Assembly (NCBI RefSeq): GCF_000143965.1
Contig: NC_014365.1
Coordinates: 3,313,501 to 3,377,500, forward strand
From: Desulfarculus baarsii DSM 2075
GTDB lineage: Bacteria > Desulfobacterota > Desulfarculia > Desulfarculales > Desulfarculaceae
Reading direction: 5' to 3'
Length of the DNA: 64,000 nt
The translations under genes and the position numbers were made by a program. The notes beneath the pieces are model-generated. The model saw nothing but the letters and a program-made list of their open reading frames with translations. It was not told where the DNA came from and searched no databases. Positions 1 to 64,000 of the stretch are shown piece by piece; within the stretch, counting starts at the first letter, position 1, and the number at the start of each line of letters is the position of its first letter.

Positions 1-1
1 G

Positions 2-601
2 TTGGCCTCGCTCAACATGGGCTCGATGAATTTCGCCCTGCACCCCATGGCCAAGCGCCACGCCGCCTGGCTGCACGAGTGGGAGCCGCTGATGCTGGAG
101 GCCTCCAAGGACAACATCTTCCGCAACACCTTTGGTGACTTGGAAAAAATCCTGGCCATGATGGCCCAGGCCGGCGTCAAGCCCGAGCTGGAAATCTACG
201 ACGCCGGCCAGTTGGACAACGCGGCGTTTATGGTGGCCGAGGGCCTGCTCAAGCCGCCGCTGTATCTGCAATTCGTGCTGGGCATTCTGGGCGGCATGTC
301 GGCCACGCTGGACAGCCTGCTGTTCCTCAGGCAAACCGCCGACCGCCTGCTGGGCCCGCGCAACTATCAATTCAGCGCCTTTGGGGCCGGGCGCATGGAA
401 TTCCCCATCTGCACGGCCAGCGCCCTCATGGGCGGCCACTGCCGGGTGGGCCTGGAGGACAACCTCAACCTCGCCCGCGGCGTGCCGGCCACGTCCAACG
501 CCGAGTTGGTGCTCAAGATGCGCCGCATTTTGGCCGAATTTTCGCTGGAAACGGCCACGCCGGCCGAGGCGCGGGCCATCTTGGGCCTGAAGGGCCGCTA
601 G
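2..601 (+). CDS. Beta-keto acid cleavage enzyme (DUF849/BKACE), C-terminal part
   Basis: This frame is open from the left window edge and its N-terminal half lies outside. The visible 199 residues begin with ASLNMGSMNFAL and continue through LEIYDAGQ and GGHCRVGLEDNL. These are characteristic of the C-terminal half of the DUF849 TIM-barrel family (3-keto-5-aminohexanoate cleavage enzyme and relatives), which are metal-dependent and condense a beta-keto acid with acetyl-CoA. The full protein is usually about 270-310 residues. The first codon seen (TTG at 2) is internal rather than the true start. The substrate cannot be told from this fragment. A bidirectional terminator follows at once. Confidence 0.85.
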   Translation: MASLNMGSMNFALHPMAKRHAAWLHEWEPLMLEASKDNIFRNTFGDLEKILAMMAQAGVKPELEIYDAGQLDNAAFMVAEGLLKPPLYLQFVLGILGGMSATLDSLLFLRQTADRLLGPRNYQFSAFGAGRMEFPICTASALMGGHCRVGLEDNLNLARGVPATSNAELVLKMRRILAEFSLETATPAEARAILGLKGR

Positions 602-626
602 CGGCCGCGCCGATCGAAAAAATCGC

Positions 627-657
627 GGGGAGCCCGGCGCGCCCAGGCTCCCCTTTT
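627..657. terminator. Bidirectional intrinsic terminator between convergent genes
   Basis: GGGGAGCC (627-634) pairs with GGCTCCCC (646-653) and is followed by TTTT on the + strand. On the - strand the same stem is followed by GCGATTTTTT. It sits between the convergent DUF849 gene and the HD-domain gene and would serve both. Confidence 0.8.
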
Positions 658-677
658 GCTCGTGGTCGGGCGGCTGG

Positions 678-1427
678 CTATGACGGATCGGCCACGCCAG
701 CCAGGGTGGTCAGGGCCAGCTTGCGGCCGGGGTCGGTCTTGAAGACCTTGTTGATCAGCGCGGCCAGTTCCTCGGGCGTCTTGTCGGGATACTCCTCGGG
801 GATGTTGACCAGCCAGTCGGCGTCCCAGACGACCCTGAACTCGGGCGTGTCGATATCCTTGGCCGAGTGATGATTGGCGATGATGCGCCCCACGTGGTCG
901 CGGGTGTTTTCGTCCAGGCCCAGCTCCTTCATCAGCCGCTCGGCGATGGCCGGGCCATACTTTTCCTGATAGCGGCCGGCGTTGGAGCCGTGCAGGCGCT
1001 CGCCCTCGGTGACGCCCACGTCGTGCAGGATGGCCGCGGCCAGGATCACCTTGGGCTCGCCGCCGGCCTGGGCCATGATGCGCTCGGCGGCGTCCAGCAC
1101 GGCCAGGGCGTGGGCGATGCGCCGCTGATCGTTGCCAAAGTGACCGCGCATGGCCGCCAGCAGGCGCTCGACCAGGCTCTCTTGGCCGGCGTCGGCCTTC
1201 TGGGCCTTGGGGTCGTAGCCCAGGCACTTGGCGGCGTGCTCGCACCACTGGGCGCAGCCCAGGTTGAGCTTGGGATTGGCCACGCGCTGGCCGCAGTTCT
1301 TGCAGCGGCGCTGGGCGTCGTCCTTGAAAAACTCCATCTCGTAGCCACAGTTGCCGCACTTGACCTCGAAGATGTCGCCGGGCTTCCAAAAGGCCGTATC
1401 CTGGCCAGGGCACATGGTCTGGGCCAT
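678..1427 (-). CDS. Zinc-ribbon HD-domain phosphohydrolase
   Basis: The 249-residue protein has an N-terminal Cys-rich part: CGNC at 24-27 and CKNC at 42-45 form a zinc ribbon, and further Cys lie at 58, 62 and 68. An HD metal-hydrolase domain follows, with His106, the HD pair at 135-136 (AAAILHDVG) and a NHH motif further on. HD proteins are metal-dependent phosphohydrolases; the substrate here is unknown. The chosen ATG at 1427 overlaps the TGA of the upstream gene by one base (TGATG) and has AAGGAGGG upstream. This makes it the last gene of the Rrf2/ferredoxin/sulfite-reductase-like operon. A frame continuing upstream of this ATG is out of register with the operon and was not used. Confidence 0.85.
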   Translation of the reverse strand: MAQTMCPGQDTAFWKPGDIFEVKCGNCGYEMEFFKDDAQRRCKNCGQRVANPKLNLGCAQWCEHAAKCLGYDPKAQKADAGQESLVERLLAAMRGHFGNDQRRIAHALAVLDAAERIMAQAGGEPKVILAAAILHDVGVTEGERLHGSNAGRYQEKYGPAIAERLMKELGLDENTRDHVGRIIANHHSAKDIDTPEFRVVWDADWLVNIPEEYPDKTPEELAALINKVFKTDPGRKLALTTLAGVADPS

Positions 1428-2116
1428 CAGAGCAACCCTCCTTCCCGCTGGGCGCTCCACCAGGCGGCGAAGCGCATGTTGCGCGGCGCTTCGTCGATGA
1501 AGCGCTCCACGGCCCGCGAAAACATCGCCGTCAGCTCGCGGGGGTCGTGGGCCTCGGCGGCCTCGCGGGCCAGTTGGGGCCGGCGGCCGAGCTTGCCGCC
1601 CATGAGCACCTGGCCCCAGGGCCGCGAGACGATCACCGCGTCGTAGTCGCAGGCGGCGCCGCAACTGTAGCAACCCTGGCAGCGGCCGCTGTACCAGATG
1701 GGCGTTTCGTCGACGACGATGGCCCGGTCCGGGCAGGCCGCCTCGCACAGGCCGCAGCCCGAGCAGGCCGTCTCGTCGAAGCTGGGCCGCACGCGGCCCA
1801 CCACCGCCAGATCGGCGATCTGGGGTTGGCTACAGGCGTTGGGGCAGCCGGCGATGGCGATGCGCAGGCGGTCGTGGGCCATGATGCGCTCGCCGTCCAA
1901 GCGGCCACGCAGACGTTCGGAGACCTCGGCGGCCTCCAGCCAGCGCTGGACCTCGGCTTGCCAGGCGGCGGCGTCGATGAGGCTGTTGGGGCAACCCGGT
2001 CCGGCGGCCTGACAGGCCCGCAGTTCGACCATCACCGCGCCGGGCAGATTGGCCACCGGGCCGGCCGGCATGGCCGGGGCGGCGGAAGCTTCGTATTGTT
2101 GAGCCGCGTAAATCAT
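1427..2116 (-). CDS. Small sulfite/nitrite reductase-like protein with two 4Fe-4S clusters
   Basis: The 229-residue protein combines a hemoprotein-beta-like part with a ferredoxin insert. C35 and C42 (spaced by six) and C91xxxC95 (GCPNAC) resemble the Cys pairs that hold the siroheme-coupled 4Fe-4S cluster of sulfite and nitrite reductases. C118-C121-C124-C128 and C146-C149-C152-C156 are two further ferredoxin-type ligand sets. It is much shorter than full sulfite reductases (about 400-600 residues), so it belongs with the small single-module relatives whose substrate is mostly unproven. ATG at 2116 has GGAGG nine bases upstream. It lies 19 bp after the ferredoxin gene and overlaps the HD gene, so the operon probably makes a redox module. 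Confidence 0.8.
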   Translation of the reverse strand: MIYAAQQYEASAAPAMPAGPVANLPGAVMVELRACQAAGPGCPNSLIDAAAWQAEVQRWLEAAEVSERLRGRLDGERIMAHDRLRIAIAGCPNACSQPQIADLAVVGRVRPSFDETACSGCGLCEAACPDRAIVVDETPIWYSGRCQGCYSCGAACDYDAVIVSRPWGQVLMGGKLGRRPQLAREAAEAHDPRELTAMFSRAVERFIDEAPRNMRFAAWWSAQREGGLL

Positions 2117-2135
2117 CGCCTATCCTCCCCGGCCC

Positions 2136-2888
2136 TCAGGCCACGCCCGCCATGGGCGGTTGATGCTCCAGCACCCGGCCGTCGCGGCCGATCATCATCG
2201 AACCCACCGGCAGGTCGAGGCCGGCTCGCGCCATGGCCTGGCGCACGATGAACTCCAGCCCCTTGCAGCAGGGCACTTCCATGTGCACAACCGTGATCGA
2301 GCGCGGCCGCGCCCCGGCGATGAGCTGGGCCAGCTTGTCGATATGGGCCTGGGCGTCGTCGAGCTTGGGGCAAGCCAGGGCCACGGCGCGGCCGCCCAGC
2401 AGGCGCGCGTGCAGATCGGGCAGGCTGGCGGCGGCGCAGTCGGCCAACAGCAGCAGTTCGGCCCCTTGCAGATACGGCGCGTTGGGCGAAAGCAGCTGCA
2501 GCTTGATCGGCCAATGGCCCAGCCGCGAGGCCACCGGCTGGGCCTCGCCCTGGCAGGCGCAAGGGGCCTGGGCCGGGCTCAGGGTCATGGCCTGGGACGA
2601 CGGGCAACCACAGGCCATTGCCGGCAGCGGCTCGGCGGCCGGGGCCTCGTGCTGGCGACGATGGACCTCGGCCTCGTCGAACTCCTCGGCCTCGCGCTGG
2701 GTGATGGTCAGCGCGCCGGTGGGGCAACCGCCCAGGCAGGCGCCCAGGCCGTCGCAGAGGATCTCGCCCACCAGCCTGGCCTTGCCGTTTTCGATGACCA
2801 GCGCGCCCTCGGCGCAGTCCAGCACGCATTGGCCGCAGCCGTTGCACAGTTCCTCGTTTATTTCGATGATGTTTCGCATCCTACGCAT
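2136..2888 (-). CDS. Ferredoxin-type Fe-S protein with long C-terminal domain
   Basis: The 250-residue protein starts with a bacterial ferredoxin fold. C15-C18-C21-C25 is a standard 4Fe-4S set. The second set reads C45, Leu48, C51, C55, so the second Cys is missing in the CDGLGACLGGCP motif; a 3Fe-4S or degraded cluster is possible. A Cys-rich linker (CGCP, CACQ) leads to a C-terminal domain of unknown role that includes HMEVPCCKG. The start ATG at 2888 lies inside the last codons of the Rrf2 gene (8-bp overlap) with AAAGGTGG upstream, which implies translational coupling. A second ATG at 2879 is possible. It probably passes electrons to the sulfite-reductase-like protein encoded next. Confidence 0.85.
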   Translation of the reverse strand: MRRMRNIIEINEELCNGCGQCVLDCAEGALVIENGKARLVGEILCDGLGACLGGCPTGALTITQREAEEFDEAEVHRRQHEAPAAEPLPAMACGCPSSQAMTLSPAQAPCACQGEAQPVASRLGHWPIKLQLLSPNAPYLQGAELLLLADCAAASLPDLHARLLGGRAVALACPKLDDAQAHIDKLAQLIAGARPRSITVVHMEVPCCKGLEFIVRQAMARAGLDLPVGSMMIGRDGRVLEHQPPMAGVA

Positions 2889-3309
2889 TTGAAGCCACCT
2901 TTCCCCACTCGGCCGTCAAGTCGCCGAGCTTGGTGTTGGCGAAATAGTCCTTGATCTCCTGGCTGAGCTTGCCCAGCAACTCGCCCATGATGCAGTGGCC
3001 GCCGCAGACGGGTTGACCCAACAGGCAGCCGACTTCGCCCAATTGACCCTCGGCCGCGGCGTAGACCTCCAGCAGGCTGACCTGCTCGGGCGTTTTGGCC
3101 AGGGTGAACCCGCCGCCCGGCCCGCGCTGGGAAACGACCAGGCCGGCCTTGCCCAGGCGCTGCATGACCTTGGCCAAGTGGGCCTCGGAAGCGCCCATGA
3201 CCCGGGCGATCTCGTGGGTGGAGGCCTTGCGGCCCGGCTCGGCCGCCAGGTAGGCCATGGTGTGCAGGGCCAGGGAAGCGGCTTCGGATATATGGATGAG
3301 ACTGTTCAT
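2881..3309 (-). CDS. Rrf2-family transcriptional regulator, probably Fe-S sensing
   Basis: The 142-residue protein has an N-terminal winged helix (ISEAASLALHTMAYLA, then RGPGGGFTLA), as in IscR, NsrR and RirA. C95, C102 and C106 (C-x6-C-x3-C) lie where Rrf2 regulators hold a 2Fe-2S or 4Fe-4S cluster. This suggests sensing of redox state, iron, nitric oxide or oxygen. ATG at 3309 was chosen because it begins the conserved N-terminus and AAAGAGG lies just upstream. An 18-bp palindrome at 3326-3343, immediately upstream, is a likely autoregulatory operator. It is the first gene of the operon that continues through ferredoxin, sulfite-reductase-like and HD genes. Confidence 0.9.
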   Translation of the reverse strand: MNSLIHISEAASLALHTMAYLAAEPGRKASTHEIARVMGASEAHLAKVMQRLGKAGLVVSQRGPGGGFTLAKTPEQVSLLEVYAAAEGQLGEVGCLLGQPVCGGHCIMGELLGKLSQEIKDYFANTKLGDLTAEWGKVASNA

Positions 3310-3325
3310 GGCGGCCTCTTTGTTA

Positions 3326-3343
3326 TATTCTGGTACTACAATA
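3326..3343. promoter_or_regulatory. Putative Rrf2 operator (autoregulatory)
   Basis: TATTCTGGTACTACAATA is an imperfect palindrome centred on GTAC (14 of 18 positions symmetric), 17 bp upstream of the Rrf2 start codon. It overlaps a possible -10 (TATAAC on the - strand). The outer arms TATT-N10-AATA recur in front of the HPP gene at 7045-7062. Confidence 0.5.
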
Positions 3344-3442
3344 CTTCTTTTGTCGCCGGTCGTCAACCCCGCGCGATATTTTTTTGGGGCGGGCGCGGGG
3401 CGATCGCTTCCCGGCCGAAAACGGGCGACGCGCTTTGGCTGG

Positions 3443-3473
3443 TTGCCCCCGGCCCGGCGGACTATTGTATAAT
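3443..3473 (+). promoter_or_regulatory. Putative sigma70 promoter of the ABM gene
   Basis: TTGCCC (3443-3448), a 19-bp spacer and a perfect TATAAT (3468-3473) lie 60 bp before the ABM start codon. The adjoining TATTGTATAAT resembles an arm of the Rrf2-like site, so co-regulation is possible but not demonstrated. Confidence 0.45.
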
Positions 3474-3533
3474 GACCCCTGGCCGGCGAGCGCCGCGGCC
3501 AAGGCCCACGCAATCAACCTCGGAGGACGATCC

Positions 3534-3827
3534 ATGAGCAAAGTGACGGTGGTGGCCCTGATGACCGCCAAGGAAGGCCAAGAGACCGACGTGCAAAAAG
3601 CAATGCTGGACTGCGCCGCGCCCACCCGCCAAGAGGCTGGCTGCCTGAACTATGACATTCATCAGTCGCTGAAAAAGCCGGCCGAATTCATGGTGCACGA
3701 GAACTGGGCCTCCATGGACGCCCTGGCCGCCCACGGCAAAACGGCGCACATGGCCAAGCTGATGAGCGACCTGGCCGACAAACTGGCGGTCGCGCCCAAA
3801 ATAACCTTGTGGAAAGAACTACAATAG
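3534..3827 (+). CDS. Antibiotic biosynthesis monooxygenase (ABM/YgiN-like) protein
   Basis: The 97-residue protein matches the ferredoxin-like ABM fold. The N-terminal strand is VTVVALMTAKEGQETDVQKAM, followed by EAGCLNYDIHQS and FMVHENWASMDALAAH. This is the usual length for small cofactor-free quinol or heme monooxygenases such as YgiN. Family members act as dimers on quinols, reactive aromatics or heme; the substrate here is not evident. ATG at 3534 has GGAGGA seven bases upstream, and a plausible promoter with a perfect TATAAT precedes it. Its position next to a redox-type Rrf2 regulator suggests a stress role, but that is inference. Confidence 0.85.
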   Translation: MSKVTVVALMTAKEGQETDVQKAMLDCAAPTRQEAGCLNYDIHQSLKKPAEFMVHENWASMDALAAHGKTAHMAKLMSDLADKLAVAPKITLWKELQ

Positions 3828-3937
3828 TATAGCATACGTTCGTAGCGGCAACTCGGCCGGGCCATCAGTCGACGCCGCCGGACCGCCAGCGGAACTTCCG
3901 CCACGGCCTTGGGTTCGGATCACTCTGTGGGGGGTGT

Positions 3938-4321
3938 GTGAAACAAGTGATCGCCGGGGCGCTGGCGCTGTTGATGCTGTCGAGCCTTTCCTGCGTCCGC
4001 GCGGAACGGGGCGCGGCCGCGTCGGGCCAAGGCGATACGGCGACGGCGGCGCGGCCCGGCGAGGCCGCCGCATGGCGTTTTTGGCCGGCGGCGGCCCTGA
4101 CGGCCGGCATGGCCGTGGGAGTGGGTCTGGGCCTGTGGCGCGGCCGGCAAGGGCGGGCCAGGCGCGCGAACGGACGGTCCCTGGCCGAAGGCAAGGTGTT
4201 GATCCATCCGGCGTTGCGCCGCCGTAAACTGGCCCGTCGGGCCGTGGACAAGCTGTTGCGCGGCCGAGCCGATCTGCTCAGCGACGAGGAAATGGCGGCG
4301 TTCCTGGCCGAGCGGGGCTGA
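3938..4321 (+). CDS. Small membrane protein of unknown function with signal sequence
   Basis: No family is recognised. The 127-residue product begins [19 protein letters not shown], a signal-like hydrophobic stretch with a Cys that only loosely fits a lipobox. A low-complexity Ala/Gly part and a second hydrophobic segment (about residues 48-67, [20 protein letters not shown]) follow. The rest is a basic cytoplasmic tail ending in [15 protein letters not shown]. The start is a GTG at 3938 preceded by a G-rich stretch. It may be cotranscribed with the following membrane gene 41 bp downstream. Confidence 0.55.
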
Positions 4322-4362
4322 GCCTGGCCCGGCCAAGGAATCACCGCCGGGAGAGATCGTTC

Positions 4363-4716
4363 ATGGCCATGGAATCCGATCAACCGCCCTGCGTGAACGC
4401 GCCGGCCGATCAGCTCATCATCAACGAGGCCCAGTTGCTCCTGGCCGAAAAACGCACCAGCCTGGCCACCCTGCGCACGGGCATCGCCGTGCTGGCCCTG
4501 CCGCTGACCCTGGCCAGTTTTCTGATCGTCTTGTCCTCGCGGGTGGTCTTCGACGGGGCCACCTATCTGCTGTGGCCGGTGCTGACCCTCTGCGCGGCGT
4601 TGGTGGCGTTGGGGGCCTACCTCATCGGCCGGGCGCTGTCGCGCCTGCAGCGGGCCGATCGCCTTTTACAGCGGCTCAAGCGCGATCACGCCTTCATCGG
4701 CCAATACATGGCCTGA
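4363..4716 (+). CDS. DUF202-like small membrane protein
   Basis: The 117-residue protein carries [23 protein letters not shown], close to the LAxERTxLAWxRT signature of DUF202/YidH-type proteins. Two transmembrane helices (about residues 40-60 and 70-92) and a basic C-terminal tail ([15 protein letters not shown]) follow. Function is unknown in the family. ATG at 4363 follows GGGAGAG. It probably forms a pair with the preceding membrane protein gene. Confidence 0.65.
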
Positions 4717-4889
4717 GCCGCCGCCCCGCGCCCCCACCAAAATATAGGGTAAGGCCATTTGGTTTTTTTGTTGAACCAAGCCGCCGGCTCCCGAATAATC
4801 AAATCAGCACGATGCATCAACACAACCGGCCCGGTGGACGGCGCGCCGTCCCCTGCCCTACCGCGGCCATGGCGAAAGGAACGAGGCGC

Positions 4890-6446
4890 ATGAACTGGTT
4901 CGGCCAGCTGACGGTGGGGCGTAAACTGACTTTTGGCTTCGCGGTGATGATCATCTTCATGGCCGTCATCGGCGCGGTGGGCTTTCGCAGCCTGACGGCC
5001 ATCCAGGCCAACCTTGAAGATATGTTCCAGATTCGTCTGCCCAGCCTGGACTATCTGTTGCAGGCCGACCGCGACCTGCAACAGTTGTTGGTGGCCGAAC
5101 GCAGCCTGATTTTCGCCGAGGCGGGCGGCAAGGCCTTTGAAAAGCAACTGGCCGATTATGAAACCAACCTGCGCCAATCGGCCGAACGCTGGAACAAATA
5201 CAAGGCCCTGGTCAGTCGGCCCGAGGAAAAAGAGCTGCTGCCGCTCTACGAAAGCGCCCGCGCGCAGTGGGAACAAGCCTCGCGCAAGGTCGTCGAGGCC
5301 TGCAAGAGCGGCGATCCCCAGGCCCGGCAAGCGGCCATGACCCTTTCGCTGGGCCAGGCCGGCGAGCTGTTCGAGGCCATGCGCGACCACCTGGACAAGC
5401 TTCAGGAGTTCAACCAGCAATCGGCCGAGGCCGACCACGGCGAGGCCACGGCGGTCGCCGACCAGACCATGGCCACGCTGTTGATCATCACCTTGGCCGG
5501 CATGGGCCTGGCTGTCCTGCTGGCCCTGGTCATCGGCCGGGGCGTGACCAAGCGGCTCAACGCCGTCATCACCCGCCTGGCCCAAAGCTCCCAGCAGGTG
5601 GCCTCGGCCTCGGCCGAGGTCAACAAGGCCGGCCAGTCCCTGGCCCAGGGCTCCAGCCAGCAGGCCGCCGCCCTGGAACAAGTCAGCGCCTCGCTGGAGC
5701 AAATGGCCTCCATGACCAGCCAAAACGCCGACAACGCCCACCTGGCCGACGACAAGATGAAATCCGCCGCCCAGATCGTGGCCACGGCCAATCAATCCAT
5801 GGCGTCGTTGCGCCAGGCCATGGAGGCCATCAACGCCGCCAGCGGCGAAACGGCCAAGATCGTCAAGACCATCGATGAGATCGCCTTCCAGACAAACCTC
5901 CTGGCCTTGAACGCCGCCGTGGAGGCCGCCCGGGCCGGCGAGGCCGGGGCGGGATTTGCCGTGGTGGCCGACGAGGTTCGCTCGCTGGCCCAACGCGCCG
6001 CCGAGGCCGCCCGCACCACCGCCCAGTTGATCGAGGAAAGCATCCGCGACATCAAAAACGGCGGCAGCCTGGTGCTGGCCACCGACGAGGCCTTCAATCA
6101 GGTGGCTTCCAGCGCCGGCGAGGTCGGCGGCCTGGTCGGCGAGATCGCCGCGGCCAGTTCCGAGCAGGCCCAGGGCATCGGCCAGGTCAACCGGGCCATG
6201 TCCGACATGGATAAAGTCACCCAGCAAAACGCGGCCAACGCCGAACAATCGGCGGCGGCGGCCGAGGAGTTGGCCGCCCAGTCGGACCTGCTGCGCGGCC
6301 TGGTGCGCGAGCTGGCCGTGCTGGTGGAGCGGCGCGCCGACCAGCGGCCTCGGGCGGCCATCAGCGGCGACGGCGACAAAAAGTCGCGGCCCGCCAAGGT
6401 TAAGGCCCTGCCGCCGGCCGACCAGGGCCAGGGGTTCGACTTTTAG
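4890..6446 (+). CDS. Methyl-accepting chemotaxis protein with four-helix-bundle sensor
   Basis: The 518-residue chemoreceptor has TM1 at about residues 15-35, a periplasmic four-helix-bundle sensor up to about 190, and TM2 at about 192-213. A short signalling helix and the cytoplasmic signal domain follow. The hairpin tip is intact ([37 protein letters not shown]). There is no CheR-docking pentapeptide at the C-terminus (ends QGFDF). ATG at 4890 follows AAAGGAACGAGG; a longer upstream frame lacks membrane or family features. Ligand unknown. The hairpin-tip DNA is identical over about 65 bp to that of the receptor at 50675-52399. Confidence 0.92.
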
Positions 6447-6461
6447 GCCGATTGCCCCAGG

Positions 6462-7001
6462 TTAGAACCAGAACAGCGGATAGCGCCGGCGGCTGGGGAT
6501 GTTGTTGACCACCACCGCCACCGCCAGCATCAAAAGCGACCCGCTGGCCACCGGCGCCAAAACGTACCAAAAGCCCAACTCGGCGATCTGCGGCCCGCCG
6601 ATCACCGCGATCAGGGCCGTGGCCCCGCCCGGCGGGTGCAGCGTGCTGGTCAGTTGCATCGCCGCGATGGCCGTGGCCACGGCCAACGGCGCGGCCAGCC
6701 AAAGCTCGCCGGGCAGGGCCAGACGACAGGCCACGCCGATCAACGCCGAAAACACGTGGCCGCCCACCAGGTTGCGCGGCTGGGCCAGGGGGCTGTTGAC
6801 CGCCCCATAAATCAGCACCGCCGAAGCGCCGAACGAGCCGATGATGAACACCAGCTCCCGACCGTCGAACCAGGCGAAATGCAAAAGCGCCACCGCCGCG
6901 ATGCCCAAAAACGCCCCCAGCCACGACCAGAACACCTCGGCCCGATCGGCCGCCGGCGGGCACTGGCCGCCGCCCTTCATCTTGCACAAAAATCGGTTCA
7001 T
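6462..7001 (-). CDS. HPP family integral membrane protein
   Basis: The 179-residue protein has four to five transmembrane helices and the family signature TLHPPGGATALIAVIGG, with the HPP triplet that names the family. Related plant and cyanobacterial proteins are chloroplast nitrite transporters; bacterial roles are mostly unproven. The start ATG at 7001 has GGAGGG six bases upstream. Upstream in-frame codons would lie within or next to the putative operator at 7045-7062, which argues against a longer start. The gene converges on the chemoreceptor gene with only 15 bp between stops. Confidence 0.85.
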   Translation of the reverse strand: MNRFLCKMKGGGQCPPAADRAEVFWSWLGAFLGIAAVALLHFAWFDGRELVFIIGSFGASAVLIYGAVNSPLAQPRNLVGGHVFSALIGVACRLALPGELWLAAPLAVATAIAAMQLTSTLHPPGGATALIAVIGGPQIAELGFWYVLAPVASGSLLMLAVAVVVNNIPSRRRYPLFWF

Positions 7002-7044
7002 GGCCGCCCTCCACCCGCGCGAAGCCCGCGACGACATATTGTGG

Positions 7045-7062
7045 TATTATGGTGATAGAATA
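7045..7062. promoter_or_regulatory. Putative second Rrf2-type operator, upstream of the HPP gene
   Basis: Read on the - strand, this site and the one before the Rrf2 gene share AGTATT, TA, ACCA and AATA in register (18 of 24 positions). The outer arms TATT-N10-AATA are symmetric. It lies 44 bp upstream of the HPP start within AT-rich promoter-like DNA (CATTATAGTATT on the - strand). Confidence 0.45.
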
Positions 7063-7197
7063 CTATAATGCGCCGCGTCGTCAAGGCTTTCTTTCACCCT
7101 GGCCCGGCAAACTGCCGTTGACAGGGCCGGCCGCTTGGGTCGAATATTGGCCCAAACGGCCACGCGCACGGGTGTTTTCCAGGGAATAGCGGATATT

Positions 7198-8658
7198 ATG
7201 AACTATTTCAAATTATTGCGTTTTTGGGCGGCGCTGGCGGCGCTGTTCGCGACGCCCGCTTTTTGCGGGCTGGCCACGGCCCAGGATGGCGACGCCTTTC
7301 ACGAACGCTCCCTGGAGATCATCACCGAACCCTGGACCGGCGACCTGGACGGCATGCTGGAGCGGCGCTACATCCGCGCCCTGGTGGTCTACAGCAAGAC
7401 CAACTATTTTCTGGACGGTCCCACCGAGCGGGGCGTCACCTACGAAAGTCTGAAAAACTTCGAGGCCCAGCTCAACGCCGGCCGCAAAAAGAAAGTGCAC
7501 ATCCTGCCCATCCCCGTGACCAACGATCAGCTTATCCCCATGCTGACGGCCGGCAAGGGCGACATCGCCGCGGCCATGCTCACCGAGACCGCCGATCGCC
7601 GCAAGCTCGTCGATTTTTCCGCGCCGTTCAGCGACCAGATCCGCGAACTGGTGGTCACCGGGCCTGGCTCGCCAAAGATCGCGCACGCCGCCGACCTCAG
7701 CGGCAAGACGGTCTACGTGCGTCAGTCAAGCAGCTATTTCGACAGCTTGCAAAAACTCAACCGCCAATTGGCGGCCCAGGGCAAACCACCGGCAGTCATC
7801 GAGCCGGCCGACGAAAACCTGGAAGAAGAAGACATCCTCGAGATGGTCAACGCCGGCCTGATCCAGATCACCGTGGTCGACAATTATCTGGCCAATTTCT
7901 GGCGGCAGTTCTTCACCGACCTGGAAGTGCACAAGAACTTCGACCTGCGCTCCGGCGGCCGCCTGGCCTGGGCCTTCCGCCATGGCAGCCCCAAGCTGGC
8001 CAAAGCCGTCAACGAGTTTGTCAAAAAAAACAAGCAGGGCACCCTGATGGGCAATATCCTCATCAAGCGCTACCTGCGAAACACCCAGTGGGCCAAGCGG
8101 GCCATCAGCGGCCAGGACTTGGCGCGCTTCAAATCCACCGTGGGCTTTTTCAAACAATACGCCGGGCAATATTCCTTTGACTGGCTGATGATCACCGCCC
8201 TGGCCTATCAGGAGTCCGGTCTGGACCAAAGCAAGCGCAGCCCCGAGGGCGCGGTGGGCGTGATGCAAATTCTGCCCGGCACGGCCGCCGGCCATCCCAT
8301 CTACATCACCGGCGTGACCAAGCTCGACAACAACATCCACGCCGGCGTCAAATACCTGCGCCACCTCTATGACGAAAACTTCAAGGACGACGCCGGCGTC
8401 AGCGAACTGAACAAGGTGCTTTTCACCTTCGCCGCCTACAACGCCGGCCCGGCCAAGGTCAAGCAGTTGCGCGCCAGCGCCGCCAAGATGGGCCTCAACC
8501 CCAACGTGTGGTTCGGCAACGTCGAGCAGGCCGCCGCCCGCGCCATCGGCCGCGAGACGGTGCAATACGTCTCCAACATCTTTAAGTATTACATCGCCTA
8601 CAAGCAGATCGCCAAGCAGGGCAACCAACGCGAGGCCGCCCAGGCCGCCGCCCGCTAG
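7198..8658 (+). CDS. mltF: MltF-like membrane-bound lytic murein transglycosylase
   Basis: The 486-residue protein has a signal peptide (about residues 1-29), a periplasmic solute-binding-protein type 3 domain (about 50-290) and a C-terminal SLT lysozyme-like domain (about 310-460). Key SLT residues are visible: catalytic Glu339 in [11 protein letters not shown], then [13 protein letters not shown] and [11 protein letters not shown]. MltF enzymes cleave the MurNAc-GlcNAc bond of peptidoglycan, forming 1,6-anhydroMurNAc. ATG at 7198 starts the signal peptide; an alternative TTG at 7135 adds a non-hydrophobic leader. Its stop shares CTAG with the convergent typA stop. Confidence 0.88.
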
Positions 8659-10478
8659 ATTTTCTTGCGGGCCCCGCCCAGCTTTTGCGCGTCTTTTTTG
8701 CGCAGGCGAATGGACTTTGGCGTCACCTCGACCAGTTCGTCGTCATCGATGTATTCCATGGCCTGTTCGAGGGTGAAACGCCGCGGCGGCGTCAGGCGCA
8801 GGGCCTCGTCGGCCCCGGAGGCGCGCATGTTGGTGAGCTTTTTCTCTTTGGTGATGTTGACGGCGATGTCCTCGCCCCGCGAGTTCTGCCCCACGATCAG
8901 CCCCGGGTAGGAGGGGTCGCCTGGTTCGACGAAGATCGAGCCCCTGGGCTGGAGGTGGTAGATGGCGTAGGCCACGGCCTTGCCCATGCGGTCGCTGACC
9001 AGCGAGCCGTTGGAGCGGCCGGCGATCTCGCCGGCGTGGGGCGCGTGCCCGATGACCAGGGTGGTCAGGATGCCCGCGCCGCGGGTGTCGGTGAGAAACT
9101 GCGAACGATAGCCGATCAAGCCCCTGGTGGGTATCTCGAACTCCAGGCGCGTGCGGCCCTGACCGTTGTTTTGCATGCGCGTCATCTTGCCGCGCCTGGC
9201 CGAGAGCTTTTCGGTGACCACGCCGACGTATTCGTCGGGCACGTCGACCACGGCCAGCTCCAGGGGCTCGTGGACCACGCCGTCGATGAGTTGGGTGATC
9301 ACCCTGGGCTTGGACAGGCCCAGTTCGAAGCCCTCGCGGCGCATGGTCTCCACCAGCACGGCCAGTTGCAGCTCGCCCCGGGCGCTGACCTTGAACGAAT
9401 CGGTGGCCTGGCCTGGCTCGACGCGGATGCTGACGTTGTAGAGGGTCTCTTTTTCCAGCCGGGCCTTGATCTGGCGCGAGGTGAGCAGACTGCCCTCGCG
9501 GCCGGCCAACGGCGAGGAGTTCACCGAGAACTCCATGGACATCGTGGGCTCTTCGACGCTGATCACCGGCAGCGCCCTGGGGTCTTCGGGGTCGGCCAGG
9601 GTGTCGCCGATGAAGGCGTCATCCACGCCGGCCACGGCGGCGATGTCGCCGGCGGCGATGTCATCGGCGGCCAGGCGCTCCAGGCCGCGATAGGTGTAGA
9701 CCTGGCTCAGGCCGAAGCGCCCGGCCGGCTGGCCTTTTTTCAGCAAAAGCACCTGACCGCCGGCCCGCAACCGGCCGCCGACGATCTTGCCCACGGCGAT
9801 GCGGCCGACGTAGTCGGAGTAATCAAGGTTGGTGACCAGAAACTGTAGCGGCGCCTCGGGGTCGAAGCTGGGCGGCGGAATGTGGGCCAGGATGGCCTCG
9901 AACAGGGGTTGCAGGTCCACGCCCTGCTCGTCGGGGCTGTTTTGGGCCACGCCGGCCTTGGCGTTGGTGTAGAGAATGGGGAAATCAAGCTGATCGTCCT
10001 CGGCCCCCAGGTCGATGAGCAGGTCGTAGAGTTCGTTCTCCACTTCCTTGATGCGCCGGTCGGGGCGGTCGATCTTGTTGATCACCGCCACCAGGGGCAG
10101 CTTGCGCTCCAGCGACTTGGAGAGCACGAACCTGGTCTGGGGCAAGGGGCCTTCGGAGGCGTCGACCAAAAGCATCACGCCGTCGACCATGTTGAGCGTG
10201 CGCTCGACTTCACCACCGAAATCGGCGTGGCCGGGGGTGTCGACGACGTTGAGCTTGACGCCGTTGTAGGTGATGGCCGTGTTTTTGGCCATGATCGTGA
10301 TGCCCTTTTCCCGCTCCAGGTCCAGGGAGTCCATGACCCGTTCGGCCACCTTTTCGTTTTCGCGGAAAACGCCGCTCTGCCAGAGCATGGCGTCGACCAG
10401 GGTCGTTTTGCCGTGGTCGACGTGGGCCACGATGGCCAGGTTGCGCAGGTCTTGCCGCTGTTGCATGTTCGAAGCCAT
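8655..10478 (-). CDS. typA: TypA/BipA ribosome-associated translational GTPase
   Basis: The 607-residue protein shows the translational GTPase G-motifs: AHVDHGKTT (G1, about residues 17-25), [14 protein letters not shown] (G3) and NKIDR (G4). The TypA-specific C-terminal domain ends with [20 protein letters not shown]. Length is normal. TypA binds the 70S/50S ribosome and aids ribosome assembly and growth under stress. The start was set at the ATG at 10478; a TTG four codons earlier sits directly on the GGAGG and is unlikely. It is transcribed away from the TPR gene and overlaps the convergent mltF stop by four bases. Confidence 0.95.
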
Positions 10479-10609
10479 GATTTCCGTCAACCTCCGGCCG
10501 CGCCGCCGGCGGTCGTCATTAGTTTGGGTGAGCGTTGCCCGCCGGGCGCGCCGCCGCGCGGGAGAGCGCTATTATACCATCACAACGCCGCGTCGGCCCT
10601 GGGGCCGCT

Positions 10610-12715
10610 TCAGGCCTTGCGGACAAAACGGGCGCAGTCGATTTTGGCCAGCTTGCCGGCTATCTCGCGGCAGAGGTTGCTCAGGGTGGGCTCGGCCGTC
10701 AAACCGGGATGGCCGGCCAACTCGGGCCGGCGATAAAGGGCCTTGGCCATTTCCTTGGCCGCGCCGGGTTGGTCGGCCCGCTCCAGGGCCTGTTGCGTCG
10801 TGGTCAGCTCGGGCGGCGGCGGGGCGCTCTCCCGCGTTGGCGCCAGCGCGCCACGGCTGACCAACACGCCCAGAATCTTGCCGAAAACGCGCATCTTGGG
10901 CTGATCGTGGCCGACCAACAGCGGATGCAGCCTGGCGGCGAAATCGGCCACCGGCCGGCTGGCGTGGCGGTCAAACTCCAAAAAATAGGGCCGCAGCTTC
11001 TGGGCCAGCGAGAAAAGCAGTTGCAAGGCCTGGCGATCCTGGCCCTGGCGCAACAGGCCCTCCAGACGCAGCGTGGCCGCCCGGCAGGCCGCGTCGGCCG
11101 GGCCGGTGGGCTGGTCGGATACGGCCGGCGATTGGCCGAAGATGTCGATGATGCGCGCCAACCGCGGCGCGATGACCGTGTTTTGATAAAAATTTTCGTC
11201 GGCGGGCAGATTGGGGTCGATGTAGATGGCCTCCACCGCCCGGCCCACGGCCTCGATTTCGACTTCCAGCGAGCGGGCGCTGTCGGTGGCGGCCATCTCC
11301 AGGGCCTTGCTCTGCATGGCCACGGCCAGGTTGAACAACACCACGCCGCGAAACGACGGCCGCAGCTCCAAGAGCGACCGATACAGCCGTATCGAGCGGT
11401 CGACATTGCCCTGCTGGCGCAGTTGCATGCCGATGTAATTGAGCCGCGAACAGGCGTCGTGAAAATGCTCGGGGCTCTTGGCGGCCTGTTTCAGATAGCG
11501 CTCGGCCGTGTCCACGTCGCCATCGAAAAACGCGCCAAGGCCGAACTGGATCATGTGCCGTGGCGAAACCACGCCATCGCCTCCGACCTTGTCGCTGAGC
11601 GTCTGCTGGGCCAGGCGGCCCAGGCGACGCACCATGGGGTTGGCCTCGCCCAGCACCTGGCCCAGCTCCAGGGTCAGGATGTTTTCGGCGATGGCCGCGG
11701 CCATGTCCTTGCGCTTGTCCACGGCGTGGCCGCTCCGGGCGGTGACCACGCTGGCGGCCTTGTCGATGGCCAGGCGATAGTTCTGCTCGGCCTCCTCCAA
11801 AAAACCCTGAATCACCGCCGGATCGGGCGGTTGGCCCAGGGCCCGCTTCTTTTCCACGTAGTCCTTGACCTGCTCGACGCGCAGGTTGGCGATCTCCTGG
11901 TTGGGCGCGGGCAGTTCCTCGGCCACCTTTTCGGCGTCGCGCAGCATCTCCATGGCCGGGGCGTATTTTTTGCGCTTGACCAGCAGGCGGCCGCCCTCCA
12001 GATAGGCCTCCGGGTCGGTGGGCAGGGCCTCGATGGCCTGGCGGCACAGGGCGATGGCCTTGTCGAAGTCCTTGGACTCTTTCAGTTTTTGCACCTCGGC
12101 CATGATCTGTTCGGCCTGGGCGCGACGGTTTTTCAGTTCCTCGGCGCTTTTGTATTCGCGTAGCTCCAGCAGGCGGCCCTTGCGCGTCTGAAAGTATTCC
12201 AGCAGATAATCGTGCAGCTCATCGACGCGTTCCCGTTGCTGCTGGGCCTTGTCGCCAAACATATCCTGCACGCGCAGCATGAAGGCGCCCACGATGCCAA
12301 ACGGGAAAAGCTCCTCGACGATGCGCAGGCGGATGTCGTGATCCTGGGCCGAGACGAAAATGGGGATGCAGGCGCCCAAAAGATCCGAGGCCGCGCGCCG
12401 GGTGTTTTTCATCAGCGACGCCACGCCGGCGTAGAAATCGCCAAAGGCCAGGTCGCCATAGCCGATGCCGCCCGCGTCCTTCATCTGCTTGGGTGGGTGA
12501 TTGACCAGGATCACGCCGTCTTGCAGGCGCATCAACTCGGCGAAAAGCTGGCGCATGGCCTGAAAATAATTGGCCGGCGCACGGGCGGCGCTGACGTTGG
12601 CGAAACCAAGCTCCTTGAGCGCGGCCGCGGCCTGGCCCAGCAGCGTGGCGTCGGCGATAAATAGTTTTATCGGCGTGTCGAGGTGGGCGGCCAAGGCTGG
12701 GGAGGCTGGCGACAT
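10610..12715 (-). CDS. TPR protein with N-terminal receiver-like domain
   Basis: The 701-residue soluble protein begins with a receiver-like fold (about residues 15-150): IKLFIADATLLGQAAAALKELGF, then GVILVNHPP where a response regulator has its phosphorylated Asp. The Asp is replaced, so this looks like a pseudo-receiver. A charged helical linker (about 150-215) leads to tetratricopeptide repeats (AIALCRQAIEALPTDPEAYLEGG, then AERYLKQAAKSPEHF and SIRLYRSLLELRPSF). The C-terminus is helical and unassigned. TPRs mediate protein-protein contacts; the partner is unknown. The chosen ATG has only a weak ribosome-binding site. Confidence 0.7.
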   Translation of the reverse strand: MSPASPALAAHLDTPIKLFIADATLLGQAAAALKELGFANVSAARAPANYFQAMRQLFAELMRLQDGVILVNHPPKQMKDAGGIGYGDLAFGDFYAGVASLMKNTRRAASDLLGACIPIFVSAQDHDIRLRIVEELFPFGIVGAFMLRVQDMFGDKAQQQRERVDELHDYLLEYFQTRKGRLLELREYKSAEELKNRRAQAEQIMAEVQKLKESKDFDKAIALCRQAIEALPTDPEAYLEGGRLLVKRKKYAPAMEMLRDAEKVAEELPAPNQEIANLRVEQVKDYVEKKRALGQPPDPAVIQGFLEEAEQNYRLAIDKAASVVTARSGHAVDKRKDMAAAIAENILTLELGQVLGEANPMVRRLGRLAQQTLSDKVGGDGVVSPRHMIQFGLGAFFDGDVDTAERYLKQAAKSPEHFHDACSRLNYIGMQLRQQGNVDRSIRLYRSLLELRPSFRGVVLFNLAVAMQSKALEMAATDSARSLEVEIEAVGRAVEAIYIDPNLPADENFYQNTVIAPRLARIIDIFGQSPAVSDQPTGPADAACRAATLRLEGLLRQGQDRQALQLLFSLAQKLRPYFLEFDRHASRPVADFAARLHPLLVGHDQPKMRVFGKILGVLVSRGALAPTRESAPPPPELTTTQQALERADQPGAAKEMAKALYRRPELAGHPGLTAEPTLSNLCREIAGKLAKIDCARFVRKA

Positions 12716-12856
12716 CGATCAATCCAGGCGGCAGCGGGGCCGTTCGCCGAAAAACGACATGCCGACCCGCCTCGGCGTTGGGGCGGGCCGCCGCCAAAAG
12801 TCTATCATCGCCGGCCGGCGATTCAAGCGACGTTTGCCAGACGCCGCCCCGCCGGC

Positions 12857-14479
12857 TCAATCAATGGGCAAGCGCAGCCAGCCATTCACGTCATCGATTT
12901 CGCGCTGGCGTTTCTCGGCGCTCCAGCCCAGCTCGGCCGCGCAGATGTCGGCGGCCTGTTCCAGCACGCCGGGCGCGGGCTGACCCAGCGCGCCCAGGCC
13001 CGTGCGCCGCAGCACGGCGTCGGCCAGGGTGCGGGCCATCTCGTGGCGCACGGCGAACGCGACCCCGGCCATGATCTCGCCGTCGAAAGCGCTGCGCCGG
13101 GCCAGCTCCGGTTCGGCCCGGGCCAGCTCCAGCACCTGGCCGCACTGCGCGCCATAATTGCGAGCCATCACCTCGACCGTGTCGGCGGGAAAATCGGCGT
13201 GCAGATTTTTCATCTCGGCCACGAAGGACTCCACGCCGCGCATCTCGCAGCCGTTGAGCGGCTTGCCAGCGGTGGCCGATGGCGGCAGGTCGCGGCCCAG
13301 CTTGCGGCCGATGACCTTCATGGCCTTTTCGGCCAGGTTGCGGCTGGTGGTGTACTTGCCGCCTTCGATGGTGATCAGCCCCTCGACGCCCTCGGCGGCG
13401 TTGTCGTGGATCTCGTAGCGCCGCGAGGCCTGATAGGTGCCTTCCACGTGATCCTCGACCAGGGGCCTCAGGCCGCCATAGGCGAAGACGATGTCCTCGT
13501 AGGCCAGCTTGCCGTCGCCGTAGCACGAGTTGAGCGTGGCCAAAAGCTCCTCGACGCTTTGCTTGGTCACGCGGTAGTTGTCCGGGTCGCCGTTGTATTC
13601 TTTGTCGGTGGTGCCCACCAGCGTGTGCCCGCGCCAGGGCAGCACGAACAGGTGCCGACCGTCGTCGGTCCACAGCACCACGCCCCAGCTCGATTTGAGC
13701 TTGGGCGTGATGAAGTGGATGCCCTCCGAGCGCCGGATGCGCGGCGAGGCCTCGGCCGCGCAGCCCGGTTGCAAAATCAGGTCGGCCCAAGGCCCGCCGC
13801 AGTTGACCACCAGCGAACCGCGCAAGTCGATTTCGGCGCCGCTGAGCAGGTCGCGCGCCTTGACGCCGCCCACCCGGCGCTCCAGCGGGCAGATGGCGTC
13901 CAGGGCCTGGGCGTGGTTGGCCACGTGAGCCCCCATGGCCACGGCCGAACGGACAAAAGCCAGGGTCAGGCGCTCGGGAAAAGAGCTTTGACAATCGTAA
14001 TAGAGCGCCGCCGACTCCAGGCCCTGGGGCCGCACGTGGGGGGCCATTTGCATCAGCTCGTCAACGGCGACCATGCGGTGGTTGGGCAGGCGCTTGTCCT
14101 TGTCCCAGGTCCATTTTTTGTCGTAGGCGATCAGGTCGTAGAGGGCCAGACCCGCGCGCACCGTCCACGACGATTTGTAGAGCGGGGCCAAAATCGGCAG
14201 CGGATAGACATAGTTGGGCGCGATGTTCTCCAGGATGCGCCGCTCTTGCAAAGACTCGCGCACCAGGCCCAGCTCGCCATAATAAAGATAACGCAGCCCG
14301 CCGTGGATCATCTTGGAGGTGGCCGCCGAGGTGGCCCAGCCGAAGTCGCGCTTTTCGATCAACGCCACCGCCAGCCCCCGCGAGGCCGCCTCGTAGGCGA
14401 TGGCCGCGCCGGTGACCCCGCCGCCGACGATGATCACGTCGTAGTTGCGGCCATCGTAGCGTTCGATGAACCTTTGCAT
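12857..14479 (-). CDS. glpD: FAD-dependent glycerol-3-phosphate dehydrogenase (GlpD-like)
   Basis: The 540-residue protein opens with a Rossmann FAD-binding motif (DVIIVGGGVTGAAIAYEAASRG, about residues 14-35). It also has the GlpD signatures TSKMIHGGLRYL and LVGTTDKEYNGDP and a C-terminal GlpD cap domain. It oxidises sn-glycerol-3-phosphate to dihydroxyacetone phosphate at the membrane, passing electrons to quinone. ATG at 14479 overlaps the ridA stop (TGATG) and has GGAGG five bases upstream; GTG at 14482 is the alternative. Cotranscription with ridA is likely. Confidence 0.88.
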   Translation of the reverse strand: MQRFIERYDGRNYDVIIVGGGVTGAAIAYEAASRGLAVALIEKRDFGWATSAATSKMIHGGLRYLYYGELGLVRESLQERRILENIAPNYVYPLPILAPLYKSSWTVRAGLALYDLIAYDKKWTWDKDKRLPNHRMVAVDELMQMAPHVRPQGLESAALYYDCQSSFPERLTLAFVRSAVAMGAHVANHAQALDAICPLERRVGGVKARDLLSGAEIDLRGSLVVNCGGPWADLILQPGCAAEASPRIRRSEGIHFITPKLKSSWGVVLWTDDGRHLFVLPWRGHTLVGTTDKEYNGDPDNYRVTKQSVEELLATLNSCYGDGKLAYEDIVFAYGGLRPLVEDHVEGTYQASRRYEIHDNAAEGVEGLITIEGGKYTTSRNLAEKAMKVIGRKLGRDLPPSATAGKPLNGCEMRGVESFVAEMKNLHADFPADTVEVMARNYGAQCGQVLELARAEPELARRSAFDGEIMAGVAFAVRHEMARTLADAVLRRTGLGALGQPAPGVLEQAADICAAELGWSAEKRQREIDDVNGWLRLPID

Positions 14480-14883
14480 CACGCCCTCCGCCCGCCCAGA
14501 TAAACCACGGCCTCGATCATCAGGGCCACGCCCTTGGGCAGGGCCGCCGCCTGCAAGGTGGCGCGGGCCGGCGCGGGCTGGCCGAAATGGGTCGCGTAAA
14601 CCTCATTGAAACGCTCGAACTGGGACAGGTCGGCCAAAAAGACCGTGGTTTTCACCACATCGGCCAATGCGGCCCCGGCCGCCCGGCAGACGGCCGCCAG
14701 GTTGGCCAGCGCCTGGCGCGTGGCCGGCTCGATATCCGGGCCCACCACCTGGCCGCTGGACGGCTCCACGGGCAGTTGCCCCGAGACAAAAAGAAAATCG
14801 CCGGCGACCACGCCGTGGGAATAAGGCCCGGCCGCCGCCGGCCCGCCCGCGGGGCAAACCGCCCCGATCGCCCTTTCGCTCAT
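14479..14883 (-). CDS. ridA: RidA family enamine/imine deaminase
   Basis: The 134-residue protein has the RidA/YjgF signatures AAGPYSHGVVAGDFLFVSGQLP, VVKTTVFLADLSQFERFNEVYATHF and PARATLQAAALPKGVALMIEAV. The conserved Arg of the PARATLQ motif binds the substrate carboxylate. Family members hydrolyse reactive 2-aminoacrylate made by PLP enzymes, and are trimers. ATG at 14883 follows GAGGGTGAAG; an upstream in-frame extension lacks similarity. It overlaps the glpD-like gene by one base. Confidence 0.92.
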   Translation of the reverse strand: MSERAIGAVCPAGGPAAAGPYSHGVVAGDFLFVSGQLPVEPSSGQVVGPDIEPATRQALANLAAVCRAAGAALADVVKTTVFLADLSQFERFNEVYATHFGQPAPARATLQAAALPKGVALMIEAVVYLGGRRA

Positions 14884-15008
14884 CTTCACCCTCGCCGCCG
14901 TCGGTCGCCCGCCGGCCTCTTCAAGACTGATCCCTGGGCCAATGTTAGCACACCGCCGGGCCGTGGCGGCGCGGTCGGCCCAGCGGCGCGAAAAAAACGC
15001 GAATTGGC

Positions 15009-15037
15009 GTGACACGGCGGCGGGAACAAGTTATAGT
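15009..15037 (+). promoter_or_regulatory. Sigma70 promoter of the acyl-CoA dehydrogenase gene
   Basis: GTGACA (15009-15014), a 17-bp spacer and TATAGT (15032-15037) each match consensus at five of six positions. They are placed about 105 bp before the start codon and directly upstream of a palindromic operator. Confidence 0.6.
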
Positions 15038-15046
15038 AACAAGCTA

Positions 15047-15069
15047 ATGAATGATGATTCAGAATTCAT
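15047..15069. promoter_or_regulatory. Putative fatty-acid-type operator upstream of the acyl-CoA dehydrogenase gene
   Basis: TGAATGATGATTCA (15048-15061) has symmetric outer arms TGAAT/ATTCA, and a second ATTCAT arm at 15064-15069 extends it. It lies just downstream of the -10 box, a position suited to repression. The half-site resembles TGAATGA-type operators bound by TetR-type FadR regulators of fatty acid degradation in Bacillus. No such regulator is encoded nearby. Confidence 0.45.
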
Positions 15070-15143
15070 ACAGCGCCGACCGCTCGCCTAGGGCCGCCGG
15101 ACGCCGTCGTTTATGACCACCGCATGGGCCATGGAGAATCAAT

Positions 15144-16967
15144 ATGGGCATCAATTACTTCAAGCGCGAAGCCAGGGACTACCAGTTTTTGCTCAATGAG
15201 CACTTCAAGATGGAAGACGTGCTCAAATACGACGCCTTCGCCGATTTCGCCATCGACGACCTGGGCATGATCATCGACGAAGCCCTCAAGGTGGGCCGCG
15301 AGGTGCTGGGGCCGGCCAACCAGGACGGCGACCGCGAGGGCGCGGTCTATCACCAGGACGGCTCGGTCACCCTGCCCAAGAGCTTCCACGACGCCTTCGC
15401 GGTCATGCGCGAAAACGGCTGGGTCTCCTACGCCAACAAGCCCGACTTCGGCGGCCAGGGCCTGCCCCAGGGCGTGGCCGCGCTGGTCACCGAGATCTTC
15501 TTCGGCGCCAACATGGCCTTTTCGATGTACACCGGCTTCTGCTCGGCGGCCGGCCGCGTCATCGAAAACTACGGCACCGACGAGGACAAGGAACTCTTCT
15601 GCACCCAGCTTTATTCCGGCGAGGCCACCGGCACCATGTGCCTGACCGAGCCCGACGCCGGCAGCGACGTGGGCGCCGCCCGCACCAAGGCCGTCAAGGA
15701 CACCTCCAGCGACGACCCGCGCATCTACTTCATCGAGGGCGTCAAGCGCTTCATCTCCTGCGGCGACCATGACATGACCGAAAACGTCATCCATCTGGTC
15801 TTGGCCCGCATCGAGGGCGATCCCGAGGGCACCAAGGGCCTGAGCCTGTTCATCGTGCCCAAGATCTGGGTCAACCCCGACGGCTCGCTGGGCGAGCCCA
15901 ACGACGTCTTCACCGCCGGCATCGAGCACAAGATGGGCGTGCACGGCTCGTCGACCTGCACGCTCAACTTCGGCGAAAACGGCAAGTGCCGCGGCATCAT
16001 CCTGGGTGAGCCCCGCACCGGCATGCCCAAGATGTTCCAGATGATGAACGAAGCCCGCCTGGGTTGCGGCATGCAGGCCCTGGGCCTGGCCGCCAGCGCC
16101 TACGACAGCGCCCGCATCTACGCCAAGGAGCGCGTCCAGAGCGCGCCGTTCATCGACCGCCGCGGCAAGGCCGTGCCGATCATCCAGCACGAGGACGTGC
16201 GCCGCATGCTCATGAACGGCAAGTCCGTCACCGAGGCCGTGCGCGCCCTGCTGTTCAAGATCGGCTACCTCACCGACATCGCCGAAAACGACCCCGACGA
16301 GGAGAAGGCCCGTCACGCCGAGCACCTGGCCGACCTGCTGCTGCCCATCGCCAAGAGCTACGCCTCCGACAAGGGCTTCGAGGTCATCCGCGACAGCATC
16401 CAGGCCATGGGCGGCGTGGGCTACTGCTCCGAGTTCCCGGTCGAGCAATACGCCCGCGACATGAAGATCATCAGCATCTGGGAAGGCACCAACTACATCC
16501 AGGCCCTGGACCTGATCGGCCGCAAGATGCAGCTCGAGGGCGGCAAGGTCTTCCAGGGTTGCCTGCAGTCGATCTTCGACTTCACCGCCGCCCACAAGGA
16601 CGACGCCGACTTCGCCGTGGACCTGAAGACCCTCTTCAAGGCCACCCAGAGCGTGGGCGACGTGGCCATGCGCTTCATGGGCTACTTCGGCGACGGCCGC
16701 GCCCAGTTGATCCCCCTGGCCGCCACCCGCTTCCAGGACAGCCTGGCCGAGTGCATCCTGGCCCAGTTGATGCTCGAGCAGGGCATGGTCGCCCGCGAAA
16801 AGCTCAAGACCGTCGATCCCAAGAGCGCCGACGGCATTTTCTACACCGGCAAAGTGGCCTCGGCCAAATACTTCTGCCGCAACATTCTGCCCAGCGTCTT
16901 CGGCCGCTACAGCGCCCTGACCATCGAGGATGACACCGCCATCACCATCCCCGAGGAGTGCTTCTAG
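15144..16967 (+). CDS. Acyl-CoA dehydrogenase, large (DmdC-like) form
   Basis: The 607-residue protein is longer than classical acyl-CoA dehydrogenases (about 380), as in the DmdC/AidB-like class with an extra C-terminal helical domain. Visible motifs are MCLTEPDAGSDVGAARTKA (FAD/substrate site) and QAMGGVGYCSEFPVEQYARD. The putative catalytic base is Glu447 in IWEGTNYIQALDL. It introduces an alpha-beta double bond into acyl-CoA, with electrons normally passed to ETF. ATG at 15144 lies a few bases after GGAG. It stands alone with its own promoter, operator and terminator. Chain length specificity cannot be read. Confidence 0.92.
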   Translation: MGINYFKREARDYQFLLNEHFKMEDVLKYDAFADFAIDDLGMIIDEALKVGREVLGPANQDGDREGAVYHQDGSVTLPKSFHDAFAVMRENGWVSYANKPDFGGQGLPQGVAALVTEIFFGANMAFSMYTGFCSAAGRVIENYGTDEDKELFCTQLYSGEATGTMCLTEPDAGSDVGAARTKAVKDTSSDDPRIYFIEGVKRFISCGDHDMTENVIHLVLARIEGDPEGTKGLSLFIVPKIWVNPDGSLGEPNDVFTAGIEHKMGVHGSSTCTLNFGENGKCRGIILGEPRTGMPKMFQMMNEARLGCGMQALGLAASAYDSARIYAKERVQSAPFIDRRGKAVPIIQHEDVRRMLMNGKSVTEAVRALLFKIGYLTDIAENDPDEEKARHAEHLADLLLPIAKSYASDKGFEVIRDSIQAMGGVGYCSEFPVEQYARDMKIISIWEGTNYIQALDLIGRKMQLEGGKVFQGCLQSIFDFTAAHKDDADFAVDLKTLFKATQSVGDVAMRFMGYFGDGRAQLIPLAATRFQDSLAECILAQLMLEQGMVAREKLKTVDPKSADGIFYTGKVASAKYFCRNILPSVFGRYSALTIEDDTAITIPEECF

Positions 16968-17037
16968 CCGACGCTTGCTCCAAGCCGGCGGCCGGGAGCC
17001 ACCCCTGCCGGCCGCTGGCCCCTCATCCCTTCGGCGA

Positions 17038-17071
17038 CCCCGGCCCACCATCTGGCGGGCCGGGGTTTTTT
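17038..17071 (+). terminator. Intrinsic terminator after the acyl-CoA dehydrogenase gene
   Basis: A perfect 9-bp stem CCCCGGCCC (17038-17046) / GGGCCGGGG (17057-17065) with a 10-base loop is followed by six T residues. Confidence 0.9.
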
Positions 17072-17142
17072 CTGGCCAACGCCCCGCGCTTTGGCTACCC
17101 TGGGCCAAACGCCAACACAAGCGCCAGCGGAGGGCGCGCGCC

Positions 17143-18147
17143 ATGTGGGATTTGCAGCTCATCCATTGGCTCCAGGGGTTTGGCCCTTGGCTGGTCACGC
17201 CGATGAAGTTCTTTTCAGCCCTGGGCTACAGCGGCTTCTACATCCTGTTCATCGGCGTGGTCTATTGGCTGATCGACCCGCGCCTGGGCCTGCGCCTGGC
17301 GGTGATCGCCCCACTGGCGTCGCTGTGCAATTTTGGCCTGAAGCTGTTCATGATCGAGCCGCGGCCCTATTGGCTCGATCCCACGCTCTTGGCCCTCAGC
17401 CCCGAAAAAGACCTGGGCATGCCTTCGGGCCACGCCATGGGCACGGCGGCGATGTGGGGCTATCTGGCGCTTTGGGTTGGCCGGCCCTGGTTTTGGGCGT
17501 TGTGCCTGGGCTTGCTGGCGCTGATCGGCCTTTCGCGGCTGGTGTTGGCGGCCCATTTCCCCGACCAGGTGCTGGCCGGCTGGGCCCTGGGCGGCGCGCT
17601 GGCCGTGGCGGCCTGGCGGCTGGAGGAACCCCTGGCCGCGTTCCTGCGCCGCTGGCCGGCCTGGCGCATCTGGCTGGGCCTGGGCCTGACGGCGGCGCTG
17701 ATGCTCCTGGGCCTGTGGCTGCACGGCCGCCTGGCCGGCTGGACGCCGCCGGCGCTCTGGACGCAAAACGCCCTGGCCGCCGCGCCAAAGGGCGGCGTCA
17801 TCGACCCGCTGCGCCTGAAATATCTCTTTGCCCACGGCGGCGCGCTGGCCGGGGTGGTCGGCGGCGGGGCCTGGATCTGGGGCAAGGGCTCGTTCCGGCC
17901 GGCGACGAGCTGGCCAGCCAGGCTCAAGTGCCTGGCTCTGGGCCTGGCCGGCGTGATGCTCCTGGGCGCGGCCGCCGAGACCTGCTATGGCCTGGCCCCG
18001 GAAAGCGCCGTCGGCCTGGCCGGCATGGCCCTGCTGTCGATGGCCAGCGGGGCCTGGGCCACGGCCGTGGCCCCGTTTTATTTCGTCCGCCTGGGCTGGG
18101 CCATGCGGCGCGAGCCGGTGCCCGGCCAGGCAAAGCGGGTCGAGTAG
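17143..18147 (+). CDS. PAP2-superfamily membrane phosphatase
   Basis: The 334-residue protein has all three PAP2 motifs: KLFMIEPRP (KxxxxxxRP), PSGHAMG (PSGH) and SRLVLAAHFPDQ (SRxxxxxHxxxD). They lie among about eight to nine transmembrane segments. These enzymes dephosphorylate lipid phosphates such as phosphatidic acid, undecaprenyl or sphingoid phosphates at the membrane surface. ATG at 17143 follows GGAGG. The last 14 codons (from MRREPVPG) and the stop lie inside the first unit of a 96-bp tandem repeat. The natural C-terminus may therefore have been replaced when the repeats arrived or expanded. Confidence 0.88.
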   Translation: MWDLQLIHWLQGFGPWLVTPMKFFSALGYSGFYILFIGVVYWLIDPRLGLRLAVIAPLASLCNFGLKLFMIEPRPYWLDPTLLALSPEKDLGMPSGHAMGTAAMWGYLALWVGRPWFWALCLGLLALIGLSRLVLAAHFPDQVLAGWALGGALAVAAWRLEEPLAAFLRRWPAWRIWLGLGLTAALMLLGLWLHGRLAGWTPPALWTQNALAAAPKGGVIDPLRLKYLFAHGGALAGVVGGGAWIWGKGSFRPATSWPARLKCLALGLAGVMLLGAAAETCYGLAPESAVGLAGMALLSMASGAWATAVAPFYFVRLGWAMRREPVPGQAKRVE

Positions 18148-18403
18148 GCAAGTTTAACACCTACCGTCCGTGGCTCCCGGTGTAAGGGGAGTCAATGATC
18201 GCGGCGCGAGCCGGTGCCCGGCCTCCCACGGCGGGTCGACCAGGCCAGCTCAACACCTACCGTCCGTGGCTCCCGGTGTAAGGGGAGTCAATGATCGCGG
18301 CGCGAGCCGGTGCCCGGCCAGGCAAAGCGCGTCGAGTAGGCAAGTTTAACACCTACCGTCCGTGGCTCCCGGTGTAAGGGGAGTCAATGATCGCGGCGCG
18401 AGC
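18105..18403 (+). repeat. 96-bp tandem repeat, three units plus 11 bp
   Basis: Units start at 18105, 18201 and 18297, each exactly 96 bp and beginning GCGGCGCGAGCCGGTGCCCG; an 11-bp partial copy starts at 18393. Units 1 and 3 are nearly identical. Unit 2 differs over about 30 bases in the middle (18221-18250). Each unit holds a 26-bp core ACACCTACCGTCCGTGGCTC... ending in GGTG (cores at 18157, 18253, 18349) and a GCCGG-TGC-CCGGC hairpin. The same core recurs in inverted orientation five times at 22303-23009. No spacer or cas gene makes it a CRISPR array. Between 18404 and 18577 only the presumed leader of the autotransporter gene is seen. Confidence 0.92.
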
Positions 18404-18577
18404 GCTGAACGCGCCCAGGCGGCGGCCGATGCGCCCGCCGCCAAACAAAGTTCTTGTATAGTTGGCTATCGTTATCTAATGTGGCCAATTAAGCTGTCCA
18501 AACCGTTCCAGCCATTGGCAACTTCCACGCCACGGATGGATCAATTTTTCACGCCGCTTGCGCCATAGGGGGGCTCC

Positions 18578-21500
18578 ATGCTTTGTCGTGTCAGTGCGTC
18601 ATTGTTTCCCGCGCGAACCCGCGCCTGGTCTGCCCCGACCCTGGCCGCCGTTTGCCTGCTGGCGGCGTTGGGCCTGGCCTGCGCCGCGCCGGCCTGGGCC
18701 GCCACCGCCAGCAACGCCGGCGCGATCGTGGGCGACTGGCTGGGCACCGCCGATGACGACGATTACACCAACGAAAGCACCGGCTCCATCAGCGGCGACG
18801 CCAACATGGCCCAGGGCGGCTCGGACGAATTCACCAACGCCGGCTCCATCAATGGCTCGATCTTCATGAGTTCCGACGGCCACAACACCGTCACCAACTC
18901 CGGCACGGTGAACGCCGCCATCTACGGCAACGCCAACACCGACGCGGGCGCCAGCAGCGGCCACAACACCATCACCATCACCAACTCCGGCACGGCCGAC
19001 TCTCTCTTGGGCAGCTTGAACACGGGCGCGGGCTCCAGCGGCGGCGAAAACACCATCTACAATTATGGCACGGTGCATAGCGACATCATCGGCAGCGACA
19101 ACTTTGGCGAGAACACCAGCGGCGGCCAAAACATCATCTTCAACTACGGCTCGGCGGCTAACGTTTTTGGCAGCAGCAACACCGGGGCGAACACAAGCGG
19201 CGGCGACAACGTCATTTTCAACGCCGACGCCGCCTCGGTCAGCGGCGACATCATCGGCAGCGAAAACACGGGCGGGAACGCCAGCGGCGGCGACAACACC
19301 ATCGTCAACTCCGGCACGGTCAGCCAATACATCCGCGGCAGCAACAACACGGGCGCGGGCTCCAGCGGCGGCGACAACACCATTTACAATTACGGCTCCG
19401 CGATGTCCCTGCACGGCTCCAGCAACGCCGGCGAAAACAGCCAAGGCGGCGAAAACACCATCTACAACTACGGTTCCACGGGCTCCATCAGCGGCAGCTA
19501 CAGCTCCGGCATCGGCGCCAGCGGCGGCTCCAACATCATCTACAACCATGGCTCGGTGAGCTACGAGGTCTTCGGCTCCCGCAACACCGGGGACAACGCC
19601 TCAGGCGGCGGAAACTACATCTACAACTACGGCACGATCGGCCAATACCTCCACGCCAGCCAAAACTACTGGGACAACTCCAGCGGCGGCGAAAACCTCG
19701 TCTACAACTACGGCACGATCACCAGCAATTTATACGGCTGCTGGAATCGCGGCGCGGGCTCCAGCGGCGGCGGCAACATCCTCTACAACTACGGCTCGGT
19801 CGGCGGCAACCTCATCGGCAGCTACAACCGTGGCGCGGGCTCCAGCGGCGGCGGAAACATCCTCTACAACTACGGCTCGGTGACTGGCGACATCTACGGC
19901 AGCCGCGACTACGGCGCGGGCTCCAGCAGCACCGGCAACTTTATCTACAACTATGGCTCGGTCGGCGGCGGCATTTACGCCGGCAACGGCGACGACACGG
20001 TCTACATCGACGGCGGCTCGGTGGGCGGCGTGGTCGACGGCCAGGACGGCGACGACTCGCTGATCCTGCTCAACATCGCCGGCGTCGTCAGCTCCAGCAA
20101 ATACATCAATTTCGAAAACTTCGGCATGAGCACCTCGCGCGACCTCACCCTGGCTGGCAACTGGTCCTTCAACATGGGCATGTCCATCAACGGCGGCCGC
20201 ACCACCATCAGCGACAACGTTTTCGCCTCGCTGGCCACCGTCAACGGCGGCGTGCTCGACGTGGCCGGCACGTTGTCGACGGGCCTGTTGCACATCGGCG
20301 GCAACGGCTATCTGATGGGCTCGGGCCGGATCAACGGCAACGTCGTCAACGGCGGCTACATTTCGCCGGGCAACAGCATCGGCGCGCTCTACATCGACGG
20401 CGACCTGACCATGACCGCCGACAGCGTCCTGCTGGCCGAACTGGCCGCCGACGGCAGCGGCGACGTCATCAACGTCAGCGGCGCGCTGACCATGCAGGGC
20501 GGGCAGGTGGCGGCCTATCTGGAGCGCGGCCTCTACGTCGATGGCTCTGAGTGGACGCTGATCAACGCCGGCTCCGTCAGTGGCCAGATGGCCGGGCTCA
20601 ACTTGCTGACGCCCTCCAACGTCATCGGCCTGACGGCCCAAACCACCAGCGACGGCCTGCTGGCCACCGTCAACCGCACGCCATACGCCTCCTTTGGCGT
20701 CACGGCCAACCAGCGGGCGGTGGGCGCGGCCCTGGACTCCATCGTGCCCCACGCCGCCTCGCGCGGCGACGCCATGGCCGCGCTGCTGACCAGCGTGGAC
20801 TTTGATTACGACCAACAGCAGATAAGCGGCCTGCTGGCCGCCGCCAACCCCGAGATGTACGACGGCCTGAGCTGGGCGGCCCTGGCCGGGGCCCGGCGCT
20901 TCGACGCGGCCATGCAAAACCGCGCCGACTGGGGCCGGGTGGCCCAACGCCTGGGCGCGCCCCTGGAGGCGACCACCCAACAACACGCCGGCGGCCAATG
21001 GTCGCTGTGGACCAGGGCCGTGGGCGGCTGGGACCGCCGCAGCGCCGAAAACGGCTACCTTGGCTATCAGGCCGATTCCGGCGGCGTGGTGCTGGGGGCC
21101 GATGGCCAGCTGTTGCCCTGGCTGCGCCTGGGACTGGCCTTTGGCGGCGACGAAACCAAGGTGAACTTCAGCCAGCAAGGCGATAACGGCGACCAAAAAA
21201 GCATGCGCGGCGGTCTCTACGCCGCCGCCGACCTGGGTGAGTTCTACCTGAACGGCGCGGTTTCCTACGCCACCTTCGATAACGACGCCAACCGCTCGGT
21301 CATCTTTGCCGGCCAAGGCGCCACCGCCCAGTCCTCCTACGACGGCCAGGCCTGGCTGGCCAGCCTGGGCGGCGGCTGGGATCAAAAACTGGCCGCCTGG
21401 CTGCTCGGCCCCATGGCCAGGCTGGACTACCTGAGCCTGTCCGAGGAAAGCTTCAGCGAACGAAACGCGGGCCTCATGAGCCTGAACGTGGGCGACCGCA

Positions 21501-21826
21501 ACGTCGACTATTGGTCGTCGGCCCTGGGCCTGCGGGCCGCCAGCCGCTACAACCTGGACGGCTGGGCCCTGCTGCCCCGCGCCGAACTGGCCTGGCGACA
21601 CCTGTTCAAAGACGACCGCCGCGAAGTCAGCGCCTCCTTCCCCGGCTACGGCGGCAACTCCTTCACCGTCCACGGCCTGGAACAGGCGCAAGACTCCCTG
21701 GAACTGCAAGTTGGGCTGAACGCGGCCATCGGCGGCCAGGCCAACGTCTTTTTGCAATATGGCCTCGGCTTCGGCCAAGACCAAAGTGCACAGGAACTGG
21801 CCCTTGGATTTAACTGGTTGTTCTAA
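18578..21826 (+). CDS. Classical autotransporter (type Va) with tandem-repeat beta-helix passenger
   Basis: The 1082-residue protein has a signal peptide (about residues 1-45, cleavage near AWA). The passenger contains about 13 tandem repeats of 26-27 residues of the form SGGxNxIYNYGS (about residues 125-470). A GDDTVYIDGG segment and an autotransporter-associated strand region (YISPGNSIGALYIDGDLT) follow. The C-terminal beta-barrel domain is about residues 805-1082. It ends in the aromatic Phe expected for BAM-mediated insertion (ALGFNWLF). The passenger is probably a cell-surface beta-helix used in adhesion or aggregation; no protease triad is seen. ATG at 18578 follows AGGGGGG. A single gene unit with its own terminator, it is bracketed by inverted clusters of one repeat family. 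Confidence 0.93.
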   Translation: MLCRVSASLFPARTRAWSAPTLAAVCLLAALGLACAAPAWAATASNAGAIVGDWLGTADDDDYTNESTGSISGDANMAQGGSDEFTNAGSINGSIFMSSDGHNTVTNSGTVNAAIYGNANTDAGASSGHNTITITNSGTADSLLGSLNTGAGSSGGENTIYNYGTVHSDIIGSDNFGENTSGGQNIIFNYGSAANVFGSSNTGANTSGGDNVIFNADAASVSGDIIGSENTGGNASGGDNTIVNSGTVSQYIRGSNNTGAGSSGGDNTIYNYGSAMSLHGSSNAGENSQGGENTIYNYGSTGSISGSYSSGIGASGGSNIIYNHGSVSYEVFGSRNTGDNASGGGNYIYNYGTIGQYLHASQNYWDNSSGGENLVYNYGTITSNLYGCWNRGAGSSGGGNILYNYGSVGGNLIGSYNRGAGSSGGGNILYNYGSVTGDIYGSRDYGAGSSSTGNFIYNYGSVGGGIYAGNGDDTVYIDGGSVGGVVDGQDGDDSLILLNIAGVVSSSKYINFENFGMSTSRDLTLAGNWSFNMGMSINGGRTTISDNVFASLATVNGGVLDVAGTLSTGLLHIGGNGYLMGSGRINGNVVNGGYISPGNSIGALYIDGDLTMTADSVLLAELAADGSGDVINVSGALTMQGGQVAAYLERGLYVDGSEWTLINAGSVSGQMAGLNLLTPSNVIGLTAQTTSDGLLATVNRTPYASFGVTANQRAVGAALDSIVPHAASRGDAMAALLTSVDFDYDQQQISGLLAAANPEMYDGLSWAALAGARRFDAAMQNRADWGRVAQRLGAPLEATTQQHAGGQWSLWTRAVGGWDRRSAENGYLGYQADSGGVVLGADGQLLPWLRLGLAFGGDETKVNFSQQGDNGDQKSMRGGLYAAADLGEFYLNGAVSYATFDNDANRSVIFAGQGATAQSSYDGQAWLASLGGGWDQKLAAWLLGPMARLDYLSLSEESFSERNAGLMSLNVGDRNVDYWSSALGLRAASRYNLDGWALLPRAELAWRHLFKDDRREVSASFPGYGGNSFTVHGLEQAQDSLELQVGLNAAIGGQANVFLQYGLGFGQDQSAQELALGFNWLF

Positions 21827-21865
21827 CTAGCAATTCGGCGCATATCGCGCCGAAGCAATGACGAC

Positions 21866-21900
21866 AAAGGCGTCGAAGCGGGCTTGCTTCGACGCCTTTT
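21866..21900 (+). terminator. Strong intrinsic terminator of the autotransporter gene
   Basis: A perfect 14-bp stem AAAGGCGTCGAAGC (21866-21879) / GCTTCGACGCCTTT with a six-base loop is followed by TGTTTGG. It is AT-flanked on both sides and could work in both directions. Confidence 0.9.
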
Positions 21901-21980
21901 GTTTGGCGCGGCCGCCATGGATGGTGGGTGTTGTCGTGGTTAGGTCGAGGCGTTGAGGGGTGGGGGTGGGAAGCCATCGA

Positions 21981-22073
21981 GATCAAGATCAAGATCGAGA
22001 TCAAGATCAAGATCAAGATCAAGATCAAGAACTAAGAATCAAGAATAAGAATAAGAATAAGAAAAAGAAAAAG
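21981..22073. repeat. Hexanucleotide microsatellite (GATCAA)n passing into (AATAAG)n
   Basis: About eight copies of GATCAA, one with a G for A, are followed by an imperfect AAGAATAAG/GAAAAA tract. All is purine-rich on the + strand. It lies about 80 bp after the autotransporter terminator. The + frame reads Asp-Gln repeats but has no recognisable start signal or homology, so it is treated as non-coding. Confidence 0.85.
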
Positions 22074-22078
22074 CCATT

Positions 22079-22135
22079 GCGGGGCGGGGAGGGGGCTCTT
22101 TTGCGGCGACAAAACCGCCCCCTCGCCCGCCCCGC
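22079..22135. repeat. Long GC-rich inverted repeat
   Basis: GCGGGGCGGGGAGGGGGC (22079-22096) pairs, with one mismatch or bulge, with the C-rich run at 22117-22135. The loop contains CTTTTGCGGCGACAAAACC. The G-runs on one strand could also form a quadruplex. No gene is attached. Confidence 0.6.
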
Positions 22136-22201
22136 GCCCCACCCCTCCCCCGCAAAATAGCCTTCCGACCGCTGGAGCGCGTTTGTGGCTCCGAGGTGTC
22201 C

Positions 22202-23110
22202 GTGGCCACGCCGCCCGTTCGCGGCGCTGGTGCATGGGCTCTTAGAAGTCGGGCGCGGCTGCTTTGATAGCGGCCCCGAGTAGATGGCTTTTGTCAGCCT
22301 CACACCGGGAGCTACGGACGGTAGGTGTTAGTCTGGCCTGGTCGACCCGCTCTGCCTGGCCGGGCACCGGCCCACCGGGAGCTACGGAGGGTAGGTGTTA
22401 ATCCAACGCTGTCGACCCGCTTTGGGAGGCCGGGCACCGGCCCCGCCTTGCCTGGCCGGGCGCCGGCCCCGCTGGCCATGCCGCCCGTTCGCGGCGCTGG
22501 TGCATGGGCTCTTAGGAGTCGGGCGCGGCTGCTTTGACAGCGGCGCTACAAAGAATCGCGGAATCGCGTTGGTCTGGATTTAGCGGCCTATCACCGGGAG
22601 CCATGGAGGGTAGGTGTCAGTCTGGCCTACTCGACCCGCTCTGCCTGGCCGGGCGCCGGCCCCGCTGGCCACGCCGCCCGTTCGCGGCGCTGGTGCATGG
22701 CTCTTAGAAGTCGGGCGCGGCTGCTTTGATAGCGGCCCCGAGTAGATGGCTTTTGTCAGCCTCACACCGGGAGCTACGGACGGTAGGTGTTAATCCAACG
22801 CTGTCGACCCGCTTTGGGAGGCCGGGCACCGGCCCCGCCTTGCCTGGCCGGGCGCCGGCCCCGCTGGCCATGCCGCCCGTTCGCGGCGCTGGTGCATGGG
22901 TTCTTAGAAGTTGGGCGCGGCTGCTTTGACAGCGGCGCTACAAAGAATCGCGGAATCGCGTTGGTCTGGATTTAGCGGCCTATCACCGGGAGCCATGGAC
23001 GGTAGGTGTTAGCCTGGCCTACTCGACCCGCCTTGCCTGGCCGGGCGCCGGCCCCGCTCTGCCTGGCCGGGCGCCGGCCCCGCTTTGGGAGGCCAGGCAC
23101 TGGCCCGGCC
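22202..23110 (-). repeat. Complex repeat cluster, inverted copies of the 18.1-kb repeat family
   Basis: Five copies of the 26-bp core CACCGGGAGCYAYGG...GGTAGGTGT start at 22303, 22373, 22592, 22765 and 22984. They are the reverse complement of the cores in the 18105-18403 array. They are interleaved with four copies of a second block beginning near 22202, 22471, 22664 and 22863 (GCCGCCCGTTCGCGGCGCTG...). These blocks alternate between a TGATAGCGGCCCCGAGTAG form and a TGACAGCGGCGCTACAAAG form, giving a higher-order period near 392 bp. GC-rich GGCCGGGCRCCGGC hairpins recur between them. Frames across it (for example - strand 22025-22303 and 22580-22765, which share a start) merely repeat the repeats. 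No transposase or cas gene is seen. Confidence 0.88.
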
Positions 23111-23272
23111 TTGCGTTACCGTCAAAAACTGCCCGTTTGCGGGCGGCAGTTATTGCCCAGGTGTTGGGGCTGGTGTGGATTTTTGCTTTGAGTGCTGGTG
23201 GTTGACTATTGTGGTTTTGTTGGCGCGTTTTTTGCTGAGAGTGGAGGATGAAACGAAAACGCGGAGCGGCGC

Positions 23273-23452
23273 ATGAAGAAGCAGGCATCGGTGGAAGCGG
23301 TCAATTTCGAGCCGGAGTTGTTTTGCTTGAGGTGTGACCAGATGGAGTGGGACGAGGAGGCTCGGCGTTGCGAGAACTTCGACGGCCCCAGGTGCCCGTT
23401 GTTCATCCGCGGTTTGTTGGCGGGGATTGAAGTGCGCTGCGTGGTTGTCTAG
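23273..23452 (+). CDS. Small Cys-rich protein, unrecognised (59 aa)
   Basis: The frame reads ATG to TAG with GGAG seven bases before the start. The product has CxxC at 18-21 (FCLRCDQMEWDEEARR), Cys33 and Cys41 (RCENFDGPRC), and Cys56. The first four Cys could bind one zinc or an Fe-S cluster. Leucine is coded almost only by TTG, unlike the CTG-rich neighbourhood, which suggests foreign origin such as phage or another mobile element. The next tiny gene follows after 21 bp, so the two look like an operon. No function can be assigned. Confidence 0.55.
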   Translation: MKKQASVEAVNFEPELFCLRCDQMEWDEEARRCENFDGPRCPLFIRGLLAGIEVRCVVV

Positions 23453-23473
23453 TTCTGGGGCGAGGAGCGTCAA

Positions 23474-23614
23474 ATGTCCGACGTGCAGACCATCATCGTT
23501 TTGTTGTCGCTGGCCGGTTTGGTCAGCAGCGTTTTGATCGAGCTGGCCCGCGAGCGCCGCGAAGACCGCCTGTGGAGGGAGCATTTGACTCGTTTGGAGG
23601 AGGACGCCTGCTAG
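23474..23614 (+). CDS. Small single-TM protein, unrecognised (46 aa)
   Basis: ATG at 23474 follows GAGGAG at a good distance. The product is one hydrophobic helix (about residues 6-24, TIIVLLSLAGLVSSVLIEL) followed by a highly charged tail (ARERREDRLWREHLTRLEED). It shares TTG-rich leucine coding with the preceding small gene. Its size and layout resemble small phage or toxin-like membrane peptides, but nothing proves that. It ends three bases before the convergent MerR-type gene. Confidence 0.5.
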   Translation: MSDVQTIIVLLSLAGLVSSVLIELARERREDRLWREHLTRLEEDAC

Positions 23615-23617
23615 TTT

Positions 23618-24007
23618 TCAGGGCCGTCCTTTGGCCAGGCGGTCGACCAGGGCCAGGGTGCGGGCCTGGATGGTTCTCAATTCGCGCACTTGTTCTTCGA
23701 GCGAGGTTATTTTATCTTCCATGGCGGCCAAGCGATCGGCCGGAGGGTTTGCGTGTTCCGCGTTGGCCAGGCGTTGACGCGCTTGGCGCACGCTGAGTCC
23801 CTGTTCGGTGAGCAGGGAGCGCAGTTCGCGGAGCCTGGCCACGGCGGCGTCGTCGAAGAGCCGTCTGCGCCCCGGTCCTCTGGTCAGGGCCAGGTAATCC
23901 TCGAACTGTTGGTCGTAGTAGCGGATGGCGCTGGCGGCGACGCCGGTCATGGCCGCCACCTGAGCCACGGTGTAATAGCTGACTGTCGTTGAAGTTTCCT
24001 CTGCCAT
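23618..24007 (-). CDS. MerR-family transcriptional regulator
   Basis: The 129-residue protein has a MerR winged-helix domain (about residues 8-78: YYTVAQVAAMTGVAASAIRYYDQQF, then GRRRLFDDAAVARLRELRSLL). A coiled coil for dimerisation follows (about 92-125, DKITSLEEQVRELRTIQAR). There are no effector-domain cysteines. ATG at 24007 was chosen because GGGAGG precedes it. Also, the -10 box on this strand (24041-24036) places transcription start downstream of the alternative ATG at 24037. It is divergent from the pseudopilin-like gene, sharing a symmetric promoter region that it may control. Confidence 0.85.
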   Translation of the reverse strand: MAEETSTTVSYYTVAQVAAMTGVAASAIRYYDQQFEDYLALTRGPGRRRLFDDAAVARLRELRSLLTEQGLSVRQARQRLANAEHANPPADRLAAMEDKITSLEEQVRELRTIQARTLALVDRLAKGRP

Positions 24008-24035
24008 TGGCCTTGGCCTCCCGAGTTGTTTTTTC

Positions 24036-24088
24036 ATCTATAGCACGCCGCCCCAAGGTGGGACAAGCGGACCGGGCTGTGCTATAGT
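24036..24088. promoter_or_regulatory. Divergent promoters with perfect inverted repeat
   Basis: CTATAGCAC (24038-24046) and GTGCTATAG (24079-24087) are perfect 9-bp inverted arms, each containing a -10 hexamer: TATAGA on the - strand and TATAGT on the + strand. On the - strand TTGTCC lies 18 bp upstream of its -10. On the + strand GGGACA lies 17 bp upstream. The arms can be mirror-image promoters, a MerR-type operator, or both. Confidence 0.55.
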
Positions 24089-24127
24089 GCCGCAATGAAT
24101 CTCGAAGCGACATATTCGCCAGTGGCC

Positions 24128-24592
24128 ATGAAGCGCTGGGAGTTTTGGGCCGTGGGGGCCGTGGTCGCCTTGCTGCTGCTGCTGGCCTTGTTGGGCCGTG
24201 GCCGTCACGACAAAAACGCCGTGGTCGATTTCGTCTCCACGGCCCAGGATATTCAACTGGCCCTGGACAGGTTCGCGGCCGAGCACGGCGGCTACCCGCC
24301 CGACGCGGCCAATTTCGGCCGGCCAATCGGCCTCAACACCCGCTATATCCGCTGGAAGCCCGAGTGGCTCATCGACTATGAAGTCGGCCCCAACCAGGCC
24401 GGTGGGTTCTATGCGTGCCTGGAGTATTGCGGCCCCGCGGCCACGGCGCGTTATGAAGGCCTTTGCGCCGAGCCGGAATATCGCCGCGACTTTGCCGACG
24501 GCCAACCCATCCCCGGCCGACGCAACCGCATCTGGGTCATCTCCGAAGACGCGCGTATTCTCCCGCCCCCGCCCCCGCCACCGGGCCAATAA
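24128..24592 (+). CDS. Membrane-anchored pseudopilin-like protein
   Basis: The 154-residue protein has a basic N-terminus and one transmembrane helix (about residues 8-24), then FVSTAQDIQLALDRFAAEHGGYPPD. That stretch strongly resembles the N-terminal helix and GYPP turn of type II secretion major pseudopilins (GspG). No prepilin peptidase site (G-[FM]-x4-E) is present, so it is probably a permanently anchored relative. The C-terminus ends in seven prolines. The start is uncertain: ATG at 24095 falls on the predicted transcription start and could be leaderless; ATG at 24128 leaves a 33-base leader but lacks a clear ribosome-binding site. Confidence 0.55.
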   Translation: MKRWEFWAVGAVVALLLLLALLGRGRHDKNAVVDFVSTAQDIQLALDRFAAEHGGYPPDAANFGRPIGLNTRYIRWKPEWLIDYEVGPNQAGGFYACLEYCGPAATARYEGLCAEPEYRRDFADGQPIPGRRNRIWVISEDARILPPPPPPPGQ

Positions 24593-24595
24593 TCC

Positions 24596-25543
24596 GTGGA
24601 CGCCAGGCGTTTGGCCAGGCGTCTGAACCTGCTGGGCCCGTGGCTGCGGCGCGTGTTCGGCGGCGTGGTGGTCAAGATCGGCCTGGACCCCGGCTTTGGC
24701 TGTCCCAACCGCGACCCGCGAACCGGGGCCGGCGGCTGCATTTTCTGCCCGCCCACGGCGTATGGCCATCACGCCCGGCCCGATGAACCGGTGGCCGAAC
24801 AACTGGCCAGGGGCCTAGAGCGTTTGCGCGCCCGCGCCCGTTATTTCGGCCGGCCAGCGCCGCTGGCCCTGGCCTATTACCAGGCCTACAGCTCGACCAA
24901 CGCCTCGGCCCCGCGCCTGGCTCAGGCCCTGGCCCCGGCCTTGCAGGCGCCCGGCGTGGGCGGGCTGATCGTCTCCACCCGGCCCGATTGCCTGGATGGC
25001 CCACGTTGGGACGTGCTGGAGCAAGCGGCCGCCCGCGCGCCCTTGTGGCTGGAGCTGGGCCTGCAAAGCGCCCACGCGCCCAGCCTGGCGGCCATGGGCC
25101 GGGGCCACGACGTGGCCTGCTTTGACGCCGCCGTGGCCCAGGCCAGGCAACGGGGCTTGGACGTGGTGGCCCACGTGGTGCTGGGCCTGCCCGGCGAGGA
25201 TTTGACGCACACCAACGCCACGGCCGAACATCTGGCCGGGCTGGGCCTCTGGGGCGTCAAGATTCACAACCTGATGGTGTTGGAAGGCGCGCGTCTGGCC
25301 CGGCTCTGGCGCGACGGCCGCCACCAGTGCTGGACTTTGGCGCAAAACGCCCAGGCCCTGGCCCAGTTCGTGGCCCGTCTGCCTGCGGCCACGCTCATCC
25401 ACCGCCTGGCCGCCGACCCCAGGGGCGAGCGCCTCCTGGCCCCGGATTGGGCCCGCGACAAAAATCACGTCCTGGCCGCCCTGGCCGACGAGTTGGAGCG
25501 CCTGGACCTTCATCAGGGGGATCTATGCCCGAAACGACCTTAG
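24596..25543 (+). CDS. TIGR01212/YhcC-type radical SAM protein
   Basis: The 315-residue protein carries the family motif GCPNRDPRTGAGGCIFC, whose cysteines hold the SAM-binding 4Fe-4S cluster. It also has ALAYYQAYSSTNA, LELGLQSAH and HVVLGLPGED, as in the YhcC/TIGR01212 group. It acts in the cytoplasm; the substrate is not established for the family. The start is a GTG at 24596, three bases after the preceding stop, so it probably depends on upstream transcription. It overlaps the following methyltransferase gene by 19 bp. Confidence 0.9.
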   Translation: MDARRLARRLNLLGPWLRRVFGGVVVKIGLDPGFGCPNRDPRTGAGGCIFCPPTAYGHHARPDEPVAEQLARGLERLRARARYFGRPAPLALAYYQAYSSTNASAPRLAQALAPALQAPGVGGLIVSTRPDCLDGPRWDVLEQAAARAPLWLELGLQSAHAPSLAAMGRGHDVACFDAAVAQARQRGLDVVAHVVLGLPGEDLTHTNATAEHLAGLGLWGVKIHNLMVLEGARLARLWRDGRHQCWTLAQNAQALAQFVARLPAATLIHRLAADPRGERLLAPDWARDKNHVLAALADELERLDLHQGDLCPKRP

Positions 25544-26049
25544 TCTGCGTTATCGAAAGCAAGCTGGGCCCGTTGTGCTGCGCCTCGGGACCGGATGGCG
25601 TCATCGCCGTGGATCTGCCGCCCAACGCCGACGTCGACGCCATGCTGGCCTGGCTGGCCCAGCGGCCGGAGGCCCAAGCGCCAGTCGTCGTCGCGCCCGA
25701 ACAGAGCCCGGCCGGCCAACAGCTTCTGGCCTATCTGGCCGGCCAGCGTGACGCCCTGACCATGCCCGCCGATCTGCGGGGCGTCGGGCCGTTCAGCCGG
25801 CGCGTGCTGGAGGCCATCCGCCACATCCCGCCGGGCCAGACCAAGACCTACGGCCAGGTGGCCGCCGAGCTGGGCAGCCCCAAGGCCGCCCGGGCCGTGG
25901 GCCAGTCCCTGCACCGCAACCCGGCGGCGCTGTTTTGCCCGTGCCACCGGGTGGTTGGCGCGGGCGGCGGGCTGGTGGGCTTTGCCTCGGGCTTGGCGAT
26001 CAAGCGGGCGCTGTTGGCTTTCGAGGCCGGCGGCGCGCCGTTGATCTGA
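25525..26049 (+). CDS. Methylated-DNA-protein cysteine methyltransferase (Ogt-like)
   Basis: The 174-residue suicide enzyme has the active-site motif FCPCHRVVGAGGGLVGF, in which the Cys of PCHRV accepts the alkyl group from O6-methylguanine. The winged-helix DNA-binding region (PPGQTKTYGQVAAELGSPKAARAVGQSL) precedes it. The N-terminal ribonuclease-H-like part is short and diverged. ATG at 25525 lies inside the end of the radical SAM gene with AGGGGG upstream, implying coupling. Confidence 0.93.
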   Translation: MPETTLVCVIESKLGPLCCASGPDGVIAVDLPPNADVDAMLAWLAQRPEAQAPVVVAPEQSPAGQQLLAYLAGQRDALTMPADLRGVGPFSRRVLEAIRHIPPGQTKTYGQVAAELGSPKAARAVGQSLHRNPAALFCPCHRVVGAGGGLVGFASGLAIKRALLAFEAGGAPLI

Positions 26050-26061
26050 GGCCGGCGCTTT

Positions 26062-26631
26062 TCAGGCCAGCAGCTCGCCAGCCAGCTCACGGGCGCGGGC
26101 CATCTCGGCGGTGCGGGAGGCGGCCACGCCTGGTTCGTCGGCCTGGCACAGGCGCAGCAGCTCCACGCGGCCAAAGCCGGCCATCTTGAAAAACACCTTG
26201 TATTTCTTGAAGATATCGCCATGATTTTCGGCGACGTCTTCTTGGCTCTGCACAAACAGCAAGCTCTTGCGGCCGCTGAGGCGGTGGTCGTTGGGGTCGG
26301 TCATGAAATTGGGCCCGTAGAGCGAAAACGTGCGATCGACAAAGAGCTTGAGCTGGCCGCAGATATCCCAGAAATAGACCGGCGTGGCCAGCACCAGGGC
26401 GTCGGCGTCGCTGAGCTGGTCGAAAACCTCGGTCAGATCGTCCTGCAGGGCGCAGTGATCCAGCTTGGTCTTGCAGGCGTAACAGCCTTGACAGCCTTGA
26501 TAATCCATCTCGTTGAGCTTGAAGACTCGCACGTCGGCCCCACGCTCCTCGGCGGCGCGGCAAAACTCCAGGGCCAGGGCCGAGCTGTTGGAGCGGGGCC
26601 GGGGGCTGGCCAGCAGGCAGATCACTTTCAT
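26062..26631 (-). CDS. NADPH-dependent FMN reductase (flavodoxin-like)
   Basis: The 189-residue protein has the flavodoxin-like FMN-binding pattern: MKVICLLASPRPRSNSSALA binds the FMN phosphate, and LVLATPVYFWDICGQLKLFVDR lies near the isoalloxazine ring. A Cys-rich insert GCQGCYACKTKLDHCALQDD is shared by iron-sulfur flavoprotein relatives and may bind a cluster. ATG at 26631 follows AAGGAG at six bases. It is probably a cytoplasmic flavin or quinone reductase. It converges with the ogt-like gene 12 bp away. Confidence 0.88.
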   Translation of the reverse strand: MKVICLLASPRPRSNSSALALEFCRAAEERGADVRVFKLNEMDYQGCQGCYACKTKLDHCALQDDLTEVFDQLSDADALVLATPVYFWDICGQLKLFVDRTFSLYGPNFMTDPNDHRLSGRKSLLFVQSQEDVAENHGDIFKKYKVFFKMAGFGRVELLRLCQADEPGVAASRTAEMARARELAGELLA

Positions 26632-26662
26632 GACGAACTCCTTATCGCGGGCAAAGTTGAAT

Positions 26663-29143
26663 CTAGCCGCCGCAGGCGCGCGGCTGTTGCAAAAACGTCG
26701 AGACTTCCAACCGTTGGCCGTCGGTGACTATTTTAATGCAGCCGTGGTGCTTGGTAGAGAGCAGCCGCGCGCCCACGGCCCGGCTATTGTCCAGGGCCTG
26801 GGGCCTGGGCATGCCGAAGTTGTTGGGGCAGCCGCAGGAAAAGACGATCAGCTCCGGCCTCAGGGCCCTCAGCAGGGCTTGGCCGCACGAGCCCTTGCCG
26901 CCGTGATGGGGCGCAACCAGGGCGTGCCGCCCGCCCGTGGGCAGGCGCGGGGCCACCAGGGCCTCGACCTTGGGCCCGGCGTCGCCGGGCAGCCAGACAA
27001 AATAGCGCCCCAGGCCCAGGCCCAGCCACAGCGAGCGATCGTTTTCCGACCAACCGTCCATGGGTTGCCCGGCCGGCGGCCACATCAGCCGCGTCCGGGC
27101 CCCGCCGATCTGCCCTCGCCGGGGGATCGTCGCCGGCGTGAGGATGGCCAGGCCTTGGGCCTCGGCCGCCGCCAGCAACCGGCCCGACCAGCCGCGGCCG
27201 GACATATGGCCATTATGCCACAACTGGCGCGGGCCAAAATGTTGGGCGATGAAGGCCAGGCCGCCCACGTGGTCGGGGTGATCGTGGGAACAGGCCAGCA
27301 CGTCCACCCGGTCCAGGCCCTGGGACCACAAAAACGGCGCGATCACCCGCCGGCCAAAGTCAAAGTCGCTACCCGGCCAGCCGCCGCCGTCAACCACCAG
27401 CACCCGGCCCAGGGGCGTGCGGATCACGGCGCTGGAGCCCTGGCCCACGTCCAGAATCCACACCGTCAGCTTGCCGTCGGGCGCTGGCGGCCAGGCCTGG
27501 AGCGCGCCCACGATCAGCACGGCCACGCTCAGCGCCCCGCCGAGCCACAAGCGCCCGCGTCCGCGCAGGGCGATCATCGCCAGCGCCGCGCCATGGAGCA
27601 AAACCAGAACCTCGACCGAGGGCCCGGCCGTGAACCAGGCCGCCCAAGGCATGGCGGCCCAGGCCAGGGCGATATCGCAAGCCCAGTCTGCGGGCAACAG
27701 GGCCAAACGCCACAGCCAGAGCCCGGCCGCCGGCCACAACAGCCCCAAGCCCGCCCCGGCCAGGGCCAGCGGCAGGGCCAGCATGGCCACCAGCGGGATC
27801 AACAGGGCGTTGGCCGGCAGGTACAAAAGCGGCGCGACGTGAAAGTGCCTCAGGCCAAGCGGCATGACCGCCAGCCCGACCACCGCGCTCAGGCACAGCC
27901 AGCCGGCCAACCCGCCCAGGGCCCAGCCCATGCGGCCGGACCGGCGGCCCAAGGCCCGCGCCCAGCGGGCCAGCGGCGCGGCGGCCAGCAAAATTGCCCC
28001 CACCGCCAAAAAAGATAGCTGGAACGACAGATCCAGCGGCGCTTCGGGCCAAAGCCCCACGATGATCAGCGCGGCCAGGGCCAGGCCGCCCAAGGGGTCG
28101 TAGCGCCGGTCGAAAAGCTGGGCCCCGGTCAGGCAGGCGATCATGATCAGCGCGCGGAGCGTGGGCGCCTCTCCGCCGGCCAGCGCGCCGTAAGCCGCCG
28201 CCGGCAAAAGCGCCAGCAGCGCCGCCAGCTTGGGCGTGGCCCAGCGCAGGGCCAGCGCCGGCCAGGCCGCCAGCGCCAGGCGCAGAGCCAAAAAGCACAC
28301 ACCCCAGACCAGGCCCACGTGCAGCCCGCTGATGGCCAGCAGATGCGCCGCGCCCAGATCGCCAAAGGCGTCGCGCAGCTTGGCGCTCATCTCGCCGCGC
28401 TGGCCCAGGATCAGCGCCCGCAAAAGCGCCCGGCCCGGCCCCGGCGGCAGTTCGCCCAGCATGTCGGCGATATGCTGGCGCGCCCGGGCCAGGGCCAGGG
28501 CCAGCGCGTCCAGATCGGCCGGGCCCAGCAGGCGCAAGGCCCCGCGCTTGCCCACGTAGCTGGAGGCGGCCAAGCCCTCGCGCCGGGCGTATGCCTCGTA
28601 GTCGAAACCACCGGGGTTGGCCATGGCCACGATGGGCCGCAAGCGCCCGGTGAAAACGAAGCGCGCGCCGGCCGGCGGCGGCGTCAACCCCGGCGCGAAG
28701 GAAAGCCGCAGGCCGCCACTGGCCGGCCGGCCGTCGAGCCGCAGGGCCTGGGCGCGCATGGCGAACCCCCGGCCCTCGGCGTCGGGCTCGGCCGGGGCCT
28801 CGGCCTGGACGACCAGCTCGTGGCGGGCGTTGTCGGCCAGGGCGGCGATGTGTCCCTCTGGCGGCGGCGCGGCCAGATGCAGGGCCAAGTAGCCGCAGCC
28901 CCAGCAAAAAGCGATCAGCGCCGCCAAAAGCGCCGGCAACGGCCGACCCCAGCTCAGCAGCCCCAGGCCAACGGCCAGGCCCAGCGCCGTCAAGCCCAGA
29001 AACGGCCAGGCCACCGGTTGCCAGGCCGCCGCGACCAGCGCGCCCAAAATCAGCGCCGCCGCCGGCCAGACCAGCGGATGGCCCGGCCCGACGTCATCTC
29101 CTCGATGCGACGAAAATGCCTGCTTGATCCAAGCCCTTGCCAA
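26663..29143 (-). CDS. comEC: ComEC/Rec2 competence membrane channel
   Basis: The 826-residue protein has the full ComEC layout. An N-terminal membrane/DUF4131 region (about residues 25-210) is followed by the Competence domain with LLAISGLHVGL and many TM helices (about 215-540). The C-terminal metallo-beta-lactamase-type domain has CSHDHPDHVGGL and HHGGKGS (about 570-800). ComEC forms the inner-membrane channel for single-stranded DNA during transformation, and its MBL domain may degrade the second strand. The start is a TTG at 29143; no in-frame ATG lies near the N-terminus, so it is not certain. The upstream DNA holds a cluster of five hairpins. Confidence 0.9.
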   Translation of the reverse strand: MARAWIKQAFSSHRGDDVGPGHPLVWPAAALILGALVAAAWQPVAWPFLGLTALGLAVGLGLLSWGRPLPALLAALIAFCWGCGYLALHLAAPPPEGHIAALADNARHELVVQAEAPAEPDAEGRGFAMRAQALRLDGRPASGGLRLSFAPGLTPPPAGARFVFTGRLRPIVAMANPGGFDYEAYARREGLAASSYVGKRGALRLLGPADLDALALALARARQHIADMLGELPPGPGRALLRALILGQRGEMSAKLRDAFGDLGAAHLLAISGLHVGLVWGVCFLALRLALAAWPALALRWATPKLAALLALLPAAAYGALAGGEAPTLRALIMIACLTGAQLFDRRYDPLGGLALAALIIVGLWPEAPLDLSFQLSFLAVGAILLAAAPLARWARALGRRSGRMGWALGGLAGWLCLSAVVGLAVMPLGLRHFHVAPLLYLPANALLIPLVAMLALPLALAGAGLGLLWPAAGLWLWRLALLPADWACDIALAWAAMPWAAWFTAGPSVEVLVLLHGAALAMIALRGRGRLWLGGALSVAVLIVGALQAWPPAPDGKLTVWILDVGQGSSAVIRTPLGRVLVVDGGGWPGSDFDFGRRVIAPFLWSQGLDRVDVLACSHDHPDHVGGLAFIAQHFGPRQLWHNGHMSGRGWSGRLLAAAEAQGLAILTPATIPRRGQIGGARTRLMWPPAGQPMDGWSENDRSLWLGLGLGRYFVWLPGDAGPKVEALVAPRLPTGGRHALVAPHHGGKGSCGQALLRALRPELIVFSCGCPNNFGMPRPQALDNSRAVGARLLSTKHHGCIKIVTDGQRLEVSTFLQQPRACGG

Positions 29144-29193
29144 TGCTCGCCCTTGCCTGGCCGTGGCCGCCGGTTATACTCTCTGAGGCTGCT

Positions 29194-29386
29194 GCACGGT
29201 GAATCATAACAAATGTTGTAAAAAACAGATGGTAACCTGTGAAACATGAATTTCACCGTGCGGCGGCCGAAGCGCGCCATGGACGGCGCGCCAAATCGCG
29301 AGCCTGATTAGGCAAGCGATTTGCGAGGCTTGGCAAAACCGCGCTTTTGCCAAGCCGATGCTGCACGGGGCAGGACGCCCCCGTGC
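29194..29386. repeat. Cluster of five consecutive perfect stem-loops
   Basis: Between divergent comEC and the ATP-grasp gene lie five inverted repeats in a row. They are GCACGGTGAA/TTCACCGTGC (29194-29203/29252-29261), GCGCGCC/GGCGCGC (29272-29278/29285-29291) and AAATCGC/GCGATTT with inner GCC/GGC (29293-29299/29316-29322). The last two are GGCTTGGCAAAA/TTTTGCCAAGCC (29327-29338/29345-29356) and GCACGGGG/CCCCGTGC (29363-29370/29379-29386). The first and last stems share GCACGG. The loop of the first is AT-rich. Its function is unknown; a structured leader, a non-autonomous element or a small RNA is possible. Confidence 0.75.
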
Positions 29387-29405
29387 GGCGCGCTCTCTCT
29401 GGACC

Positions 29406-30317
29406 ATGCGCGAACTGCTTTGTTTTGAACCACGGAGAACGCGATTGCAAGGGCCTATCGTCAGCTTTCATCCGATGATCGACGCCGACCGGCACATCTT
29501 GTTGGTCTCGCGGCGGGCGCTGGACCGGGCCGACCGCCTGGCCGTGGCCGGCGCGGCGGCGGTGATCCTGCCCCAAACGCCTCGGCCCGACGTGTACGAA
29601 CTCGTCGCCGGCCTGGGCAAACCCCACTTTCCCCGGGCCGGCGTGGCCTTGTCGTTGGACGGCAAGGTGGGCAACCTGCGCCTGCTGACGGCCCTTGGCC
29701 TGCCCCACCCGGCCAGCGTGGCCTTTGCCGAGGTGGCCGCGGCCGTGGCCGCCTGGCGCGCCGGCCGGCCCGACGTGTTGGCCCTGGGCCGGCCAGTGGT
29801 GGTCAAAGGCGCTGGCGGCGGCATGGGGCAAAATGTTTTTTTAGTCAACGATCCCGATGAATTGTCCGCCCTGACCCCGCAAGTGCAAACCCATTCCCTG
29901 CACGGGCCCCGTGGCCTGGTGCTCCAGCGGTTCATCGATGGCGGCGGGGCCGATCTGCGGGTGGTGCTCTTGGGCCTGCGCCACGAGGCCTATTGGCGCG
30001 TGGCGCCAAGCGGCCAATGGCGCTCCAACCTCAGCCAGGGCGGTCAGACCCTGCGCGACAGGCGGTCGGCCGACATGGCCCAAGGCGTGGCCCTGGCCCG
30101 GCGCCTGCAACGGGCCGCCGGCCTGGACATGGCCGGCGTGGACGTGCTGATCCCGCCGGGCGGCCAGCCGCTGTTGCTGGAGATCAATTTCTATTTTGGT
30201 CGCGGCGGCCTGGGCGGCACGGCGAGCTTTCTGGAGCTGTACCTGGCCGCCGTGGGTCGCTGGCTGGCCGCGTTGGGCCTGGACCCCGGCCGGGCGCGCC
30301 TCTGCGCCGACGACTAG
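29406..30317 (+). CDS. RimK-like ATP-grasp protein
   Basis: The 303-residue protein shows an ATP-grasp fold: VVVKGAGGGMGQNVFLV (nucleotide lysine and Gly-rich loop), LVLQRFIDGGGADLRVVLLG and the metal-binding LLLEINFYFGRGG. The early VSFHPMIDAD motif is shared by an ATP-grasp group close to RimK and glutathione synthetase. These ligases join a carboxylate to an amine via acyl phosphate; the substrate is unknown. ATG at 29406 has a weak ribosome-binding site and lies just after the hairpin cluster, whose folding could control it. Its stop overlaps the convergent crotonase stop (CTAG). Confidence 0.75.
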   Translation: MRELLCFEPRRTRLQGPIVSFHPMIDADRHILLVSRRALDRADRLAVAGAAAVILPQTPRPDVYELVAGLGKPHFPRAGVALSLDGKVGNLRLLTALGLPHPASVAFAEVAAAVAAWRAGRPDVLALGRPVVVKGAGGGMGQNVFLVNDPDELSALTPQVQTHSLHGPRGLVLQRFIDGGGADLRVVLLGLRHEAYWRVAPSGQWRSNLSQGGQTLRDRRSADMAQGVALARRLQRAAGLDMAGVDVLIPPGGQPLLLEINFYFGRGGLGGTASFLELYLAAVGRWLAALGLDPGRARLCADD

Positions 30318-31087
30318 CGGGTGTCCACGGCCTGGCCCTCGTAACGGATGGTGCCAAAGCACATGGCCTGGTTGCGGTCTTCCATGATCAAGGCCTGCTC
30401 CAGGCCGCCGCAGTCCAGGTTGACGTTGATGGCCTCCTTGGTCAGGCGCAGGCCCAGGGGGTTTTTACGACACATTTTCCGAGCCAGCTCCATGGCCGTG
30501 GGCAGCAGTTGGTCGGCCTCGACCACCCGGCTGACCAGTCCCAGACCCTCGGCCACGGCCGCGCCCAGAAAATCGCCGGTGAGCAAAAACTCGTAGGCCC
30601 GGCCGGCCCCGATCAGCCGGGGCAAGAAATAGCTGGCGGCCATGTCCGAGCCGCCAAAGCCCACGTTGATGTAGGAGGCGGCGAAACGGGCGTCGGGGGC
30701 GATGACCCGCAGGTCGCTGGCCATGGCGATGCTGAAGCCCGCGCCCACCGCCGCGCCGAAAACACAGCAGACAATCGGTTGGGGCGCTTGGCGCATGGCC
30801 AGCCAGACGCGGGCCAGCTTGGCCTGGAAACGATAAAATCGGGCCATGTCGAATTCGGCGGCCTTGGGCAGAAAGCTCTTGAGGTCCAGACCGGCGCAAA
30901 AGCCTTTTTCGCCGGCGGCGGTGATGACGATCACCCGGGGCTCGGCCTCCCAGCGCCGCCGCGACCAAAAGTCGAACAGCTCCTCGATCATCTGGTCATT
31001 GATGGCGTTTAGCACCTTGGGCCGATTGAGCGTGAGCACGCCGATATCGTCGGCGACCTCGTACAAGAGCGTTTCGTAGCGTTCCAT
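30314..31087 (-). CDS. Enoyl-CoA hydratase/isomerase (crotonase) family protein
   Basis: The 257-residue protein has the crotonase fold with oxyanion-hole segments GFCAGLDLKSF and VFGAAVGAGFSIAMASDLRV. It has a normal N-terminus (VLTLNRPKVLNAIND). The active-site loop NVGFGGSDMAASYFLPRLIG lacks the usual Glu-containing PxxGG pattern of classical hydratases, so an isomerase, dehydrating or hydrolysing activity on a CoA thioester is possible. ATG at 31087 follows GGAGGAGG. It stands alone between convergent and divergent neighbours. Confidence 0.85.
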   Translation of the reverse strand: MERYETLLYEVADDIGVLTLNRPKVLNAINDQMIEELFDFWSRRRWEAEPRVIVITAAGEKGFCAGLDLKSFLPKAAEFDMARFYRFQAKLARVWLAMRQAPQPIVCCVFGAAVGAGFSIAMASDLRVIAPDARFAASYINVGFGGSDMAASYFLPRLIGAGRAYEFLLTGDFLGAAVAEGLGLVSRVVEADQLLPTAMELARKMCRKNPLGLRLTKEAINVNLDCGGLEQALIMEDRNQAMCFGTIRYEGQAVDTR

Positions 31088-31223
31088 GGCCTCCTCCGGC
31101 GGATGTTTGCCAGGCAGCATAACATGCCCCGCGCCGTGATTGCATCATGGCCGTGTCGTGGCGACAAAATGATCAAACCCGGCCGGCTGGACGGAAAAGG
31201 GCCGTTCTGCTAGCCTTGGGCCC

Positions 31224-32018
31224 ATGGAGAACGGCCTCACATTGTGCGCCCCCGGCCTGGGCCTGGGTTGCTTTGCCTGCTGCCCGCCCATCCGGCCGCC
31301 GGGCTACGATCACGCCCGCTACGAAAGCTCGTTGCGCCGCTTGTTTGTCGAAAACACGGCCCAGGCCCGCGCCGGCGCGCCGGCCAGGCCCATGCTGGGT
31401 TTTTGGTGCCACGGTTTGGGTTTTCTGGATGGCGGCGGCCAGCGGGTGGGCTGTCTGTGGCATCCGGCCCGGAACAACGGCCGCGACCTGCGCGGCCCCA
31501 CGGGCTATCAGGAAAAATGCGCCCGCGAAAGCTGCCTCCAGGCCCGGGCCTTTGCCGAGCTGACCCCGGCCACGGCGGCCGCGCTGATCGGCTTGTGCCA
31601 GGGGATGGGCAGCTTCGCCTTTTCCAGCCCGACCCAAAACCTCTTGCTGCGCCTGCTGGCCTTTGGCCCGGAGGTGGCCACGGCCACGGCGGCGCTAACG
31701 CCAGCGGCCCTGGCCGACCTGGCCGCCCTGCCCTGGCTGGACGCCCTCGCTCCCACCGACGGCTGGCTGTTGGCCCGGCTGATCGAGGCGCGGGGCCCGG
31801 CCGCGCTGACCGCGCCTGAAGCCGTCGCCCGGTTGTCCGATCTGGCCCGACGCCTGGCCCAGGCCCTGGGCCCCCGGCCGCCGCTGGCCGAGGGCCAGCC
31901 CCTGCGCCAACAGGCCGACCGCTGGCAGGCGCGCTTCTGGACGGCGCTCTCGGGCCGCGCCCGCGCCCGGCCCGACCAATTGGCGCGTTGGCGGGCGGCC
32001 CTGGCGGCCCTGCTCTGA
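31224..32018 (+). CDS. Cys-rich protein of unknown function
   Basis: No named family is recognised. The 264-residue protein has N-terminal Cys8, Cys16, Cys19 and Cys20 (LGCFACCPPIRP). Later come FWCHGLGFLD, VGCLWHP, and KCARESCLQAR within the first 105 residues. This density of conserved-looking Cys and His suggests a metal or Fe-S centre. The C-terminal half is Ala/Leu-rich and helical. There is no signal peptide or clear membrane segment. ATG at 31224 has no strong ribosome-binding site. Confidence 0.65.
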   Translation: MENGLTLCAPGLGLGCFACCPPIRPPGYDHARYESSLRRLFVENTAQARAGAPARPMLGFWCHGLGFLDGGGQRVGCLWHPARNNGRDLRGPTGYQEKCARESCLQARAFAELTPATAAALIGLCQGMGSFAFSSPTQNLLLRLLAFGPEVATATAALTPAALADLAALPWLDALAPTDGWLLARLIEARGPAALTAPEAVARLSDLARRLAQALGPRPPLAEGQPLRQQADRWQARFWTALSGRARARPDQLARWRAALAALL

Positions 32019-32118
32019 ACGCGCGCCGCCAACAAGAAGCCACCGGCGGGCTTCATGCCCACCGGCGGCGAAAGGTCGCCCCCAACCCTGCGAAGTCTGG
32101 CGGCTTCAGCCGCTGGTT

Positions 32119-32742
32119 TTATCTTTGTTTTTTGCCCTGCTCGCGCAGCCAGGCGGCCAGGACCATGCCACAGATGGCGATGCACTCCACGTCCAGGTAG
32201 CTGGTGGCGTCCTGGGCGAAAAGCACGCTGCAATGGGCCGGAAAGCCATCCTCGGCCCCGTTGAAAAGCATGAGCATGGGCATCTTGGGCAAGGCGTGAA
32301 ACTGCCGCGCCACGTCGTAGCCCAGTCCCAGGCCCGGGTCCACGCCGCCAAAGGCCGCGGCGGCGGCGGCCAGGCCGGCCGCGTCGTCGGCAAAGGCGTT
32401 GGCGATGATCTTGTGCACGGTGTCGTCAAAGCCGGGCACGAAGGGCGCGGCGTCGGGAAAGCCCTTGTAGGGCGTCCATTGAATCTCGCCCCGCTGGCTC
32501 TCGCCGCCGATGATGGCGTATTTACACAAGATCACGCTGACCGAGTGGATCGGCCGCCGGCCTTCAGGGTCGCGCACGCCCTTGCCGCTTAGCCGATGGG
32601 GCTGGCCGAAAAAGGCCAGTTCCAGCTCGTCGCCGACCATGCGGCCACCCAAGCGCCCGGCCAGGGCCGGCAGATCCAGCGCGCCGACCTGGCGTAGATA
32701 GTCGTCGTAAATTTCCTGAAATACCGCGGATTGTTCAGCCAC
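32119..32742 (-). CDS. DUF3786 domain protein
   Basis: The 207-residue protein matches DUF3786, seen mainly in anaerobic bacteria and archaea. LCKYAIIGGE, PMLMLFNGAEDGFPAHCSVLF and SYLDVECIAICGMVL are its signature segments. It probably binds a cofactor or metal through the conserved Cys, but no activity is known. The start is a GTG at 32742 with GGAGGG upstream. It is followed by a convergent neighbour 100 bp away. Confidence 0.82.
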   Translation of the reverse strand: MAEQSAVFQEIYDDYLRQVGALDLPALAGRLGGRMVGDELELAFFGQPHRLSGKGVRDPEGRRPIHSVSVILCKYAIIGGESQRGEIQWTPYKGFPDAAPFVPGFDDTVHKIIANAFADDAAGLAAAAAAFGGVDPGLGLGYDVARQFHALPKMPMLMLFNGAEDGFPAHCSVLFAQDATSYLDVECIAICGMVLAAWLREQGKKQR

Positions 32743-32836
32743 GCAGCCCTCCGCCGCCGATCGTCGTCTTCACATTCTGGCGTATGGCCATTGCAGCAGA
32801 TGAGGACGGCTTTTTCATCGCCCAAATGGGTGATTT

Positions 32837-33502
32837 TCAGTGGAGCCCCATGCGCGCGGCCGTGACGGCGGCCATGGCCCGGTCGTTGACGCCGAGTTTG
32901 TTGAAAATGTTGCCCACGTGGGTCTTGACCGTGTGCGGGCTGATGCACAGGGCCCTGGCGATTTCGTTGTTGGTCATGCCCGAGGCCACCAGGCGCAGCA
33001 CCTCCATCTCGCGGCCCGACAAGCCGCTCTCCTCGGCCTCGGCCGGCGGGGCGGCCAAGGCCGGGCGGCCGCGCAGGCTGCGCTCCAGGCCCTCGACATA
33101 GCGCTCCAGGCGGCGGCGACTGACCCGATCATCGGTCACGTCAAAACCGATCTTGAGCACGTACTCCACCCGGCCGGCCTCGTCGAAGATGGGATAGGCG
33201 TAGACCGCATTGCAGCGCCGGCCACCGTGGGCCATCGACCATTTGTCGCTCACGTTGCGGCGGCCCTGTTCAAAAACCACCCGCAAGGGGCAGTCCGGGC
33301 AGGGCTCGGCGCGCTCCTGGAAGGCGTGGTGACACAACTTGCCCTCGGGCCGGCCGTTTCGGCGCACCCAGTCAGAATCGTCGGCGATGTTGGTCCAAAC
33401 CACGCGGTGTCGGCGGTCGATGACGCTCATGGGGTCGTGGATGCTTTGCAGGATATCCGGCAGAAACCGGCTGACCAGGGCTTGGGCGACGAGGGCTTGC
33501 AT
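32837..33502 (-). CDS. PAS-LuxR transcriptional regulator
   Basis: The 221-residue protein has an N-terminal PAS domain (about residues 15-130) and a C-terminal LuxR/GerE helix-turn-helix (about 158-215). The PAS carries KLCHHAFQERAEPCPDCPLRVVFEQG. The HTH reads LSGREMEVLRLVASGMTNNEIARALCISPHTVKTHVGNIFNKL. The CH...PCxxCP cluster in the PAS is typical of a delta-proteobacterial subgroup and may sense redox or bind a metal. There is no receiver domain. It lies 76 bp downstream of the cytoskeleton-like operon on the same strand, with AT-rich promoter-like DNA between. Confidence 0.88.
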   Translation of the reverse strand: MQALVAQALVSRFLPDILQSIHDPMSVIDRRHRVVWTNIADDSDWVRRNGRPEGKLCHHAFQERAEPCPDCPLRVVFEQGRRNVSDKWSMAHGGRRCNAVYAYPIFDEAGRVEYVLKIGFDVTDDRVSRRRLERYVEGLERSLRGRPALAAPPAEAEESGLSGREMEVLRLVASGMTNNEIARALCISPHTVKTHVGNIFNKLGVNDRAMAAVTAARMGLH

Positions 33503-33578
33503 GGCGTGCTCCCGATTTGCGGCAGAGGCTTATACGATAACCCAAAAATCGCTCCACGCCAAATGCCTTTGTCCGCCC

Positions 33579-34301
33579 TCACGGCCGATCTTGCGCCAAG
33601 GGCAACGCCAGCAGCCCTTGTTCGACCACCAGCTTGCCCCGCAGGCGCGCGGCCCGCAGCACGCGGAACCGCGGGCCGTTGGCGCGCTCGAAAATGCCCT
33701 GCAACCATGCGTCGCCGCCCCAACCACCGTCGGCCAGCAGCAGCGACTGGCTGGCGTAGGCGTCGAACGACGGCACCAGAAACTCCTCGCCGGCCCACCG
33801 CAGGGCGTAATAATGCACCTCCTGCCCGGGGCCGGGCCGGCTCCACTCCGGGGCGACATCGGGGTTGACGCGACGGGCGTCATAATTGCGCAGCCGATAG
33901 TCGGCCAGCGCGAATCGATCGGCCAGATCCTCGGCCTGGGGATAGCCCGGTTTTTCCAACGACGCGTTATAGGCGCTCAACAGTTCGTCAACCACGTCGT
34001 CGTGGCCTTCCGGCGACGGCGCGCCCACGGCGGACGCTTCGCCTCTCTGGCGCTCGACGGCCGCGCCGCTCGCTTTTTCCAGGGCTTGAACGCGTTGGTC
34101 GGTTTGCGCCATCCAACCGCCCAGCGCGCAAGCTTGGCTTTCGGCCAGGTCCAGGCGTTCGGCCAGCGCGGCGCAGGGCGACTCGGCCGACGGCGCGGCG
34201 GCCTTGGCCGCCCGGCGCAGGGCCAGCACCGCCAGGATCAGGGCCGCCGCCCCCAACGCGGCCCCCGCCGCGGCCATGACGAGGATCAACGTTTGCGACA
34301 T
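33579..34301 (-). CDS. Membrane-anchored protein of the tubulin/actin-like operon
   Basis: The 240-residue protein has an N-terminal transmembrane helix (about residues 4-30, LILVMAAAGAALGAAALILAVLAL) and a helical stretch with coiled-coil character (about 45-90). The soluble C-terminal domain starts near DDVVDELLSAYNASLEKPGY and ends at LVVEQGLLALPLAQ. No family is recognised. ATG at 34301 follows the stop of the 1142-residue ATPase-like gene after two bases (TAGCCATG), so translation is probably coupled. It may tether the complex to the inner membrane. Confidence 0.7.
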   Translation of the reverse strand: MSQTLILVMAAAGAALGAAALILAVLALRRAAKAAAPSAESPCAALAERLDLAESQACALGGWMAQTDQRVQALEKASGAAVERQRGEASAVGAPSPEGHDDVVDELLSAYNASLEKPGYPQAEDLADRFALADYRLRNYDARRVNPDVAPEWSRPGPGQEVHYYALRWAGEEFLVPSFDAYASQSLLLADGGWGGDAWLQGIFERANGPRFRVLRAARLRGKLVVEQGLLALPLAQDRP

Positions 34302-34303
34302 GG

Positions 34304-37300
34304 CTACACCGCGCCGTTGGATTTCATCCAGATGTCGATATAAGTCCTCAGCGTGGTGATGAAGGGCGCGCTGACGTGGATGACCCGCCCCGCGCCGCTG
34401 GTCGTGGGCATGGCGCTGTCGATCAATTGATTCTTCTCGGCGTTGTATTGCTCGCGCACCGACTCCACCAGCTTGAGCCGCACCTTCTCGTCCCAAGGCG
34501 CCGGGATGGCGAAAACCTGGCTGAACAGGCGCAGGAACGCCGCGAACTGGGTCAGCTCCAGCGCATCCAGCCCGGCCACGACGTCGGATGTTTTCAGCTC
34601 CTCGTAATGGCTGATGCGCCGACCGCCCACGTCGATGTCCTCGCCGCTGATCACCGCCGTGGAGAATTCGCCCATGTGCAGCGGCAGGTCGTCCGAGCTC
34701 AGCAAGGCCCCGTAGGCCACCTCCTGCTTGGGGTCTTGGCTGAACACGAACTCCAACGCGCCGCCGCCCAGCGAATATTTCTCGTAGATGGCCTTGAGCC
34801 CGTCCAGGAACTCCTTGTCGGACTCGATCACCGACTTGAACAGCTTGCTGCCCCGGCCGCCCAGGCAGAACTTCATGGGCGTCTGGTCGTCGACCAACGG
34901 GGCGTCCAGCCGGAAATGCTGGGTGACCATGCCCATGTAGGCGCAGAGGCCGGCCAGGGCGACCTTGGCCACCAGCACCAGACCCGCGAAGGGCGGAGAC
35001 GAACGATACATGGCCATGTTGGCGTCGAGCATCTGGCCAAAATCAGGGCTGTTGACCACCATCTCGATGGCGTAGGTCAGGTGCGCCTTGTTCTCCTTGT
35101 TTGCGCCCAGCTCGGTCAGGGCCGCGTCCAGCGACGACTTGTTGGGGCCCTTGCCGGCCATGTGGGCCAGCAGGTCGCGGCGGTGGTTTAGGTAGCCGAT
35201 GAGCAGGTCGCGGCCGCCGAACTTCAGCGATGACTGCCAGATGAGCTGGTTGTCGCGCCACAGGCAGATATCGCTGGTGACGCCACCCATGTCCACGGTG
35301 ATGGCCGAACCGGCGAAAGAGGTTTTCATCTTGTGGCGGAAATAGCCGGCCGCGGCCAGGCTCTCGGTGACGAAGGCGCTGCGGGCCTTGGCCTCGCCGA
35401 CGTTGTCTTCGCCCAACAGCGCGGCCACGGCCTTGCAGAAGCAACCCTCCAGATCGATCATGTGCCGGCCCATGGACAGCGGGTAGGAAAAGACCCAATT
35501 CACGCGGCGCGGGTCGGCCCCCTTTTGCACCACATCCACCAGCGATTGCAGGGCCAACTGCCCCACATAAACAATCAGCCGGCGGATGTCGTCGACCTCG
35601 GCCCGCCACTTCAGGTCGAAGTTGATGCGCCGCCGGCCCTTCTCCTGGTCTTCCAGATAGCCTTTGAGCGCCCGCCGGATATCCAACTGGTAGTAGATGC
35701 GGCCGTCGATCAGCGGCCCGTCGTAGCCGTTGGCCAGGTCGTGAAAGTCTTCCAGGCAGCTCAGCACCGGCAGGGCGGTCTGTTCCGGCGGCAGGAAGCG
35801 CAGGGACAGTTCGTCACGCCAGGTGTCGCGCTCGCGGCCCAGGGGGATGAGGATCTGGGGCGAGAACACCATCGGTTCGGGGTCGTTGCGGCCGCGGCGG
35901 CAGTACGCCGAGGTGTTGGTGGAGCCCAGGTCGATGGCGATGCGCCAATCCTCGTCACTGGAGTGGGCCGCCTCCATGGCCGGCAGCAGGATCACGCCGG
36001 CCAAGCGCGTCTCGGTGGTCTTTATTTCGGTCGGCTCCTCGCTACGGCAGATGATGGCGCTGGGCTGGTGGTCCATGCGCATCACGCCCGAGAGCAGGCC
36101 GGTGACGGTGGACTTTTCGCGGACAACATTGACGGCCAGCCCCGCGTCAAAGGCGAACTTGTCGTTTTGCACCACGTCCAGCAGATCGTTGTCGCCGCTG
36201 CGCAGGTTTTTTTCGGCAAAGCAGGTCGAGAACGGCAGGTCGACCAGGGGGCTGATCTTGGTGTTGCCGCTGTAGGGAAAAAAGTATTGGCCAAAGCCGG
36301 GATGGGTGAACCTGGGGTAGACGCCCAACATGGGCGGCGCGCCAACCTTGACGCTTTCGCGGGGGTAGCGCTTCTTGATGATGGCCTGGCGTTTTTCGCC
36401 GGCGCGGCTGGAGATCAGCTCCAGACGCAGGCTGACCGTGATGGCCTCGCCGTAGTCCTCCATGGCCAGGGCGACCTTGATCTGATCGGGGGTCATGAAA
36501 TAGAGCATCTTGGGCTTGAGCGGCAGGATGTAGCCCTCCATGCCCTGGGGGTGCGCGTCGATGGAGGCGTTGTCGAGCTTGTGCAGCCTGTCGGTGAAGA
36601 TGTCGTCGACGCCGAGCATGATGGTGTTGGCGGCGCGCATCTCGGCGCGGAGCTTGTCTTTTTGCGCCTGGTTCAGGCTGTCGTAGTGGCTGTAGGACAC
36701 CCTCCGCCAGATGGTGACGTCGGTCTCGGGCAGGCCCCATTGTTTGGGCAGGTCGTCGATGCGCACCACGACCTGGCGCCGGTCGGCCACCGCGCCGCTC
36801 AGGGTCCAGTATTGCTCGGGCAGGGCCACGTCGGAAACCATGCCTCCATTGTCCAGGCAGGAGGGCAGCCTGTTGAGCAAGGCGTAGATGGAAAAATCAG
36901 GCGTCTCGATGGCCGAAGATTCACCGAGGGCCATCTTGGTCATTTCGCGCGGGCCGATGGCCGTCCGCAGGGCGTCCAGATATTCTTGCAGCTGTTTGTT
37001 GAGGTGGCCGTGCAGGTCGTGGTTGAGGCCGTCGGGTATGTTGTTGATGCTTTCTTGGATATGATCCACGTAGTGGTGAATGGCCGAATAATCGTCCAGG
37101 GTCAAGTGCTTGCAGAGGATGGGATCGGTGAAGCGGCCGTCGACGATCCAGGGCAGGCCGCCGACGTTGAGCCTCAGCTTGCCCCGGGCCGGGCAGACCA
37201 GGGTCGTGGGCGAAAGCAGGTCCACCACCGCGCGGTCGACGTAGAGCAAGGCCAGTTGGTCCCAGGCCTGGTCCTGACGGTCGCGCAGCAGGCATTCGGC

Positions 37301-37732
37301 CGGGCGCATGCCGTGAAGCACCTCGGCCAGGTTGACCTTGTTCGTGGCCGACGCCGCGTCGCCGTGAAAGGGCCGGGCGGCCAGGGTGCTGACACGCAGC
37401 ACCTTGGAATACACCGGCAGGTCGCGCAGGCTGGTCAGGGCCAGCAGAGCCAGCATGCCGCGCCAAGCGGCCACGAAGCGCTCGTGGAGCACGTGGTTGC
37501 CATCGCCAAAGGCCGTCTTGAACAGCTCGACTTGGGCCCAGACGTCGGGGATGGAAAAAATGCGGGCCACGTTCTGGTCGATGTTGGTGACGTCCAGGGC
37601 CTCGGCCAGGGTGTGCAGAAACATGGAACTTTCGCCGGTCATGCGCTCCCACTCGCCCACCGCTCCCAGGGGCAGGATGATCTTGCTGGCGGGGGGCAGC
37701 ACAAGCCGCGGCTCGAGATTGTTGTCGCTCAT
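34304..37732 (-). CDS. Large protein with actin/Hsp70-like ATPase core
   Basis: The 1142-residue protein has an unassigned N-terminal region of about 590 residues. An actin/Hsp70-type ATPase region follows. Phosphate-1 motif WRIAIDLGSTNTSAY begins near residue 592, and phosphate-2 motif AITVDMGGVTSDICLW near 807. FCLGGRGSKLFKSV (about 940) resembles the adenosine motif. The C-terminal 150 residues are helical. This architecture is far longer than MreB, FtsA or DnaK and has no DnaK substrate-binding domain. It could polymerise or act as an ATP-driven switch. ATG at 37732 follows GGGAGA. It lies 47 bp after the tubulin-like gene, in the same operon. Confidence 0.78.
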   Translation of the reverse strand: MSDNNLEPRLVLPPASKIILPLGAVGEWERMTGESSMFLHTLAEALDVTNIDQNVARIFSIPDVWAQVELFKTAFGDGNHVLHERFVAAWRGMLALLALTSLRDLPVYSKVLRVSTLAARPFHGDAASATNKVNLAEVLHGMRPAECLLRDRQDQAWDQLALLYVDRAVVDLLSPTTLVCPARGKLRLNVGGLPWIVDGRFTDPILCKHLTLDDYSAIHHYVDHIQESINNIPDGLNHDLHGHLNKQLQEYLDALRTAIGPREMTKMALGESSAIETPDFSIYALLNRLPSCLDNGGMVSDVALPEQYWTLSGAVADRRQVVVRIDDLPKQWGLPETDVTIWRRVSYSHYDSLNQAQKDKLRAEMRAANTIMLGVDDIFTDRLHKLDNASIDAHPQGMEGYILPLKPKMLYFMTPDQIKVALAMEDYGEAITVSLRLELISSRAGEKRQAIIKKRYPRESVKVGAPPMLGVYPRFTHPGFGQYFFPYSGNTKISPLVDLPFSTCFAEKNLRSGDNDLLDVVQNDKFAFDAGLAVNVVREKSTVTGLLSGVMRMDHQPSAIICRSEEPTEIKTTETRLAGVILLPAMEAAHSSDEDWRIAIDLGSTNTSAYCRRGRNDPEPMVFSPQILIPLGRERDTWRDELSLRFLPPEQTALPVLSCLEDFHDLANGYDGPLIDGRIYYQLDIRRALKGYLEDQEKGRRRINFDLKWRAEVDDIRRLIVYVGQLALQSLVDVVQKGADPRRVNWVFSYPLSMGRHMIDLEGCFCKAVAALLGEDNVGEAKARSAFVTESLAAAGYFRHKMKTSFAGSAITVDMGGVTSDICLWRDNQLIWQSSLKFGGRDLLIGYLNHRRDLLAHMAGKGPNKSSLDAALTELGANKENKAHLTYAIEMVVNSPDFGQMLDANMAMYRSSPPFAGLVLVAKVALAGLCAYMGMVTQHFRLDAPLVDDQTPMKFCLGGRGSKLFKSVIESDKEFLDGLKAIYEKYSLGGGALEFVFSQDPKQEVAYGALLSSDDLPLHMGEFSTAVISGEDIDVGGRRISHYEELKTSDVVAGLDALELTQFAAFLRLFSQVFAIPAPWDEKVRLKLVESVREQYNAEKNQLIDSAMPTTSGAGRVIHVSAPFITTLRTYIDIWMKSNGAV

Positions 37733-37779
37733 GGTTTTCTCCCGTCAAGGCGTGACGCCTGGCGTTTTCCGGTTTGACC

Positions 37780-39321
37780 TCAACTGATTTGGCAGGCCTC
37801 GTGCAGCGCGCCGACGAAGCGCCCCAAACCGTTGGCGCGGGCCGGCGGCTGGCCCTGGTTGACCCGCCAGAACACCCCGGCCAAGTCGGAAGCCGGCGCG
37901 TCGTGGACCAGGTTGGCGAAGGACTTGCGGTCGAACTGTTCGGCCGGCCGCAGGGGCGGTTGGCCGCGGGTGACCTTGGCCGGCTTTTCGGCGAAGGCCA
38001 TGGCCTCCACCAATGCGGTGCGGTTGTCCTCGCCCAGGGGCAGGTGGCACAGGGCGGCCAGCCAGCCCAGGACGTCGCGGCAATAGCCGTGCAGGTTGCG
38101 CAACGTCTCCGCGTTGGCGTCCACGGACAGGTCCACGCGCGCCTCGTCGATGAGCTTTTGCCGCCACGGCTGGCCCCGATAGGCCTCGTGCTCCTTGCGG
38201 CCCATGTAGGGCCCGTAGGCGTTGAGGAAGGCGAAGGCGAAACGGCACAGCGAGCCAAGGCCGTGCTTGAGGCCGATCTCCCGGTCGCCGTGGTCGACGC
38301 TCATCCCCGGCAGGGCGTTCCACGAAAGGGTCTCCTTGACCCCGGGGCAACTGGTGTAGAAATAGCCGCTTTCGTCCTTGGTGAAAAAACGCGCCGCGCT
38401 CAGGGCGGCGTAGAGTTCGGGCAAGAGCGAGGGATTCTCCTGGCCACGGTTGCCGATCTGCTCGTAGTCCAGTGGGATCAGCGGGTTCCAGCCCACGAAA
38501 TAGAGGCTCTCGAACAGGCGTTTCTGGGCGAAGGACTCGTCCCGGAACAAATGATGATAGTACTTCAGCGCGCCCTGGGTCTGGCCGAGGAAGTCCGAGG
38601 AATTCATGAACGCGCCGTCGCCCTGCACCTGGGGAAAGCTGAAGTAAGGCAGCATCATGCAGCCGCCCACCTTGAAGCTGTCGCCGTTGTCCATGTTTTT
38701 GACCCGCTCCCACAGCTTGCGGGCCAGGATGGGCATGCCCGAGGCCCCCGTGCCGCCAAAGATCGAGGCCACCAAAAAAATGCGCACCTTCAAGCCCGAG
38801 CGCACCAGGTTGAGGCTGCCCAGCAGGTCGTTCCAAAAGGCCGCGCCGCTGAGGCTTTTGGATTGCAGGGCCGTGGCCCCCAGGTAGGGTCGGCCGCGAA
38901 AGCCCACGTCGAGCTTGGTCTGGCGGTCCTGTCCATCAAAAAAGGTGTGAAAGAGGTTTTTCAGGTCGGGGACCATCAGTGCTTCACTGAACAGCTCCGA
39001 AAGATTGGGCACGCCGGGCGCGGGGGCCCACACGGCGGTGGAGGCCCCCTGCGCGCCGTCGGTCTCGGTGGGGAAGTCGACCTTGGAGCGCAAAAACGGG
39101 CTCTGGCCCAGGTCGTTGTCGCCGCTGCGCAGGCTGGTGTGCAGGCCGCCATAGTTCCTGAGCAGGTTTTTGGTCCGCGTCACGTTGCCGTTGGACTCGT
39201 CCTGGTCGACCATGCCGATCCACACGTCGTGGCCGATCAGGCCGGCTGCGGCCAGATGGACGAATGACTCCAGGCACTTGGCCCCAGTGCCGCCCATGCC
39301 TATCAGATAGCATTTTGTCAT
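37780..39321 (-). CDS. Tubulin/FtsZ-like protein
   Basis: The 513-residue protein begins MTKCYLIGMGGTGAKCLESF, the nucleotide-binding strand-loop of tubulin-like proteins. Near residue 187 it has LVASIFGGTGASGMPILARKL, equivalent to the GGGTG[TS]G signature loop of FtsZ and tubulin. Length and spacing fit the prokaryotic tubulin-like group rather than FtsZ itself (about 380). It presumably binds GTP and may form filaments. ATG at 39321 follows GAGGCGG. It lies 15 bp after the 4-TM gene and 47 bp before the actin/Hsp70-like gene. Confidence 0.78.
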   Translation of the reverse strand: MTKCYLIGMGGTGAKCLESFVHLAAAGLIGHDVWIGMVDQDESNGNVTRTKNLLRNYGGLHTSLRSGDNDLGQSPFLRSKVDFPTETDGAQGASTAVWAPAPGVPNLSELFSEALMVPDLKNLFHTFFDGQDRQTKLDVGFRGRPYLGATALQSKSLSGAAFWNDLLGSLNLVRSGLKVRIFLVASIFGGTGASGMPILARKLWERVKNMDNGDSFKVGGCMMLPYFSFPQVQGDGAFMNSSDFLGQTQGALKYYHHLFRDESFAQKRLFESLYFVGWNPLIPLDYEQIGNRGQENPSLLPELYAALSAARFFTKDESGYFYTSCPGVKETLSWNALPGMSVDHGDREIGLKHGLGSLCRFAFAFLNAYGPYMGRKEHEAYRGQPWRQKLIDEARVDLSVDANAETLRNLHGYCRDVLGWLAALCHLPLGEDNRTALVEAMAFAEKPAKVTRGQPPLRPAEQFDRKSFANLVHDAPASDLAGVFWRVNQGQPPARANGLGRFVGALHEACQIS

Positions 39322-39336
39322 TGCCGCCTCACTGCA

Positions 39337-39852
39337 TCAATGAGCGCCGCGCTTGGCAACAGCCGCGCGGAAGATTGTCGGAGAGCCCAGGTACACGGCC
39401 AGCGCCGCCAGGAGCACGAAAAACACAAAGCCAAACGCGGCGACATAGGCCACGGCCAGCCGATCAAAAATATGGGATAACCCGACCAGGGCGCCCGCCA
39501 GGCCGGCCTGGCAGAAGGCCAGGACGATCATGAACCAGCGGGTGCGCTTGGCCTCGCGCAGCCACTCGGCCGGGTCGGCCGGGCGCGAACGATAGAGCAC
39601 CACCGCCCAGGCGACCAAAAGCACCAAAGTCGCGCCACCCACAATCATCACGCCGTCGCCGAGGCCCCTGATCATCGTCTGGGCCAGGCCATACTCGTCG
39701 ATCAACGGGTAGAGCTTGTTGCGCAGCAAATTGACCAACCAGCGCCCGGTGATCAGCGGGATGAGGAAATACCACGCGGCCAGGCCGGCCAGCTCCACCG
39801 CGACCAGGCAGATCAGCTTGCGCAAGTAATCTTTGAGATAGGCGTTTTTCAT
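39337..39852 (-). CDS. Four-TM membrane protein of the tubulin/actin-like operon
   Basis: The 171-residue protein has about four transmembrane helices (about residues 14-35, 66-87, 104-125 and 132-153). Between the first two, RNKLYPLIDEYGLAQTMIRG looks like a soluble loop. There is no similarity that I recognise. ATG at 39852 is 15 bp downstream of the vWA-like lipoprotein gene and 15 bp upstream of the tubulin-like gene. It may be the inner-membrane hub linking periplasmic and cytoplasmic parts. Confidence 0.7.
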   Translation of the reverse strand: MKNAYLKDYLRKLICLVAVELAGLAAWYFLIPLITGRWLVNLLRNKLYPLIDEYGLAQTMIRGLGDGVMIVGGATLVLLVAWAVVLYRSRPADPAEWLREAKRTRWFMIVLAFCQAGLAGALVGLSHIFDRLAVAYVAAFGFVFFVLLAALAVYLGSPTIFRAAVAKRGAH

Positions 39853-39867
39853 CGACGGACTCCACTC

Positions 39868-41478
39868 CTATTCCATCACGCGAAAGCACATGTCCAGTTG
39901 CGCCAGCGGCTTTTGCCGGGCCAGGCGCTGGCAGCTCCGTTGCAGGTGGCCGCAGAACTGCCGCAGGTCGGGCGTGCCCAGGAACTCCATCTCCTCGGGC
40001 CGGCGCTCGCCCCGCCGCTCGGCGAAATCCCATTGGGCGATCCAGCCGTCGTCGGGCCAACTCAGGGCGATGGCCCACACCTTGGTCGACAGCAGATAGG
40101 TGAGCGAAACATCGGGGTAGTAGGCCCCGCTGCCCGTGGGCCGGCCCAGCGCCAGGCGCGCGACGCCGGCGGACGCGTCGTCTTGCCGCCCGGCCAGCGG
40201 CTTGGCCTCGGCGGACGCCTTGTCTTGCCGCCAGGCCAGCGGCGCGACCTCGGCGGGCGTCACGCGCCAGCGATCGGCGCACCGCCCGGCCGTCTGCCAG
40301 CCTTGGTAGGCCCAGCATTTCTGCGAGAAGTCCAGCTCGGCGGCCTTGGGGCCACGGGGGTGATCGTCGTCGCCGGCGGGCAGGATCAACCTCAACGGCG
40401 ATTCGGGCCGCACCCGCCACTCCTGGTGCTTGGGCCACAGGCCTTCGTCGAGCAGCAGGCCGTCGTCGGGTTCGAAATCTAAGCTGGGCCGCAAAGCGCC
40501 TTGGGCGTAGAGTTCGGCCATGGTCCAGGGGCCGGCCGCGCCGGGGACGCCGAAGACGATGACGCGATAGTGGCTGTCTTCGTCCTTGGGCTTGGCGGGG
40601 CGGCCAGGCCCCGGCGGCGGCGCGGGCGTCGGGCAGAGCGGCGGGAGGGCCTGCCGGGACAGACCGGCCAGGCATTCGCGCTCGATAGCCTCCAGGAACG
40701 CCTTGACATGCCTGGGGCGGCCGATGGCCAGCACGTAGAACGGCAGCTTGCCCGCTGGATGGGCGTAGGTGAATCTGTCCAGGCCGGGCAGATCGTAGAT
40801 GGCGCCGGCAAAGCGGCTGGGCACGGCCACCAGCCCCACGGCCTTGCCGCCCTCCAGGGCCCGGTCCAGGGCGGCCTTGCTCAGGTCCATCATTCCCTTG
40901 GCCGAGTGGCCGTGGCAAAAAAACAGGTCGCTGAAGATGATGGAGAGGGTGTCGTCCCCTTCTTTGGCCGCTTGTTCCAGGGCCAGCTCCAGGCGGCTTT
41001 CGTCGTGGAACTTGTCCGCTGGCGCGCCATTGGCGGATATGTAGGCCACGTCGTAGGGCTCGCCGGCCATGCCCGCTATCTCCATGACCTTGGCGTAGCC
41101 CCGCCGCCGTCGCTGGTCGTCGTCCTGGCCCTGGCCCTGGCCAAAGGGCTCGATGCCCCTGCCAAAGCGGTGCAGCAGCTTGACCGCGCCCTGGGCCGCG
41201 TACTCCGCGCCCACGTAGCGCGCCACCAGCGGATAATTGTGGCCTGGCTCGGCCTTGTTGCGGTCCTTGGGCAAAAAGCCGCGCATGCTGGTCGAGACGT
41301 CGTAATAGACCTTGATCCACTTCAGGGCCCCGGGCTGGGGCGTGGCCTTTTTTGGCCCGGCGGCCAGGGCGGCGGCCAGGGCGGCGGGCAGGCACTCGGC
41401 GGGCTCGGGCGCGCAGGCGGCGGCCGATAGCGTCAGCGCCAGCAAGACAAGCCACGCGGCCAATGATCGATGCGGCAT
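39868..41478 (-). CDS. vWA-like lipoprotein of the tubulin/actin-like operon
   Basis: The 536-residue protein has a lipoprotein-type signal (LALTLSAAAC, Cys22, an imperfect lipobox). KWIKVYYDVSTSMRGFLP follows, where D60-x-S62-x-S64 is a vWA MIDAS motif. SIIFSDLFF lies where a later MIDAS strand is expected. A DKASAEAKPLAGRQDDAS segment shows a short internal duplication (about 16 residues twice). The mature protein should face the periplasm. ATG at 41478 follows GGGAGGAG. It is the first gene of the operon; a strong terminator for the upstream chemoreceptor lies about 80 bp before it, so the promoter must be in 41479-41560. Confidence 0.75.
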   Translation of the reverse strand: MPHRSLAAWLVLLALTLSAAACAPEPAECLPAALAAALAAGPKKATPQPGALKWIKVYYDVSTSMRGFLPKDRNKAEPGHNYPLVARYVGAEYAAQGAVKLLHRFGRGIEPFGQGQGQDDDQRRRRGYAKVMEIAGMAGEPYDVAYISANGAPADKFHDESRLELALEQAAKEGDDTLSIIFSDLFFCHGHSAKGMMDLSKAALDRALEGGKAVGLVAVPSRFAGAIYDLPGLDRFTYAHPAGKLPFYVLAIGRPRHVKAFLEAIERECLAGLSRQALPPLCPTPAPPPGPGRPAKPKDEDSHYRVIVFGVPGAAGPWTMAELYAQGALRPSLDFEPDDGLLLDEGLWPKHQEWRVRPESPLRLILPAGDDDHPRGPKAAELDFSQKCWAYQGWQTAGRCADRWRVTPAEVAPLAWRQDKASAEAKPLAGRQDDASAGVARLALGRPTGSGAYYPDVSLTYLLSTKVWAIALSWPDDGWIAQWDFAERRGERRPEEMEFLGTPDLRQFCGHLQRSCQRLARQKPLAQLDMCFRVME

Positions 41479-41560
41479 TGCTCCTCCCGCGACGCGGCGA
41501 TTGCCTTTACACGGCCGGCGCGGAGGCGTCTTCCCCCAACCCCGCGCGCCGGCATGCCCC

Positions 41561-41613
41561 CAAAAAAACAAAAACGCCCAAAGCCGGACGCGGTTAAGCG
41601 TCGACTTGGGCGT
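41561..41613 (-). terminator. Intrinsic terminator after the CZB chemoreceptor gene
   Basis: On the - strand ACGCCCAA (41613-41606) pairs with TTGGGCGT (41581-41574), with inner stem GACGC/GCGTC, then TTTTGTTTTTTTG (41573-41561). Nothing else recognisable is seen in 41614-41772. Confidence 0.9.
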
Positions 41614-41772
41614 ACGTGACCCATGGTCGTGAAGGCGGCGCTATCCAGCGCCGGCGCGGGCGGTCGTGGCTCGCGCTAGAGGGGAAAGTAGCGCCGCACG
41701 CCGGGCTTTGTCAAGCGAACTTTGGCCGGCCGCGAAAAATATTCACAGCCGTGAGCAAAACGACGGCGACGT

Positions 41773-43737
41773 CTAATCGACCTTGAACTGCGCCATCTGC
41801 TGACGCAACTCCTCGGCGGCGGCGGCCTGGTTTTCGCTGGCGGCGGCCGCCTCCTCGACCAGGGCCGCGTTCTGCTGGACGGCCTGGTCCATGATCGTCA
41901 CGGCCTTGTTGACCTCGTCGATGCCCTGAGCCTGCTCCTGGCTGGCGGCCGAGATCTCGCCGATGGTGTTGGCCACCCGCTCGACGTTTTCGATGATCTC
42001 ACCCAGGATCTTGCCGCTATCGGCGACAAGTTCGTTGCCGTGGCGCACCTTGCCCACGCTGTCGGAGATCAGCGTCTGAATCTCCTTGGCCGCCGCCGCC
42101 GAGCGCCCGGCCAGGTTGCGCACCTCGCCGGCCACCACGGCGAAGCCGCGGCCGGCCTCGCCGGCCCGGGCCGCCTCCACGGCGGCGTTCAAGGCCAGCA
42201 GGTTGGTCTGGAAGGCGATATCGTTGACGACGTTGATGATGTCGGCGATCTTGCGGCTGCTCTGGCTGACGTCGGCCATGGCCTCGACGGTGCGCTCCAG
42301 CACGCGGCCGCCCTCCTGGGCCATCTGGGCGGTGGTGGCGGCCAGCTTGGCCGCGGCGGCCGAGTTGCCGGCGTTTTGCTTGACCGAGCTGGTCATCTCT
42401 TCCAACGACGAGGCGGTCTCCTCGATGCCCGCCGCCTGCTGTTGGGTGCGTTCGCTGAGATCCTGGTTGCCCTGGCTGATCTGGTTGGCCGCCGAGGCCA
42501 CGGTGTGGGTGGCCTGGATCACCTGGCGCACGGTGTCGGCCAGGCGGTCGCTCATGGTCTGCAACGAGCGCAGCATCAAGCCCAATTCGTCGCCGCGCTC
42601 GGTTTCGGCCTGGCTCAGGCGCAGGGTGAAATCACCGGCGGCCGCCCGGTTGATCGCCGCCAGGGCCGCGCCCAGGGGCGTGGTGATGGCCCGGGTCAGC
42701 AGCACGGCCAGGCCGCAGCCCAGCAGCAGGGCGGCCACGGCGATGATCAGCACCGTCAGCCGGGTGGTCATGGCCTGGTCGAGCATGGCCTCGTCGGAGA
42801 GGATGTGGACCTTGGCCTCGGCCCTGATGTCGTTGAGCAAGGCTTGCACCTTGGTCAGGTTGGGCTGGGTCTGCCGGGCGTAGATGGCCAGGGCCTCGTT
42901 GGCCGCGTTTTGCAGCGATTGCTCGGCCTCGATGGCCTGATCCAAAAAGCGCCGCACCTCGACCAGGGCCGGCAGGGTCTGGCTTTGATAGACCCGCGAG
43001 GCCTGGTCCATCAGCCCGCGGCGCGTCAGATCCTGGATCTGGGCGGCCGAGGCGTGCAGGCGTTGGTGCGGGTCGGCCACGGCGGCCATGGCCTGGTCAA
43101 ACTCCGGGAAGCGCTGGCGCATCGCCTGCACCTCGGTCGAGCGCAAAAACTGGCCCAGCGCGCATTTTTGCGGGTCCAACTCCACGCCCAGCGCGAAGCC
43201 GGGGCCGCCGCCCTGGCCAGCCGCGCCCAGGCACAGGGCGTTGAGCTTGCGGCAGACGGTGTTGGCCCACTCCAGATGCCGCACGAGGATGCCCGAAAGC
43301 CGGGCCAACAGACCGGGGTGGGGTTGGCGGAAGACTTCCTTGACGCGCGCCGCCGACTGATGCAACAGCGCGTGGGGCTCCTCGATGGCCGCCAGCAACG
43401 GGGCCAGGCTGGGCACCAGGCGCTCGGCCTTTTGCCGGCCATCGCCATAGTACCACTGGCCAAAGGCGCATTTTTTGGGGTCGAGCTGCACGGTCAACTC
43501 GCCGACCTCGGGGTCGCTCAAAAACGAGCCGACCTTGGCGGCCCAATCCAGATGGTCTATCTCCTTCTGGGCCAGGCTGCCGTCGAGTTGGTTGCCGGCG
43601 ATGACCTCGCGGGCGTTGTCGACGATGCCGTTGATGCCGGCCGCGGCCAGCAGGCTGGCCGCGGCCAACAGCAACAGCACCAGGCCGAATCCACCGCCGA
43701 TCTTGGCCCCGACTTTCATATTTTTAAGGCTGATCAT
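41773..43737 (-). CDS. Methyl-accepting chemotaxis protein with tandem CZB zinc-binding domains
   Basis: The 654-residue chemoreceptor has TM1 (about residues 12-34) and a periplasmic sensor holding two CZB modules. CZB-1 ligands are His62, Cys90 ([11 protein letters not shown]), His122 and His126 (HALLH). CZB-2 ligands are His154, Cys192 ([11 protein letters not shown]), His224 and His228 (HQRLH). A helical segment leads to TM2 (about 336-357), HAMP and the signal domain ([38 protein letters not shown]). CZB normally binds zinc with one Cys and three His and is usually cytoplasmic; zinc and HOCl sensing are known. ATG at 43737 was chosen over upstream codons because it starts the positively charged TM leader. 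Confidence 0.9.
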
Positions 43738-43899
43738 GGTATCCGCTCCGGGCAGGCGACGCCCATATGACGTTGGAGCGCGCCATCCAGGCGGCGCGAC
43801 AGACAAAAACAAGTCTCGTTTTCCGATTGTGCCAAAGCGCCGAGGCCTTGGCAACAGCTTAGGCCACAAGCACACTATGTTTTATGGGCCGGACGCGCT

Positions 43900-44943
43900 T
43901 CAGGCGTAGTCGACCAGTTGGGCCCGGCAGAGGGCCAGATCGTCCGGCGTGGGCGCGAAGGGAAAGTTGCGCAGGGGCTGGCTGGGCCGTTCGTTGGCGA
44001 AAGGCCGGTTGCAGGCCACGGCCACGCTCTGGCCGGGGCAGCCCGAGGTCATGAAGCACTGACCGCCCTCCAGGGCCGCCTCGATGACCGCCGCGCCCAC
44101 GCCAAAGCCCACGATGCGCCCCTGATCGTCGTAGGCGAAATCTGCCTCCACGGCCAGATCGCCGTCGATGAGCCAGCGGGCCAGTTGCGCGCGGCGATAG
44201 CCGCCCAGCGGCGGCTGGGGCCGGTCTTGCAGCAACGAGCCGGCTTCCGGAAAAAAGCTGAACAAATGCGTCGCGCCGCCCATGTCCCGCGCCCGTTGCA
44301 TGGCCCGGGCCAGGTCGCGCTCGCTCTCGCCCAGGCCGTGGATCAGGTGCACGCCGGCCAGGCCCGGCCCGAACACGGCCAAGGCCCAGGCGTAGGCGTC
44401 CCAATAAAGCTCCCAGCGATGGGGCCCGGCCACGCCTGGGCCGCGCAGGCGGCTGAAAAGCTCCGGCGTGGCGCAGTCGATGGCCACCCCGACGCGCTCG
44501 GCCCCGGCCCGACGCAGGCGCGTCAAGCCGTCGTGGCCCAGCACGGTGGGCGCGACCAGCACCGAAATCGGCGGCGCGACCTCGGCGCGCAACCGCTCGA
44601 CCAGGGCCACGGCTTCGTCCAGGGCTTGGGGGTGGGTGATCATCGACAAACACACCCGCTGGACCACGCCACGGCCTTGCACGGCCCGCAGGCGCGCGAT
44701 GATCTCGTCGGCGGCGCGGCGCGGCCAGTCCACGCGGATAAAGCTGTCCCGCCGGGCCAAGCGCTGGCGGCCCAGGCCGCAAAAGGCGCAGTTGGCCCGA
44801 CAACCGCCGGGCAGTTCCTGCAACAGATTCACGCAGTGCAGCCTGGCCCCCCGCGCGAAAAACCCCCGCGCCAGGCCAAGCTCCATGGCCGCGGCCAGGC
44901 TCAGGCGCAGGGTGGGGTTGACGCGGCTCAGGTCGCTGGCCAT
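43900..44943 (-). CDS. Radical SAM protein, LipS-type lipoyl synthase candidate (A)
   Basis: The 347-residue protein resembles biotin synthase. CRANCAFC (C-x3-C-x2-C, about residues 48-55) binds the radical SAM 4Fe-4S cluster. The C-terminal half has ECHLIHGLGES-like and MTSGCPGQSVAVACNRPFANERP motifs with Cys that could hold an auxiliary cluster acting as sulfur donor. In the context of LplA, a GcvH-like carrier and a GGR-type flavoprotein, it is best read as one of the LipS1/LipS2 pair that inserts sulfur into protein-bound octanoyl groups. I cannot decide which. It overlaps the preceding radical SAM gene by 16 bp and ends the operon. Confidence 0.75.
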   Translation of the reverse strand: MASDLSRVNPTLRLSLAAAMELGLARGFFARGARLHCVNLLQELPGGCRANCAFCGLGRQRLARRDSFIRVDWPRRAADEIIARLRAVQGRGVVQRVCLSMITHPQALDEAVALVERLRAEVAPPISVLVAPTVLGHDGLTRLRRAGAERVGVAIDCATPELFSRLRGPGVAGPHRWELYWDAYAWALAVFGPGLAGVHLIHGLGESERDLARAMQRARDMGGATHLFSFFPEAGSLLQDRPQPPLGGYRRAQLARWLIDGDLAVEADFAYDDQGRIVGFGVGAAVIEAALEGGQCFMTSGCPGQSVAVACNRPFANERPSQPLRNFPFAPTPDDLALCRAQLVDYA

Positions 44944-45857
44944 GGTCGTTCTCCGGGCGCGCCGACGCAGAGGCTGGGCGAGGCGGCGCAGCAGATGTCG
45001 CGCCAGACCGGTCGGCGGCCCAGCTCCAGGGCCAGGCGGGCCGTGGCCAACGAGGGCGCGGCGATGTTGTCGACCCCGGCCAGGATGGCCAGGCGTTCCA
45101 GTTCGGCGGCGTGGGGCCCCCTGGGCCGGCCACAGCCCAGGTTGATCACAAGCTCCGGGGCCAAGCCACGGGCCAGGCCGATCAGCCGGGCCACCGCCGC
45201 TGGCGGCGGTGGGCTGACCCCGGCCATGGGCGTGCCGGCCAGCGGCCGCAGGGCCAACAGCACCAAAACCCGCGCCCCGCTGGCCACGGCCATGGCCACG
45301 GCCCGCTCCTCGCCGGCCAGGCGGCCGTGATCCAGGCCGACCACCACGTGGGGGGCCAGGTTCAATCCGGCCCCGGCCAGGGCCTGGAGGCTTTGCTCCA
45401 CGCGGTCCACGCCCGACAAGCCATAGATCCGCCGGGCCACGGCGTCGTCGCCGATGAGGTCGATCATGGCCAGATCGACGCCGGAGGCGGCCAGCAGCCG
45501 GGCCTGGCCCTCGTCGGCAAAGCCGGCGTGCACGGCCAGGTAGAGCCCGGTCTCGTCCTTGATCCGCGCCAGCGCCCCGGCAAAGCGCTCCCAGGGCAGG
45601 CGGCCGTTTTGGTCGCAGCCGCCGCTGATCAACAGGCCCGGCGCGCCGGCGGCCTTGGCGGCCTTGGCCTGGTCCACCAGGGCCCGTGGGTCGTTTGCCG
45701 CGGTCATGCCCGCCAACATGCGGCCCTGGCAGTGGGGGCACATCAGCCGGCAGGCCCCGCCGCCCAGGCTGAGCGCCGGAAAGCGCCCCCGCCGGCCGTC
45801 GTAGACGATCATCCCCGGCACGAACAGGCCCAGTTCCGCGCCCGCCGCCTGGCTCAT
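44928..45857 (-). CDS. Radical SAM protein, LipS-type lipoyl synthase candidate (B)
   Basis: The 309-residue protein has the radical SAM motif CRLMCPHC (C-x3-C-x2-C, about residues 36-43), LLISGGCDQNGRLPWERF and MIDLIGDDAVARRIYGL. A C-terminal INLGCGRPRG and DICCAAS supply extra Cys for an auxiliary cluster. It is the likely partner of the next radical SAM protein in a LipS1/LipS2 system. ATG at 45857 overlaps the stop of the flavoprotein gene (ATGA), and its own end overlaps the next gene, so the three are translationally coupled. Confidence 0.75.
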   Translation of the reverse strand: MSQAAGAELGLFVPGMIVYDGRRGRFPALSLGGGACRLMCPHCQGRMLAGMTAANDPRALVDQAKAAKAAGAPGLLISGGCDQNGRLPWERFAGALARIKDETGLYLAVHAGFADEGQARLLAASGVDLAMIDLIGDDAVARRIYGLSGVDRVEQSLQALAGAGLNLAPHVVVGLDHGRLAGEERAVAMAVASGARVLVLLALRPLAGTPMAGVSPPPPAAVARLIGLARGLAPELVINLGCGRPRGPHAAELERLAILAGVDNIAAPSLATARLALELGRRPVWRDICCAASPSLCVGAPGERPWPAT

Positions 45858-46927
45858 CGCCCGGCCTCGGCCGGCCACAGCGGCCAATAGCGCCGCGCGG
45901 CCGCCGGCCAGTCGGCCCGCCACAGCGCCCAGGCCCCTTGGCGGGCGGCCAGGCCCCGGCCCAGATATTGACCAAAGCGCGCCGTCAGTTCGGCCTGATA
46001 GGCCGGCCCGGCCCCGGCCACGCCCCTGGCCAGATCGGCCGCCGCCGCCCCGGCCAACAGGCCAGAATCCACTGCCTGGGGCAGGCCCGCGCCCGTGCAG
46101 GGGTGACCCAGGCCGGCCGCGTCGCCGCAGAGCAAAAGCGGCGTCTGGCCCGGCCCCCGGACAAAGGCCGCGCGGGGTCCGTCGTGGCCCAGCCAGCCGC
46201 CGCCCCGCCGGACGACCCCGGGCCCGATCAGCCCCTGGGCCAACAAAGACTCGCGCCAGGCGGCCAGCAAGGCCGGCAAGCGCCGCCGGCCCAGCGTCAC
46301 GCCACCCAGGCCGATGTTGACCGTGGCCCCCTTGGGAAAGCTCCAACCATAGCCGAAAAGCTCGGGCCAAAACTCCACCGCCGGCCGGCAGGGCCTCGGC
46401 CCGGCCTCCACTTCCAGGTTGATGGCCGGCGCGCCGGCCTGGCGGCCCAGGCCCAAGGCCCTGGCCAGCGGCGACAAGGCCCCGTCGGCCACGATCACCG
46501 CCCCGGCCCGCACGGCAAAGCGCCCCGCCGGGCCCGCGACCAACAACCGGCCGTCCTCGTCCAGGCCCAGGGCCCTGGCCCGGCAAGTCAACGAGCCGCC
46601 CCACCACAGGGCCTCCTCGGCCAACGCCTTTTGCCACGTGGGCCGGTCCACGACCACCCCGGCCACCCGCGCCACGGCGCGCGTCTGGCCGGCCCGGCAT
46701 TCCAGCTCGCCAACGCGGGCGCGCGGCGCCTCGGCCGGAACCTGGCCCTGGCCCAAAACCAGGCCCGGCAGCCACTCGGCGCAGTGGTTGGGCCAGCCCA
46801 CCTGGGCCTTGGCCTCGATGATCAACGTCCAGGCCCCGGCCCTGGCCGCCGCCTGGGCCGCCAGCAGCCCGGCCGGCCCGGCCCCGACAATGGCCACGTC
46901 CACGGCGATTTTTTGCGGCCGGCGCAA
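45854..46927 (-). CDS. FAD-dependent oxidoreductase, geranylgeranyl reductase type (LipT-like)
   Basis: The 357-residue flavoprotein has the FAD motif DVAIVGAGPAGLLAAQAAARAG (about residues 10-31). WSFPKGATVNIGLGG and LLCGDAAGLGHPCTGAGLPQAVDSG are typical of the geranylgeranyl reductase family. GGR-type flavoproteins called LipT accompany lipS1/lipS2 in many prokaryotes, where they may reduce or manage thiols during lipoate assembly; that role is inferred here from position. The start is a TTG at 46927, five bases after the lplA stop; GTG at 46909 is the alternative. Confidence 0.78.
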   Translation of the reverse strand: MRRPQKIAVDVAIVGAGPAGLLAAQAAARAGAWTLIIEAKAQVGWPNHCAEWLPGLVLGQGQVPAEAPRARVGELECRAGQTRAVARVAGVVVDRPTWQKALAEEALWWGGSLTCRARALGLDEDGRLLVAGPAGRFAVRAGAVIVADGALSPLARALGLGRQAGAPAINLEVEAGPRPCRPAVEFWPELFGYGWSFPKGATVNIGLGGVTLGRRRLPALLAAWRESLLAQGLIGPGVVRRGGGWLGHDGPRAAFVRGPGQTPLLLCGDAAGLGHPCTGAGLPQAVDSGLLAGAAAADLARGVAGAGPAYQAELTARFGQYLGRGLAARQGAWALWRADWPAAARRYWPLWPAEAGR

Positions 46928-46932
46928 GGGCC

Positions 46933-48492
46933 CTAGCCTCGCCCGGCCAAAAAGCGCGCCACCCGCGTCAGCAGGTCGATCTCCAGGCGGCTTTGGCTCT
47001 CGAAACGGCCGGCGTAGGCCGCCTCGTGCTTGCCCAGGTCATAGCAGGTCAGCGAATCCAGCCCCACGATGAAGCCTTGGGGCCCGGCGGCGGCCATCTC
47101 GTCTTGGTGCTTGGCCAAAAAGGCCTGGCAGCAACTGCCCAGGTAGGTCTGACCCGGCTGGGCGGCCAGGGCGCCGAGTTCTTCCATCAGGTGCTCGAAG
47201 CTGGTGATGCTCACCGGCCGCATGCCCAGTTCATCGGCCAGGTCGTAGAGCGGGCCGATCGCGCACAGGCCACATTGCGCGCAGCCGTCCTCGTGGCGCT
47301 GGGGGCAGGACAAGTCCTTGGCGCAATAAGGCAAAAGCAGCGTGCGCGGCCGGTTGAAGCCCGCCAGGCCCAGCTCGGCGGCGATGGGATAAATATCGTT
47401 TAGCTCCTCGGCGGCGAAGCCCGGCCAGGGGGCCGCGCCCTTTGCGGCGGCCTGGCCAACGGCCGCGACGAGTTGGGTCTTTTCCACGCCGATCAGCTCG
47501 ACGCCATCGCCGGCCAACAGCGGCGTCAAGATCGCCCGCAACCGGTCGGGGTCCAGTTCGGCCCCGCGCAACGCGCCCTCCAGGTCCATGATCAGGCGCT
47601 GGGGCCGGCAAAAAAAATCGCCGGTGAGCAGGGCCTGCTTGATCCGCCGCCGGCCGGGCTCGGGCAAAAGGACCACGTTCAGCCGGCCCGACTGGGCCCG
47701 CAGCACTTGATCGGCCTGGCCCAGCCCGCCGCGCCGCCAGATCCATTGGTCCGACTGATAGTGCGCCAGCTCGTCGGCCAGGCGCGCCCGTTCGCGCTCG
47801 CTGAGCGCGGCCGGGGACAGGCTAAGCCCCAGGCCCTCGGCAAAGGCCGTGGCGATGGCCTCTTTCAGGCGGTCCATCCCTGGCGGGCCGCCCAGTTCGT
47901 CGGCCAAAAAGGTCAGGCGTTGCAAGAGGCTCTGCATCTCGCGGCGCTTTAGCTTTTCCACCGGCACGCGTAGCGCCCGCAGCATCTGCTCCATGCAGTT
48001 TTCCACCAGCACCGTGCCCTGGAACATCCAGCCCTGGCCGAAAAAGGCCATGCCCGTGCCCGAGACCTTGCGGCCGTTGATTTCTATATCGTTGCGCGGC
48101 CGAAAGGCGGCCGGCGCGCCCAGGCTGGTGATGGCTCTGGCGGCCAGGTCGGCCAGGCGGGCGGTGATCTGGGCGAAATCGCGGCCCAGGCCGGGGGCGC
48201 TGTTGGGCCAGAACAACTCGAAGCCCAGCATCGACGGCGTGAACAAGATCGCCCCGCCGCCGGTGACGCGGCGGTTGATGGCGATGCCCTGCTGGCGGCA
48301 ATAATCCAGGCGCAGCTCGGCGGCCGGGTCTTGGTTGTGGCCGACCAGGGCCGCCGGCGGGTCGAAGCGCAAAAAACGCAGCGTCGGCGGCGAGAGCCCG
48401 GCCTCGACTTCTTCTAGAATGATCGTGTCCAGGGCCATGTTGGCCGCGCCGCTTTGCAGGCCGGTGTCCAAAAGGCGAGCGTGGATGGTCAT
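46933..48492 (-). CDS. lplA: Lipoate-protein ligase fused to DUF116
   Basis: The 519-residue protein is a fusion. Residues 1-345 are a lipoate-protein ligase A: RRVTGGGAILFTPSML, then NDIEINGRKVSGTGMAF with the catalytic Lys, and a C-terminal accessory region. Residues about 355-519 are DUF116. It contains LLPYCAKDLSCPQRHEDGC and CGLCAIGPL Cys clusters, YLGSCCQAFLAKH and DSLTCYDLGKHEAAYAG. LplA adenylates and attaches lipoate or octanoate to the carrier Lys; DUF116 has no known reaction but its Cys suggest an Fe-S centre. ATG at 48492 overlaps the carrier gene stop (ATGA). Confidence 0.87.
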   Translation of the reverse strand: MTIHARLLDTGLQSGAANMALDTIILEEVEAGLSPPTLRFLRFDPPAALVGHNQDPAAELRLDYCRQQGIAINRRVTGGGAILFTPSMLGFELFWPNSAPGLGRDFAQITARLADLAARAITSLGAPAAFRPRNDIEINGRKVSGTGMAFFGQGWMFQGTVLVENCMEQMLRALRVPVEKLKRREMQSLLQRLTFLADELGGPPGMDRLKEAIATAFAEGLGLSLSPAALSERERARLADELAHYQSDQWIWRRGGLGQADQVLRAQSGRLNVVLLPEPGRRRIKQALLTGDFFCRPQRLIMDLEGALRGAELDPDRLRAILTPLLAGDGVELIGVEKTQLVAAVGQAAAKGAAPWPGFAAEELNDIYPIAAELGLAGFNRPRTLLLPYCAKDLSCPQRHEDGCAQCGLCAIGPLYDLADELGMRPVSITSFEHLMEELGALAAQPGQTYLGSCCQAFLAKHQDEMAAAGPQGFIVGLDSLTCYDLGKHEAAYAGRFESQSRLEIDLLTRVARFLAGRG

Positions 48493-48923
48493 GCCGGAAA
48501 CGCCGGGCAATCGTCCAGCCGGGCCAGCTCGGCGCTGATGAAATCGCGCAAGGCCGGCCCGCGCAGCAGGCCGGGCAGTTCGGCCTCCAGGGCGCTGGGC
48601 GCGATGCGGCAGAGCCATTGGCCGTAGGGGTCGGCGTTGATCGGCCGGGGATCGTCCGCCAGGGCCTGGTTGACCTGGCGCACCACGCCCGAGATGGGCG
48701 CGACAATGCGGCCGACCCACTTGCCGCTCTCCACCGAGCCCAGGGTCTGGCCTTGCGCCACGCTCAGGCCCGGCCGGGGCAGATCGACAAAGGCGATCTC
48801 GCCGGCCTGGTCGGCGGTGTAGGCGTCCAGGCCCGTGGCCGCCAGCTCGCCCTCCAGGCGCAGCCACTGGTGGTTGCGGTCGTAATGCAGCTCATCGGGA
48901 AAGTCGTATCCGTTTATGTTCAC
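48489..48923 (-). CDS. GcvH-like lipoyl carrier protein
   Basis: The 144-residue protein has the glycine-cleavage H-protein fold (NHQWLRLEGELAATGLDAYTAD, GEIAFVDLPRPG). Its lipoylation loop is SVESGKWVGRI, with modified Lys68 in place of the usual ESVKAxSD. The ESGK variant is seen among alternative lipoate-binding proteins. It is probably charged by the adjacent LplA and matured by the radical SAM pair. GTG at 48923 overlaps the decarboxylase stop (GTGA). Whether it serves glycine cleavage or another decarboxylation is open. Confidence 0.85.
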   Translation of the reverse strand: MNINGYDFPDELHYDRNHQWLRLEGELAATGLDAYTADQAGEIAFVDLPRPGLSVAQGQTLGSVESGKWVGRIVAPISGVVRQVNQALADDPRPINADPYGQWLCRIAPSALEAELPGLLRGPALRDFISAELARLDDCPAFPA

Positions 48924-50383
48924 GACGGCGCTCCGGGGCTTTGCGGGGGTTGGACAAACAGCTCGTTGAAATATTCGCGCAATAGAACCTCGCGCAGGGC
49001 TGGCGTCATGACGTTTAACAGGCCATTGACCCCGGCCATGCGCCGGGGCAGGCCCGCGCCGCCCAGGCCGGCGGCCGAGAGCATGGCCGCGACGTCTTGC
49101 GGCCTCAGGCTGGCGGCGTCCAGACCGGCCAGACCCCGGGCCAGGGCGGGCCAGTCGGGCGGGCCCTTTTCGGCGGCCAGGCGGGCGCAGTCGGCCAGAT
49201 CGGCCAGCAGCTCATCGACCCGGGCCAGGCTGGCGGCGCTGACGCTCAGGTGGATGTTCTCGGGCGAGGACGCGAAGCGAAACTGCGGTTGCAGGCTCCA
49301 GCCGCGCGTCTTCATCTCGTCGATGATCTCGAAGACGTCGATCCGCGGGGCGGCGATGGCCACCAGGCACAGCTCGGGCCGGCCCAGGATCTCCAGGCCG
49401 TCGATGGCCCGCGCGCCCTCGATGATCCGCCGCGTGGCGCGCAGGGTCTGATCGGCCAGGGCCAGATAGCCGTCGTCGCCGATGTGGTTGAGCACGGCCC
49501 AGGCCGCGGCCATGGGCCCGCCGGACTTGCTGGACTGCACGGCGTTGTTGACCACGGCGTAGCCCGGCCACTGGGCGCAGGCGAAGATCTGATGCCGGCG
49601 CAGGTCTTTGTTTTTGTAGCAGATTATCGATGCGCCCTTGGGGCAGTAGGCGTATTTGTGCCAATCCATCGAGATCGACGACACCCCGGGCACGGAAAAG
49701 TCAAAGGGCGTGGCCTCCTGGCCCAGCCGGCGGAAATAAGGCAATAAAAACCCGCCGATGCAGCCGTCCACGTGCAGCCATAGGTCGCGCTCCAGGGCCA
49801 ATTGGCCCAGCTCCGGGATGGGGTCGCAGACGCCGTGGGCGTAGCTGACCGCCGAGCCGACAAGCATGATCGTCGCCGGCGTGATCGCCCGGGCCATGGC
49901 CGCCACGTCGGCCTTGAAGCTTAGCTCGTCCACCGGCACGCTCACCACCCGCAGGCCCAGGTAGTGCGCGGCCTTGAAAAAAGCGGCGTGAGCCGTGGCG
50001 GGCAAGACCATCTCGGGCCGGCCCAGGGCGGGGTTGCGGGCCATGGCCCGATCGCGGGCGGCCTTGACGGCCAAGATGATGCTCTCGGTGCCGCCGCTGG
50101 TGAAGTTGCCCACCACCCGCTCGTCGCCGCCCAGATGGGCCGCAGCCATGGCCGCCAGGTCGGTCTCCAGGCGCAGCAGGCTGGGAAAGGCCGTGGGATC
50201 AAGGCCGTTTGGCGTCAGGTACATGGCGTGGGCCCGCCGAGCCAGTTCGTCCAGATCGGGCCGGCCGGCGTCGTAGACATAGGCCCACAACGCGCCGCCC
50301 TTGACCGCCAGATCGTCTTGGCCCATGGCCGCCAGGTCGGCCAGCACCGTTTCCATGGCTCGCCCGTGGGGCGGTATCTTCAT
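48920..50383 (-). CDS. PLP-dependent group II decarboxylase / sphingosine-phosphate lyase-like
   Basis: The 487-residue fold-type I PLP enzyme shows GNFTSGGTESIILAVKAARD (phosphate binding), LHVDGCIGGFLLPYFRRLG and SISMDWHKYAYCPKGAS, whose Lys near residue 244 should form the Schiff base. The closest groups are aspartate/tyrosine decarboxylases and sphingosine-1-phosphate lyase. ATG at 50383 follows GGAGG. It opens the operon and overlaps the GcvH-like gene by four bases, which suggests the decarboxylase and the lipoyl carrier work together, much as GcvP works with GcvH. A purely metabolic decarboxylase is the alternative. Confidence 0.83.
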   Translation of the reverse strand: MKIPPHGRAMETVLADLAAMGQDDLAVKGGALWAYVYDAGRPDLDELARRAHAMYLTPNGLDPTAFPSLLRLETDLAAMAAAHLGGDERVVGNFTSGGTESIILAVKAARDRAMARNPALGRPEMVLPATAHAAFFKAAHYLGLRVVSVPVDELSFKADVAAMARAITPATIMLVGSAVSYAHGVCDPIPELGQLALERDLWLHVDGCIGGFLLPYFRRLGQEATPFDFSVPGVSSISMDWHKYAYCPKGASIICYKNKDLRRHQIFACAQWPGYAVVNNAVQSSKSGGPMAAAWAVLNHIGDDGYLALADQTLRATRRIIEGARAIDGLEILGRPELCLVAIAAPRIDVFEIIDEMKTRGWSLQPQFRFASSPENIHLSVSAASLARVDELLADLADCARLAAEKGPPDWPALARGLAGLDAASLRPQDVAAMLSAAGLGGAGLPRRMAGVNGLLNVMTPALREVLLREYFNELFVQPPQSPGAPS

Positions 50384-50450
50384 TGGCGCGCCTCCGCGCT
50401 GGGGGGTCGAACCGTTGGCGGCCACCGGCCTCGGTCCGGGCCGCCGCTTG

Positions 50451-50539
50451 AGCCTAGGCTACACGCCGTCCGGGCGTCCGGCAAGGGCGTTTTGATATCA
50501 TGCCGAATACACGCGCATATTCAGATGGTTGACCGGTCA
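50451..50539. promoter_or_regulatory. Divergent control region with two perfect 10-bp palindromes
   Basis: AGCCTAGGCT (50451-50460) and TGACCGGTCA (50530-50539) are perfect palindromes between the divergent lipoate operon and the chemoreceptor gene. On the - strand TTGCCG and TAGCCT, 17 bp apart, overlap the first. On the + strand TTGACC (50529) with TACATT 18 bp on overlaps the second. The rest of 50384-50674 shows nothing recognisable beyond AT-rich patches. Confidence 0.35.
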
Positions 50540-50674
50540 GTCATCGACATGATACATTACCCTTCGCCCACGGTCAAGGGCGGTGAATAGCGACGGTTGT
50601 TGATTGGCCGGCCGGTTTCGGCGTGATAAGATACGGCGCAACCAACATTGTCATTACAGCCAAGAGGAGCGATC

Positions 50675-52399
50675 ATGGAGCAGCGGCGGCTGATCGGCAA
50701 GGGCAAGTTCATCCTGCTCACGGCGGGGTATTTCGTTCTGTGCAACTGGGCGTTCATCGTCCTGACGCGGGTGATTCAGCCGATATTGCTGGGCGAGGTG
50801 CATTTCAATTGGCTGGTGCGCACCATCGTCGCGCCGATTCCCCTCAGCCTGGTGCTGTTTTTGCCGTTCGTGTTCATCGCCGGACGTTTTTACGAGCGGC
50901 CGGATTTCGATTTTCCCGGCAAGATGCAATCGGGCGTCAAGATCCTGGCCGTGGTCGCCTTTGCCCTGACCTTCATCATGACCTACACCGGCGATGGCGG
51001 CGACCTGATCATGATCGGCATGATCTCGCTCAACGTGATGCTGGCCATTGTCAACGCCAGCTACGCCCTGCGCTTCGTGCTGGTCAGGCTGGTGGCGCGC
51101 AACTTCCCCGATTTCGACCAGACCCGCCAGACCGTGCGCCTGGCCCCCCGGATCATGTTCATCGTGCTGCTGGGCGTCAACATGATGATGATGTTCATCA
51201 ACGGCGTGCACGTGGTTTACCGGGGCGTGTATTTCCAGAATCAGGCCCTGCGCATGACCCAGTCCATGGAGCTGGCCCTGGCCTCGGGCGGCGGCGCGGC
51301 GGCCGCGCGGGCGGCGGCGCGTGGTTTCGCGGTGAACGAGGCGACGGCCGCCACGGCCGATCCGGCCCAGGCCATGGCCATCCAGGCCGCCAGCGAGGGT
51401 CGCGGTCACGCGGTCAAGGGCGATGTCGTGCTGGCGGCCCTGGCCTTGGGCGAGGGCGGGCGCTATCTGGTGGCCAGCGCCCCGGTGAGCGTGGTCCACG
51501 CGGTGTTGTATCGCAACTTCACCTCGCCGATGATCGTCTTTTCGCTGCTGGCGGCCCTGTTCGGCCTGTTGGTCTGGCTGATGGTCCGTTCGATGGCCCG
51601 GCCCATCGAACGGGTGATCGACGGACTCGACGAGGTGGGCGGGGCCGTGGCCCAAAGCGCGCGGCACCTGTCCAGTTCCAGCCAGAGCCTGGCCGAGGGC
51701 TCCTCGCAGCAGGCGGCCTCGTTGGAAGAGAGCGCCGCCTCCATGGAGCAGATGTCGGCCATGACCAGGCGCAACGCCCACAGCGCCCAGCAATGCCACC
51801 AGCTCATGGGCCAGGCCGCCGCCCACGTGACCCAGGCCCGCCAGGTCATGGATCAGCTCAACGCCTCCATGGAGCAAGTCACCGCCGCCAGCGAGGCCAC
51901 CTTCAAAATCATCAAGACCATCGACGAAGTGGCCTTCCAGACCAACCTGCTGGCCCTCAACGCCGCCGTGGAGGCCGCCCGGGCCGGCGAGGCCGGGGCG
52001 GGATTTGCCGTGGTGGCCGACGAGGTGCGCAACCTGGCCCTGCGGGCGGCGGCGGCGGCCCGCGAGACTTCGGCGATGATCGAGGACACCGTGGGCAAGG
52101 TCAAGGCCGGCGCGGCCATGGCCGATCAGGCGGCTCAGGGTTTCGCCGCCGTGGCCTCGGCCACGGGCAAGGTGGGCGAGCTGGTGGGTGAGATCGCCGC
52201 CGCCTCCGACGAACAGGCCCGGGGCATCGTCCAGGTGGGCCAGGCCGTCAGCCAGATGGATCAGCTCACCCAACGCAACGCCGCCGGAGCCGAGGAGACC
52301 GCCAGCGCCGCCCACGACATGGACGGACAGGCCAAACGCATGCACGCCCTGGTGCGGGCCCTGGCCGCGCTGATCAGCAATCGCCACAGGGGTGAATAA
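50675..52399 (+). CDS. Methyl-accepting chemotaxis protein with polytopic N-terminus
   Basis: The 574-residue receptor has an unusual N-terminal half with about seven hydrophobic segments (residues about 10-310) and only a short soluble loop before the last TM. The signal domain is standard ([40 protein letters not shown]). No named sensor domain is recognised, so it may sense membrane state or couple to another membrane protein. ATG at 50675 follows AAGAGGAG. The hairpin-tip DNA is identical over about 65 bp to the receptor at 4890-6446. Confidence 0.9.
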
Positions 52400-52502
52400 C
52401 AGCGCTGTCCTTTTGCCGCCGGATGTAGTACAAAGAAAGGGGGTAGGTTTCATGATCATCGCCAACGGGCGCCGATCATGAAAAAAAGAGAGGAGCCAAG
52501 GC

Positions 52503-53396
52503 ATGCGCATCGGCGGGATCAGGCAAGGCAGCGGCGACAAGCCCAGCGAACGCCGGGATAAAAGGCAGGCGGTGGGCGAAATAGACGAGCGCAAGCCGCT
52601 GATGGAGATCCGCAAAAGCGTCGGCATCGAAACCAAACCCCTGGCGCGTGCTGTAAAACTCATCGACGACAGCGACGAGCCCCTGCCCTCCCAAGAGGAA
52701 ATGCGCCGTCGAGCCATCCGCCTGCGCCAGTTGGTCGACATCATCGTCGACCTGGATTGGTCCACCGACACCCTGGACGTGCGCGCCAGCGTGATTCAAG
52801 AGATCGACGCCAAGGGCCGCCTGATTCTGTCACAGACATCGTCACCCCTTTTACGCTCGCAGACTGGCAAAACGGTCGAGCTGACGTTTTTGTCACAATA
52901 TCCTTCACAGATGGGCAGCCGCTGGTTGCGCGTCGGTTATCACACCAAGCTGTTGGGCATCGTCGAAAACTACCAGTTGGGCCCCGAGTTGGCCGATACG
53001 GTCCTGGTCTTTGACGGGCCCAAAAAACTGGTTTTGTCCACGGCGCGCATCTCGCCGCGCATGGAGCCATCGCCGGACATGGACCTGACGCTTCGCCTGT
53101 GGCCCGACGGCCAGCAGGTGACGCTGCTGGATCTATCGGCCGGCGGGGTGCGTTTCAGCCGGCCAAGTTGGATGGAGTTTCCGCCGGGCGCGCGGGTGGA
53201 CGTGGCCCTGTGCACCACCAACGCCACCATCCCCGTGCGCGGCCGGGTGCTGCGCAACGAGGAGCTCAACGCCAAGGCCTCGGCCACGGTGTTGCAGTTC
53301 CGCGACATGGACCGCCGCACCTCCGACCTGGTCCATCGCCTGCTCACCGAAATGGCCCGTTATCGCCGCGCCCAGATGTCGGGCGTGGAAGGCTGA
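52503..53396 (+). CDS. PilZ domain protein (c-di-GMP effector)
   Basis: The 297-residue protein has a charged N-terminus, a YcgR-like N-terminal barrel (about residues 75-180) and a C-terminal PilZ domain. The c-di-GMP motif is visible as RISPR (RxxxR, near residue 182) and DLSAGGVRF (DxSxxG, near 213). It would bind c-di-GMP and regulate motility or surface behaviour, fitting the chemoreceptor gene upstream. ATG at 52503 follows GAGGAG. Separate promoter likely, 103 bp after the receptor stop. Confidence 0.88.
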   Translation: MRIGGIRQGSGDKPSERRDKRQAVGEIDERKPLMEIRKSVGIETKPLARAVKLIDDSDEPLPSQEEMRRRAIRLRQLVDIIVDLDWSTDTLDVRASVIQEIDAKGRLILSQTSSPLLRSQTGKTVELTFLSQYPSQMGSRWLRVGYHTKLLGIVENYQLGPELADTVLVFDGPKKLVLSTARISPRMEPSPDMDLTLRLWPDGQQVTLLDLSAGGVRFSRPSWMEFPPGARVDVALCTTNATIPVRGRVLRNEELNAKASATVLQFRDMDRRTSDLVHRLLTEMARYRRAQMSGVEG

Positions 53397-53463
53397 AACG
53401 CCGGCGGCTCGCTTTTTGCATATTTTCTTGCCATAATTTTGCCAAACAGAACAAGGAGAAGCC

Positions 53464-53862
53464 ATGGGCGTCTTTGCGCGCGTTTTCGGCCTGTGCCAGA
53501 CCAGGCCGCCGGCCGACGCCGGCTGTTGGTCTTTTGACCGCGACAAGGTCGTCGTGGACCTGAACCGCGCGCCCGAGCTGGCCGTCTCCGGCGGGGCCGT
53601 GCGTCTGGAAGGCGGCGGCCTGCCCTGGCGCGTGCTGGTTTTTCGCGATCAAGACGGCGTGTTGCGCGCGGTGATCAACCGTTGCGCCCACGCCGGCCGC
53701 CGCCTCGACCCCGTGGCCGGCGGCCAGGCCCTGCAATGTTGCAGCCTGGGCCGCTCGACTTTCGACGTCGACGGTCAGCGTCTGGGCGGACCGGCCAAGG
53801 GCGGCGTCAGGGCCTTGGCGGCCGTCGTCGACGCCAATTTTTTGGCAATCGACCTGGCGTGA
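53464..53862 (+). CDS. Rieske-like protein lacking one histidine ligand
   Basis: The 132-residue protein looks like a small Rieske ferredoxin: INRCAHAGRRLDPVAGGQALQCCSLGRSTFDVDGQ. The first half-motif is intact (Cys74-x-His76). The second should be Cys-x2-His, but reads Cys92-Cys93-Ser94-Leu95, so the second His is absent. A normal 2Fe-2S Rieske cluster therefore cannot form unless Cys93 or another residue substitutes. ATG at 53464 follows AAGGAG. It may be a structural or altered-ligand cluster protein. No oxygenase partner is adjacent. Confidence 0.7.
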   Translation: MGVFARVFGLCQTRPPADAGCWSFDRDKVVVDLNRAPELAVSGGAVRLEGGGLPWRVLVFRDQDGVLRAVINRCAHAGRRLDPVAGGQALQCCSLGRSTFDVDGQRLGGPAKGGVRALAAVVDANFLAIDLA

Positions 53863-53897
53863 CGAAAAAAATTCACATGCCGCACGGCCAACGAGTG

Positions 53898-53940
53898 ATA
53901 TTAGTGCTTGATTCATCACATGATCGGCTTATACTAATAT
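53898..53940 (+). promoter_or_regulatory. Promoter with overlapping inverted repeat
   Basis: TTGATT (53908-53913), a 16-bp spacer and TATACT (53930-53935) form a good promoter. ATATTAGT (53898-53905) and ACTAATAT (53933-53940) are perfect 8-bp arms enclosing it, the right arm covering the -10. This is a probable repressor operator, possibly for the winged-helix protein encoded just downstream. Confidence 0.6.
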
Positions 53941-53976
53941 ATGAACGCCCAGGGTATGTGAATTTGGAGCGCAACT

Positions 53977-55332
53977 TTGATCAGCGACCGCAACAAGCGC
54001 GCGGGAGAACCGACCGAGGCCCTCGTCAGCATTGACGCCTGGGTGGCGGCCAACCATCCCCCCTTGGGCTCGACCCGCGAAAAGGTTCTGAGCCTGGTGG
54101 CGGCTTTGTCGCGGCAACAGGCCGAAGTGACCAGCCAGCAGTTGCGCCTCGACCTGGGCCTGAGCCAGCAGTTGCTCAATCGGCACCTGCATGGTTTGGC
54201 CCGTGAAGGGCTCTTGCGCCTGGTCGAGAACGGCCCCGGACGGCCCCTGGGCGTGACGCCCACCGCCCTGGGCCTGCGCGTGGCCCAGCGCCTGGCGTCG
54301 CTTCCCGCAGCCGAGGCCCAGCCGAACGCCGCGCCCGAAACGGCCCCGCCGCCGGTTCAATCGCCCGACCCCACCGCGCCGCCGGCCCGCATCCTCGAGG
54401 CCAGGGGCTTGTTGGGCTCGTTCCTGGGCAGCCTGCTGGCCCGCCTGGACGGCCGCACCAGCGGCGTGGGCCCCGCCGAGTTGCGCCGCGCCGTCGAGGA
54501 CACCCTGCAACACCTCATCCCCCGCGAAACGCCCGCGCCGTCGGCCGCGACCGAGGCGTCGCCGCCGCAAGCCATGGCCCAACCCGCGCCGGCCGTAACC
54601 CCGCCGCCGGCCGTGGCCACCAGCCTGGGCCAGTGCGTGGGGGCCTACTGCCCGCCGCGCCTGTCGCCCGAGGAGGCCTACGAGGAAGGCCGCCTGGACG
54701 CCTCGTGCGCCGCCCAATATCGCGGCATGCCTTGGTACGAGCGCACCAAGGGCTTCAGCGACGTATGGGACCGCCTGCGCCGCGGCCGCACCGGCAGCCT
54801 CAGCACCTTCTTCAACGGCTTTGGCCCGCGCTGGGAGCACCCCAACTGGCCCGACTTCAACAAGGCTCGCCAGATGGCCGACGCCGCCGGCCAGGACTAC
54901 GGCCAGTGGCTGGCCCGACGCATGGACGCCATGACCCAGAGTGGGCTGCGCGACTGCGCGCCGCACCTGCTGGCGGCCAGCCCCGTGCATCAGCCGGCGG
55001 CGGTCGCGCCCGCGCCAAGCGCCGCGCCGGCCAGCCTCGAAAACGCGCCCTACGCCATCGACGCCTACAACTCGGCCAACCCCGAGCACGTGGCCCACGC
55101 CCAAAAGCTCTTGGCCGGCCTGTTGCAGATGGCGCCGCTGGTCTTCGGCAACGACCCCGACGGCCCGGCGCGCATGGTCACCGAGGCCCTGATCCGCAAG
55201 CAACTGCCTCGGCAGGCCCTCGACCTCGCGCCGGAGATCAAGGCGCGCATCCTCGAACGCCACCGCAAGGGCGCGCGCAATTCCGGCTGGTCCACCAGCG
55301 CCTCCGACGCTCCGCCGCCGATCATCATCTGA
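53977..55332 (+). CDS. Winged-helix protein of unknown function with Pro-rich linker
   Basis: The 451-residue protein begins at a TTG with GGAG seven bases upstream. Residues about 25-100 form a winged helix-turn-helix (VLSLVAALSRQQAEVTSQQLRLDLGLSQQLLNRHLHGLAREGLLRL). A Pro/Ala-rich linker with a helical insert follows (about 105-215). The C-terminal domain has LSPEEAYEEGRLDASC, YRGMPWYERTKGFSDVWD, FNGFGPRWEHPNWPDFNKARQMAD and GQDYGQWLARRMDAM. I recognise no family for it. It could be a DNA-binding protein regulating itself through the inverted repeat in its promoter, or a replication-type protein of a mobile element near tRNA-Ser. Confidence 0.65.
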   Translation: MISDRNKRAGEPTEALVSIDAWVAANHPPLGSTREKVLSLVAALSRQQAEVTSQQLRLDLGLSQQLLNRHLHGLAREGLLRLVENGPGRPLGVTPTALGLRVAQRLASLPAAEAQPNAAPETAPPPVQSPDPTAPPARILEARGLLGSFLGSLLARLDGRTSGVGPAELRRAVEDTLQHLIPRETPAPSAATEASPPQAMAQPAPAVTPPPAVATSLGQCVGAYCPPRLSPEEAYEEGRLDASCAAQYRGMPWYERTKGFSDVWDRLRRGRTGSLSTFFNGFGPRWEHPNWPDFNKARQMADAAGQDYGQWLARRMDAMTQSGLRDCAPHLLAASPVHQPAAVAPAPSAAPASLENAPYAIDAYNSANPEHVAHAQKLLAGLLQMAPLVFGNDPDGPARMVTEALIRKQLPRQALDLAPEIKARILERHRKGARNSGWSTSASDAPPPIII

Positions 55333-55470
55333 CGCCGCGCCCTCCGGCCGTCGCCAAGCCGACCACGCGCCGCCGCATCGACAAATAATCCGCCCATGCG
55401 CCGTCTTTGTCTCGCTTGACAGCCAGGCCCCTTTCGGGTACACATGCGGGGATCAGCGGCCCACGCGCCC

Positions 55471-55564
55471 GGAGAGGTGACCGAGTTGGCCGAAGGTGCA
55501 CGACTGGAAATCGTGTGCGCTCTTAAAAGGGGCGCCGAGGGTTCGAATCCCTCCCTCTCCGCCA
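55471..55564 (+). tRNA. tRNA-Ser (GGA anticodon)
   Basis: The acceptor stem GGAGAGG (55471-55477) pairs with CCTCTCC (55554-55560), then G and encoded CCA. The anticodon stem CACGA/TCGTG encloses loop CTGGAAA with anticodon GGA. The long variable arm (GCGCTCTTAAAAGGGGCGC) and GGTTCGAATCC T-loop are typical of tRNA-Ser. It reads UCC and UCU codons. Confidence 0.96.
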
Positions 55565-55578
55565 AAATTGCCAAAAAG

Positions 55579-55621
55579 CACGCGGCAAGCTCGACCAGGG
55601 CCCACCGCGTGTTTTTGTTTT
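55579..55621 (+). terminator. Intrinsic terminator after tRNA-Ser
   Basis: CACGCGG (55579-55585) pairs with CCGCGTG (55605-55611), followed by TTTTTGTTTT. Confidence 0.75.
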
Positions 55622-55944
55622 CCGGCTCGGGCCGGGGGGCCGCGCGCGACGCCTGCGCTCCGTGAGGCAAACGGCTTGCTCTCTTGGCCATCGGCCAAGA
55701 CGATCATCGCCGTTGCAAACATGGCCCTCATTTGCGCGTAATGCGTTAAACTCGAACAATCGAAGGTTTGGGTCAGGCGCGCTCCCAGCGCGCGCCTCGA
55801 CAAACTGCTCGCGGCTACGCCTTGGCATGTCGCATCTCTACATTTGAGTGCGAGCAGTCGCGGCGCATAAGGCTGTTTCATTAAGATGCGGGAAATCGGC
55901 CCTACGGTAGCGGATGCCGGAGCGGTCGATCCGATGGAGAAACG
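55622..55944. other. Non-coding stretch between tRNA-Ser and methyltransferase gene
   Basis: No gene is supported in these 323 bases. A short inverted repeat TTGGCCATCGGCCAA lies near 55685. The composition is somewhat less GC-rich than the surroundings. No integrase or obvious repeat of the tRNA 3' end is seen. Open frames antisense to the tRNA here are the familiar spurious GGIRTLG-type translations. Confidence 0.5.
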
Positions 55945-56664
55945 ATGGATCAGATCTCGCAAACCGGACGGGCGGGCGTCCACAAACGCCCGATTCTACG
56001 AAAGATCGTAAGAGGCAAATCGTTCGTCGATGTCGGCGGGTTATGGAAAACCCTCGGCGAGATGGTCACCACCGCCGTGGAGGGCGGCGCTTCACGCGTC
56101 GCCATGGCGGATATCCAGGCCCCTGGCAATGAGTGGTGGGTGAAGTTCGAAGCCCATTGCGCCGAAAAAGGCGTGAGCGGTTGCGAAATGATCCACGTCG
56201 ACATCTGCGCGCCCGAAGGGCCGTCCAAGCTCGGCAAATTCGACGTGGTCCATTGCTCCGGCATCATGTACCACGTGCCCGACCTGTTCCATTTTTTGGG
56301 CAACCTGGTCGAGTGCGCCAACGAGTATCTGATGCTCGGCAGCGTGGTTATGCCAGATAGCATTGAAAACGAGTTCGGCCGGTTGGATTTTCCCGAAGAC
56401 GCCGCCTATCTCGCGCCGTTGCTTTCGAGCTCGAACGCAAAGATTGTCTCGGCCTATCTCGATAGCATCAACATGAAGGCCGCTGGCCTCAACTCTCCGG
56501 CTTCGAGGGGGTTTTTCGTCAACGGCCGGCCGATTTTCGGCCCCTGGTGGTGGCTGTTCTCCGGCACGTTCATGTCACGGCTGATCCATCTGGTCGGTAT
56601 GGAGGTTGTCGAGGAAGGCCCGACTCCGGACGGACGGGGTTATATCGTCGTCGCGCGGCATTAA
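55945..56664 (+). CDS. Class I SAM-dependent methyltransferase
   Basis: The 239-residue protein has a Rossmann methyltransferase pattern: GKSFVDVGGLWKTLGEMV is a variant motif I, with GASRVAMADI, CEMIHVDIC and FDVVHCSGIMYHVPDLFHFLGNLV as motifs II-IV. The last is typical of small-molecule or sugar/lipid methyltransferases. The C-terminal part has a hydrophobic PWWWLFSGTFMSRLIHL. Codon use is more mixed than in neighbours, and it lies after tRNA-Ser, so acquisition by transfer is plausible. ATG at 55945 follows GGAGAAACG. It may methylate a surface glycan or peptide; that is a guess. Confidence 0.75.
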   Translation: MDQISQTGRAGVHKRPILRKIVRGKSFVDVGGLWKTLGEMVTTAVEGGASRVAMADIQAPGNEWWVKFEAHCAEKGVSGCEMIHVDICAPEGPSKLGKFDVVHCSGIMYHVPDLFHFLGNLVECANEYLMLGSVVMPDSIENEFGRLDFPEDAAYLAPLLSSSNAKIVSAYLDSINMKAAGLNSPASRGFFVNGRPIFGPWWWLFSGTFMSRLIHLVGMEVVEEGPTPDGRGYIVVARH

Positions 56665-56701
56665 AGCCATCGGCCACTCGAGCAATCCGATACGCGCCAT
56701 A

Positions 56702-58156
56702 TCACGGGGCTCCTGACGCTTCCTGGGTTTGCCGGCCTTCGCGCCCGTCGGCCGGCGCGGCGTCTTCGCCGCCTCCCTCGACCAGGCCGACCAGATGGCG
56801 CACCATGCCGCGCATGGCCTCGGCCTGGGCGGCCAGTTGCTGGCTGGCCGCGGCCGACTCCTCGGCGTTGGCGGCGATCTGCTGGGTGACGCGGTCAAGT
56901 TCGGCGGCGGCCTGGTTGATGTGGCCGATGCCTTGGGTCTGTTCGGACGAGGCCACGGCTATCTGATTGACCAGGCCGGTGGCCTGGCCGGCGCGATCGA
57001 CCACCTTGGTGAAGGCCCCGGCGGTGGCCCCCACCAGGCTCGAGCCGTCGCGGACATGGCTGACGTTGGCCTCGATGAGTTGCTGGGTGTTTTGCGCCGC
57101 CTCGGCCGAGCGCATGGCCAGGCCGCGCACCTCGTCGGCCACCACGGCGAAGCCGGCCCCGGCCTCGCCGGCCCGGGCGGCCTCCACCGCCGCGTTGAGG
57201 GCCAGGATGTTGGTCTGAAAGGCGATCTCGTCGATTGTCTTGATGATGCGGGCCATTTCGTCGCTGGCGCTGTTCATGCGCTCCATGGCTTGACGCAGGC
57301 GGTCCATGGCCGCGCCAGCCTCGCCCACGGTGGCGGCCACCTCCTTGATGAACAGGTCGGTTTGCTGAACGTGTTGGTCGTTGCGGGAGTTCATGGACGA
57401 GATCTGCTCCAGCGAGGCGGCGGTCTGTTGCAAGGAGGCCGCCTGGGCCAAGGCGCTTTCGGACAGATGCTGGCCCGCCGCGGCGATGGCCCCCGAGGCC
57501 GCCGCCACCTGCTCGATGCCGTCCATCATCGCGGCGATGATCCGCCGGATGGGCTGAACCACCCCCCGGTTGACCCACAGCCATGTCAGGCCAAAGAGCA
57601 GCCCGCCCACGGCCAGGCCGCCGAAGAGCACTTCCTTGAGCAAGACCACCTTGCCCTTGGCTTGGCCGGCGTAAAGCTCCACCGCCGCATTCATCTCTTG
57701 CAGCAGGGCCCCGTTTCCGGTCACCATGGCCCGCAAGGCTTGCCGGGCCTCCGGGTCCGCGCTCCCGCCGGCGCGCAGGACGATCTCGGCGCTTTGCCGG
57801 AAAGGCCCCCACAGCGCGGCGACCTTTTGCATCTGCGCGGCGATGCGCGAATCGTCGGTGGGCGGCAGGCCCATGGCCGCGTCGCCCTCGATGAGCCCAC
57901 GCAACGACGCGTCAAAAAGCTCCAGCGTGGCGGCCAGGTTCTTGGCCGCGGCCCGGTCGCCGCTGGCCAGGATCAACGCCTCCTTGGTCATGCGCTGGGA
58001 AAGCATGCGTTGGCGGCCAGCGATGTTGACCACTTGGCCGTCGGTCTCTTGCAGGCCCAGCAACACGATGGTGCTGGCCACCAACACGGCCATGGTGGCC
58101 AACAGCAGCCCCACGGCGGCAAGCAATTTGGATCGCACGGACATTCTTCTGGCCAC
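56702..58156 (-). CDS. Methyl-accepting chemotaxis protein with PilJ/NarX-type sensor
   Basis: The 484-residue receptor has TM1 (about residues 10-33). The periplasmic type IV pili/NarX-like N-terminal domain is marked by [23 protein letters not shown]2 (about 178-198) and the signal domain ([37 protein letters not shown]) follow. NarX-like P-box sequences bind nitrate or nitrite in some proteins; the ligand here is unknown. The GTG at 58156 has AGAGG six bases upstream; ATG at 58144 is possible. It converges with the methyltransferase gene. Confidence 0.9.
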
Positions 58157-58294
58157 GGCGCGCCTCTTTGTCGGGATGTGTGACGGATGCCAAATAGGTA
58201 ATATACAGATAGTTTAAATAATGTTTTTTGGCGAAACAACCACCAATCGCGCCCGCGCCGGGCTGGCCCCATCCGGTGCTTGCGGAGAAAAATC

Positions 58295-58801
58295 ATGGAT
58301 ATCGGCAGATTATCCGAGCGTCTCATGGGCATGAGTGAAGAAACGTGGCGGCGTCACGCCAACCCGTGGAGCGGCTGGACCAGGCTGGCCAGTTACCCGC
58401 TGATCTTTCTGGCCGTGTGGAGCAATGTCTGGATCGGCTGGTATTGTCTGGCCCCCATCGCCGCGCTGGCCGTGTGGATCTGGCTCAACCCGCGCCTGTT
58501 TCCCCGGCCCAAATCCACCAAATCGTGGATGTCGCGAGGGGTGCTGGGCGAGCGGGTCTGGATCAACCGCTGGCAAGAGCCCATCCCGCCCGAACACGAA
58601 AAAATGGCCAACATCCTCAGCGCCATCGCCCTGGCCGGCGTGGCCGTCAGCGTCTATGGCTTTTGGGCGCGGGATTTCTGGGCGGCGTTCATGGGCTGGA
58701 ATTTGGCCGTGGCGGCCAAGATGTGGTTTGTCGATCGCATGGTCTGGCTGTTCGAAGACATGAAAGACAAAAACGCCGCCTACCGCGCCTGGCTCTACTA
58801 G
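58295..58801 (+). CDS. DUF6653-like membrane protein
   Basis: The 168-residue protein has about four hydrophobic segments (TRLASYPLIFLAVWSNVWIGWYCL, ALAVWIWLNP, MANILSAIALAGVAVSVYGF, WAAFMGWNLAVAAKMWF). The conserved-looking segment WMSRGVLGERVWINRWQEPIPPEH fits the DUF6653 family. Function unknown. ATG at 58295 follows GGAG. It is divergent from the chemoreceptor gene and followed by a terminator that mainly serves the opposite strand. Confidence 0.7.
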   Translation: MDIGRLSERLMGMSEETWRRHANPWSGWTRLASYPLIFLAVWSNVWIGWYCLAPIAALAVWIWLNPRLFPRPKSTKSWMSRGVLGERVWINRWQEPIPPEHEKMANILSAIALAGVAVSVYGFWARDFWAAFMGWNLAVAAKMWFVDRMVWLFEDMKDKNAAYRAWLY

Positions 58802-58815
58802 CGGCCGCGCCGGTG

Positions 58816-58853
58816 AAAAAACGCGGCGGGCCCTTTTGGTCCGGGCCCGCCGC
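58816..58853 (-). terminator. Intrinsic terminator of the PBP4-like gene
   Basis: A perfect 11-bp stem GCGGCGGGCCC/GGGCCCGCCGC (58823-58833/58843-58853) is followed on the - strand by GTTTTTT. Flanking sequence CTAGCGGCCGCGCCG is shared with the terminator near 600. Confidence 0.85.
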
Positions 58854-58873
58854 TCGACTTTGTCGTTCAGCCC

Positions 58874-60439
58874 TCAGAAGGCCTCGTAGAGCGCCTGGCA
58901 GATGCGCGTCAGGTCGTCGCCCACGGCCGCCACGGCCTCTAGGTCGTCGGCCGGCAGGTTGTTGACATAGATGGCGAAGGCCAGCTTGCGCCCGCTTTTG
59001 GCCGTCAGATAGCCGGCCAGGCCCTTGGAGCCCAGGCAGAGGCGCTGATTGAGCAGATCCCAGGCCAGGCTGGCCCCGGTCTTGGCCTGGGCCTTGCCGC
59101 GCAGGGGGCTCTGGCGATTCACGGCCATGGCCAACGCGCCGTCGACGCCCATCACCGGCAGGCACCCGCGGAAGCGCTCGGCCCAGGGCCGCGTGACGGC
59201 CAGGCGCAGCAGGTCGGTGATCGCCCGAGGGCTGACGCCGTTGCCCAGGGGCCCGCCCTCGCCGTCAAACAATGATATGGCGCTGGTGTCCAGGCCCATT
59301 TCACGCAAGGCGTGGCCTTCGACGGCCAGGCCCTGCTCGAAGCTGTAACCGCCGGTGTGGGCGGCCATCAACAGCGGCAGGACGTCGGCGTGCTTGTTGT
59401 GGCTGATCTTGAGGATCATGCGACAGTTTTCGGCCAACGGCGGCGAGACGAACTCGGCCAGTTTGCGCATGTTTTTGTACGAATCGACCTCGGGCAGCAG
59501 CTCGGCCTGATTGCCGCTGTCGGGCGAGGCGGCCAGTTCCACGCCGGCCCGCTCCAAGGCCTCCATGAACAGCACCCTGGCCCAGGCGCCGATATCGGGC
59601 GGGCTGAAGACGCGCACGGCCGGCGGGCCGCCGGCGGGCACGGTCCCGCTGGCCATCAGCACGCCCGGCTCCGAGACCTTCAGCTCCACGTTGGGCTCCT
59701 CGCCGGCTGGGCCGGTGGTCACGTGGTTTTCGATCTCGGTCTGGCCGTCCCTGGGCCGCCAGTCCAGCTTGGCCGGCTGGCCCTCCTCGCCGGGAGTGAC
59801 GATGACGTCGACCAGGTTGTCGTTGATCATCATCGGCGTCAAGGGGCTGTCTTTGTACGGCTGGTTGGCGGCCTCGAAGAGGCGTTCGTCGATGAGCACC
59901 TCGCCCTCGACGCGCTTGACGCCGCTTTTGGCCACCTGGCGGGCCAGATCGTTGAGCGCCGTGAGCGGATCGATCTTGACCAGGCGCACGGGCATTTCGT
60001 CGGCCAGGACGTGGTCGGGCATGGGGAATTCCAGCTTGCCGGCCGCGTTGGTCCGGCCGCCCATGGTCGGGTCGCCCGAGGCCCGCAGGATCAAGTCGCC
60101 ATTCAACACGCCGTCGAAGTTGAGCTGGCCGCTGGAGTAGACCGGCGTGCGGAAGCGATAGTCCGGGCCCATCACCTCCATGGCCGCCGCCACCGTGAAC
60201 AGCATCGTCGTCGCCGCCGGCGTGAACCACTTTTCCTCGTTGAGCCCGGCCAAAAGCTGGCCGCTTGGCAGTTCGGCCACCGCCAGGCCCCACTGGGCGG
60301 TCTTGTATTTGGCCGCCTCCATGATTTGCAGCGCCTCGGGCGGCGTCTGGCCCCAGGCCGCCGGTCGCCCAACCGGCGTCAGGAGCGCCGCCGCCAGCAG
60401 CGCCAGCGCCACGGGGCGCGTGATCCGATACAGCTTCAT
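58874..60439 (-). CDS. PBP4/DacB-type D-Ala-D-Ala carboxypeptidase homologue, active site lost
   Basis: The 521-residue protein has a signal peptide (about residues 1-31) and the peptidase S13 layout: LRASGDPTM, DERLF and a domain insertion. The SxN (ISHN, near 346) and KTG (AKTGAS, near 453) motifs are present. The first catalytic motif, normally PASNTK (SxxK), reads PAATTM: the nucleophilic Ser is Ala76 and the general-base Lys is Met79. The codons (GCG, ATG) are unambiguous. The protein should not acylate penicillin or cut D-Ala-D-Ala, and may be a binding or scaffold protein in the periplasm. ATG at 60439 has GGGGAGAG upstream. Confidence 0.85.
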   Translation of the reverse strand: MKLYRITRPVALALLAAALLTPVGRPAAWGQTPPEALQIMEAAKYKTAQWGLAVAELPSGQLLAGLNEEKWFTPAATTMLFTVAAAMEVMGPDYRFRTPVYSSGQLNFDGVLNGDLILRASGDPTMGGRTNAAGKLEFPMPDHVLADEMPVRLVKIDPLTALNDLARQVAKSGVKRVEGEVLIDERLFEAANQPYKDSPLTPMMINDNLVDVIVTPGEEGQPAKLDWRPRDGQTEIENHVTTGPAGEEPNVELKVSEPGVLMASGTVPAGGPPAVRVFSPPDIGAWARVLFMEALERAGVELAASPDSGNQAELLPEVDSYKNMRKLAEFVSPPLAENCRMILKISHNKHADVLPLLMAAHTGGYSFEQGLAVEGHALREMGLDTSAISLFDGEGGPLGNGVSPRAITDLLRLAVTRPWAERFRGCLPVMGVDGALAMAVNRQSPLRGKAQAKTGASLAWDLLNQRLCLGSKGLAGYLTAKSGRKLAFAIYVNNLPADDLEAVAAVGDDLTRICQALYEAF

Positions 60440-60631
60440 TCCCTGATCTCTCCCCAGAAAGACGACTCTCCCACACCAGCCCGCCACGCGGGCCCAATGG
60501 GCCAACTTTACGCCAAAAAGCGCCGTTTGCTAAGCCTTGCTTTTGCGGCGCGCCGTACCGGCATGATATAAATACCGCTCCGGCCCCGAAAAGGCCGACA
60601 GTCAAAACCGGCAAGCGAGGAGAACGACCGC

Positions 60632-61201
60632 ATGAGCGCCAAAAAACTCGGCGAACGCATCGCCGACTATCGCCAGAAACAGGGCCTGAGCCTGGAGCAG
60701 ATGGCCCAGCGCACCGGCCTGGATCAACAATTCCTGAGCGCCGTGGAGGCCCACGACCTATATCCCTCGCTGGGGCCGCTGATCAAGATCGCCCGCACCC
60801 TGGGCGTGCGCCTGGGCACCTTTCTCGACGACCAGACCAGCCAAGACCCGCTGATCGTCCGCCTTGGCCAGCGCCAACGCCAGATCACCACCCATCGCGG
60901 CGAGCAAGGCCCCGAGAGCACGGTGTTTTATTCACTGGGCCTGGGCAAGGTCGACCGCCACATGGAGCCGTTTTTCGTCGAGCTTTTGCCCGGCGATGAA
61001 GACGCCCAAAAGCGCTCTTCCCACGAGGGCGAGGAGTTCATCGTCGTCGTCGAGGGTCAGGTCGAGCTGATCTACGGGGCCGAGCGCTTCGTGCTCGAAC
61101 CCGGCGACAGCATGTACTACAACTCGGTGGTGCCCCATCACGTCGCGGCCGCCGGCGGTCAAAAAGCCGCCATCTACGCCGTGCTCTATCTGCCGGAGTA
61201 G
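60632..61201 (+). CDS. XRE-cupin transcriptional regulator
   Basis: The 189-residue protein has an N-terminal XRE helix-turn-helix (about residues 6-62, LGERIADYRQKQGLSLEQMAQRTGLDQQFLSAVE). A C-terminal cupin with HEGEEFIVVVEGQVEL and GDSMYYNSVVPHHV follows (about 105-185). In anaerobic delta-proteobacteria this pair often precedes an acyl-CoA ligase, as here (4-bp gap). It probably senses a CoA-linked or carboxylate metabolite and controls the operon. ATG at 60632 follows GAGGAG. Confidence 0.9.
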   Translation: MSAKKLGERIADYRQKQGLSLEQMAQRTGLDQQFLSAVEAHDLYPSLGPLIKIARTLGVRLGTFLDDQTSQDPLIVRLGQRQRQITTHRGEQGPESTVFYSLGLGKVDRHMEPFFVELLPGDEDAQKRSSHEGEEFIVVVEGQVELIYGAERFVLEPGDSMYYNSVVPHHVAAAGGQKAAIYAVLYLPE

Positions 61202-61205
61202 GCCC

Positions 61206-62852
61206 GTGGCCGATCGACACATCATCGACAAGACCCTGGGCCAGATCCTGGAGCAGACCGCCGCCGACTACCCCGACCACGACGCGGTGGTCTACGTCGA
61301 CCGCGGCTTTCGCCTGACCTACAGCCAGTTCGACGCCGTGGTCGACGAGTTGGCCAAGGGCCTGATGGCCCTGGGCGTGGAGCCGGGCCAAAAGGTCGCC
61401 GTCTGGGCCTCCAACGTGCCATATTGGGTGGCCTTGCAGTTCGCCACGGCCAAGATCGGGGCCATCCTGCTGACGGTCAACACCCACTATCAGCGGGCCG
61501 AGCTGGATTATCTGCTCAAGCAGTCCGAGACCGAAAACCTGGTGGTGGCCGACCGCTTCCGCGACAACGACTTTCTCGACATCGTCTACGAGCTCATCCC
61601 CGAGCTGCGCACGCAAGAGCGCGGCCACTTGCATAGCCCGCGTTTCCCCCACCTGCGGCGGGTGTTTTTCCTCGACCAAGAAAAGCACCGCGGCATGTAC
61701 TCCATCCCCGAGGTGCTGGCCATGAGCCGCATGGTCAGCGACGAGCGCCTGGCGGCGGTCAAGGCCGCCCAAAAGCCCGACGACGTGGTCAACATGCAAT
61801 ACACCTCGGGCACCACGGGCTTTCCCAAGGGCGTCATGCTCACCCACAAGAGCATCGGCACAAACGGCTATTGGATCGGCAAGCACCAGAACCTGGGCCC
61901 CGACGACCGCGTCTGCCTGCCGGTGCCGCTGTTCCACTGCTTTGGCTGCGTGCTGGGCGTGATGGCGGCGGTCAACCACGGCAGTTGCATGGTCATCCTC
62001 GAGGAGTTCGACCCGGTGATGGTCATGTCGGCCGTCGAGCAAGAACGCTGCACGGCCCTCTACGGCGTGCCGACGATGTTCATCGCCGCCCTGACCCACC
62101 GGCTGTTCGACAAGTTCGATTTTTCCAGCCTGCGCACCGGGATCATGGCCGGCAGCCCCTGCCCGGTCAAGACCATGCGCGAGGTCATGGAGCGCATGAA
62201 CATGCGCGAGGTGACCATCTGCTACGGCCTGACCGAGAACTCGCCGGTGATGACCCAGACCCTGCCCGACGACGACGTGCGCCGCCGCACCGAGACCGTG
62301 GGCAAGGCCATGCCCGGCATCGAGGTCAAGATCGTCGACCCCGAGAGCCACGTCGAACTGCCCACGGGAACCATCGGCGAGGTCTGCTGTCGGGGCTACA
62401 GCGTAATGAAGGGCTATTACAACATGCCCGAGGCCACCGCCCAGGCCATCGACCACGACGGCTGGCTGCACAGCGGCGACCTGGGCGTCCTGGACGCCGA
62501 TGGCTACCTGGCCATCACCGGCCGCTACAAGGACATGATCATCCGTGGCGGCGAGAACATCTATCCCCTGGAGGTGGAGGAGTTCATCCGCCACATCCCC
62601 GGCGTGCGCGACGTGCAGGTGGTGGGCGTGCCCAGCCAGAAATACGGCGAGCAGGTGGGGGCCTTCATCCAGCTCGCCGAGGGGGCCGACCTGACCGCCG
62701 AGGACGTGCGCGACCTCTGCCGTGGCCAGATCTCGCGCTACAAGATCCCCAAATACGTGGCCATGGTCGAGGCCTATCCGCTGACGGCCAGTGGCAAGGT
62801 GCAAAAGTACAAACTGGTGGAGCAAGCCGCGGCGCTGTGGCCCAACGCCTGA
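61206..62852 (+). CDS. AMP-dependent acyl-CoA synthetase
   Basis: The 548-residue adenylate-forming enzyme has all core motifs: YTSGTTGFPKGVMLTH (P-loop-like), CYGLTENSP, GWLHSGDLG, GRYKDMIIRGGENIYP and the C-terminal catalytic Lys in LTASGKVQKYKL. It converts a fatty or aromatic acid plus ATP and CoA to acyl-CoA; the substrate is not evident, though the fatty-acyl-CoA ligase subgroup fits. GTG at 61206 follows the XRE-cupin stop closely, so the two are cotranscribed. Confidence 0.92.
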   Translation: MADRHIIDKTLGQILEQTAADYPDHDAVVYVDRGFRLTYSQFDAVVDELAKGLMALGVEPGQKVAVWASNVPYWVALQFATAKIGAILLTVNTHYQRAELDYLLKQSETENLVVADRFRDNDFLDIVYELIPELRTQERGHLHSPRFPHLRRVFFLDQEKHRGMYSIPEVLAMSRMVSDERLAAVKAAQKPDDVVNMQYTSGTTGFPKGVMLTHKSIGTNGYWIGKHQNLGPDDRVCLPVPLFHCFGCVLGVMAAVNHGSCMVILEEFDPVMVMSAVEQERCTALYGVPTMFIAALTHRLFDKFDFSSLRTGIMAGSPCPVKTMREVMERMNMREVTICYGLTENSPVMTQTLPDDDVRRRTETVGKAMPGIEVKIVDPESHVELPTGTIGEVCCRGYSVMKGYYNMPEATAQAIDHDGWLHSGDLGVLDADGYLAITGRYKDMIIRGGENIYPLEVEEFIRHIPGVRDVQVVGVPSQKYGEQVGAFIQLAEGADLTAEDVRDLCRGQISRYKIPKYVAMVEAYPLTASGKVQKYKLVEQAAALWPNA

Positions 62853-62871
62853 GCGCCGCCCGAGGCGTCGA

Positions 62872-63747
62872 TTGAAGCATCCGCTGAGCCGGCTGGGCCT
62901 GGCCCAGGTCGATTTGGGAGAACTGGAGGGTCAGTACCGGCGCGCCCACTTCCGCCAGGACTACCTGCTGGCCATGGCCGGCTTGGCCATATTCGCCGCG
63001 TCGACGGCGCTGCTTAGCGTCAACGACTTTCAGTTCATCGGCCCGACGCCAACGGCCTTCGCCTTGCTGGCCGGGCGCATCGCGCTGATCGCCTGGACGA
63101 TCTGGCTGGCGGTGACCTTTCGACGCGGCGACGATTACGCGCGCTTCGACCGCTGCCTGGTGTGGTGCGGTCTTTTCGGCGTGACGCTGGTCGCCGTCAT
63201 GCGCCTGACCAGGCCGCTGGATTATCTGCACAACTTTGCCGCCGAGGCGGCTTTCGCGCTGATCCTGTTCTTGATGTTCAGAATGCGGCGGCCCTGGCTG
63301 GCCTTGGCCCCCACCTATCTGGGCCTGTCGGGGCTGCTGACGCTGTGGTTCTGGAAGACCAGCCCCTCGTTGCCGCCACTGGTGGCGATCTCGCTGTCGT
63401 TGGTGGTGGCCATGGCTGGCGGCTACGCCATGGCCTGCTGGGCCGAGAACCTGCGGCGCAGACAATTTTTGACCCAGCGGGCCGAGGCCCAGGCCCGCCG
63501 CCAGCTCGAACGCACGGTCGAAGAACTGCGCCAGGCCCAGGCCGAGGTGCGCGCCCTTTCGGGGTTGCTGCCCATCTGCGCCAACTGCAAAAAGATCCGC
63601 GACGACAGCGGCTATTGGCAACAGATCGAAAGCTATATTTCGGCCCACACCCAGGCCCAATTCACCCACGGCCTCTGCCCCGAGTGCATCGCCAAGCTCT
63701 ACCCTCAGTTGGGCAGAGGCAAGGCCGGGGCCGATAAGAAAAACTGA
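62872..63747 (+). CDS. Six-TM sensor-like membrane protein with C-terminal CxxC motif
   Basis: The 291-residue protein has about six transmembrane helices (residues about 28-200) and a coiled coil (AEAQARRQLERTVEELRQAQAEVRAL). The tail is LLPICANCKKIRDDSGYWQQIESYI...GLCPECIAKLYP. That tail is a recurrent C-terminal module of delta-proteobacterial signalling proteins, with CxxC and CPEC likely binding zinc. It lacks kinase or GGDEF domains. The start is a TTG at 62872 with GAGG upstream, 20 bp after the ligase gene. Confidence 0.7.
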   Translation: MKHPLSRLGLAQVDLGELEGQYRRAHFRQDYLLAMAGLAIFAASTALLSVNDFQFIGPTPTAFALLAGRIALIAWTIWLAVTFRRGDDYARFDRCLVWCGLFGVTLVAVMRLTRPLDYLHNFAAEAAFALILFLMFRMRRPWLALAPTYLGLSGLLTLWFWKTSPSLPPLVAISLSLVVAMAGGYAMACWAENLRRRQFLTQRAEAQARRQLERTVEELRQAQAEVRALSGLLPICANCKKIRDDSGYWQQIESYISAHTQAQFTHGLCPECIAKLYPQLGRGKAGADKKN

Positions 63748-63754
63748 GGCCCGT

Positions 63755-64000
63755 TCAGTCCAGGCTGGGGGCGGTGCCGTCGAGGACGTCGCGGATGACG
63801 CCCAGCAGCTCGTCGAGCTGGTAGGGCTTGGGCAAAAAACCGTCGGGCTTTTGTTCCAGGGCCTGGCCCAGCACGCCCTCGGGCGGGTATCCGCTGGCCA
63901 CCAACACCTTCACGTCGGGCTTTAGCTCGCGCATGCGCTGCAAGCAGCGCCGCCCGCCCATGCCCGGCATGCCCACGTCCAGCACCACCAGGTCGATGCG
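63755..64000 (-). CDS. C-terminal receiver domain, probably of a hybrid histidine kinase (partial)
   Basis: The frame is open to the right window edge. The 81 visible residues are the second half of a receiver: phosphoacceptor Asp in LVVLDVGMPGMGG, then KVLVASGYPPEG (conserved Ser/Thr) and FLPKPYQLDELL (conserved Lys). Such receivers at a C-terminus in this sequence style (RMRELKPDVKVLVASGY) usually end hybrid sensor kinases. The N-terminal part lies outside the window. Confidence 0.85.
   Translation of the reverse strand, partial: RIDLVVLDVGMPGMGGRRCLQRMRELKPDVKVLVASGYPPEGVLGQALEQKPDGFLPKPYQLDELLGVIRDVLDGTAPSLD

Follow-up and report, generated by a model that had tools for sequence, protein, structure and literature searches.

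The genome of Desulfarculus baarsii is a single contig of 3,655,731 bases, of which positions 3,313,501–3,377,500 were analysed here; this stretch of 64,000 nucleotides is referred to as the window. Its minus strand carries five ORFs between 41478 and 33579, with intergenic gaps of 15, 15, 47 and 2 bp. The layout had been described in an earlier note on this DNA and was confirmed for all five ORFs, which are, in gene order:

39868..41478, minus strand: vWA-like lipoprotein, 536 aa, first gene (ORF, lipobox-like site, MIDAS-type motif)
39337..39852, minus strand: small integral membrane protein, 171 aa, four predicted TM segments (ORF, four hydrophobic segments)
37780..39321, minus strand: TUB, predicted tubulin/FtsZ-superfamily GTPase-fold protein, 513 aa (motifs, model, profile matches)
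34304..37732, minus strand: ACT, 1142 aa, an N-terminal region of ~590 aa and a predicted actin/Hsp70-superfamily ATPase domain (residues about 593–1024)
33579..34301, minus strand: single-TM anchored protein, 240 aa, last in the operon (one N-terminal TM by hydropathy)

A Shine-Dalgarno-like GGGAGGAGC precedes the ATG at 41478 that starts the lipoprotein gene. Upstream, an MCP-type gene ends 294 bp before the operon, and a terminator-like hairpin lies between the two. A gene that by eye encodes a PAS/LuxR-type regulator is found on the same strand 76 bp downstream of the operon (window 32837–33502); it was not seen at the equivalent locus in Dethiosulfatarculus and is therefore probably not part of the module. 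The GC content of the operon is 0.659 versus 0.669 for the window, and thus gives no sign of recent acquisition in D. baarsii. The sole RNA family match in the window is a tRNA-Ser (GGA) at 55471–55564. PADLOC and NCBIfam returned nothing useful for the five proteins (PADLOC matches, 0), none of which is recognisable as a nuclease, pore or toxin effector.

Two predicted NTPases

Tubulin-type and actin-type NTPases constitute the two great cytoskeletal superfamilies. Are both encoded in this operon? The earlier note had proposed a tubulin fold for the 513-aa protein and an actin/Hsp70 fold for the 1142-aa protein, and structure prediction upholds both proposals. TUB carries T1-like (GMGGTGAKC) and T4-like (FGGTGASG) motifs, and the GTP-binding glycine loops and core residues are invariant over 12 sequences. 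The closest structures to an AlphaFold model built from nine sequences, which is of modest confidence (pTM 0.76, mean pLDDT 65.7), are FtsZ, CetZ and tubulin, with FtsZ the best (Z 15.4, rmsd 3.6, 187 residues). The structural match covers residues 1 to about 350, beyond which TUB has no match to the FtsZ C-terminal domain. No conserved NxDxxD (T7-type) motif was seen in the TUB alignment, and residues 318–347 of the model have a pLDDT <50. A hydrophobic stretch at residues 181–199 falls inside the predicted NTPase fold and there is no clear membrane anchor. Taken together, motifs and model indicate a tubulin-type nucleotide-binding fold.

The window ACT contains the motifs IAIDLGSTNT and ITVDMGGVTSD. 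Residues D601 and G603 of the phosphate-1 motif, D814, G816, G817 and D821 of the phosphate-2 motif, and the adenosine-type G959 are invariant over 12 ACT sequences. When an ACT profile was compared with the PDB, Hsp70 ATPase-domain chains were matched (best E 3.5e-8). The model, also derived from nine sequences, is of modest confidence (mean pLDDT 56.2) and scores higher in the ATPase region. There, the best match to residues 593–1024 is an Hsp70-type chain from the RAC complex (Z 20.1, 301 residues); DnaK, FtsA, MreB and actin follow at Z about 18–19. A hydrophobic stretch (residues 918–936) lies within the predicted NTPase fold, and a clear membrane anchor was not found in this protein. These data point to a two-lobed actin/Hsp70 (ASKHA) fold with intact motifs. 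A candidate identity as SrfB (PF07520) was rejected; the operon has no SrfB profile match.

To which branch of the superfamily does ACT belong? Weak Pfam matches among the 12 ACT members are to FtsA (5/12) and MreB (4/12), while PF00012 (HSP70) is matched by none of the 12 at E 0.01, and as far as the data go ACT can be assigned no further than 'actin/Hsp70 superfamily'. It has been considered that ACT is a specialised Hsp70-like chaperone and TUB a regulatory GTPase, the two serving as a protein-handling or secretion accessory that assembles or exports envelope components. By sequence and by fold, the ATPase indeed matches Hsp70-type chains best, and further Hsp70-matching genes occur near one homologous module (locus L015) and in a canonical Tubulin_2 operon (L047). 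However, besides the missing Pfam HSP70 match, no Hsp70 substrate-binding domain was recognised after the ATPase domain of ACT, where ~120 mostly helical residues are found, and the operon encodes neither a J-protein nor an exchange factor. A chaperone function is thus improbable.

Distribution and linkage of the module

Homologues are present in Desulfobacterota, Pseudomonadota, cyanobacterial plasmids, Prevotella and IMG/VR contigs. The nearest named relative with the module is Dethiosulfatarculus sandiegensis, in which the order of the five genes is kept (43% identity for TUB, 29% for ACT) and the flanking genes differ from those in the window. G844, a genome of the Pseudomonadota group, likewise has the five genes in this order, and the vWA-TM-TUB-ACT core was found again in further loci. 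The conservation of gene order in Dethiosulfatarculus with other flanks, and in G844, argues that the arrangement is not due to chance.

The module is rare among the sampled genomes from which the following counts were obtained. In the GTDB family of D. baarsii, only its genome and G001 carry it among 20 listed genomes, some of them incomplete. A single-sequence search found the module in 2/148 relatives, and 395 genomes of Desulfobacterota searched with a TUB profile yielded G407 in addition, giving 2/395 when query-bearing genomes are included. A profile search of 398 genomes from the phylum of an alphaproteobacterial relative added G844 and G602 (3/398, again including query-bearing genomes). 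A TUB pair profile run on genome contigs recovered Dethiosulfatarculus and two near-identical alphaproteobacterial genomes. Five contigs were matched in the TUB-started scan of IMG/VR; rather than viruses, these contigs may represent provirus-flanking host DNA. TUB had no match in phage records, and additional viral scans gave no contigs beyond those already known.

Searches started from ACT covered plasmids, Desulfobacterota (single-sequence), IMG/VR and genome contigs; all others were started from TUB. The 1142-aa ACT alone matched nothing in the genome-contig scan, where the TUB alignment worked, because peptide stretches of ACT are too divergent. The single-sequence ACT search of the 395 Desulfobacterota genomes returned only the D. 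baarsii genome itself. Similarly, tblastn of IMG/VR with an ACT profile gave no match, although a profile search finds ACT on the TUB-bearing contigs, which marks a limit of sensitivity. Among 72,556 plasmids, separate searches with the TUB and ACT proteins returned an identical set of six records, namely Gloeothece, three Picosynechococcus, Synechococcus NIES-970 and Prevotella. The compared flanks differ and the module is rare; it thus behaves as a mobile accessory unit with a patchy distribution.

Actin and tubulin folds serve plasmid partition, and the presence of several homologues on cyanobacterial plasmids raises the question of whether the pair could be a TubZ- or ParM-like cytoskeleton for the segregation or positioning of mobile elements. 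By contrast, the D. baarsii copy is chromosomal and the copies in Dethiosulfatarculus and G844 lie on long non-plasmid contigs. Furthermore, a DNA-binding adaptor was not recognised among the operon products, and the pair has a lipoprotein and membrane proteins as constant partners. We regard a segregation role as very improbable.

The earlier note had suggested a survey of gene neighbourhoods, and this revealed a conserved association. Neither outcome that the note had named as refuting, a lack of the two folds or homologues that never occur together, was seen. TUB and ACT are adjacent or part of one polypeptide in all 14 distinct loci (near-duplicates counted once), and in every locus ACT follows TUB directly or is in the same chain; all 11 records that were searched with the ACT profile contain ACT. 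Nearly every locus has a vWA-like gene next to the pair, together with one for a small membrane protein. Where the pair is unfused, both lie ahead of TUB and the membrane protein has 3–4 TM segments, the vWA-like gene of Gloeothece being divergent. The Gloeothece plasmid NC_014503.1 (L065) also encodes a second ACT-like protein of about 838 aa (747–3239, E 1e-209), which has no TUB of its own, as the TUB search matches this record at one place only.

Two natural fusions were found, and they come from different search groups. In G407 (L064:9358-14073), a single ORF of 1571 aa matches the TUB profile at residues 88–196 (i-E 1e-12) and the ACT profile at residues 977–1317 (ATPase part, i-E 6e-16). 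In G602 (L063:10498-5198), an ORF of 1766 aa matches both profiles in pieces (i-E 1e-5 and 7e-11 for TUB, 4e-7 and 3e-6 for ACT). Both fusions have TUB at the N-terminus and ACT at the C-terminus, matching the order of the two genes where they are separate. Genes downstream of the G407 fusion encode a coiled-coil protein with one TM, a vWA-like product carrying DLSVS and then ZorA-like and ZorB/OmpA-like proteins, and a TM-anchored protein with DGSRS is encoded near the G602 fusion.

A direct functional link between the two NTPases is strengthened by these fusion proteins, which are the strongest evidence that TUB and ACT may act together. Moreover, trees of TUB and ACT from 12 loci are correlated with r 0.91, a value reached in 0/5000 label permutations. 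The correlation shows joint movement of TUB and ACT, and part of it comes from shared species history. It is very likely that the two proteins form a physical complex.

The three remaining products had been described as a vWA-like lipoprotein, a 4-TM protein and a one-TM anchored protein. The two membrane proteins are borne out by hydropathy: there are four hydrophobic segments in the 171-aa product, to which a 3–4-TM protein of 129–199 aa corresponds in position at the unfused loci, and a single N-terminal TM in the 240-aa product. Dethiosulfatarculus has a homologue of the latter (23% identity, E 2.5e-8), and other membrane, coiled-coil or peptidoglycan-binding proteins take the fifth position at other loci; at L005, for instance, a PG_binding_1 protein follows ACT.

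The lipoprotein calls for more reserve. The predicted protein has an N-terminal hydrophobic segment, a lipobox-like AAAC at residues 19–22 and the MIDAS motif DVSTS at residue 60, which agrees with the earlier description. Relatives at most other loci also have a lipobox and [DE]xSxS, and the DxSxS form is seen in the window protein and several homologues; in some relatives the MIDAS motif is degenerate (L005, L015, L017). Pfam VWA, on the other hand, was matched neither by the window protein nor by any of ten homologues, and the vWA profile match is weak and confined to the MIDAS region. Since this Pfam match is missing, the vWA assignment derives from the MIDAS-type motif and its context, and the fold is putative.

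Relation to known systems

The function of the FtsZ-like-1 branch has been open since 2010, and the branch would gain a compact, testable version in the module described here. Makarova and Koonin (2010; PMC2875224) linked FtsZ-like-1 families to vWA genes and proposed a role in membrane remodelling. In the main text they name neither actin nor Hsp70 as a partner, and ACT may be one of the associated families that are left unnamed there. The connection to FtsZ-like-1 drawn in the earlier note holds at the level of profiles: 9/12 TUB homologues match Tubulin_2 (PF13809) at E 0.01 or better (best 9.7e-12), 6/12 match the tubulin GTPase family of Pfam, and hhalign of TUB with five canonical Tubulin_2 proteins gives a probability of 95.9% over 85 columns. 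It does not hold for the window TUB taken singly, which matches Tubulin_2 at E 5e-4 with 19.8 bits, below the curated cut-off of 27.

Canonical Tubulin_2 proteins occur in 12/297 genomes of the phylum of D. baarsii and are mostly 950–1250 aa in length. They have a coiled coil and a C-terminal helical domain, whereas the 513-aa TUB lacks both. The GGTG-type nucleotide loops are shared and profiles place both in the same divergent branch of the superfamily. In one Tubulin_2 operon from Desulfobacterota (L048), the FtsZ-like gene is directly preceded by a gene for a secreted vWA protein and one for a small TM protein, an order common to the window operon. However, ACT always follows TUB in the module, while in 11 Tubulin_2 regions ACT-like ATPases were matched only in L047 and, weakly, in L041. 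TUB can be read, from these sequence comparisons, as a compact and distant sister lineage of FtsZ-like-1/Tubulin_2. The L047 match, from a canonical Tubulin_2 operon of Desulfobacterota, is a 966-aa HSP70-matching protein (12844–15744, PF00012 E 6e-7); the pairing of tubulin-like and Hsp70-like proteins may thus have arisen more than once.

Could the module remodel membranes by means of filaments, as was already proposed for FtsZ-like-1 operons (PMC2875224)? TUB would polymerise under the membrane, ACT would tether or regulate it in the manner of FtsA, and the membrane proteins would shape the envelope. The tubulin and actin/FtsA-type folds of TUB and ACT fit this scheme, as do FtsA being the Pfam family with the most matches among ACT members (5/12) and the order of signal-peptide vWA, small TM and FtsZ-like genes at L048 in the same phylum. 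Against it stand the part of TUB without a counterpart in the FtsZ C-terminal domain and the rarity and mobility of the module, which are unlike a basic remodelling function. In addition, a reviewer whose comments were published with the 2010 paper questioned in what way cytoplasmic and outer components could act on one membrane. Membrane remodelling is unlikely, yet it is the alternative to which we give the most weight.

FtsA–FtsZ is the main bacterial case of a tubulin-type and an actin-type protein known to work as a pair. As in the module, an actin-fold ATPase and a tubulin-fold GTPase are encoded together; unlike FtsA, ACT has ~590 extra N-terminal residues, and the module is mobile and rare and includes a vWA-like lipoprotein and membrane partners. 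The earlier note had taken the presence of both superfamilies in one operon as a reason to postulate an envelope machine. Both folds are predicted to be present, but the argument is weakened because ordinary ftsA-ftsZ already pairs them and the D. baarsii genome has its own canonical, adjacent ftsA and ftsZ elsewhere, with the motifs GGGTGTG and NLDFADV. Is the module then a duplicate of the cell-division pair? The fold pairing is identical; however, the canonical genes are in place, TUB has no Pfam FtsZ-level similarity and ACT is >2x the size of FtsA, so that this origin is hardly credible. A second, unrelated obligate pair of tubulin and actin type with natural fusions, partners in the envelope and a mobile distribution would offer a testable system for NTPase coupling.

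Another comparison is with the GAP1-N2 systems of Kaur et al. (2020; PMC7159879), who predicted GTPase-centred, membrane-proximal conflict systems in which tubulin and HSP70 themes do not overlap. Like the module, some of these systems combine tubulin with an extracytoplasmic vWA protein and others contain HSP70, and they are membrane-proximal and patchy. By contrast, GAP1-N2 systems are built around TRAFAC GTPases together with GAP1 and zinc ribbons, whereas in the module the tubulin-like protein and the ATPase are obligate partners; a Pfam search of the five window proteins gave no P-loop GTPase family. A likeness to Zorya is confined to two distantly related loci, L018 and L064, in which ZorA-/ZorB-like (MotA/MotB-type) genes lie directly downstream of the module (L018 14541–16127 and 16117–16911; L064 16409–19038). 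The window operon has no ZorA/B and no PADLOC match.

A possible envelope-anchored switch

What might the module do? The reading to which we tentatively incline, at a little short of even confidence, is that the operon encodes an envelope-anchored NTP switch complex with an accessory role in conflict, defence or envelope stress. TUB as a cytoplasmic GTPase and ACT as an ATPase would work jointly as a coupled switch or polymer driven by nucleotides, in which GTP and ATP would be turned over and the nucleotide cycle of one would gate the other, much as FtsA and FtsZ affect each other. Docking of the complex on the inner membrane would fall to the 4-TM and 1-TM proteins; the vWA-like lipoprotein would be the extracytoplasmic part that binds or senses a ligand and reports or acts on the periplasmic side, so that signals could pass across the envelope. 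The ZorA/ZorB-like genes at two loci and the peptidoglycan-binding protein at L005 suggest contact with the cell wall. The module would travel as a unit between genomes and serve as an accessory system rather than a housekeeping one, which is favoured by its rarity and carriage on plasmids. The conflict systems with tubulin or HSP70 and vWA proteins (PMC7159879) provide a precedent that supports a conflict role. Against the switch reading weigh the missing PADLOC match and effector among the five proteins, the T7-type catalytic residue that could not be assigned in TUB, the degenerate MIDAS motif of some vWA-like relatives and the modest confidence of the models. A more specific version is possible but rather doubtful: a distinct composite machine in which an obligate TUB-ACT unit, a single chain in some bacteria, couples cytoplasmic hydrolysis to an extracytoplasmic vWA-like sensor, for defence or conflict between elements.

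Other genes accompany the module at single loci. At L017, two tandem paralogues of ~192 aa come after the module (17682–18863) and are preceded by an 880-aa TPR protein; a TerD-like identity, assigned by eye, was dropped, as the one that was scanned had no Pfam match. At L015, an extra and more canonical Hsp70 is encoded near the module (19990–20981, PF00012 E 3e-30) and is cut by the end of the locus. Finally, a gene for a UvrD/GajB-like helicase lies upstream in L018 (2907–5417).

Follow-up and report, generated by a model that had tools for sequence, protein, structure and literature searches.

We regard it as fairly probable that the six genes described here form an alternative lipoylation operon of Desulfarculus baarsii DSM 2075, which serves a redox-type carrier protein and carries the gene of a recently acquired PLP lyase at its head. 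The operon was found in a stretch of 64,000 nucleotides that was analysed as a whole (the window). The host genome consists of 3,655,731 bases in one contig and is, by a tool estimate, 99.98% complete, therefore the absence of a gene counts as evidence.

The preliminary description reported a six-gene overlapping operon at 43900-50383, and all six open reading frames (ORFs) were indeed found at these places with their overlaps. They all lie on the minus strand, tile positions 50383 to 43900, and are joined, from first to last, by two 4 bp overlaps, a 5 bp gap, a 4 bp overlap and a 16 bp overlap. As homologues of all six exist in other genomes, the ORFs are real genes; their GC content at the third codon position is typical of the window. 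The first gene (48920..50383, 487 aa), which has a GGAGG shortly upstream of its ATG, encodes a fold type I, sphingosine-1-phosphate (S1P) lyase-like PLP enzyme. It overlaps by 4 bp the gene of a GcvH-fold lipoyl carrier (P0002; 48489..48923, 144 aa, GTG start), which suggests translational coupling of the two. These are followed by the genes of a lipoate/octanoate-protein ligase (46933..48492, 519 aa), a LipT-like flavoprotein of the geranylgeranyl-reductase (GGR) type (45854..46927, 357 aa, TTG start), and two radical SAM sulfur-insertion proteins, one LipS1-like (44928..45857, 309 aa), the other LipS2-like (43900..44943, 347 aa). Chemotaxis-receptor-like genes stand on either side of the operon (41773-43737, minus strand; 50675-52399, plus strand).

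The assignment of the radical SAM proteins is based on family models and on ligand residues. The best family for the first protein was the NCBIfam LipS1 model NF053742 (E-value 8.6e-56, next bioB with 6e-12), and for the second the LipS2 model NF053743 (7.9e-61, next family 7e-12), in each case over 40 orders of magnitude better than the next family, with scores below the curated cut-offs (189.5 bits vs. 230 for LipS1, 206 bits vs. 270 for LipS2). The LipS1 and LipS2 copies of a family relative (L106) likewise fall short of the cut-offs (203.5 bits for its LipS1 with NF053742), therefore this branch seems to be poorly represented in the NCBIfam models. In the Thermococcus enzymes the cluster-holding residues were shown by mutation: in T. 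kodakarensis these are C27/31/34, C230, C276, C277 and H159 for LipS1, and the Cx3Cx2C motif with the auxiliary C85, C276 and C279 for LipS2 (PMC9585515). They are matched in our LipS1 by C36x3C40x2C43, the auxiliary C242, C289 and C290, and H170, each of which is invariant in 19 sequences, and in our LipS2 by C48x3C52x2C55 and the auxiliary C98, C302 and C311, invariant in 30 sequences. The last auxiliary cysteine pair of LipS2 has x8 spacing here vs. x2 in T. kodakarensis.

The ligase contains an LplA catalytic domain (residues 16-218; PF21948, 147 bits), a weak LplB-like region (266-348; only 26.7 bits vs. a cut-off of 65) and, overlooked in the preliminary description, a C-terminal DUF116 domain (~378-519). 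The LplA-DUF116 fusion occurs in 20 sequences, in which eight cysteines (390, 396, 404, 407, 410, 454, 455 and 483) and His462 are invariant. Judged from this pattern, DUF116 of the ligase resembles a domain that holds iron-sulfur clusters or performs cysteine chemistry, and it may feed clusters or sulfur to LipS1/LipS2. DUF116 is common in the phylum (185 of 390 genomes), and the matches listed were mostly short frames resembling stand-alone proteins, thus its mere presence is no marker of LipS genomes. No solved structure covers the domain, a single-sequence fold prediction of the LplA-DUF116 protein was too low in confidence for use (mean pLDDT 36), and a search of one literature library for DUF116 together with lipoate found nothing. 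The best model for the flavoprotein was TIGR02032 (105.7 bits vs. a cut-off of 158.8; the L106 copy passes at 175), and its gene adjoins lipS1/lipS2 in the window, a linkage also seen in relatives. LipT has been described as an FAD-containing oxidoreductase and the probable electron supplier (PMC10332631).

LipS2 homologues were detected in 58 of 395 genomes sampled across the phylum, and in most of the first 20 LipS2 loci examined the genes of LplA, the GGR flavoprotein, LipS1 and LipS2 stand side by side. In the family relatives this Lip block lies, as identified by eye, between a ribonuclease-E/G-like gene and tig-clpP-clpX-lon, with neither a PLP gene nor a carrier gene. In L204 and L206 it continues directly into a carrier of the class described below, called KW, and GlcD. 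The recurrence of the block, the wide margin of the family models and the conserved cluster ligands all support the LipS1/LipS2/LipT/LplA route to lipoate proposed earlier. The accompanying statement that no LipA or LipB is seen in the window holds, and does not extend to the genome, in which a single fused LipB-LipA gene (508 aa; lipA model 365 bits, cut-off 310; lipB 126.5, cut-off 83.6) lies about 70 kb from the operon, adjoining a 2-oxoacid dehydrogenase cluster. The presence of LipA alongside LipS1/S2, which is common in bacteria (PMC10332631), is a feature that this genome shares.

Lys68 corresponds to the lipoyl lysine in alignments of the carrier, whose best family match is PRK01202 (110 bits vs. 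a cut-off of 117). The genome contains three GcvH-like genes. Neither GcvT (PF01571) nor GcvP (PF02347) is present anywhere in the single-contig genome, thus the absence of a T-protein, noted earlier for the window, extends to the whole genome. We surveyed about 50 carriers with their gene neighbours, and checked the Pfam domains of the partners; the carriers fell cleanly into two groups. Carriers adjoining gcvT or lspA/lgt have K[AST]VS at the lipoyl lysine (one variant has SSKSIT). Carriers with KW.G at this site (the KW class) adjoin HdrABC-like genes, GlcD or GlcD-GlcF fusions, CCG-domain Fe-S proteins, multihaem cytochromes (cytochrome c) or LipS/LplA genes, and none of them stands beside gcvT; three of them (L158, L167 and L168) had no labelled neighbour. 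P0002, with the motif ESGK68WVG, belongs to the KW class. A maximum-likelihood tree, built without two long rows, groups it with 31 KW carriers apart from 16 canonical ones (support 100/99). A role as glycine-cleavage H protein can be ruled out by the lack of GcvT and GcvP in the genome, the position outside the gcvT-linked clade and the ESGKW motif. P0002 is basal in the KW group, with a long branch (0.96), and may thus have taken on a different function. The closest carrier (52% identity) belongs to a family relative, in which its gene lies within an Hdr-GlcDF cluster. This cluster is absent from the D. baarsii genome, where the best matches to the GlcDF fusion and HdrB are only 30-39% identical, and neither the operon nor its immediate neighbours include genes of the Hdr, GlcD or CCG type.

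GcvH relays lipoate to the E2 subunits in Bacillus subtilis (LipM/LipL) and in mitochondria, and it is conceivable that lipoate is built on P0002 and then transferred to E2 of 2-oxoacid dehydrogenases. The carrier is encoded with its own assembly enzymes, and the genome has, besides the 2-oxoacid dehydrogenase cluster, four LplA/LipB-type genes, one of which is possibly an amidotransferase. We nevertheless consider this relay unlikely: the cluster already has the LipB-LipA fusion beside it, no amidotransferase was identified, and in most relatives the KW carriers adjoin redox genes, not E2 genes.

The predicted structure of the PLP enzyme (mean pLDDT 83.7) is closest to the S1P lyase of Symbiobacterium (StSPL, 3maf/3mad; Z 44.8, 1.5 A over 364 residues, 42% identity), MfnA scoring lower (Z 37.5, 23% identity). 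In NCBIfam the best match was MfnA, an L-tyrosine/L-aspartate decarboxylase of the same fold type (207 bits vs. a cut-off of 299). The PLP-contact and substrate-phosphate residues of StSPL are known (PMC6148460). Mapping them onto the enzyme shows that, along with the fold, all PLP contacts are kept (G98, T99, H132, D206, C208, H242 and the Schiff-base lysine K243), whereas two of the five phosphate-pocket residues (Y105, H129, A103, N126 and K317 in StSPL) are replaced: Y37, N59 and K249 are retained, His129 corresponds to Asp62 and Ala103 to Tyr35, changes shared by most homologues. By sequence and model the enzyme is thus a relative of S1P lyase, a member of the lyase family whose substrate is probably different. 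The earlier assignment to a decarboxylase of the group II/S1P-lyase type was right about fold type I and the S1P-lyase kinship, and has to be corrected in that this is not a typical decarboxylase. The enzyme has no match to PF02347, and GcvP is absent among its best 50 structural matches, which carries no weight alone. Beta-alanine supply was considered as its job and set aside as not needed, since the genome has PanD.

The distribution of the PLP enzyme is sporadic. Of 297 genomes searched in the phylum, 24 have a homologue, and further homologues lie on 27 other genome contigs, which come from several phyla. Apart from weak matches of 24-27%, none was found in 19 other genomes of the family. 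The simplest account would be horizontal gain of the gene into the host lineage. With tblastn, no GcvH or Lip gene was found around 27 PLP loci with flanks up to 8 kb (some shortened by contig ends), nor around nine further loci with flanks of about 10 kb, i.e. in none of 36 loci in all. The neighbours, inspected by eye, included varied transporters and thiamine-diphosphate enzymes and gave no consistent hint of the substrate. The PLP gene and LipS2 occur together in three genomes besides the host, compared with 3.3 expected, which is chance level.

These results bear on the proposal of the preliminary description that the PLP enzyme and the carrier perform a lipoate-dependent decarboxylation of an amino acid, as the P and H proteins of glycine cleavage do. 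In this scheme the enzyme would decarboxylate, or cleave by retro-aldol reaction, an amino substrate and transfer the aminoalkyl group onto the carrier's lipoyl arm in the manner of GcvP and GcvH, ammonia and an aldehyde would be released, and lipoamide dehydrogenase would reoxidise the arm. It would fit the adjacency of the two genes with their 4 bp overlap, the divergence of the carrier on its long branch, and the lack of a competing P or T protein. The two genes are also lineage-specific at this place, because the Lip block of the family relatives has neither. However, with the PLP gene absent from the family and no carrier near any of the 36 homologues, the pairing rests on a single operon; co-occurrence with LipS2 does not exceed chance, an S1P-lyase-type enzyme with an intact cofactor site is of the self-sufficient kind, and the carrier belongs to a redox-linked class. 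We therefore did not retain the proposal, and think it quite unlikely to be correct. The one argument for such chemistry is the position in the operon, and the comparative evidence speaks against it; such chemistry may still have arisen as an innovation of this one lineage. A bolder version, in which the S1P-lyase-type enzyme forms a carbanion by decarboxylation or retro-aldol cleavage and passes it to the lipoyl arm of a carrier dedicated to it and lipoylated by its own LipS1/LipS2 line, would amount to a PLP system that depends on lipoyl and stands apart from glycine cleavage, arisen in the host lineage from an acquired lyase and a redox-type carrier; we would call this a long shot. It is highly improbable that the lyase, like S1P lyase, releases a fatty aldehyde whose oxidation provides the ligase with octanoate. 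This idea would fit the S1P-lyase fold and the ligase of the known pathway, which takes free octanoate or lipoate and did not act as an octanoyl transferase with octanoyl-ACP (PMC6067878). Against it stand the changes in the phosphate pocket (H129 to Asp62, A103 to Tyr35), the lack of an aldehyde dehydrogenase in the operon, and the occurrence of the Lip block elsewhere without a PLP gene.

According to the explanation that we favour, an alternative lipoylation operon for a redox-type carrier, the genes would encode a second, complete lipoyl-assembly line consisting of the octanoate/lipoate ligase, the LipT-like protein as electron donor, LipS2 inserting the C8 sulfur and LipS1 inserting the C6 sulfur. 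The line is encoded together with what would be its own substrate, the GcvH-fold carrier, presumably lipoylated at Lys68. Going by its class, the carrier would most likely act as a dithiol/disulfide carrier for CCG-domain (HdrB/GlcF-type) iron-sulfur oxidoreductases in trans. For Culexarchaeia it has likewise been conjectured that a GcvH presents a disulfide to HdrB (PMC9723716). The PLP enzyme, whose gene was probably acquired horizontally and is probably co-transcribed with the Lip set, would most likely cleave or decarboxylate an amino substrate of its own, for which the carrier would not be needed.

It is instructive to compare the operon with the sLpl(AB)-LipS1/S2-LipT system and the LbpA carrier of sulfur oxidisers (PMC10332631, PMC6067878), in which a ligase, two LipS-type radical SAM proteins and a flavoprotein are likewise clustered with a GcvH-fold acceptor. 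LbpA is the nearest described kind of carrier. It has two conserved cysteines, near its N- and C-termini (PMC6067878), whereas the only cysteines of P0002 are at positions 105 and 139, none of them near the N-terminus. With GcvH the carrier shares the fold and the lipoyl lysine, and differs in having ESGKWVG where GcvH has ESvKA. Other differences from the sulfur-oxidiser system are the absence of shdr genes beside the operon, the fusion of the ligase to DUF116, and the PLP lyase gene leading the operon. The host, moreover, is probably a sulfate reducer and not a sulfur oxidiser.

The lipoate part of the earlier proposal thus stands and is widened. A link between such carriers and the PLP enzyme was seen in this genome alone, the relatives tying theirs to redox enzymes. 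The host phylum is rich in sulfate reducers, and our results extend the LipS1/LipS2 route with its GcvH-like acceptors to it from the sulfur oxidisers. DUF116, a domain of unknown function, is linked to lipoate assembly by its fusion with the ligase, in which eight of its cysteines are invariant, and may have a part in supplying clusters or sulfur. Redox-linked carriers and the H proteins of glycine cleavage now go by the same names in databases, and the KW mark is a simple means of telling them apart. The KW carriers beside Hdr, GlcD and CCG modules suggest that lipoate carries electrons or thiols in the energy metabolism of anaerobes.

Within the window the operon is flanked by two chemotaxis receptor-like genes, one at 41773-43737 and the other, divergent, on the upstream side at 50675-52399. 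The source genome also encodes a LipB-LipA fusion protein of 508 aa (L060:8514-10040, i.e. 3288513-3290039 of its single contig, G000:C1), which is adjoined by a 2-oxoacid dehydrogenase cluster and followed by genes for a multihaem cytochrome c, a second carrier of the KW class (GcvH-like proteins with Trp after the lipoyl Lys), an Fe-S protein with a CCG domain and a second LplA. The third GcvH-like gene (motif ESAKSVS; L061:9972-10361) adjoins lspA/lgt; the genome lacks GcvT and GcvP. This lspA/lgt-adjacent gene was found in the family of the source genome (L061, L193, L194, L202, L203), in one relative (L202) as a tandem pair.

A second LipS2 arrangement occurs in the phylum (loci L170-L175), comprising a KW carrier (QSRKWIG), an LplA without DUF116 and LipS2, with no LipS1 beside LipS2; the upstream gene, as judged by eye, resembles histidinol dehydrogenase.

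In seven loci from family and phylum relatives (L156, L157, L160-L162, L165, L166) consecutive genes encode HdrA-like, HdrC-like and HdrB-like proteins, a KW carrier and a GlcD-GlcF fusion of 860 aa. Adjoining these rows are genes that, as judged by eye, resemble those for subunits of benzoyl-CoA reductase or 2-hydroxyacyl-CoA dehydratase, for the activator ATPase of these enzymes and for an acyl-CoA ligase.

In two further relatives' loci (L204:3350-9595; L206:8133-14111) a single run of genes leads from LplA, LplA-DUF116, the flavoprotein, LipS2 and LipS1 on to a KW carrier and GlcD, and these runs are the clearest natural link of the LipS1/LipS2 assembly line to a redox carrier.

Follow-up and report, generated by a model that had tools for sequence, protein, structure and literature searches.

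A PBP4 homologue of Desulfarculus baarsii with alanine and methionine at the catalytic positions of the SxxK box

The locus and its product

We analyzed a stretch of 64,000 nucleotides of the Desulfarculus baarsii DSM 2075 genome (the window). Its minus strand carries an open reading frame (ORF) that begins with an ATG at 60439 and runs uninterrupted for 521 amino acids to a stop codon ending at 58874, which confirms the full-length frame given in a preliminary description of this DNA. The product matched the Pfam Peptidase_S13 profile with 202.6 bits (cut-off, 22.8) over residues 45 to 507, a full-length match that places it in the S13/PBP4 family by descent, and it scored 162.2 bits against the NCBIfam PBP4 equivalog, above the cut-off of 107.8. 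The closest solved structures by sequence were the Actinomadura R39 DD-peptidase, Bacillus subtilis PBP4a, and Escherichia coli PBP4. The features of the locus, in the order of transcription apart from the gene itself, are these:

58874..60439, minus strand: S13/PBP4 (DacB) homologue with the catalytic dyad replaced, 521 amino acids (from the ORF, Pfam, NCBIfam, and the R39 alignment)
60450..60455, minus strand: GGGGAG, possible ribosome-binding site, noted by eye, ending 10 nt before the ATG
60350..60439, minus strand: signal-peptide-like N terminus, residues 1 to 30, noted by eye, with low model confidence
60203..60214, minus strand: former SxxK box, A76-T77-T78-M79 (GCG ACG ACG ATG); Ser and Lys in 71 of 72 frames covering the site
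59396..59404, minus strand: SxN box, S346-H347-N348, kept in the alignment with relatives
59393..59395, minus strand: private Lys349 (AAG) straight after the SxN box, giving S346-H-N-K349; never charged in 70 other covering frames
59075..59083, minus strand: KTG box, K453-T454-G455, kept in the alignment with relatives
58816..58853, minus strand: terminator-like hairpin with an 11-bp G+C stem, a loop of 9, and six U

The preliminary description had also listed a signal peptide, a ribosome-binding site, and a terminator. The first two were recognized by eye only and are best called signal-peptide-like and possible, respectively. For the third, a terminator-like hairpin with an 11-bp stem followed by GUUUUUUC lies downstream of the stop codon; the automated terminator scan, limited to loops of 8, skipped this hairpin with its loop of 9. 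The GC content at third codon positions (0.914) lies within the span of the neighboring genes (0.816 to 0.918). The PBP4 gene stands alone. The gene downstream is transcribed towards it and encodes a DUF6653 protein (58280-58801, convergent, 170 bits in Pfam), and upstream lie a divergent HTH-cupin regulator and an AMP-binding ligase, both facing away.

The claim that the SxxK box has lost both catalytic residues was confirmed. The D. baarsii protein reads PAATTM where its relatives read PASxxK, and an alignment with R39, ungapped between R39 residue 12 and the end of the box, places A76 on Ser49 and M79 on Lys52. Each replacement is one base away from the relatives' codons (TCG to GCG for A76 and AAG to ATG for M79). 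An active S13 DD-peptidase has the SxxK serine and lysine together with the SxN and KTG boxes; here the first pair is absent, and both other boxes are present (346-348 and 453-455), as had been proposed. The residue after the KTG box is A456, a column that holds Thr in 25 of 28 relatives. SxxK sequences occur elsewhere in the protein as S172-G-V-K, S346-H-N-K, and S482-G-R-K; we set aside the first and last as replacement pairs because homology assigns S346, alone among these serines, to the active site.

We built an AlphaFold2 model from an 18-row alignment, with a mean pLDDT of 83.8 and a pTM of 0.85. The model matched R39 with a Z score of 36.6 (437 residues aligned, rmsd 2.8), PBP4a with 36.4, and E. 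coli PBP4 with 33.1, the matches spanning 433 to 437 residues, and it thus has the predicted three-domain PBP4 fold. The protein is like the S13 DD-peptidases R39, PBP4a, and E. coli DacB in predicted fold, domain layout, SxN, and KTG, but differs from them in the Ala and Met that stand for the SxxK Ser and Lys and in the Lys that follows SxN.

Dyad loss and a private lysine in comparison with relatives

We gathered S13 frames from the organism's own class and phylum, from named genomes, and from plasmids, which gave 76 distinct frames, 72 of them covering the SxxK site. Ser and Lys were present in 71 of the 72; the sole exception was the D. baarsii frame. Clustering at 90% identity left 64 clusters with Ser/Lys, one with Ala/Met, and four that do not cover the site. 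A first alignment of the SxxK, SHN, and KTG motifs held 26 homologous frames. A later one held 28 relatives and excluded the distant L002, the near-identical L033, L034, L035, and L048, duplicates, and the split, broken, or partial frames L046, L049, and L101-L106. Neither alignment contains the distant S13 frames of the class (L003-L030), which do enter the 72-frame count, the 90% clustering, and the charge analysis below.

Forty-nine columns were at least 90% conserved among the 28 relatives, and the D. baarsii protein kept 46 of them, departing at D56E (a mild change), S76A, and K79M. When each intact member was left out in turn, it departed at 0 to 12 of the 90% columns, so that three departures fall within the range. 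At 80% conservation, 7 of 82 columns were departed from, the dyad included. The probability that three random departures on 49 columns would include both dyad columns is 0.0026, a value calculated post hoc. Judged by these columns, and leaving the dyad aside, the D. baarsii protein is no less conserved than the intact members. This gives some support to the earlier view that the gene is not undergoing simple decay, with two of only three departures falling on the dyad.

The intact members of the subfamily (L031-L048 and L085-L100) share about 30 to 44% identity with the D. baarsii protein over most of its length and come from the same phylum, Gemmatimonadota, Streptomyces, Burkholderiales, and Acidobacteriota. 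Unlike the D. baarsii protein, all of those that cover the site keep Ser and Lys. The nearest relatives found were L094 and L095 (44% identity, same phylum, other class) and L031 (41%), all with PASTTK. L031 is a PBP4 of bacterial type; its contig bears the title of a Micrarchaeota archaeon bin and is probably misbinned. No closer homologue was present in the 63 genomes of the own class, and S13 proteins were absent from all 19 further species of the own family. A second Ala/Met sequence was absent from two overlapping samples taken evenly across the phylum (395 and 394 genomes) and from one other class (155 genomes). In the tree, the D. baarsii protein had no supported sister, and its terminal branch measured 0.98 changes per column.

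As far as sampled, the dyad change thus appears private to this lineage. The comparison with orthologues proposed earlier gave only relatives that are intact at the site, where they cover it, and none closer than 44%. The description of the protein as a "conserved" noncatalytic one is unsupported, given PASTTK in the nearest relatives, no other Ala/Met sequence, and a family otherwise without the gene. Intact relatives had been named as a sign of a private mutation; they do point in that direction, but they are too distant to date the change or to show whether it is old and kept. The replacement is seen in one sequence only, which gives no measure of purifying selection after the loss, and the loss could fall anywhere on the long terminal branch, even very recently.

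The preliminary description had asked whether another Ser-Lys pair could replace the dyad and had overlooked Lys349, which makes S346-H-N-K349 a candidate. Column 349 holds F, L, Y, P, I, T, or V in all 70 of the other frames that cover it; R39 and PBP4a have G at the matching position, and E. coli PBP4 has M. Among 148 positions covered by at least 50 other rows, 58 are never charged elsewhere, and Lys349 is the single breach of these in the D. baarsii protein. Sixty-six of the 75 other rows have no charged residue at an otherwise uncharged column, seven have one, and two have two. The same 148 positions hold 16 further private residues, the dyad included. One out-of-place lysine gained at the other active-site serine, in a protein without the SxxK lysine, is suggestive, and S346-H-N-K349 could represent either a Ser-Lys pair that has moved or a stray change.

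Ser346 presumably sits in the catalytic centre, by homology. In the predicted model, a helix that starts at 75 carries both 76 and 79, with 76 in its first turn, and Ser346 is two residues ahead of the helix that holds Lys349; a model of the intact L031 showed the matching arrangement. We rejected a drop in model confidence at the SHNK loop as a signal (79 for block 341-350 versus 86 in the L031 match) as too small and too coarse.

Other DD-peptidases in the genome and family

The genome is a single contig of 3,655,731 bases with a completeness of 99.98. The second, active DacB for which a search had been suggested was not found in it, nor was any other S13 protein, an S11 protein, or a VanY protein. 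The genome has five matches to the PBP transpeptidase domain and two proteins of S12/beta-lactamase fold, L092 and L093. L092 (G000:C1:864495-865478) weakly resembles PBP4B and AmpH, far below the cut-offs of those models, and its SLTK box is intact; it could supply the missing DD-peptidase activity. L093 (1465-2361; G000:C1 about 2753666-2754403) is a class A beta-lactamase, scoring 323 bits with bla_class_A against a cut-off of 200.

S11 proteins were absent from all 12 other members of the own family searched and from 21 of 21 neighborhood genomes overall. The own family (G001-G019) appears to lack S13 (0/19) and S11 (0/12) low-mass PBPs altogether, apart from the D. baarsii protein, which raises the question of how pentapeptides get trimmed.

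A probable pseudoenzyme and its alternatives

With the usual chemistry gone and the scaffold kept, the protein is most likely a pseudoenzyme. We propose, with a probability of roughly 0.6, that this PBP4-type protein, presumably expressed and exported, binds peptidoglycan or a partner without cutting and acts as a scaffold or regulator of wall enzymes. Because the serine nucleophile and lysine base are lost, no acyl-enzyme for DD-carboxypeptidase or endopeptidase work would form by the usual route, in agreement with the earlier expectation of a noncatalytic protein, and normal covalent penicillin binding would be lost too. With its predicted three-domain fold retained, along with the groove walls that carry SxN and KTG, the protein would most likely still hold D-Ala-D-Ala stem peptides or protein partners but leave them uncut; the two inserted domains would offer surfaces for partners, consistent with a scaffold or regulatory role towards other wall enzymes. 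Met79 puts an uncharged side chain in place of a buried lysine bereft of its serine, which fits a protein kept for its fold, and so does the lack of other damage. Several points speak against a pseudoenzyme. The replacement occurs in one sequence on a long terminal branch, the less conserved columns hold departures as well, A456 takes the place of the usual Thr beside KTG, and Lys349 may signal that catalysis has moved rather than been lost.

A possible but unlikely alternative is that function was lost privately in a gene heading for decay, in which case an unneeded gene, perhaps from outside the family, was hit at the dyad before any stop or frameshift arose. The intact relatives are in keeping with it, and a family otherwise without S13 and S11 suggests that such enzymes are dispensable there. 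A broken copy from the same subfamily also exists in the phylum: the relative on G576:C106 (L102, L103, and L106) is split over several frames with one internal TGA. By its sequence that relative is the usual form of decay, unlike the D. baarsii gene, in which the frame, the likely ribosome-binding site, and the hairpin are all intact, and random damage would not be expected to strike the two most critical residues while sparing 46 of 49 conserved columns. Sequencing or assembly error would accord with a replacement found in one genome only, but we regard it as scarcely credible: it needs two separate substitutions, some ten bases from each other, in a genome assembled as one contig and with the frame undamaged, and the private Lys349 codon elsewhere would need explaining too.

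The remaining alternative, which we think distinctly unlikely, is that catalysis was relocated, with Ser346 as the nucleophile aided by the private Lys349, the kept Lys453, or both, giving an active or slow acyltransferase with a new layout. The position of Ser346 in the presumed catalytic centre and the rarity of a charged residue where every other row is uncharged both favor it. However, the i/i+3 geometry of Ser346, which the model places ahead of its helix rather than inside the first turn, would be unlike that of SxxK, and one lysine is one event among a background of other private residues. That Ser346 and Lys349, with Lys453, form a replacement centre that arose after the loss of Ser76 and Lys79, and that still recognizes penicillin as a rewired acyltransferase, is in our estimate very unlikely. 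If such a pair did work, it would be a natural move of an active site inside a serine acyltransferase fold.

The pseudoenzyme reading has parallels in other wall proteins. The cited articles report that the dead LytM factors EnvC and NlpD regulate other wall hydrolases (PMC8416486), that B. subtilis PBP2B with an S309A change still supports division (PMC5656894), and that the S69A form of PBP4 from Ca. T. oneisti loses most, not all, of its Bocillin binding and apparently retains oligomerization (PMC7999549). EnvC and NlpD likewise combine a wall peptidase fold without catalysis with a possible regulatory part, but their fold is unrelated and their role was tested, whereas a role for the D. 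baarsii protein would be by analogy. The S69A protein also has its active serine replaced, but it is man-made and keeps the lysine. We discarded Bdellovibrio Bd3459 (5CEB) as a precedent; K38M there is the construct start and not the catalytic lysine (PMC4686830). No natural dead PBP4 showed among the titles and abstract openings listed for inactive or serine-less PBPs and for S13 nonpeptidase homologues, in a collection with few subscription papers. The D. baarsii protein is a single, well-defined natural PBP4 that lacks the dyad and carries an odd additional lysine. A natural dead PBP4, if true, would add the penicillin-binding group to the dead-hydrolase regulators known from LytM and would ask what PBP4 does besides cutting.

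With regard to the origin of the gene, we rejected a viral source, as no viral contig and no PHROG matched, and a plasmid source, as the plasmid relatives (50 records, four examined in detail) were less than 60% identical. The plasmid of Paraburkholderia sp. PGU19 carries a tandem pair of S13 proteins of the same subfamily (L090, 2207-5536), the second of which has SLN and KSG boxes and an intact SxxK.
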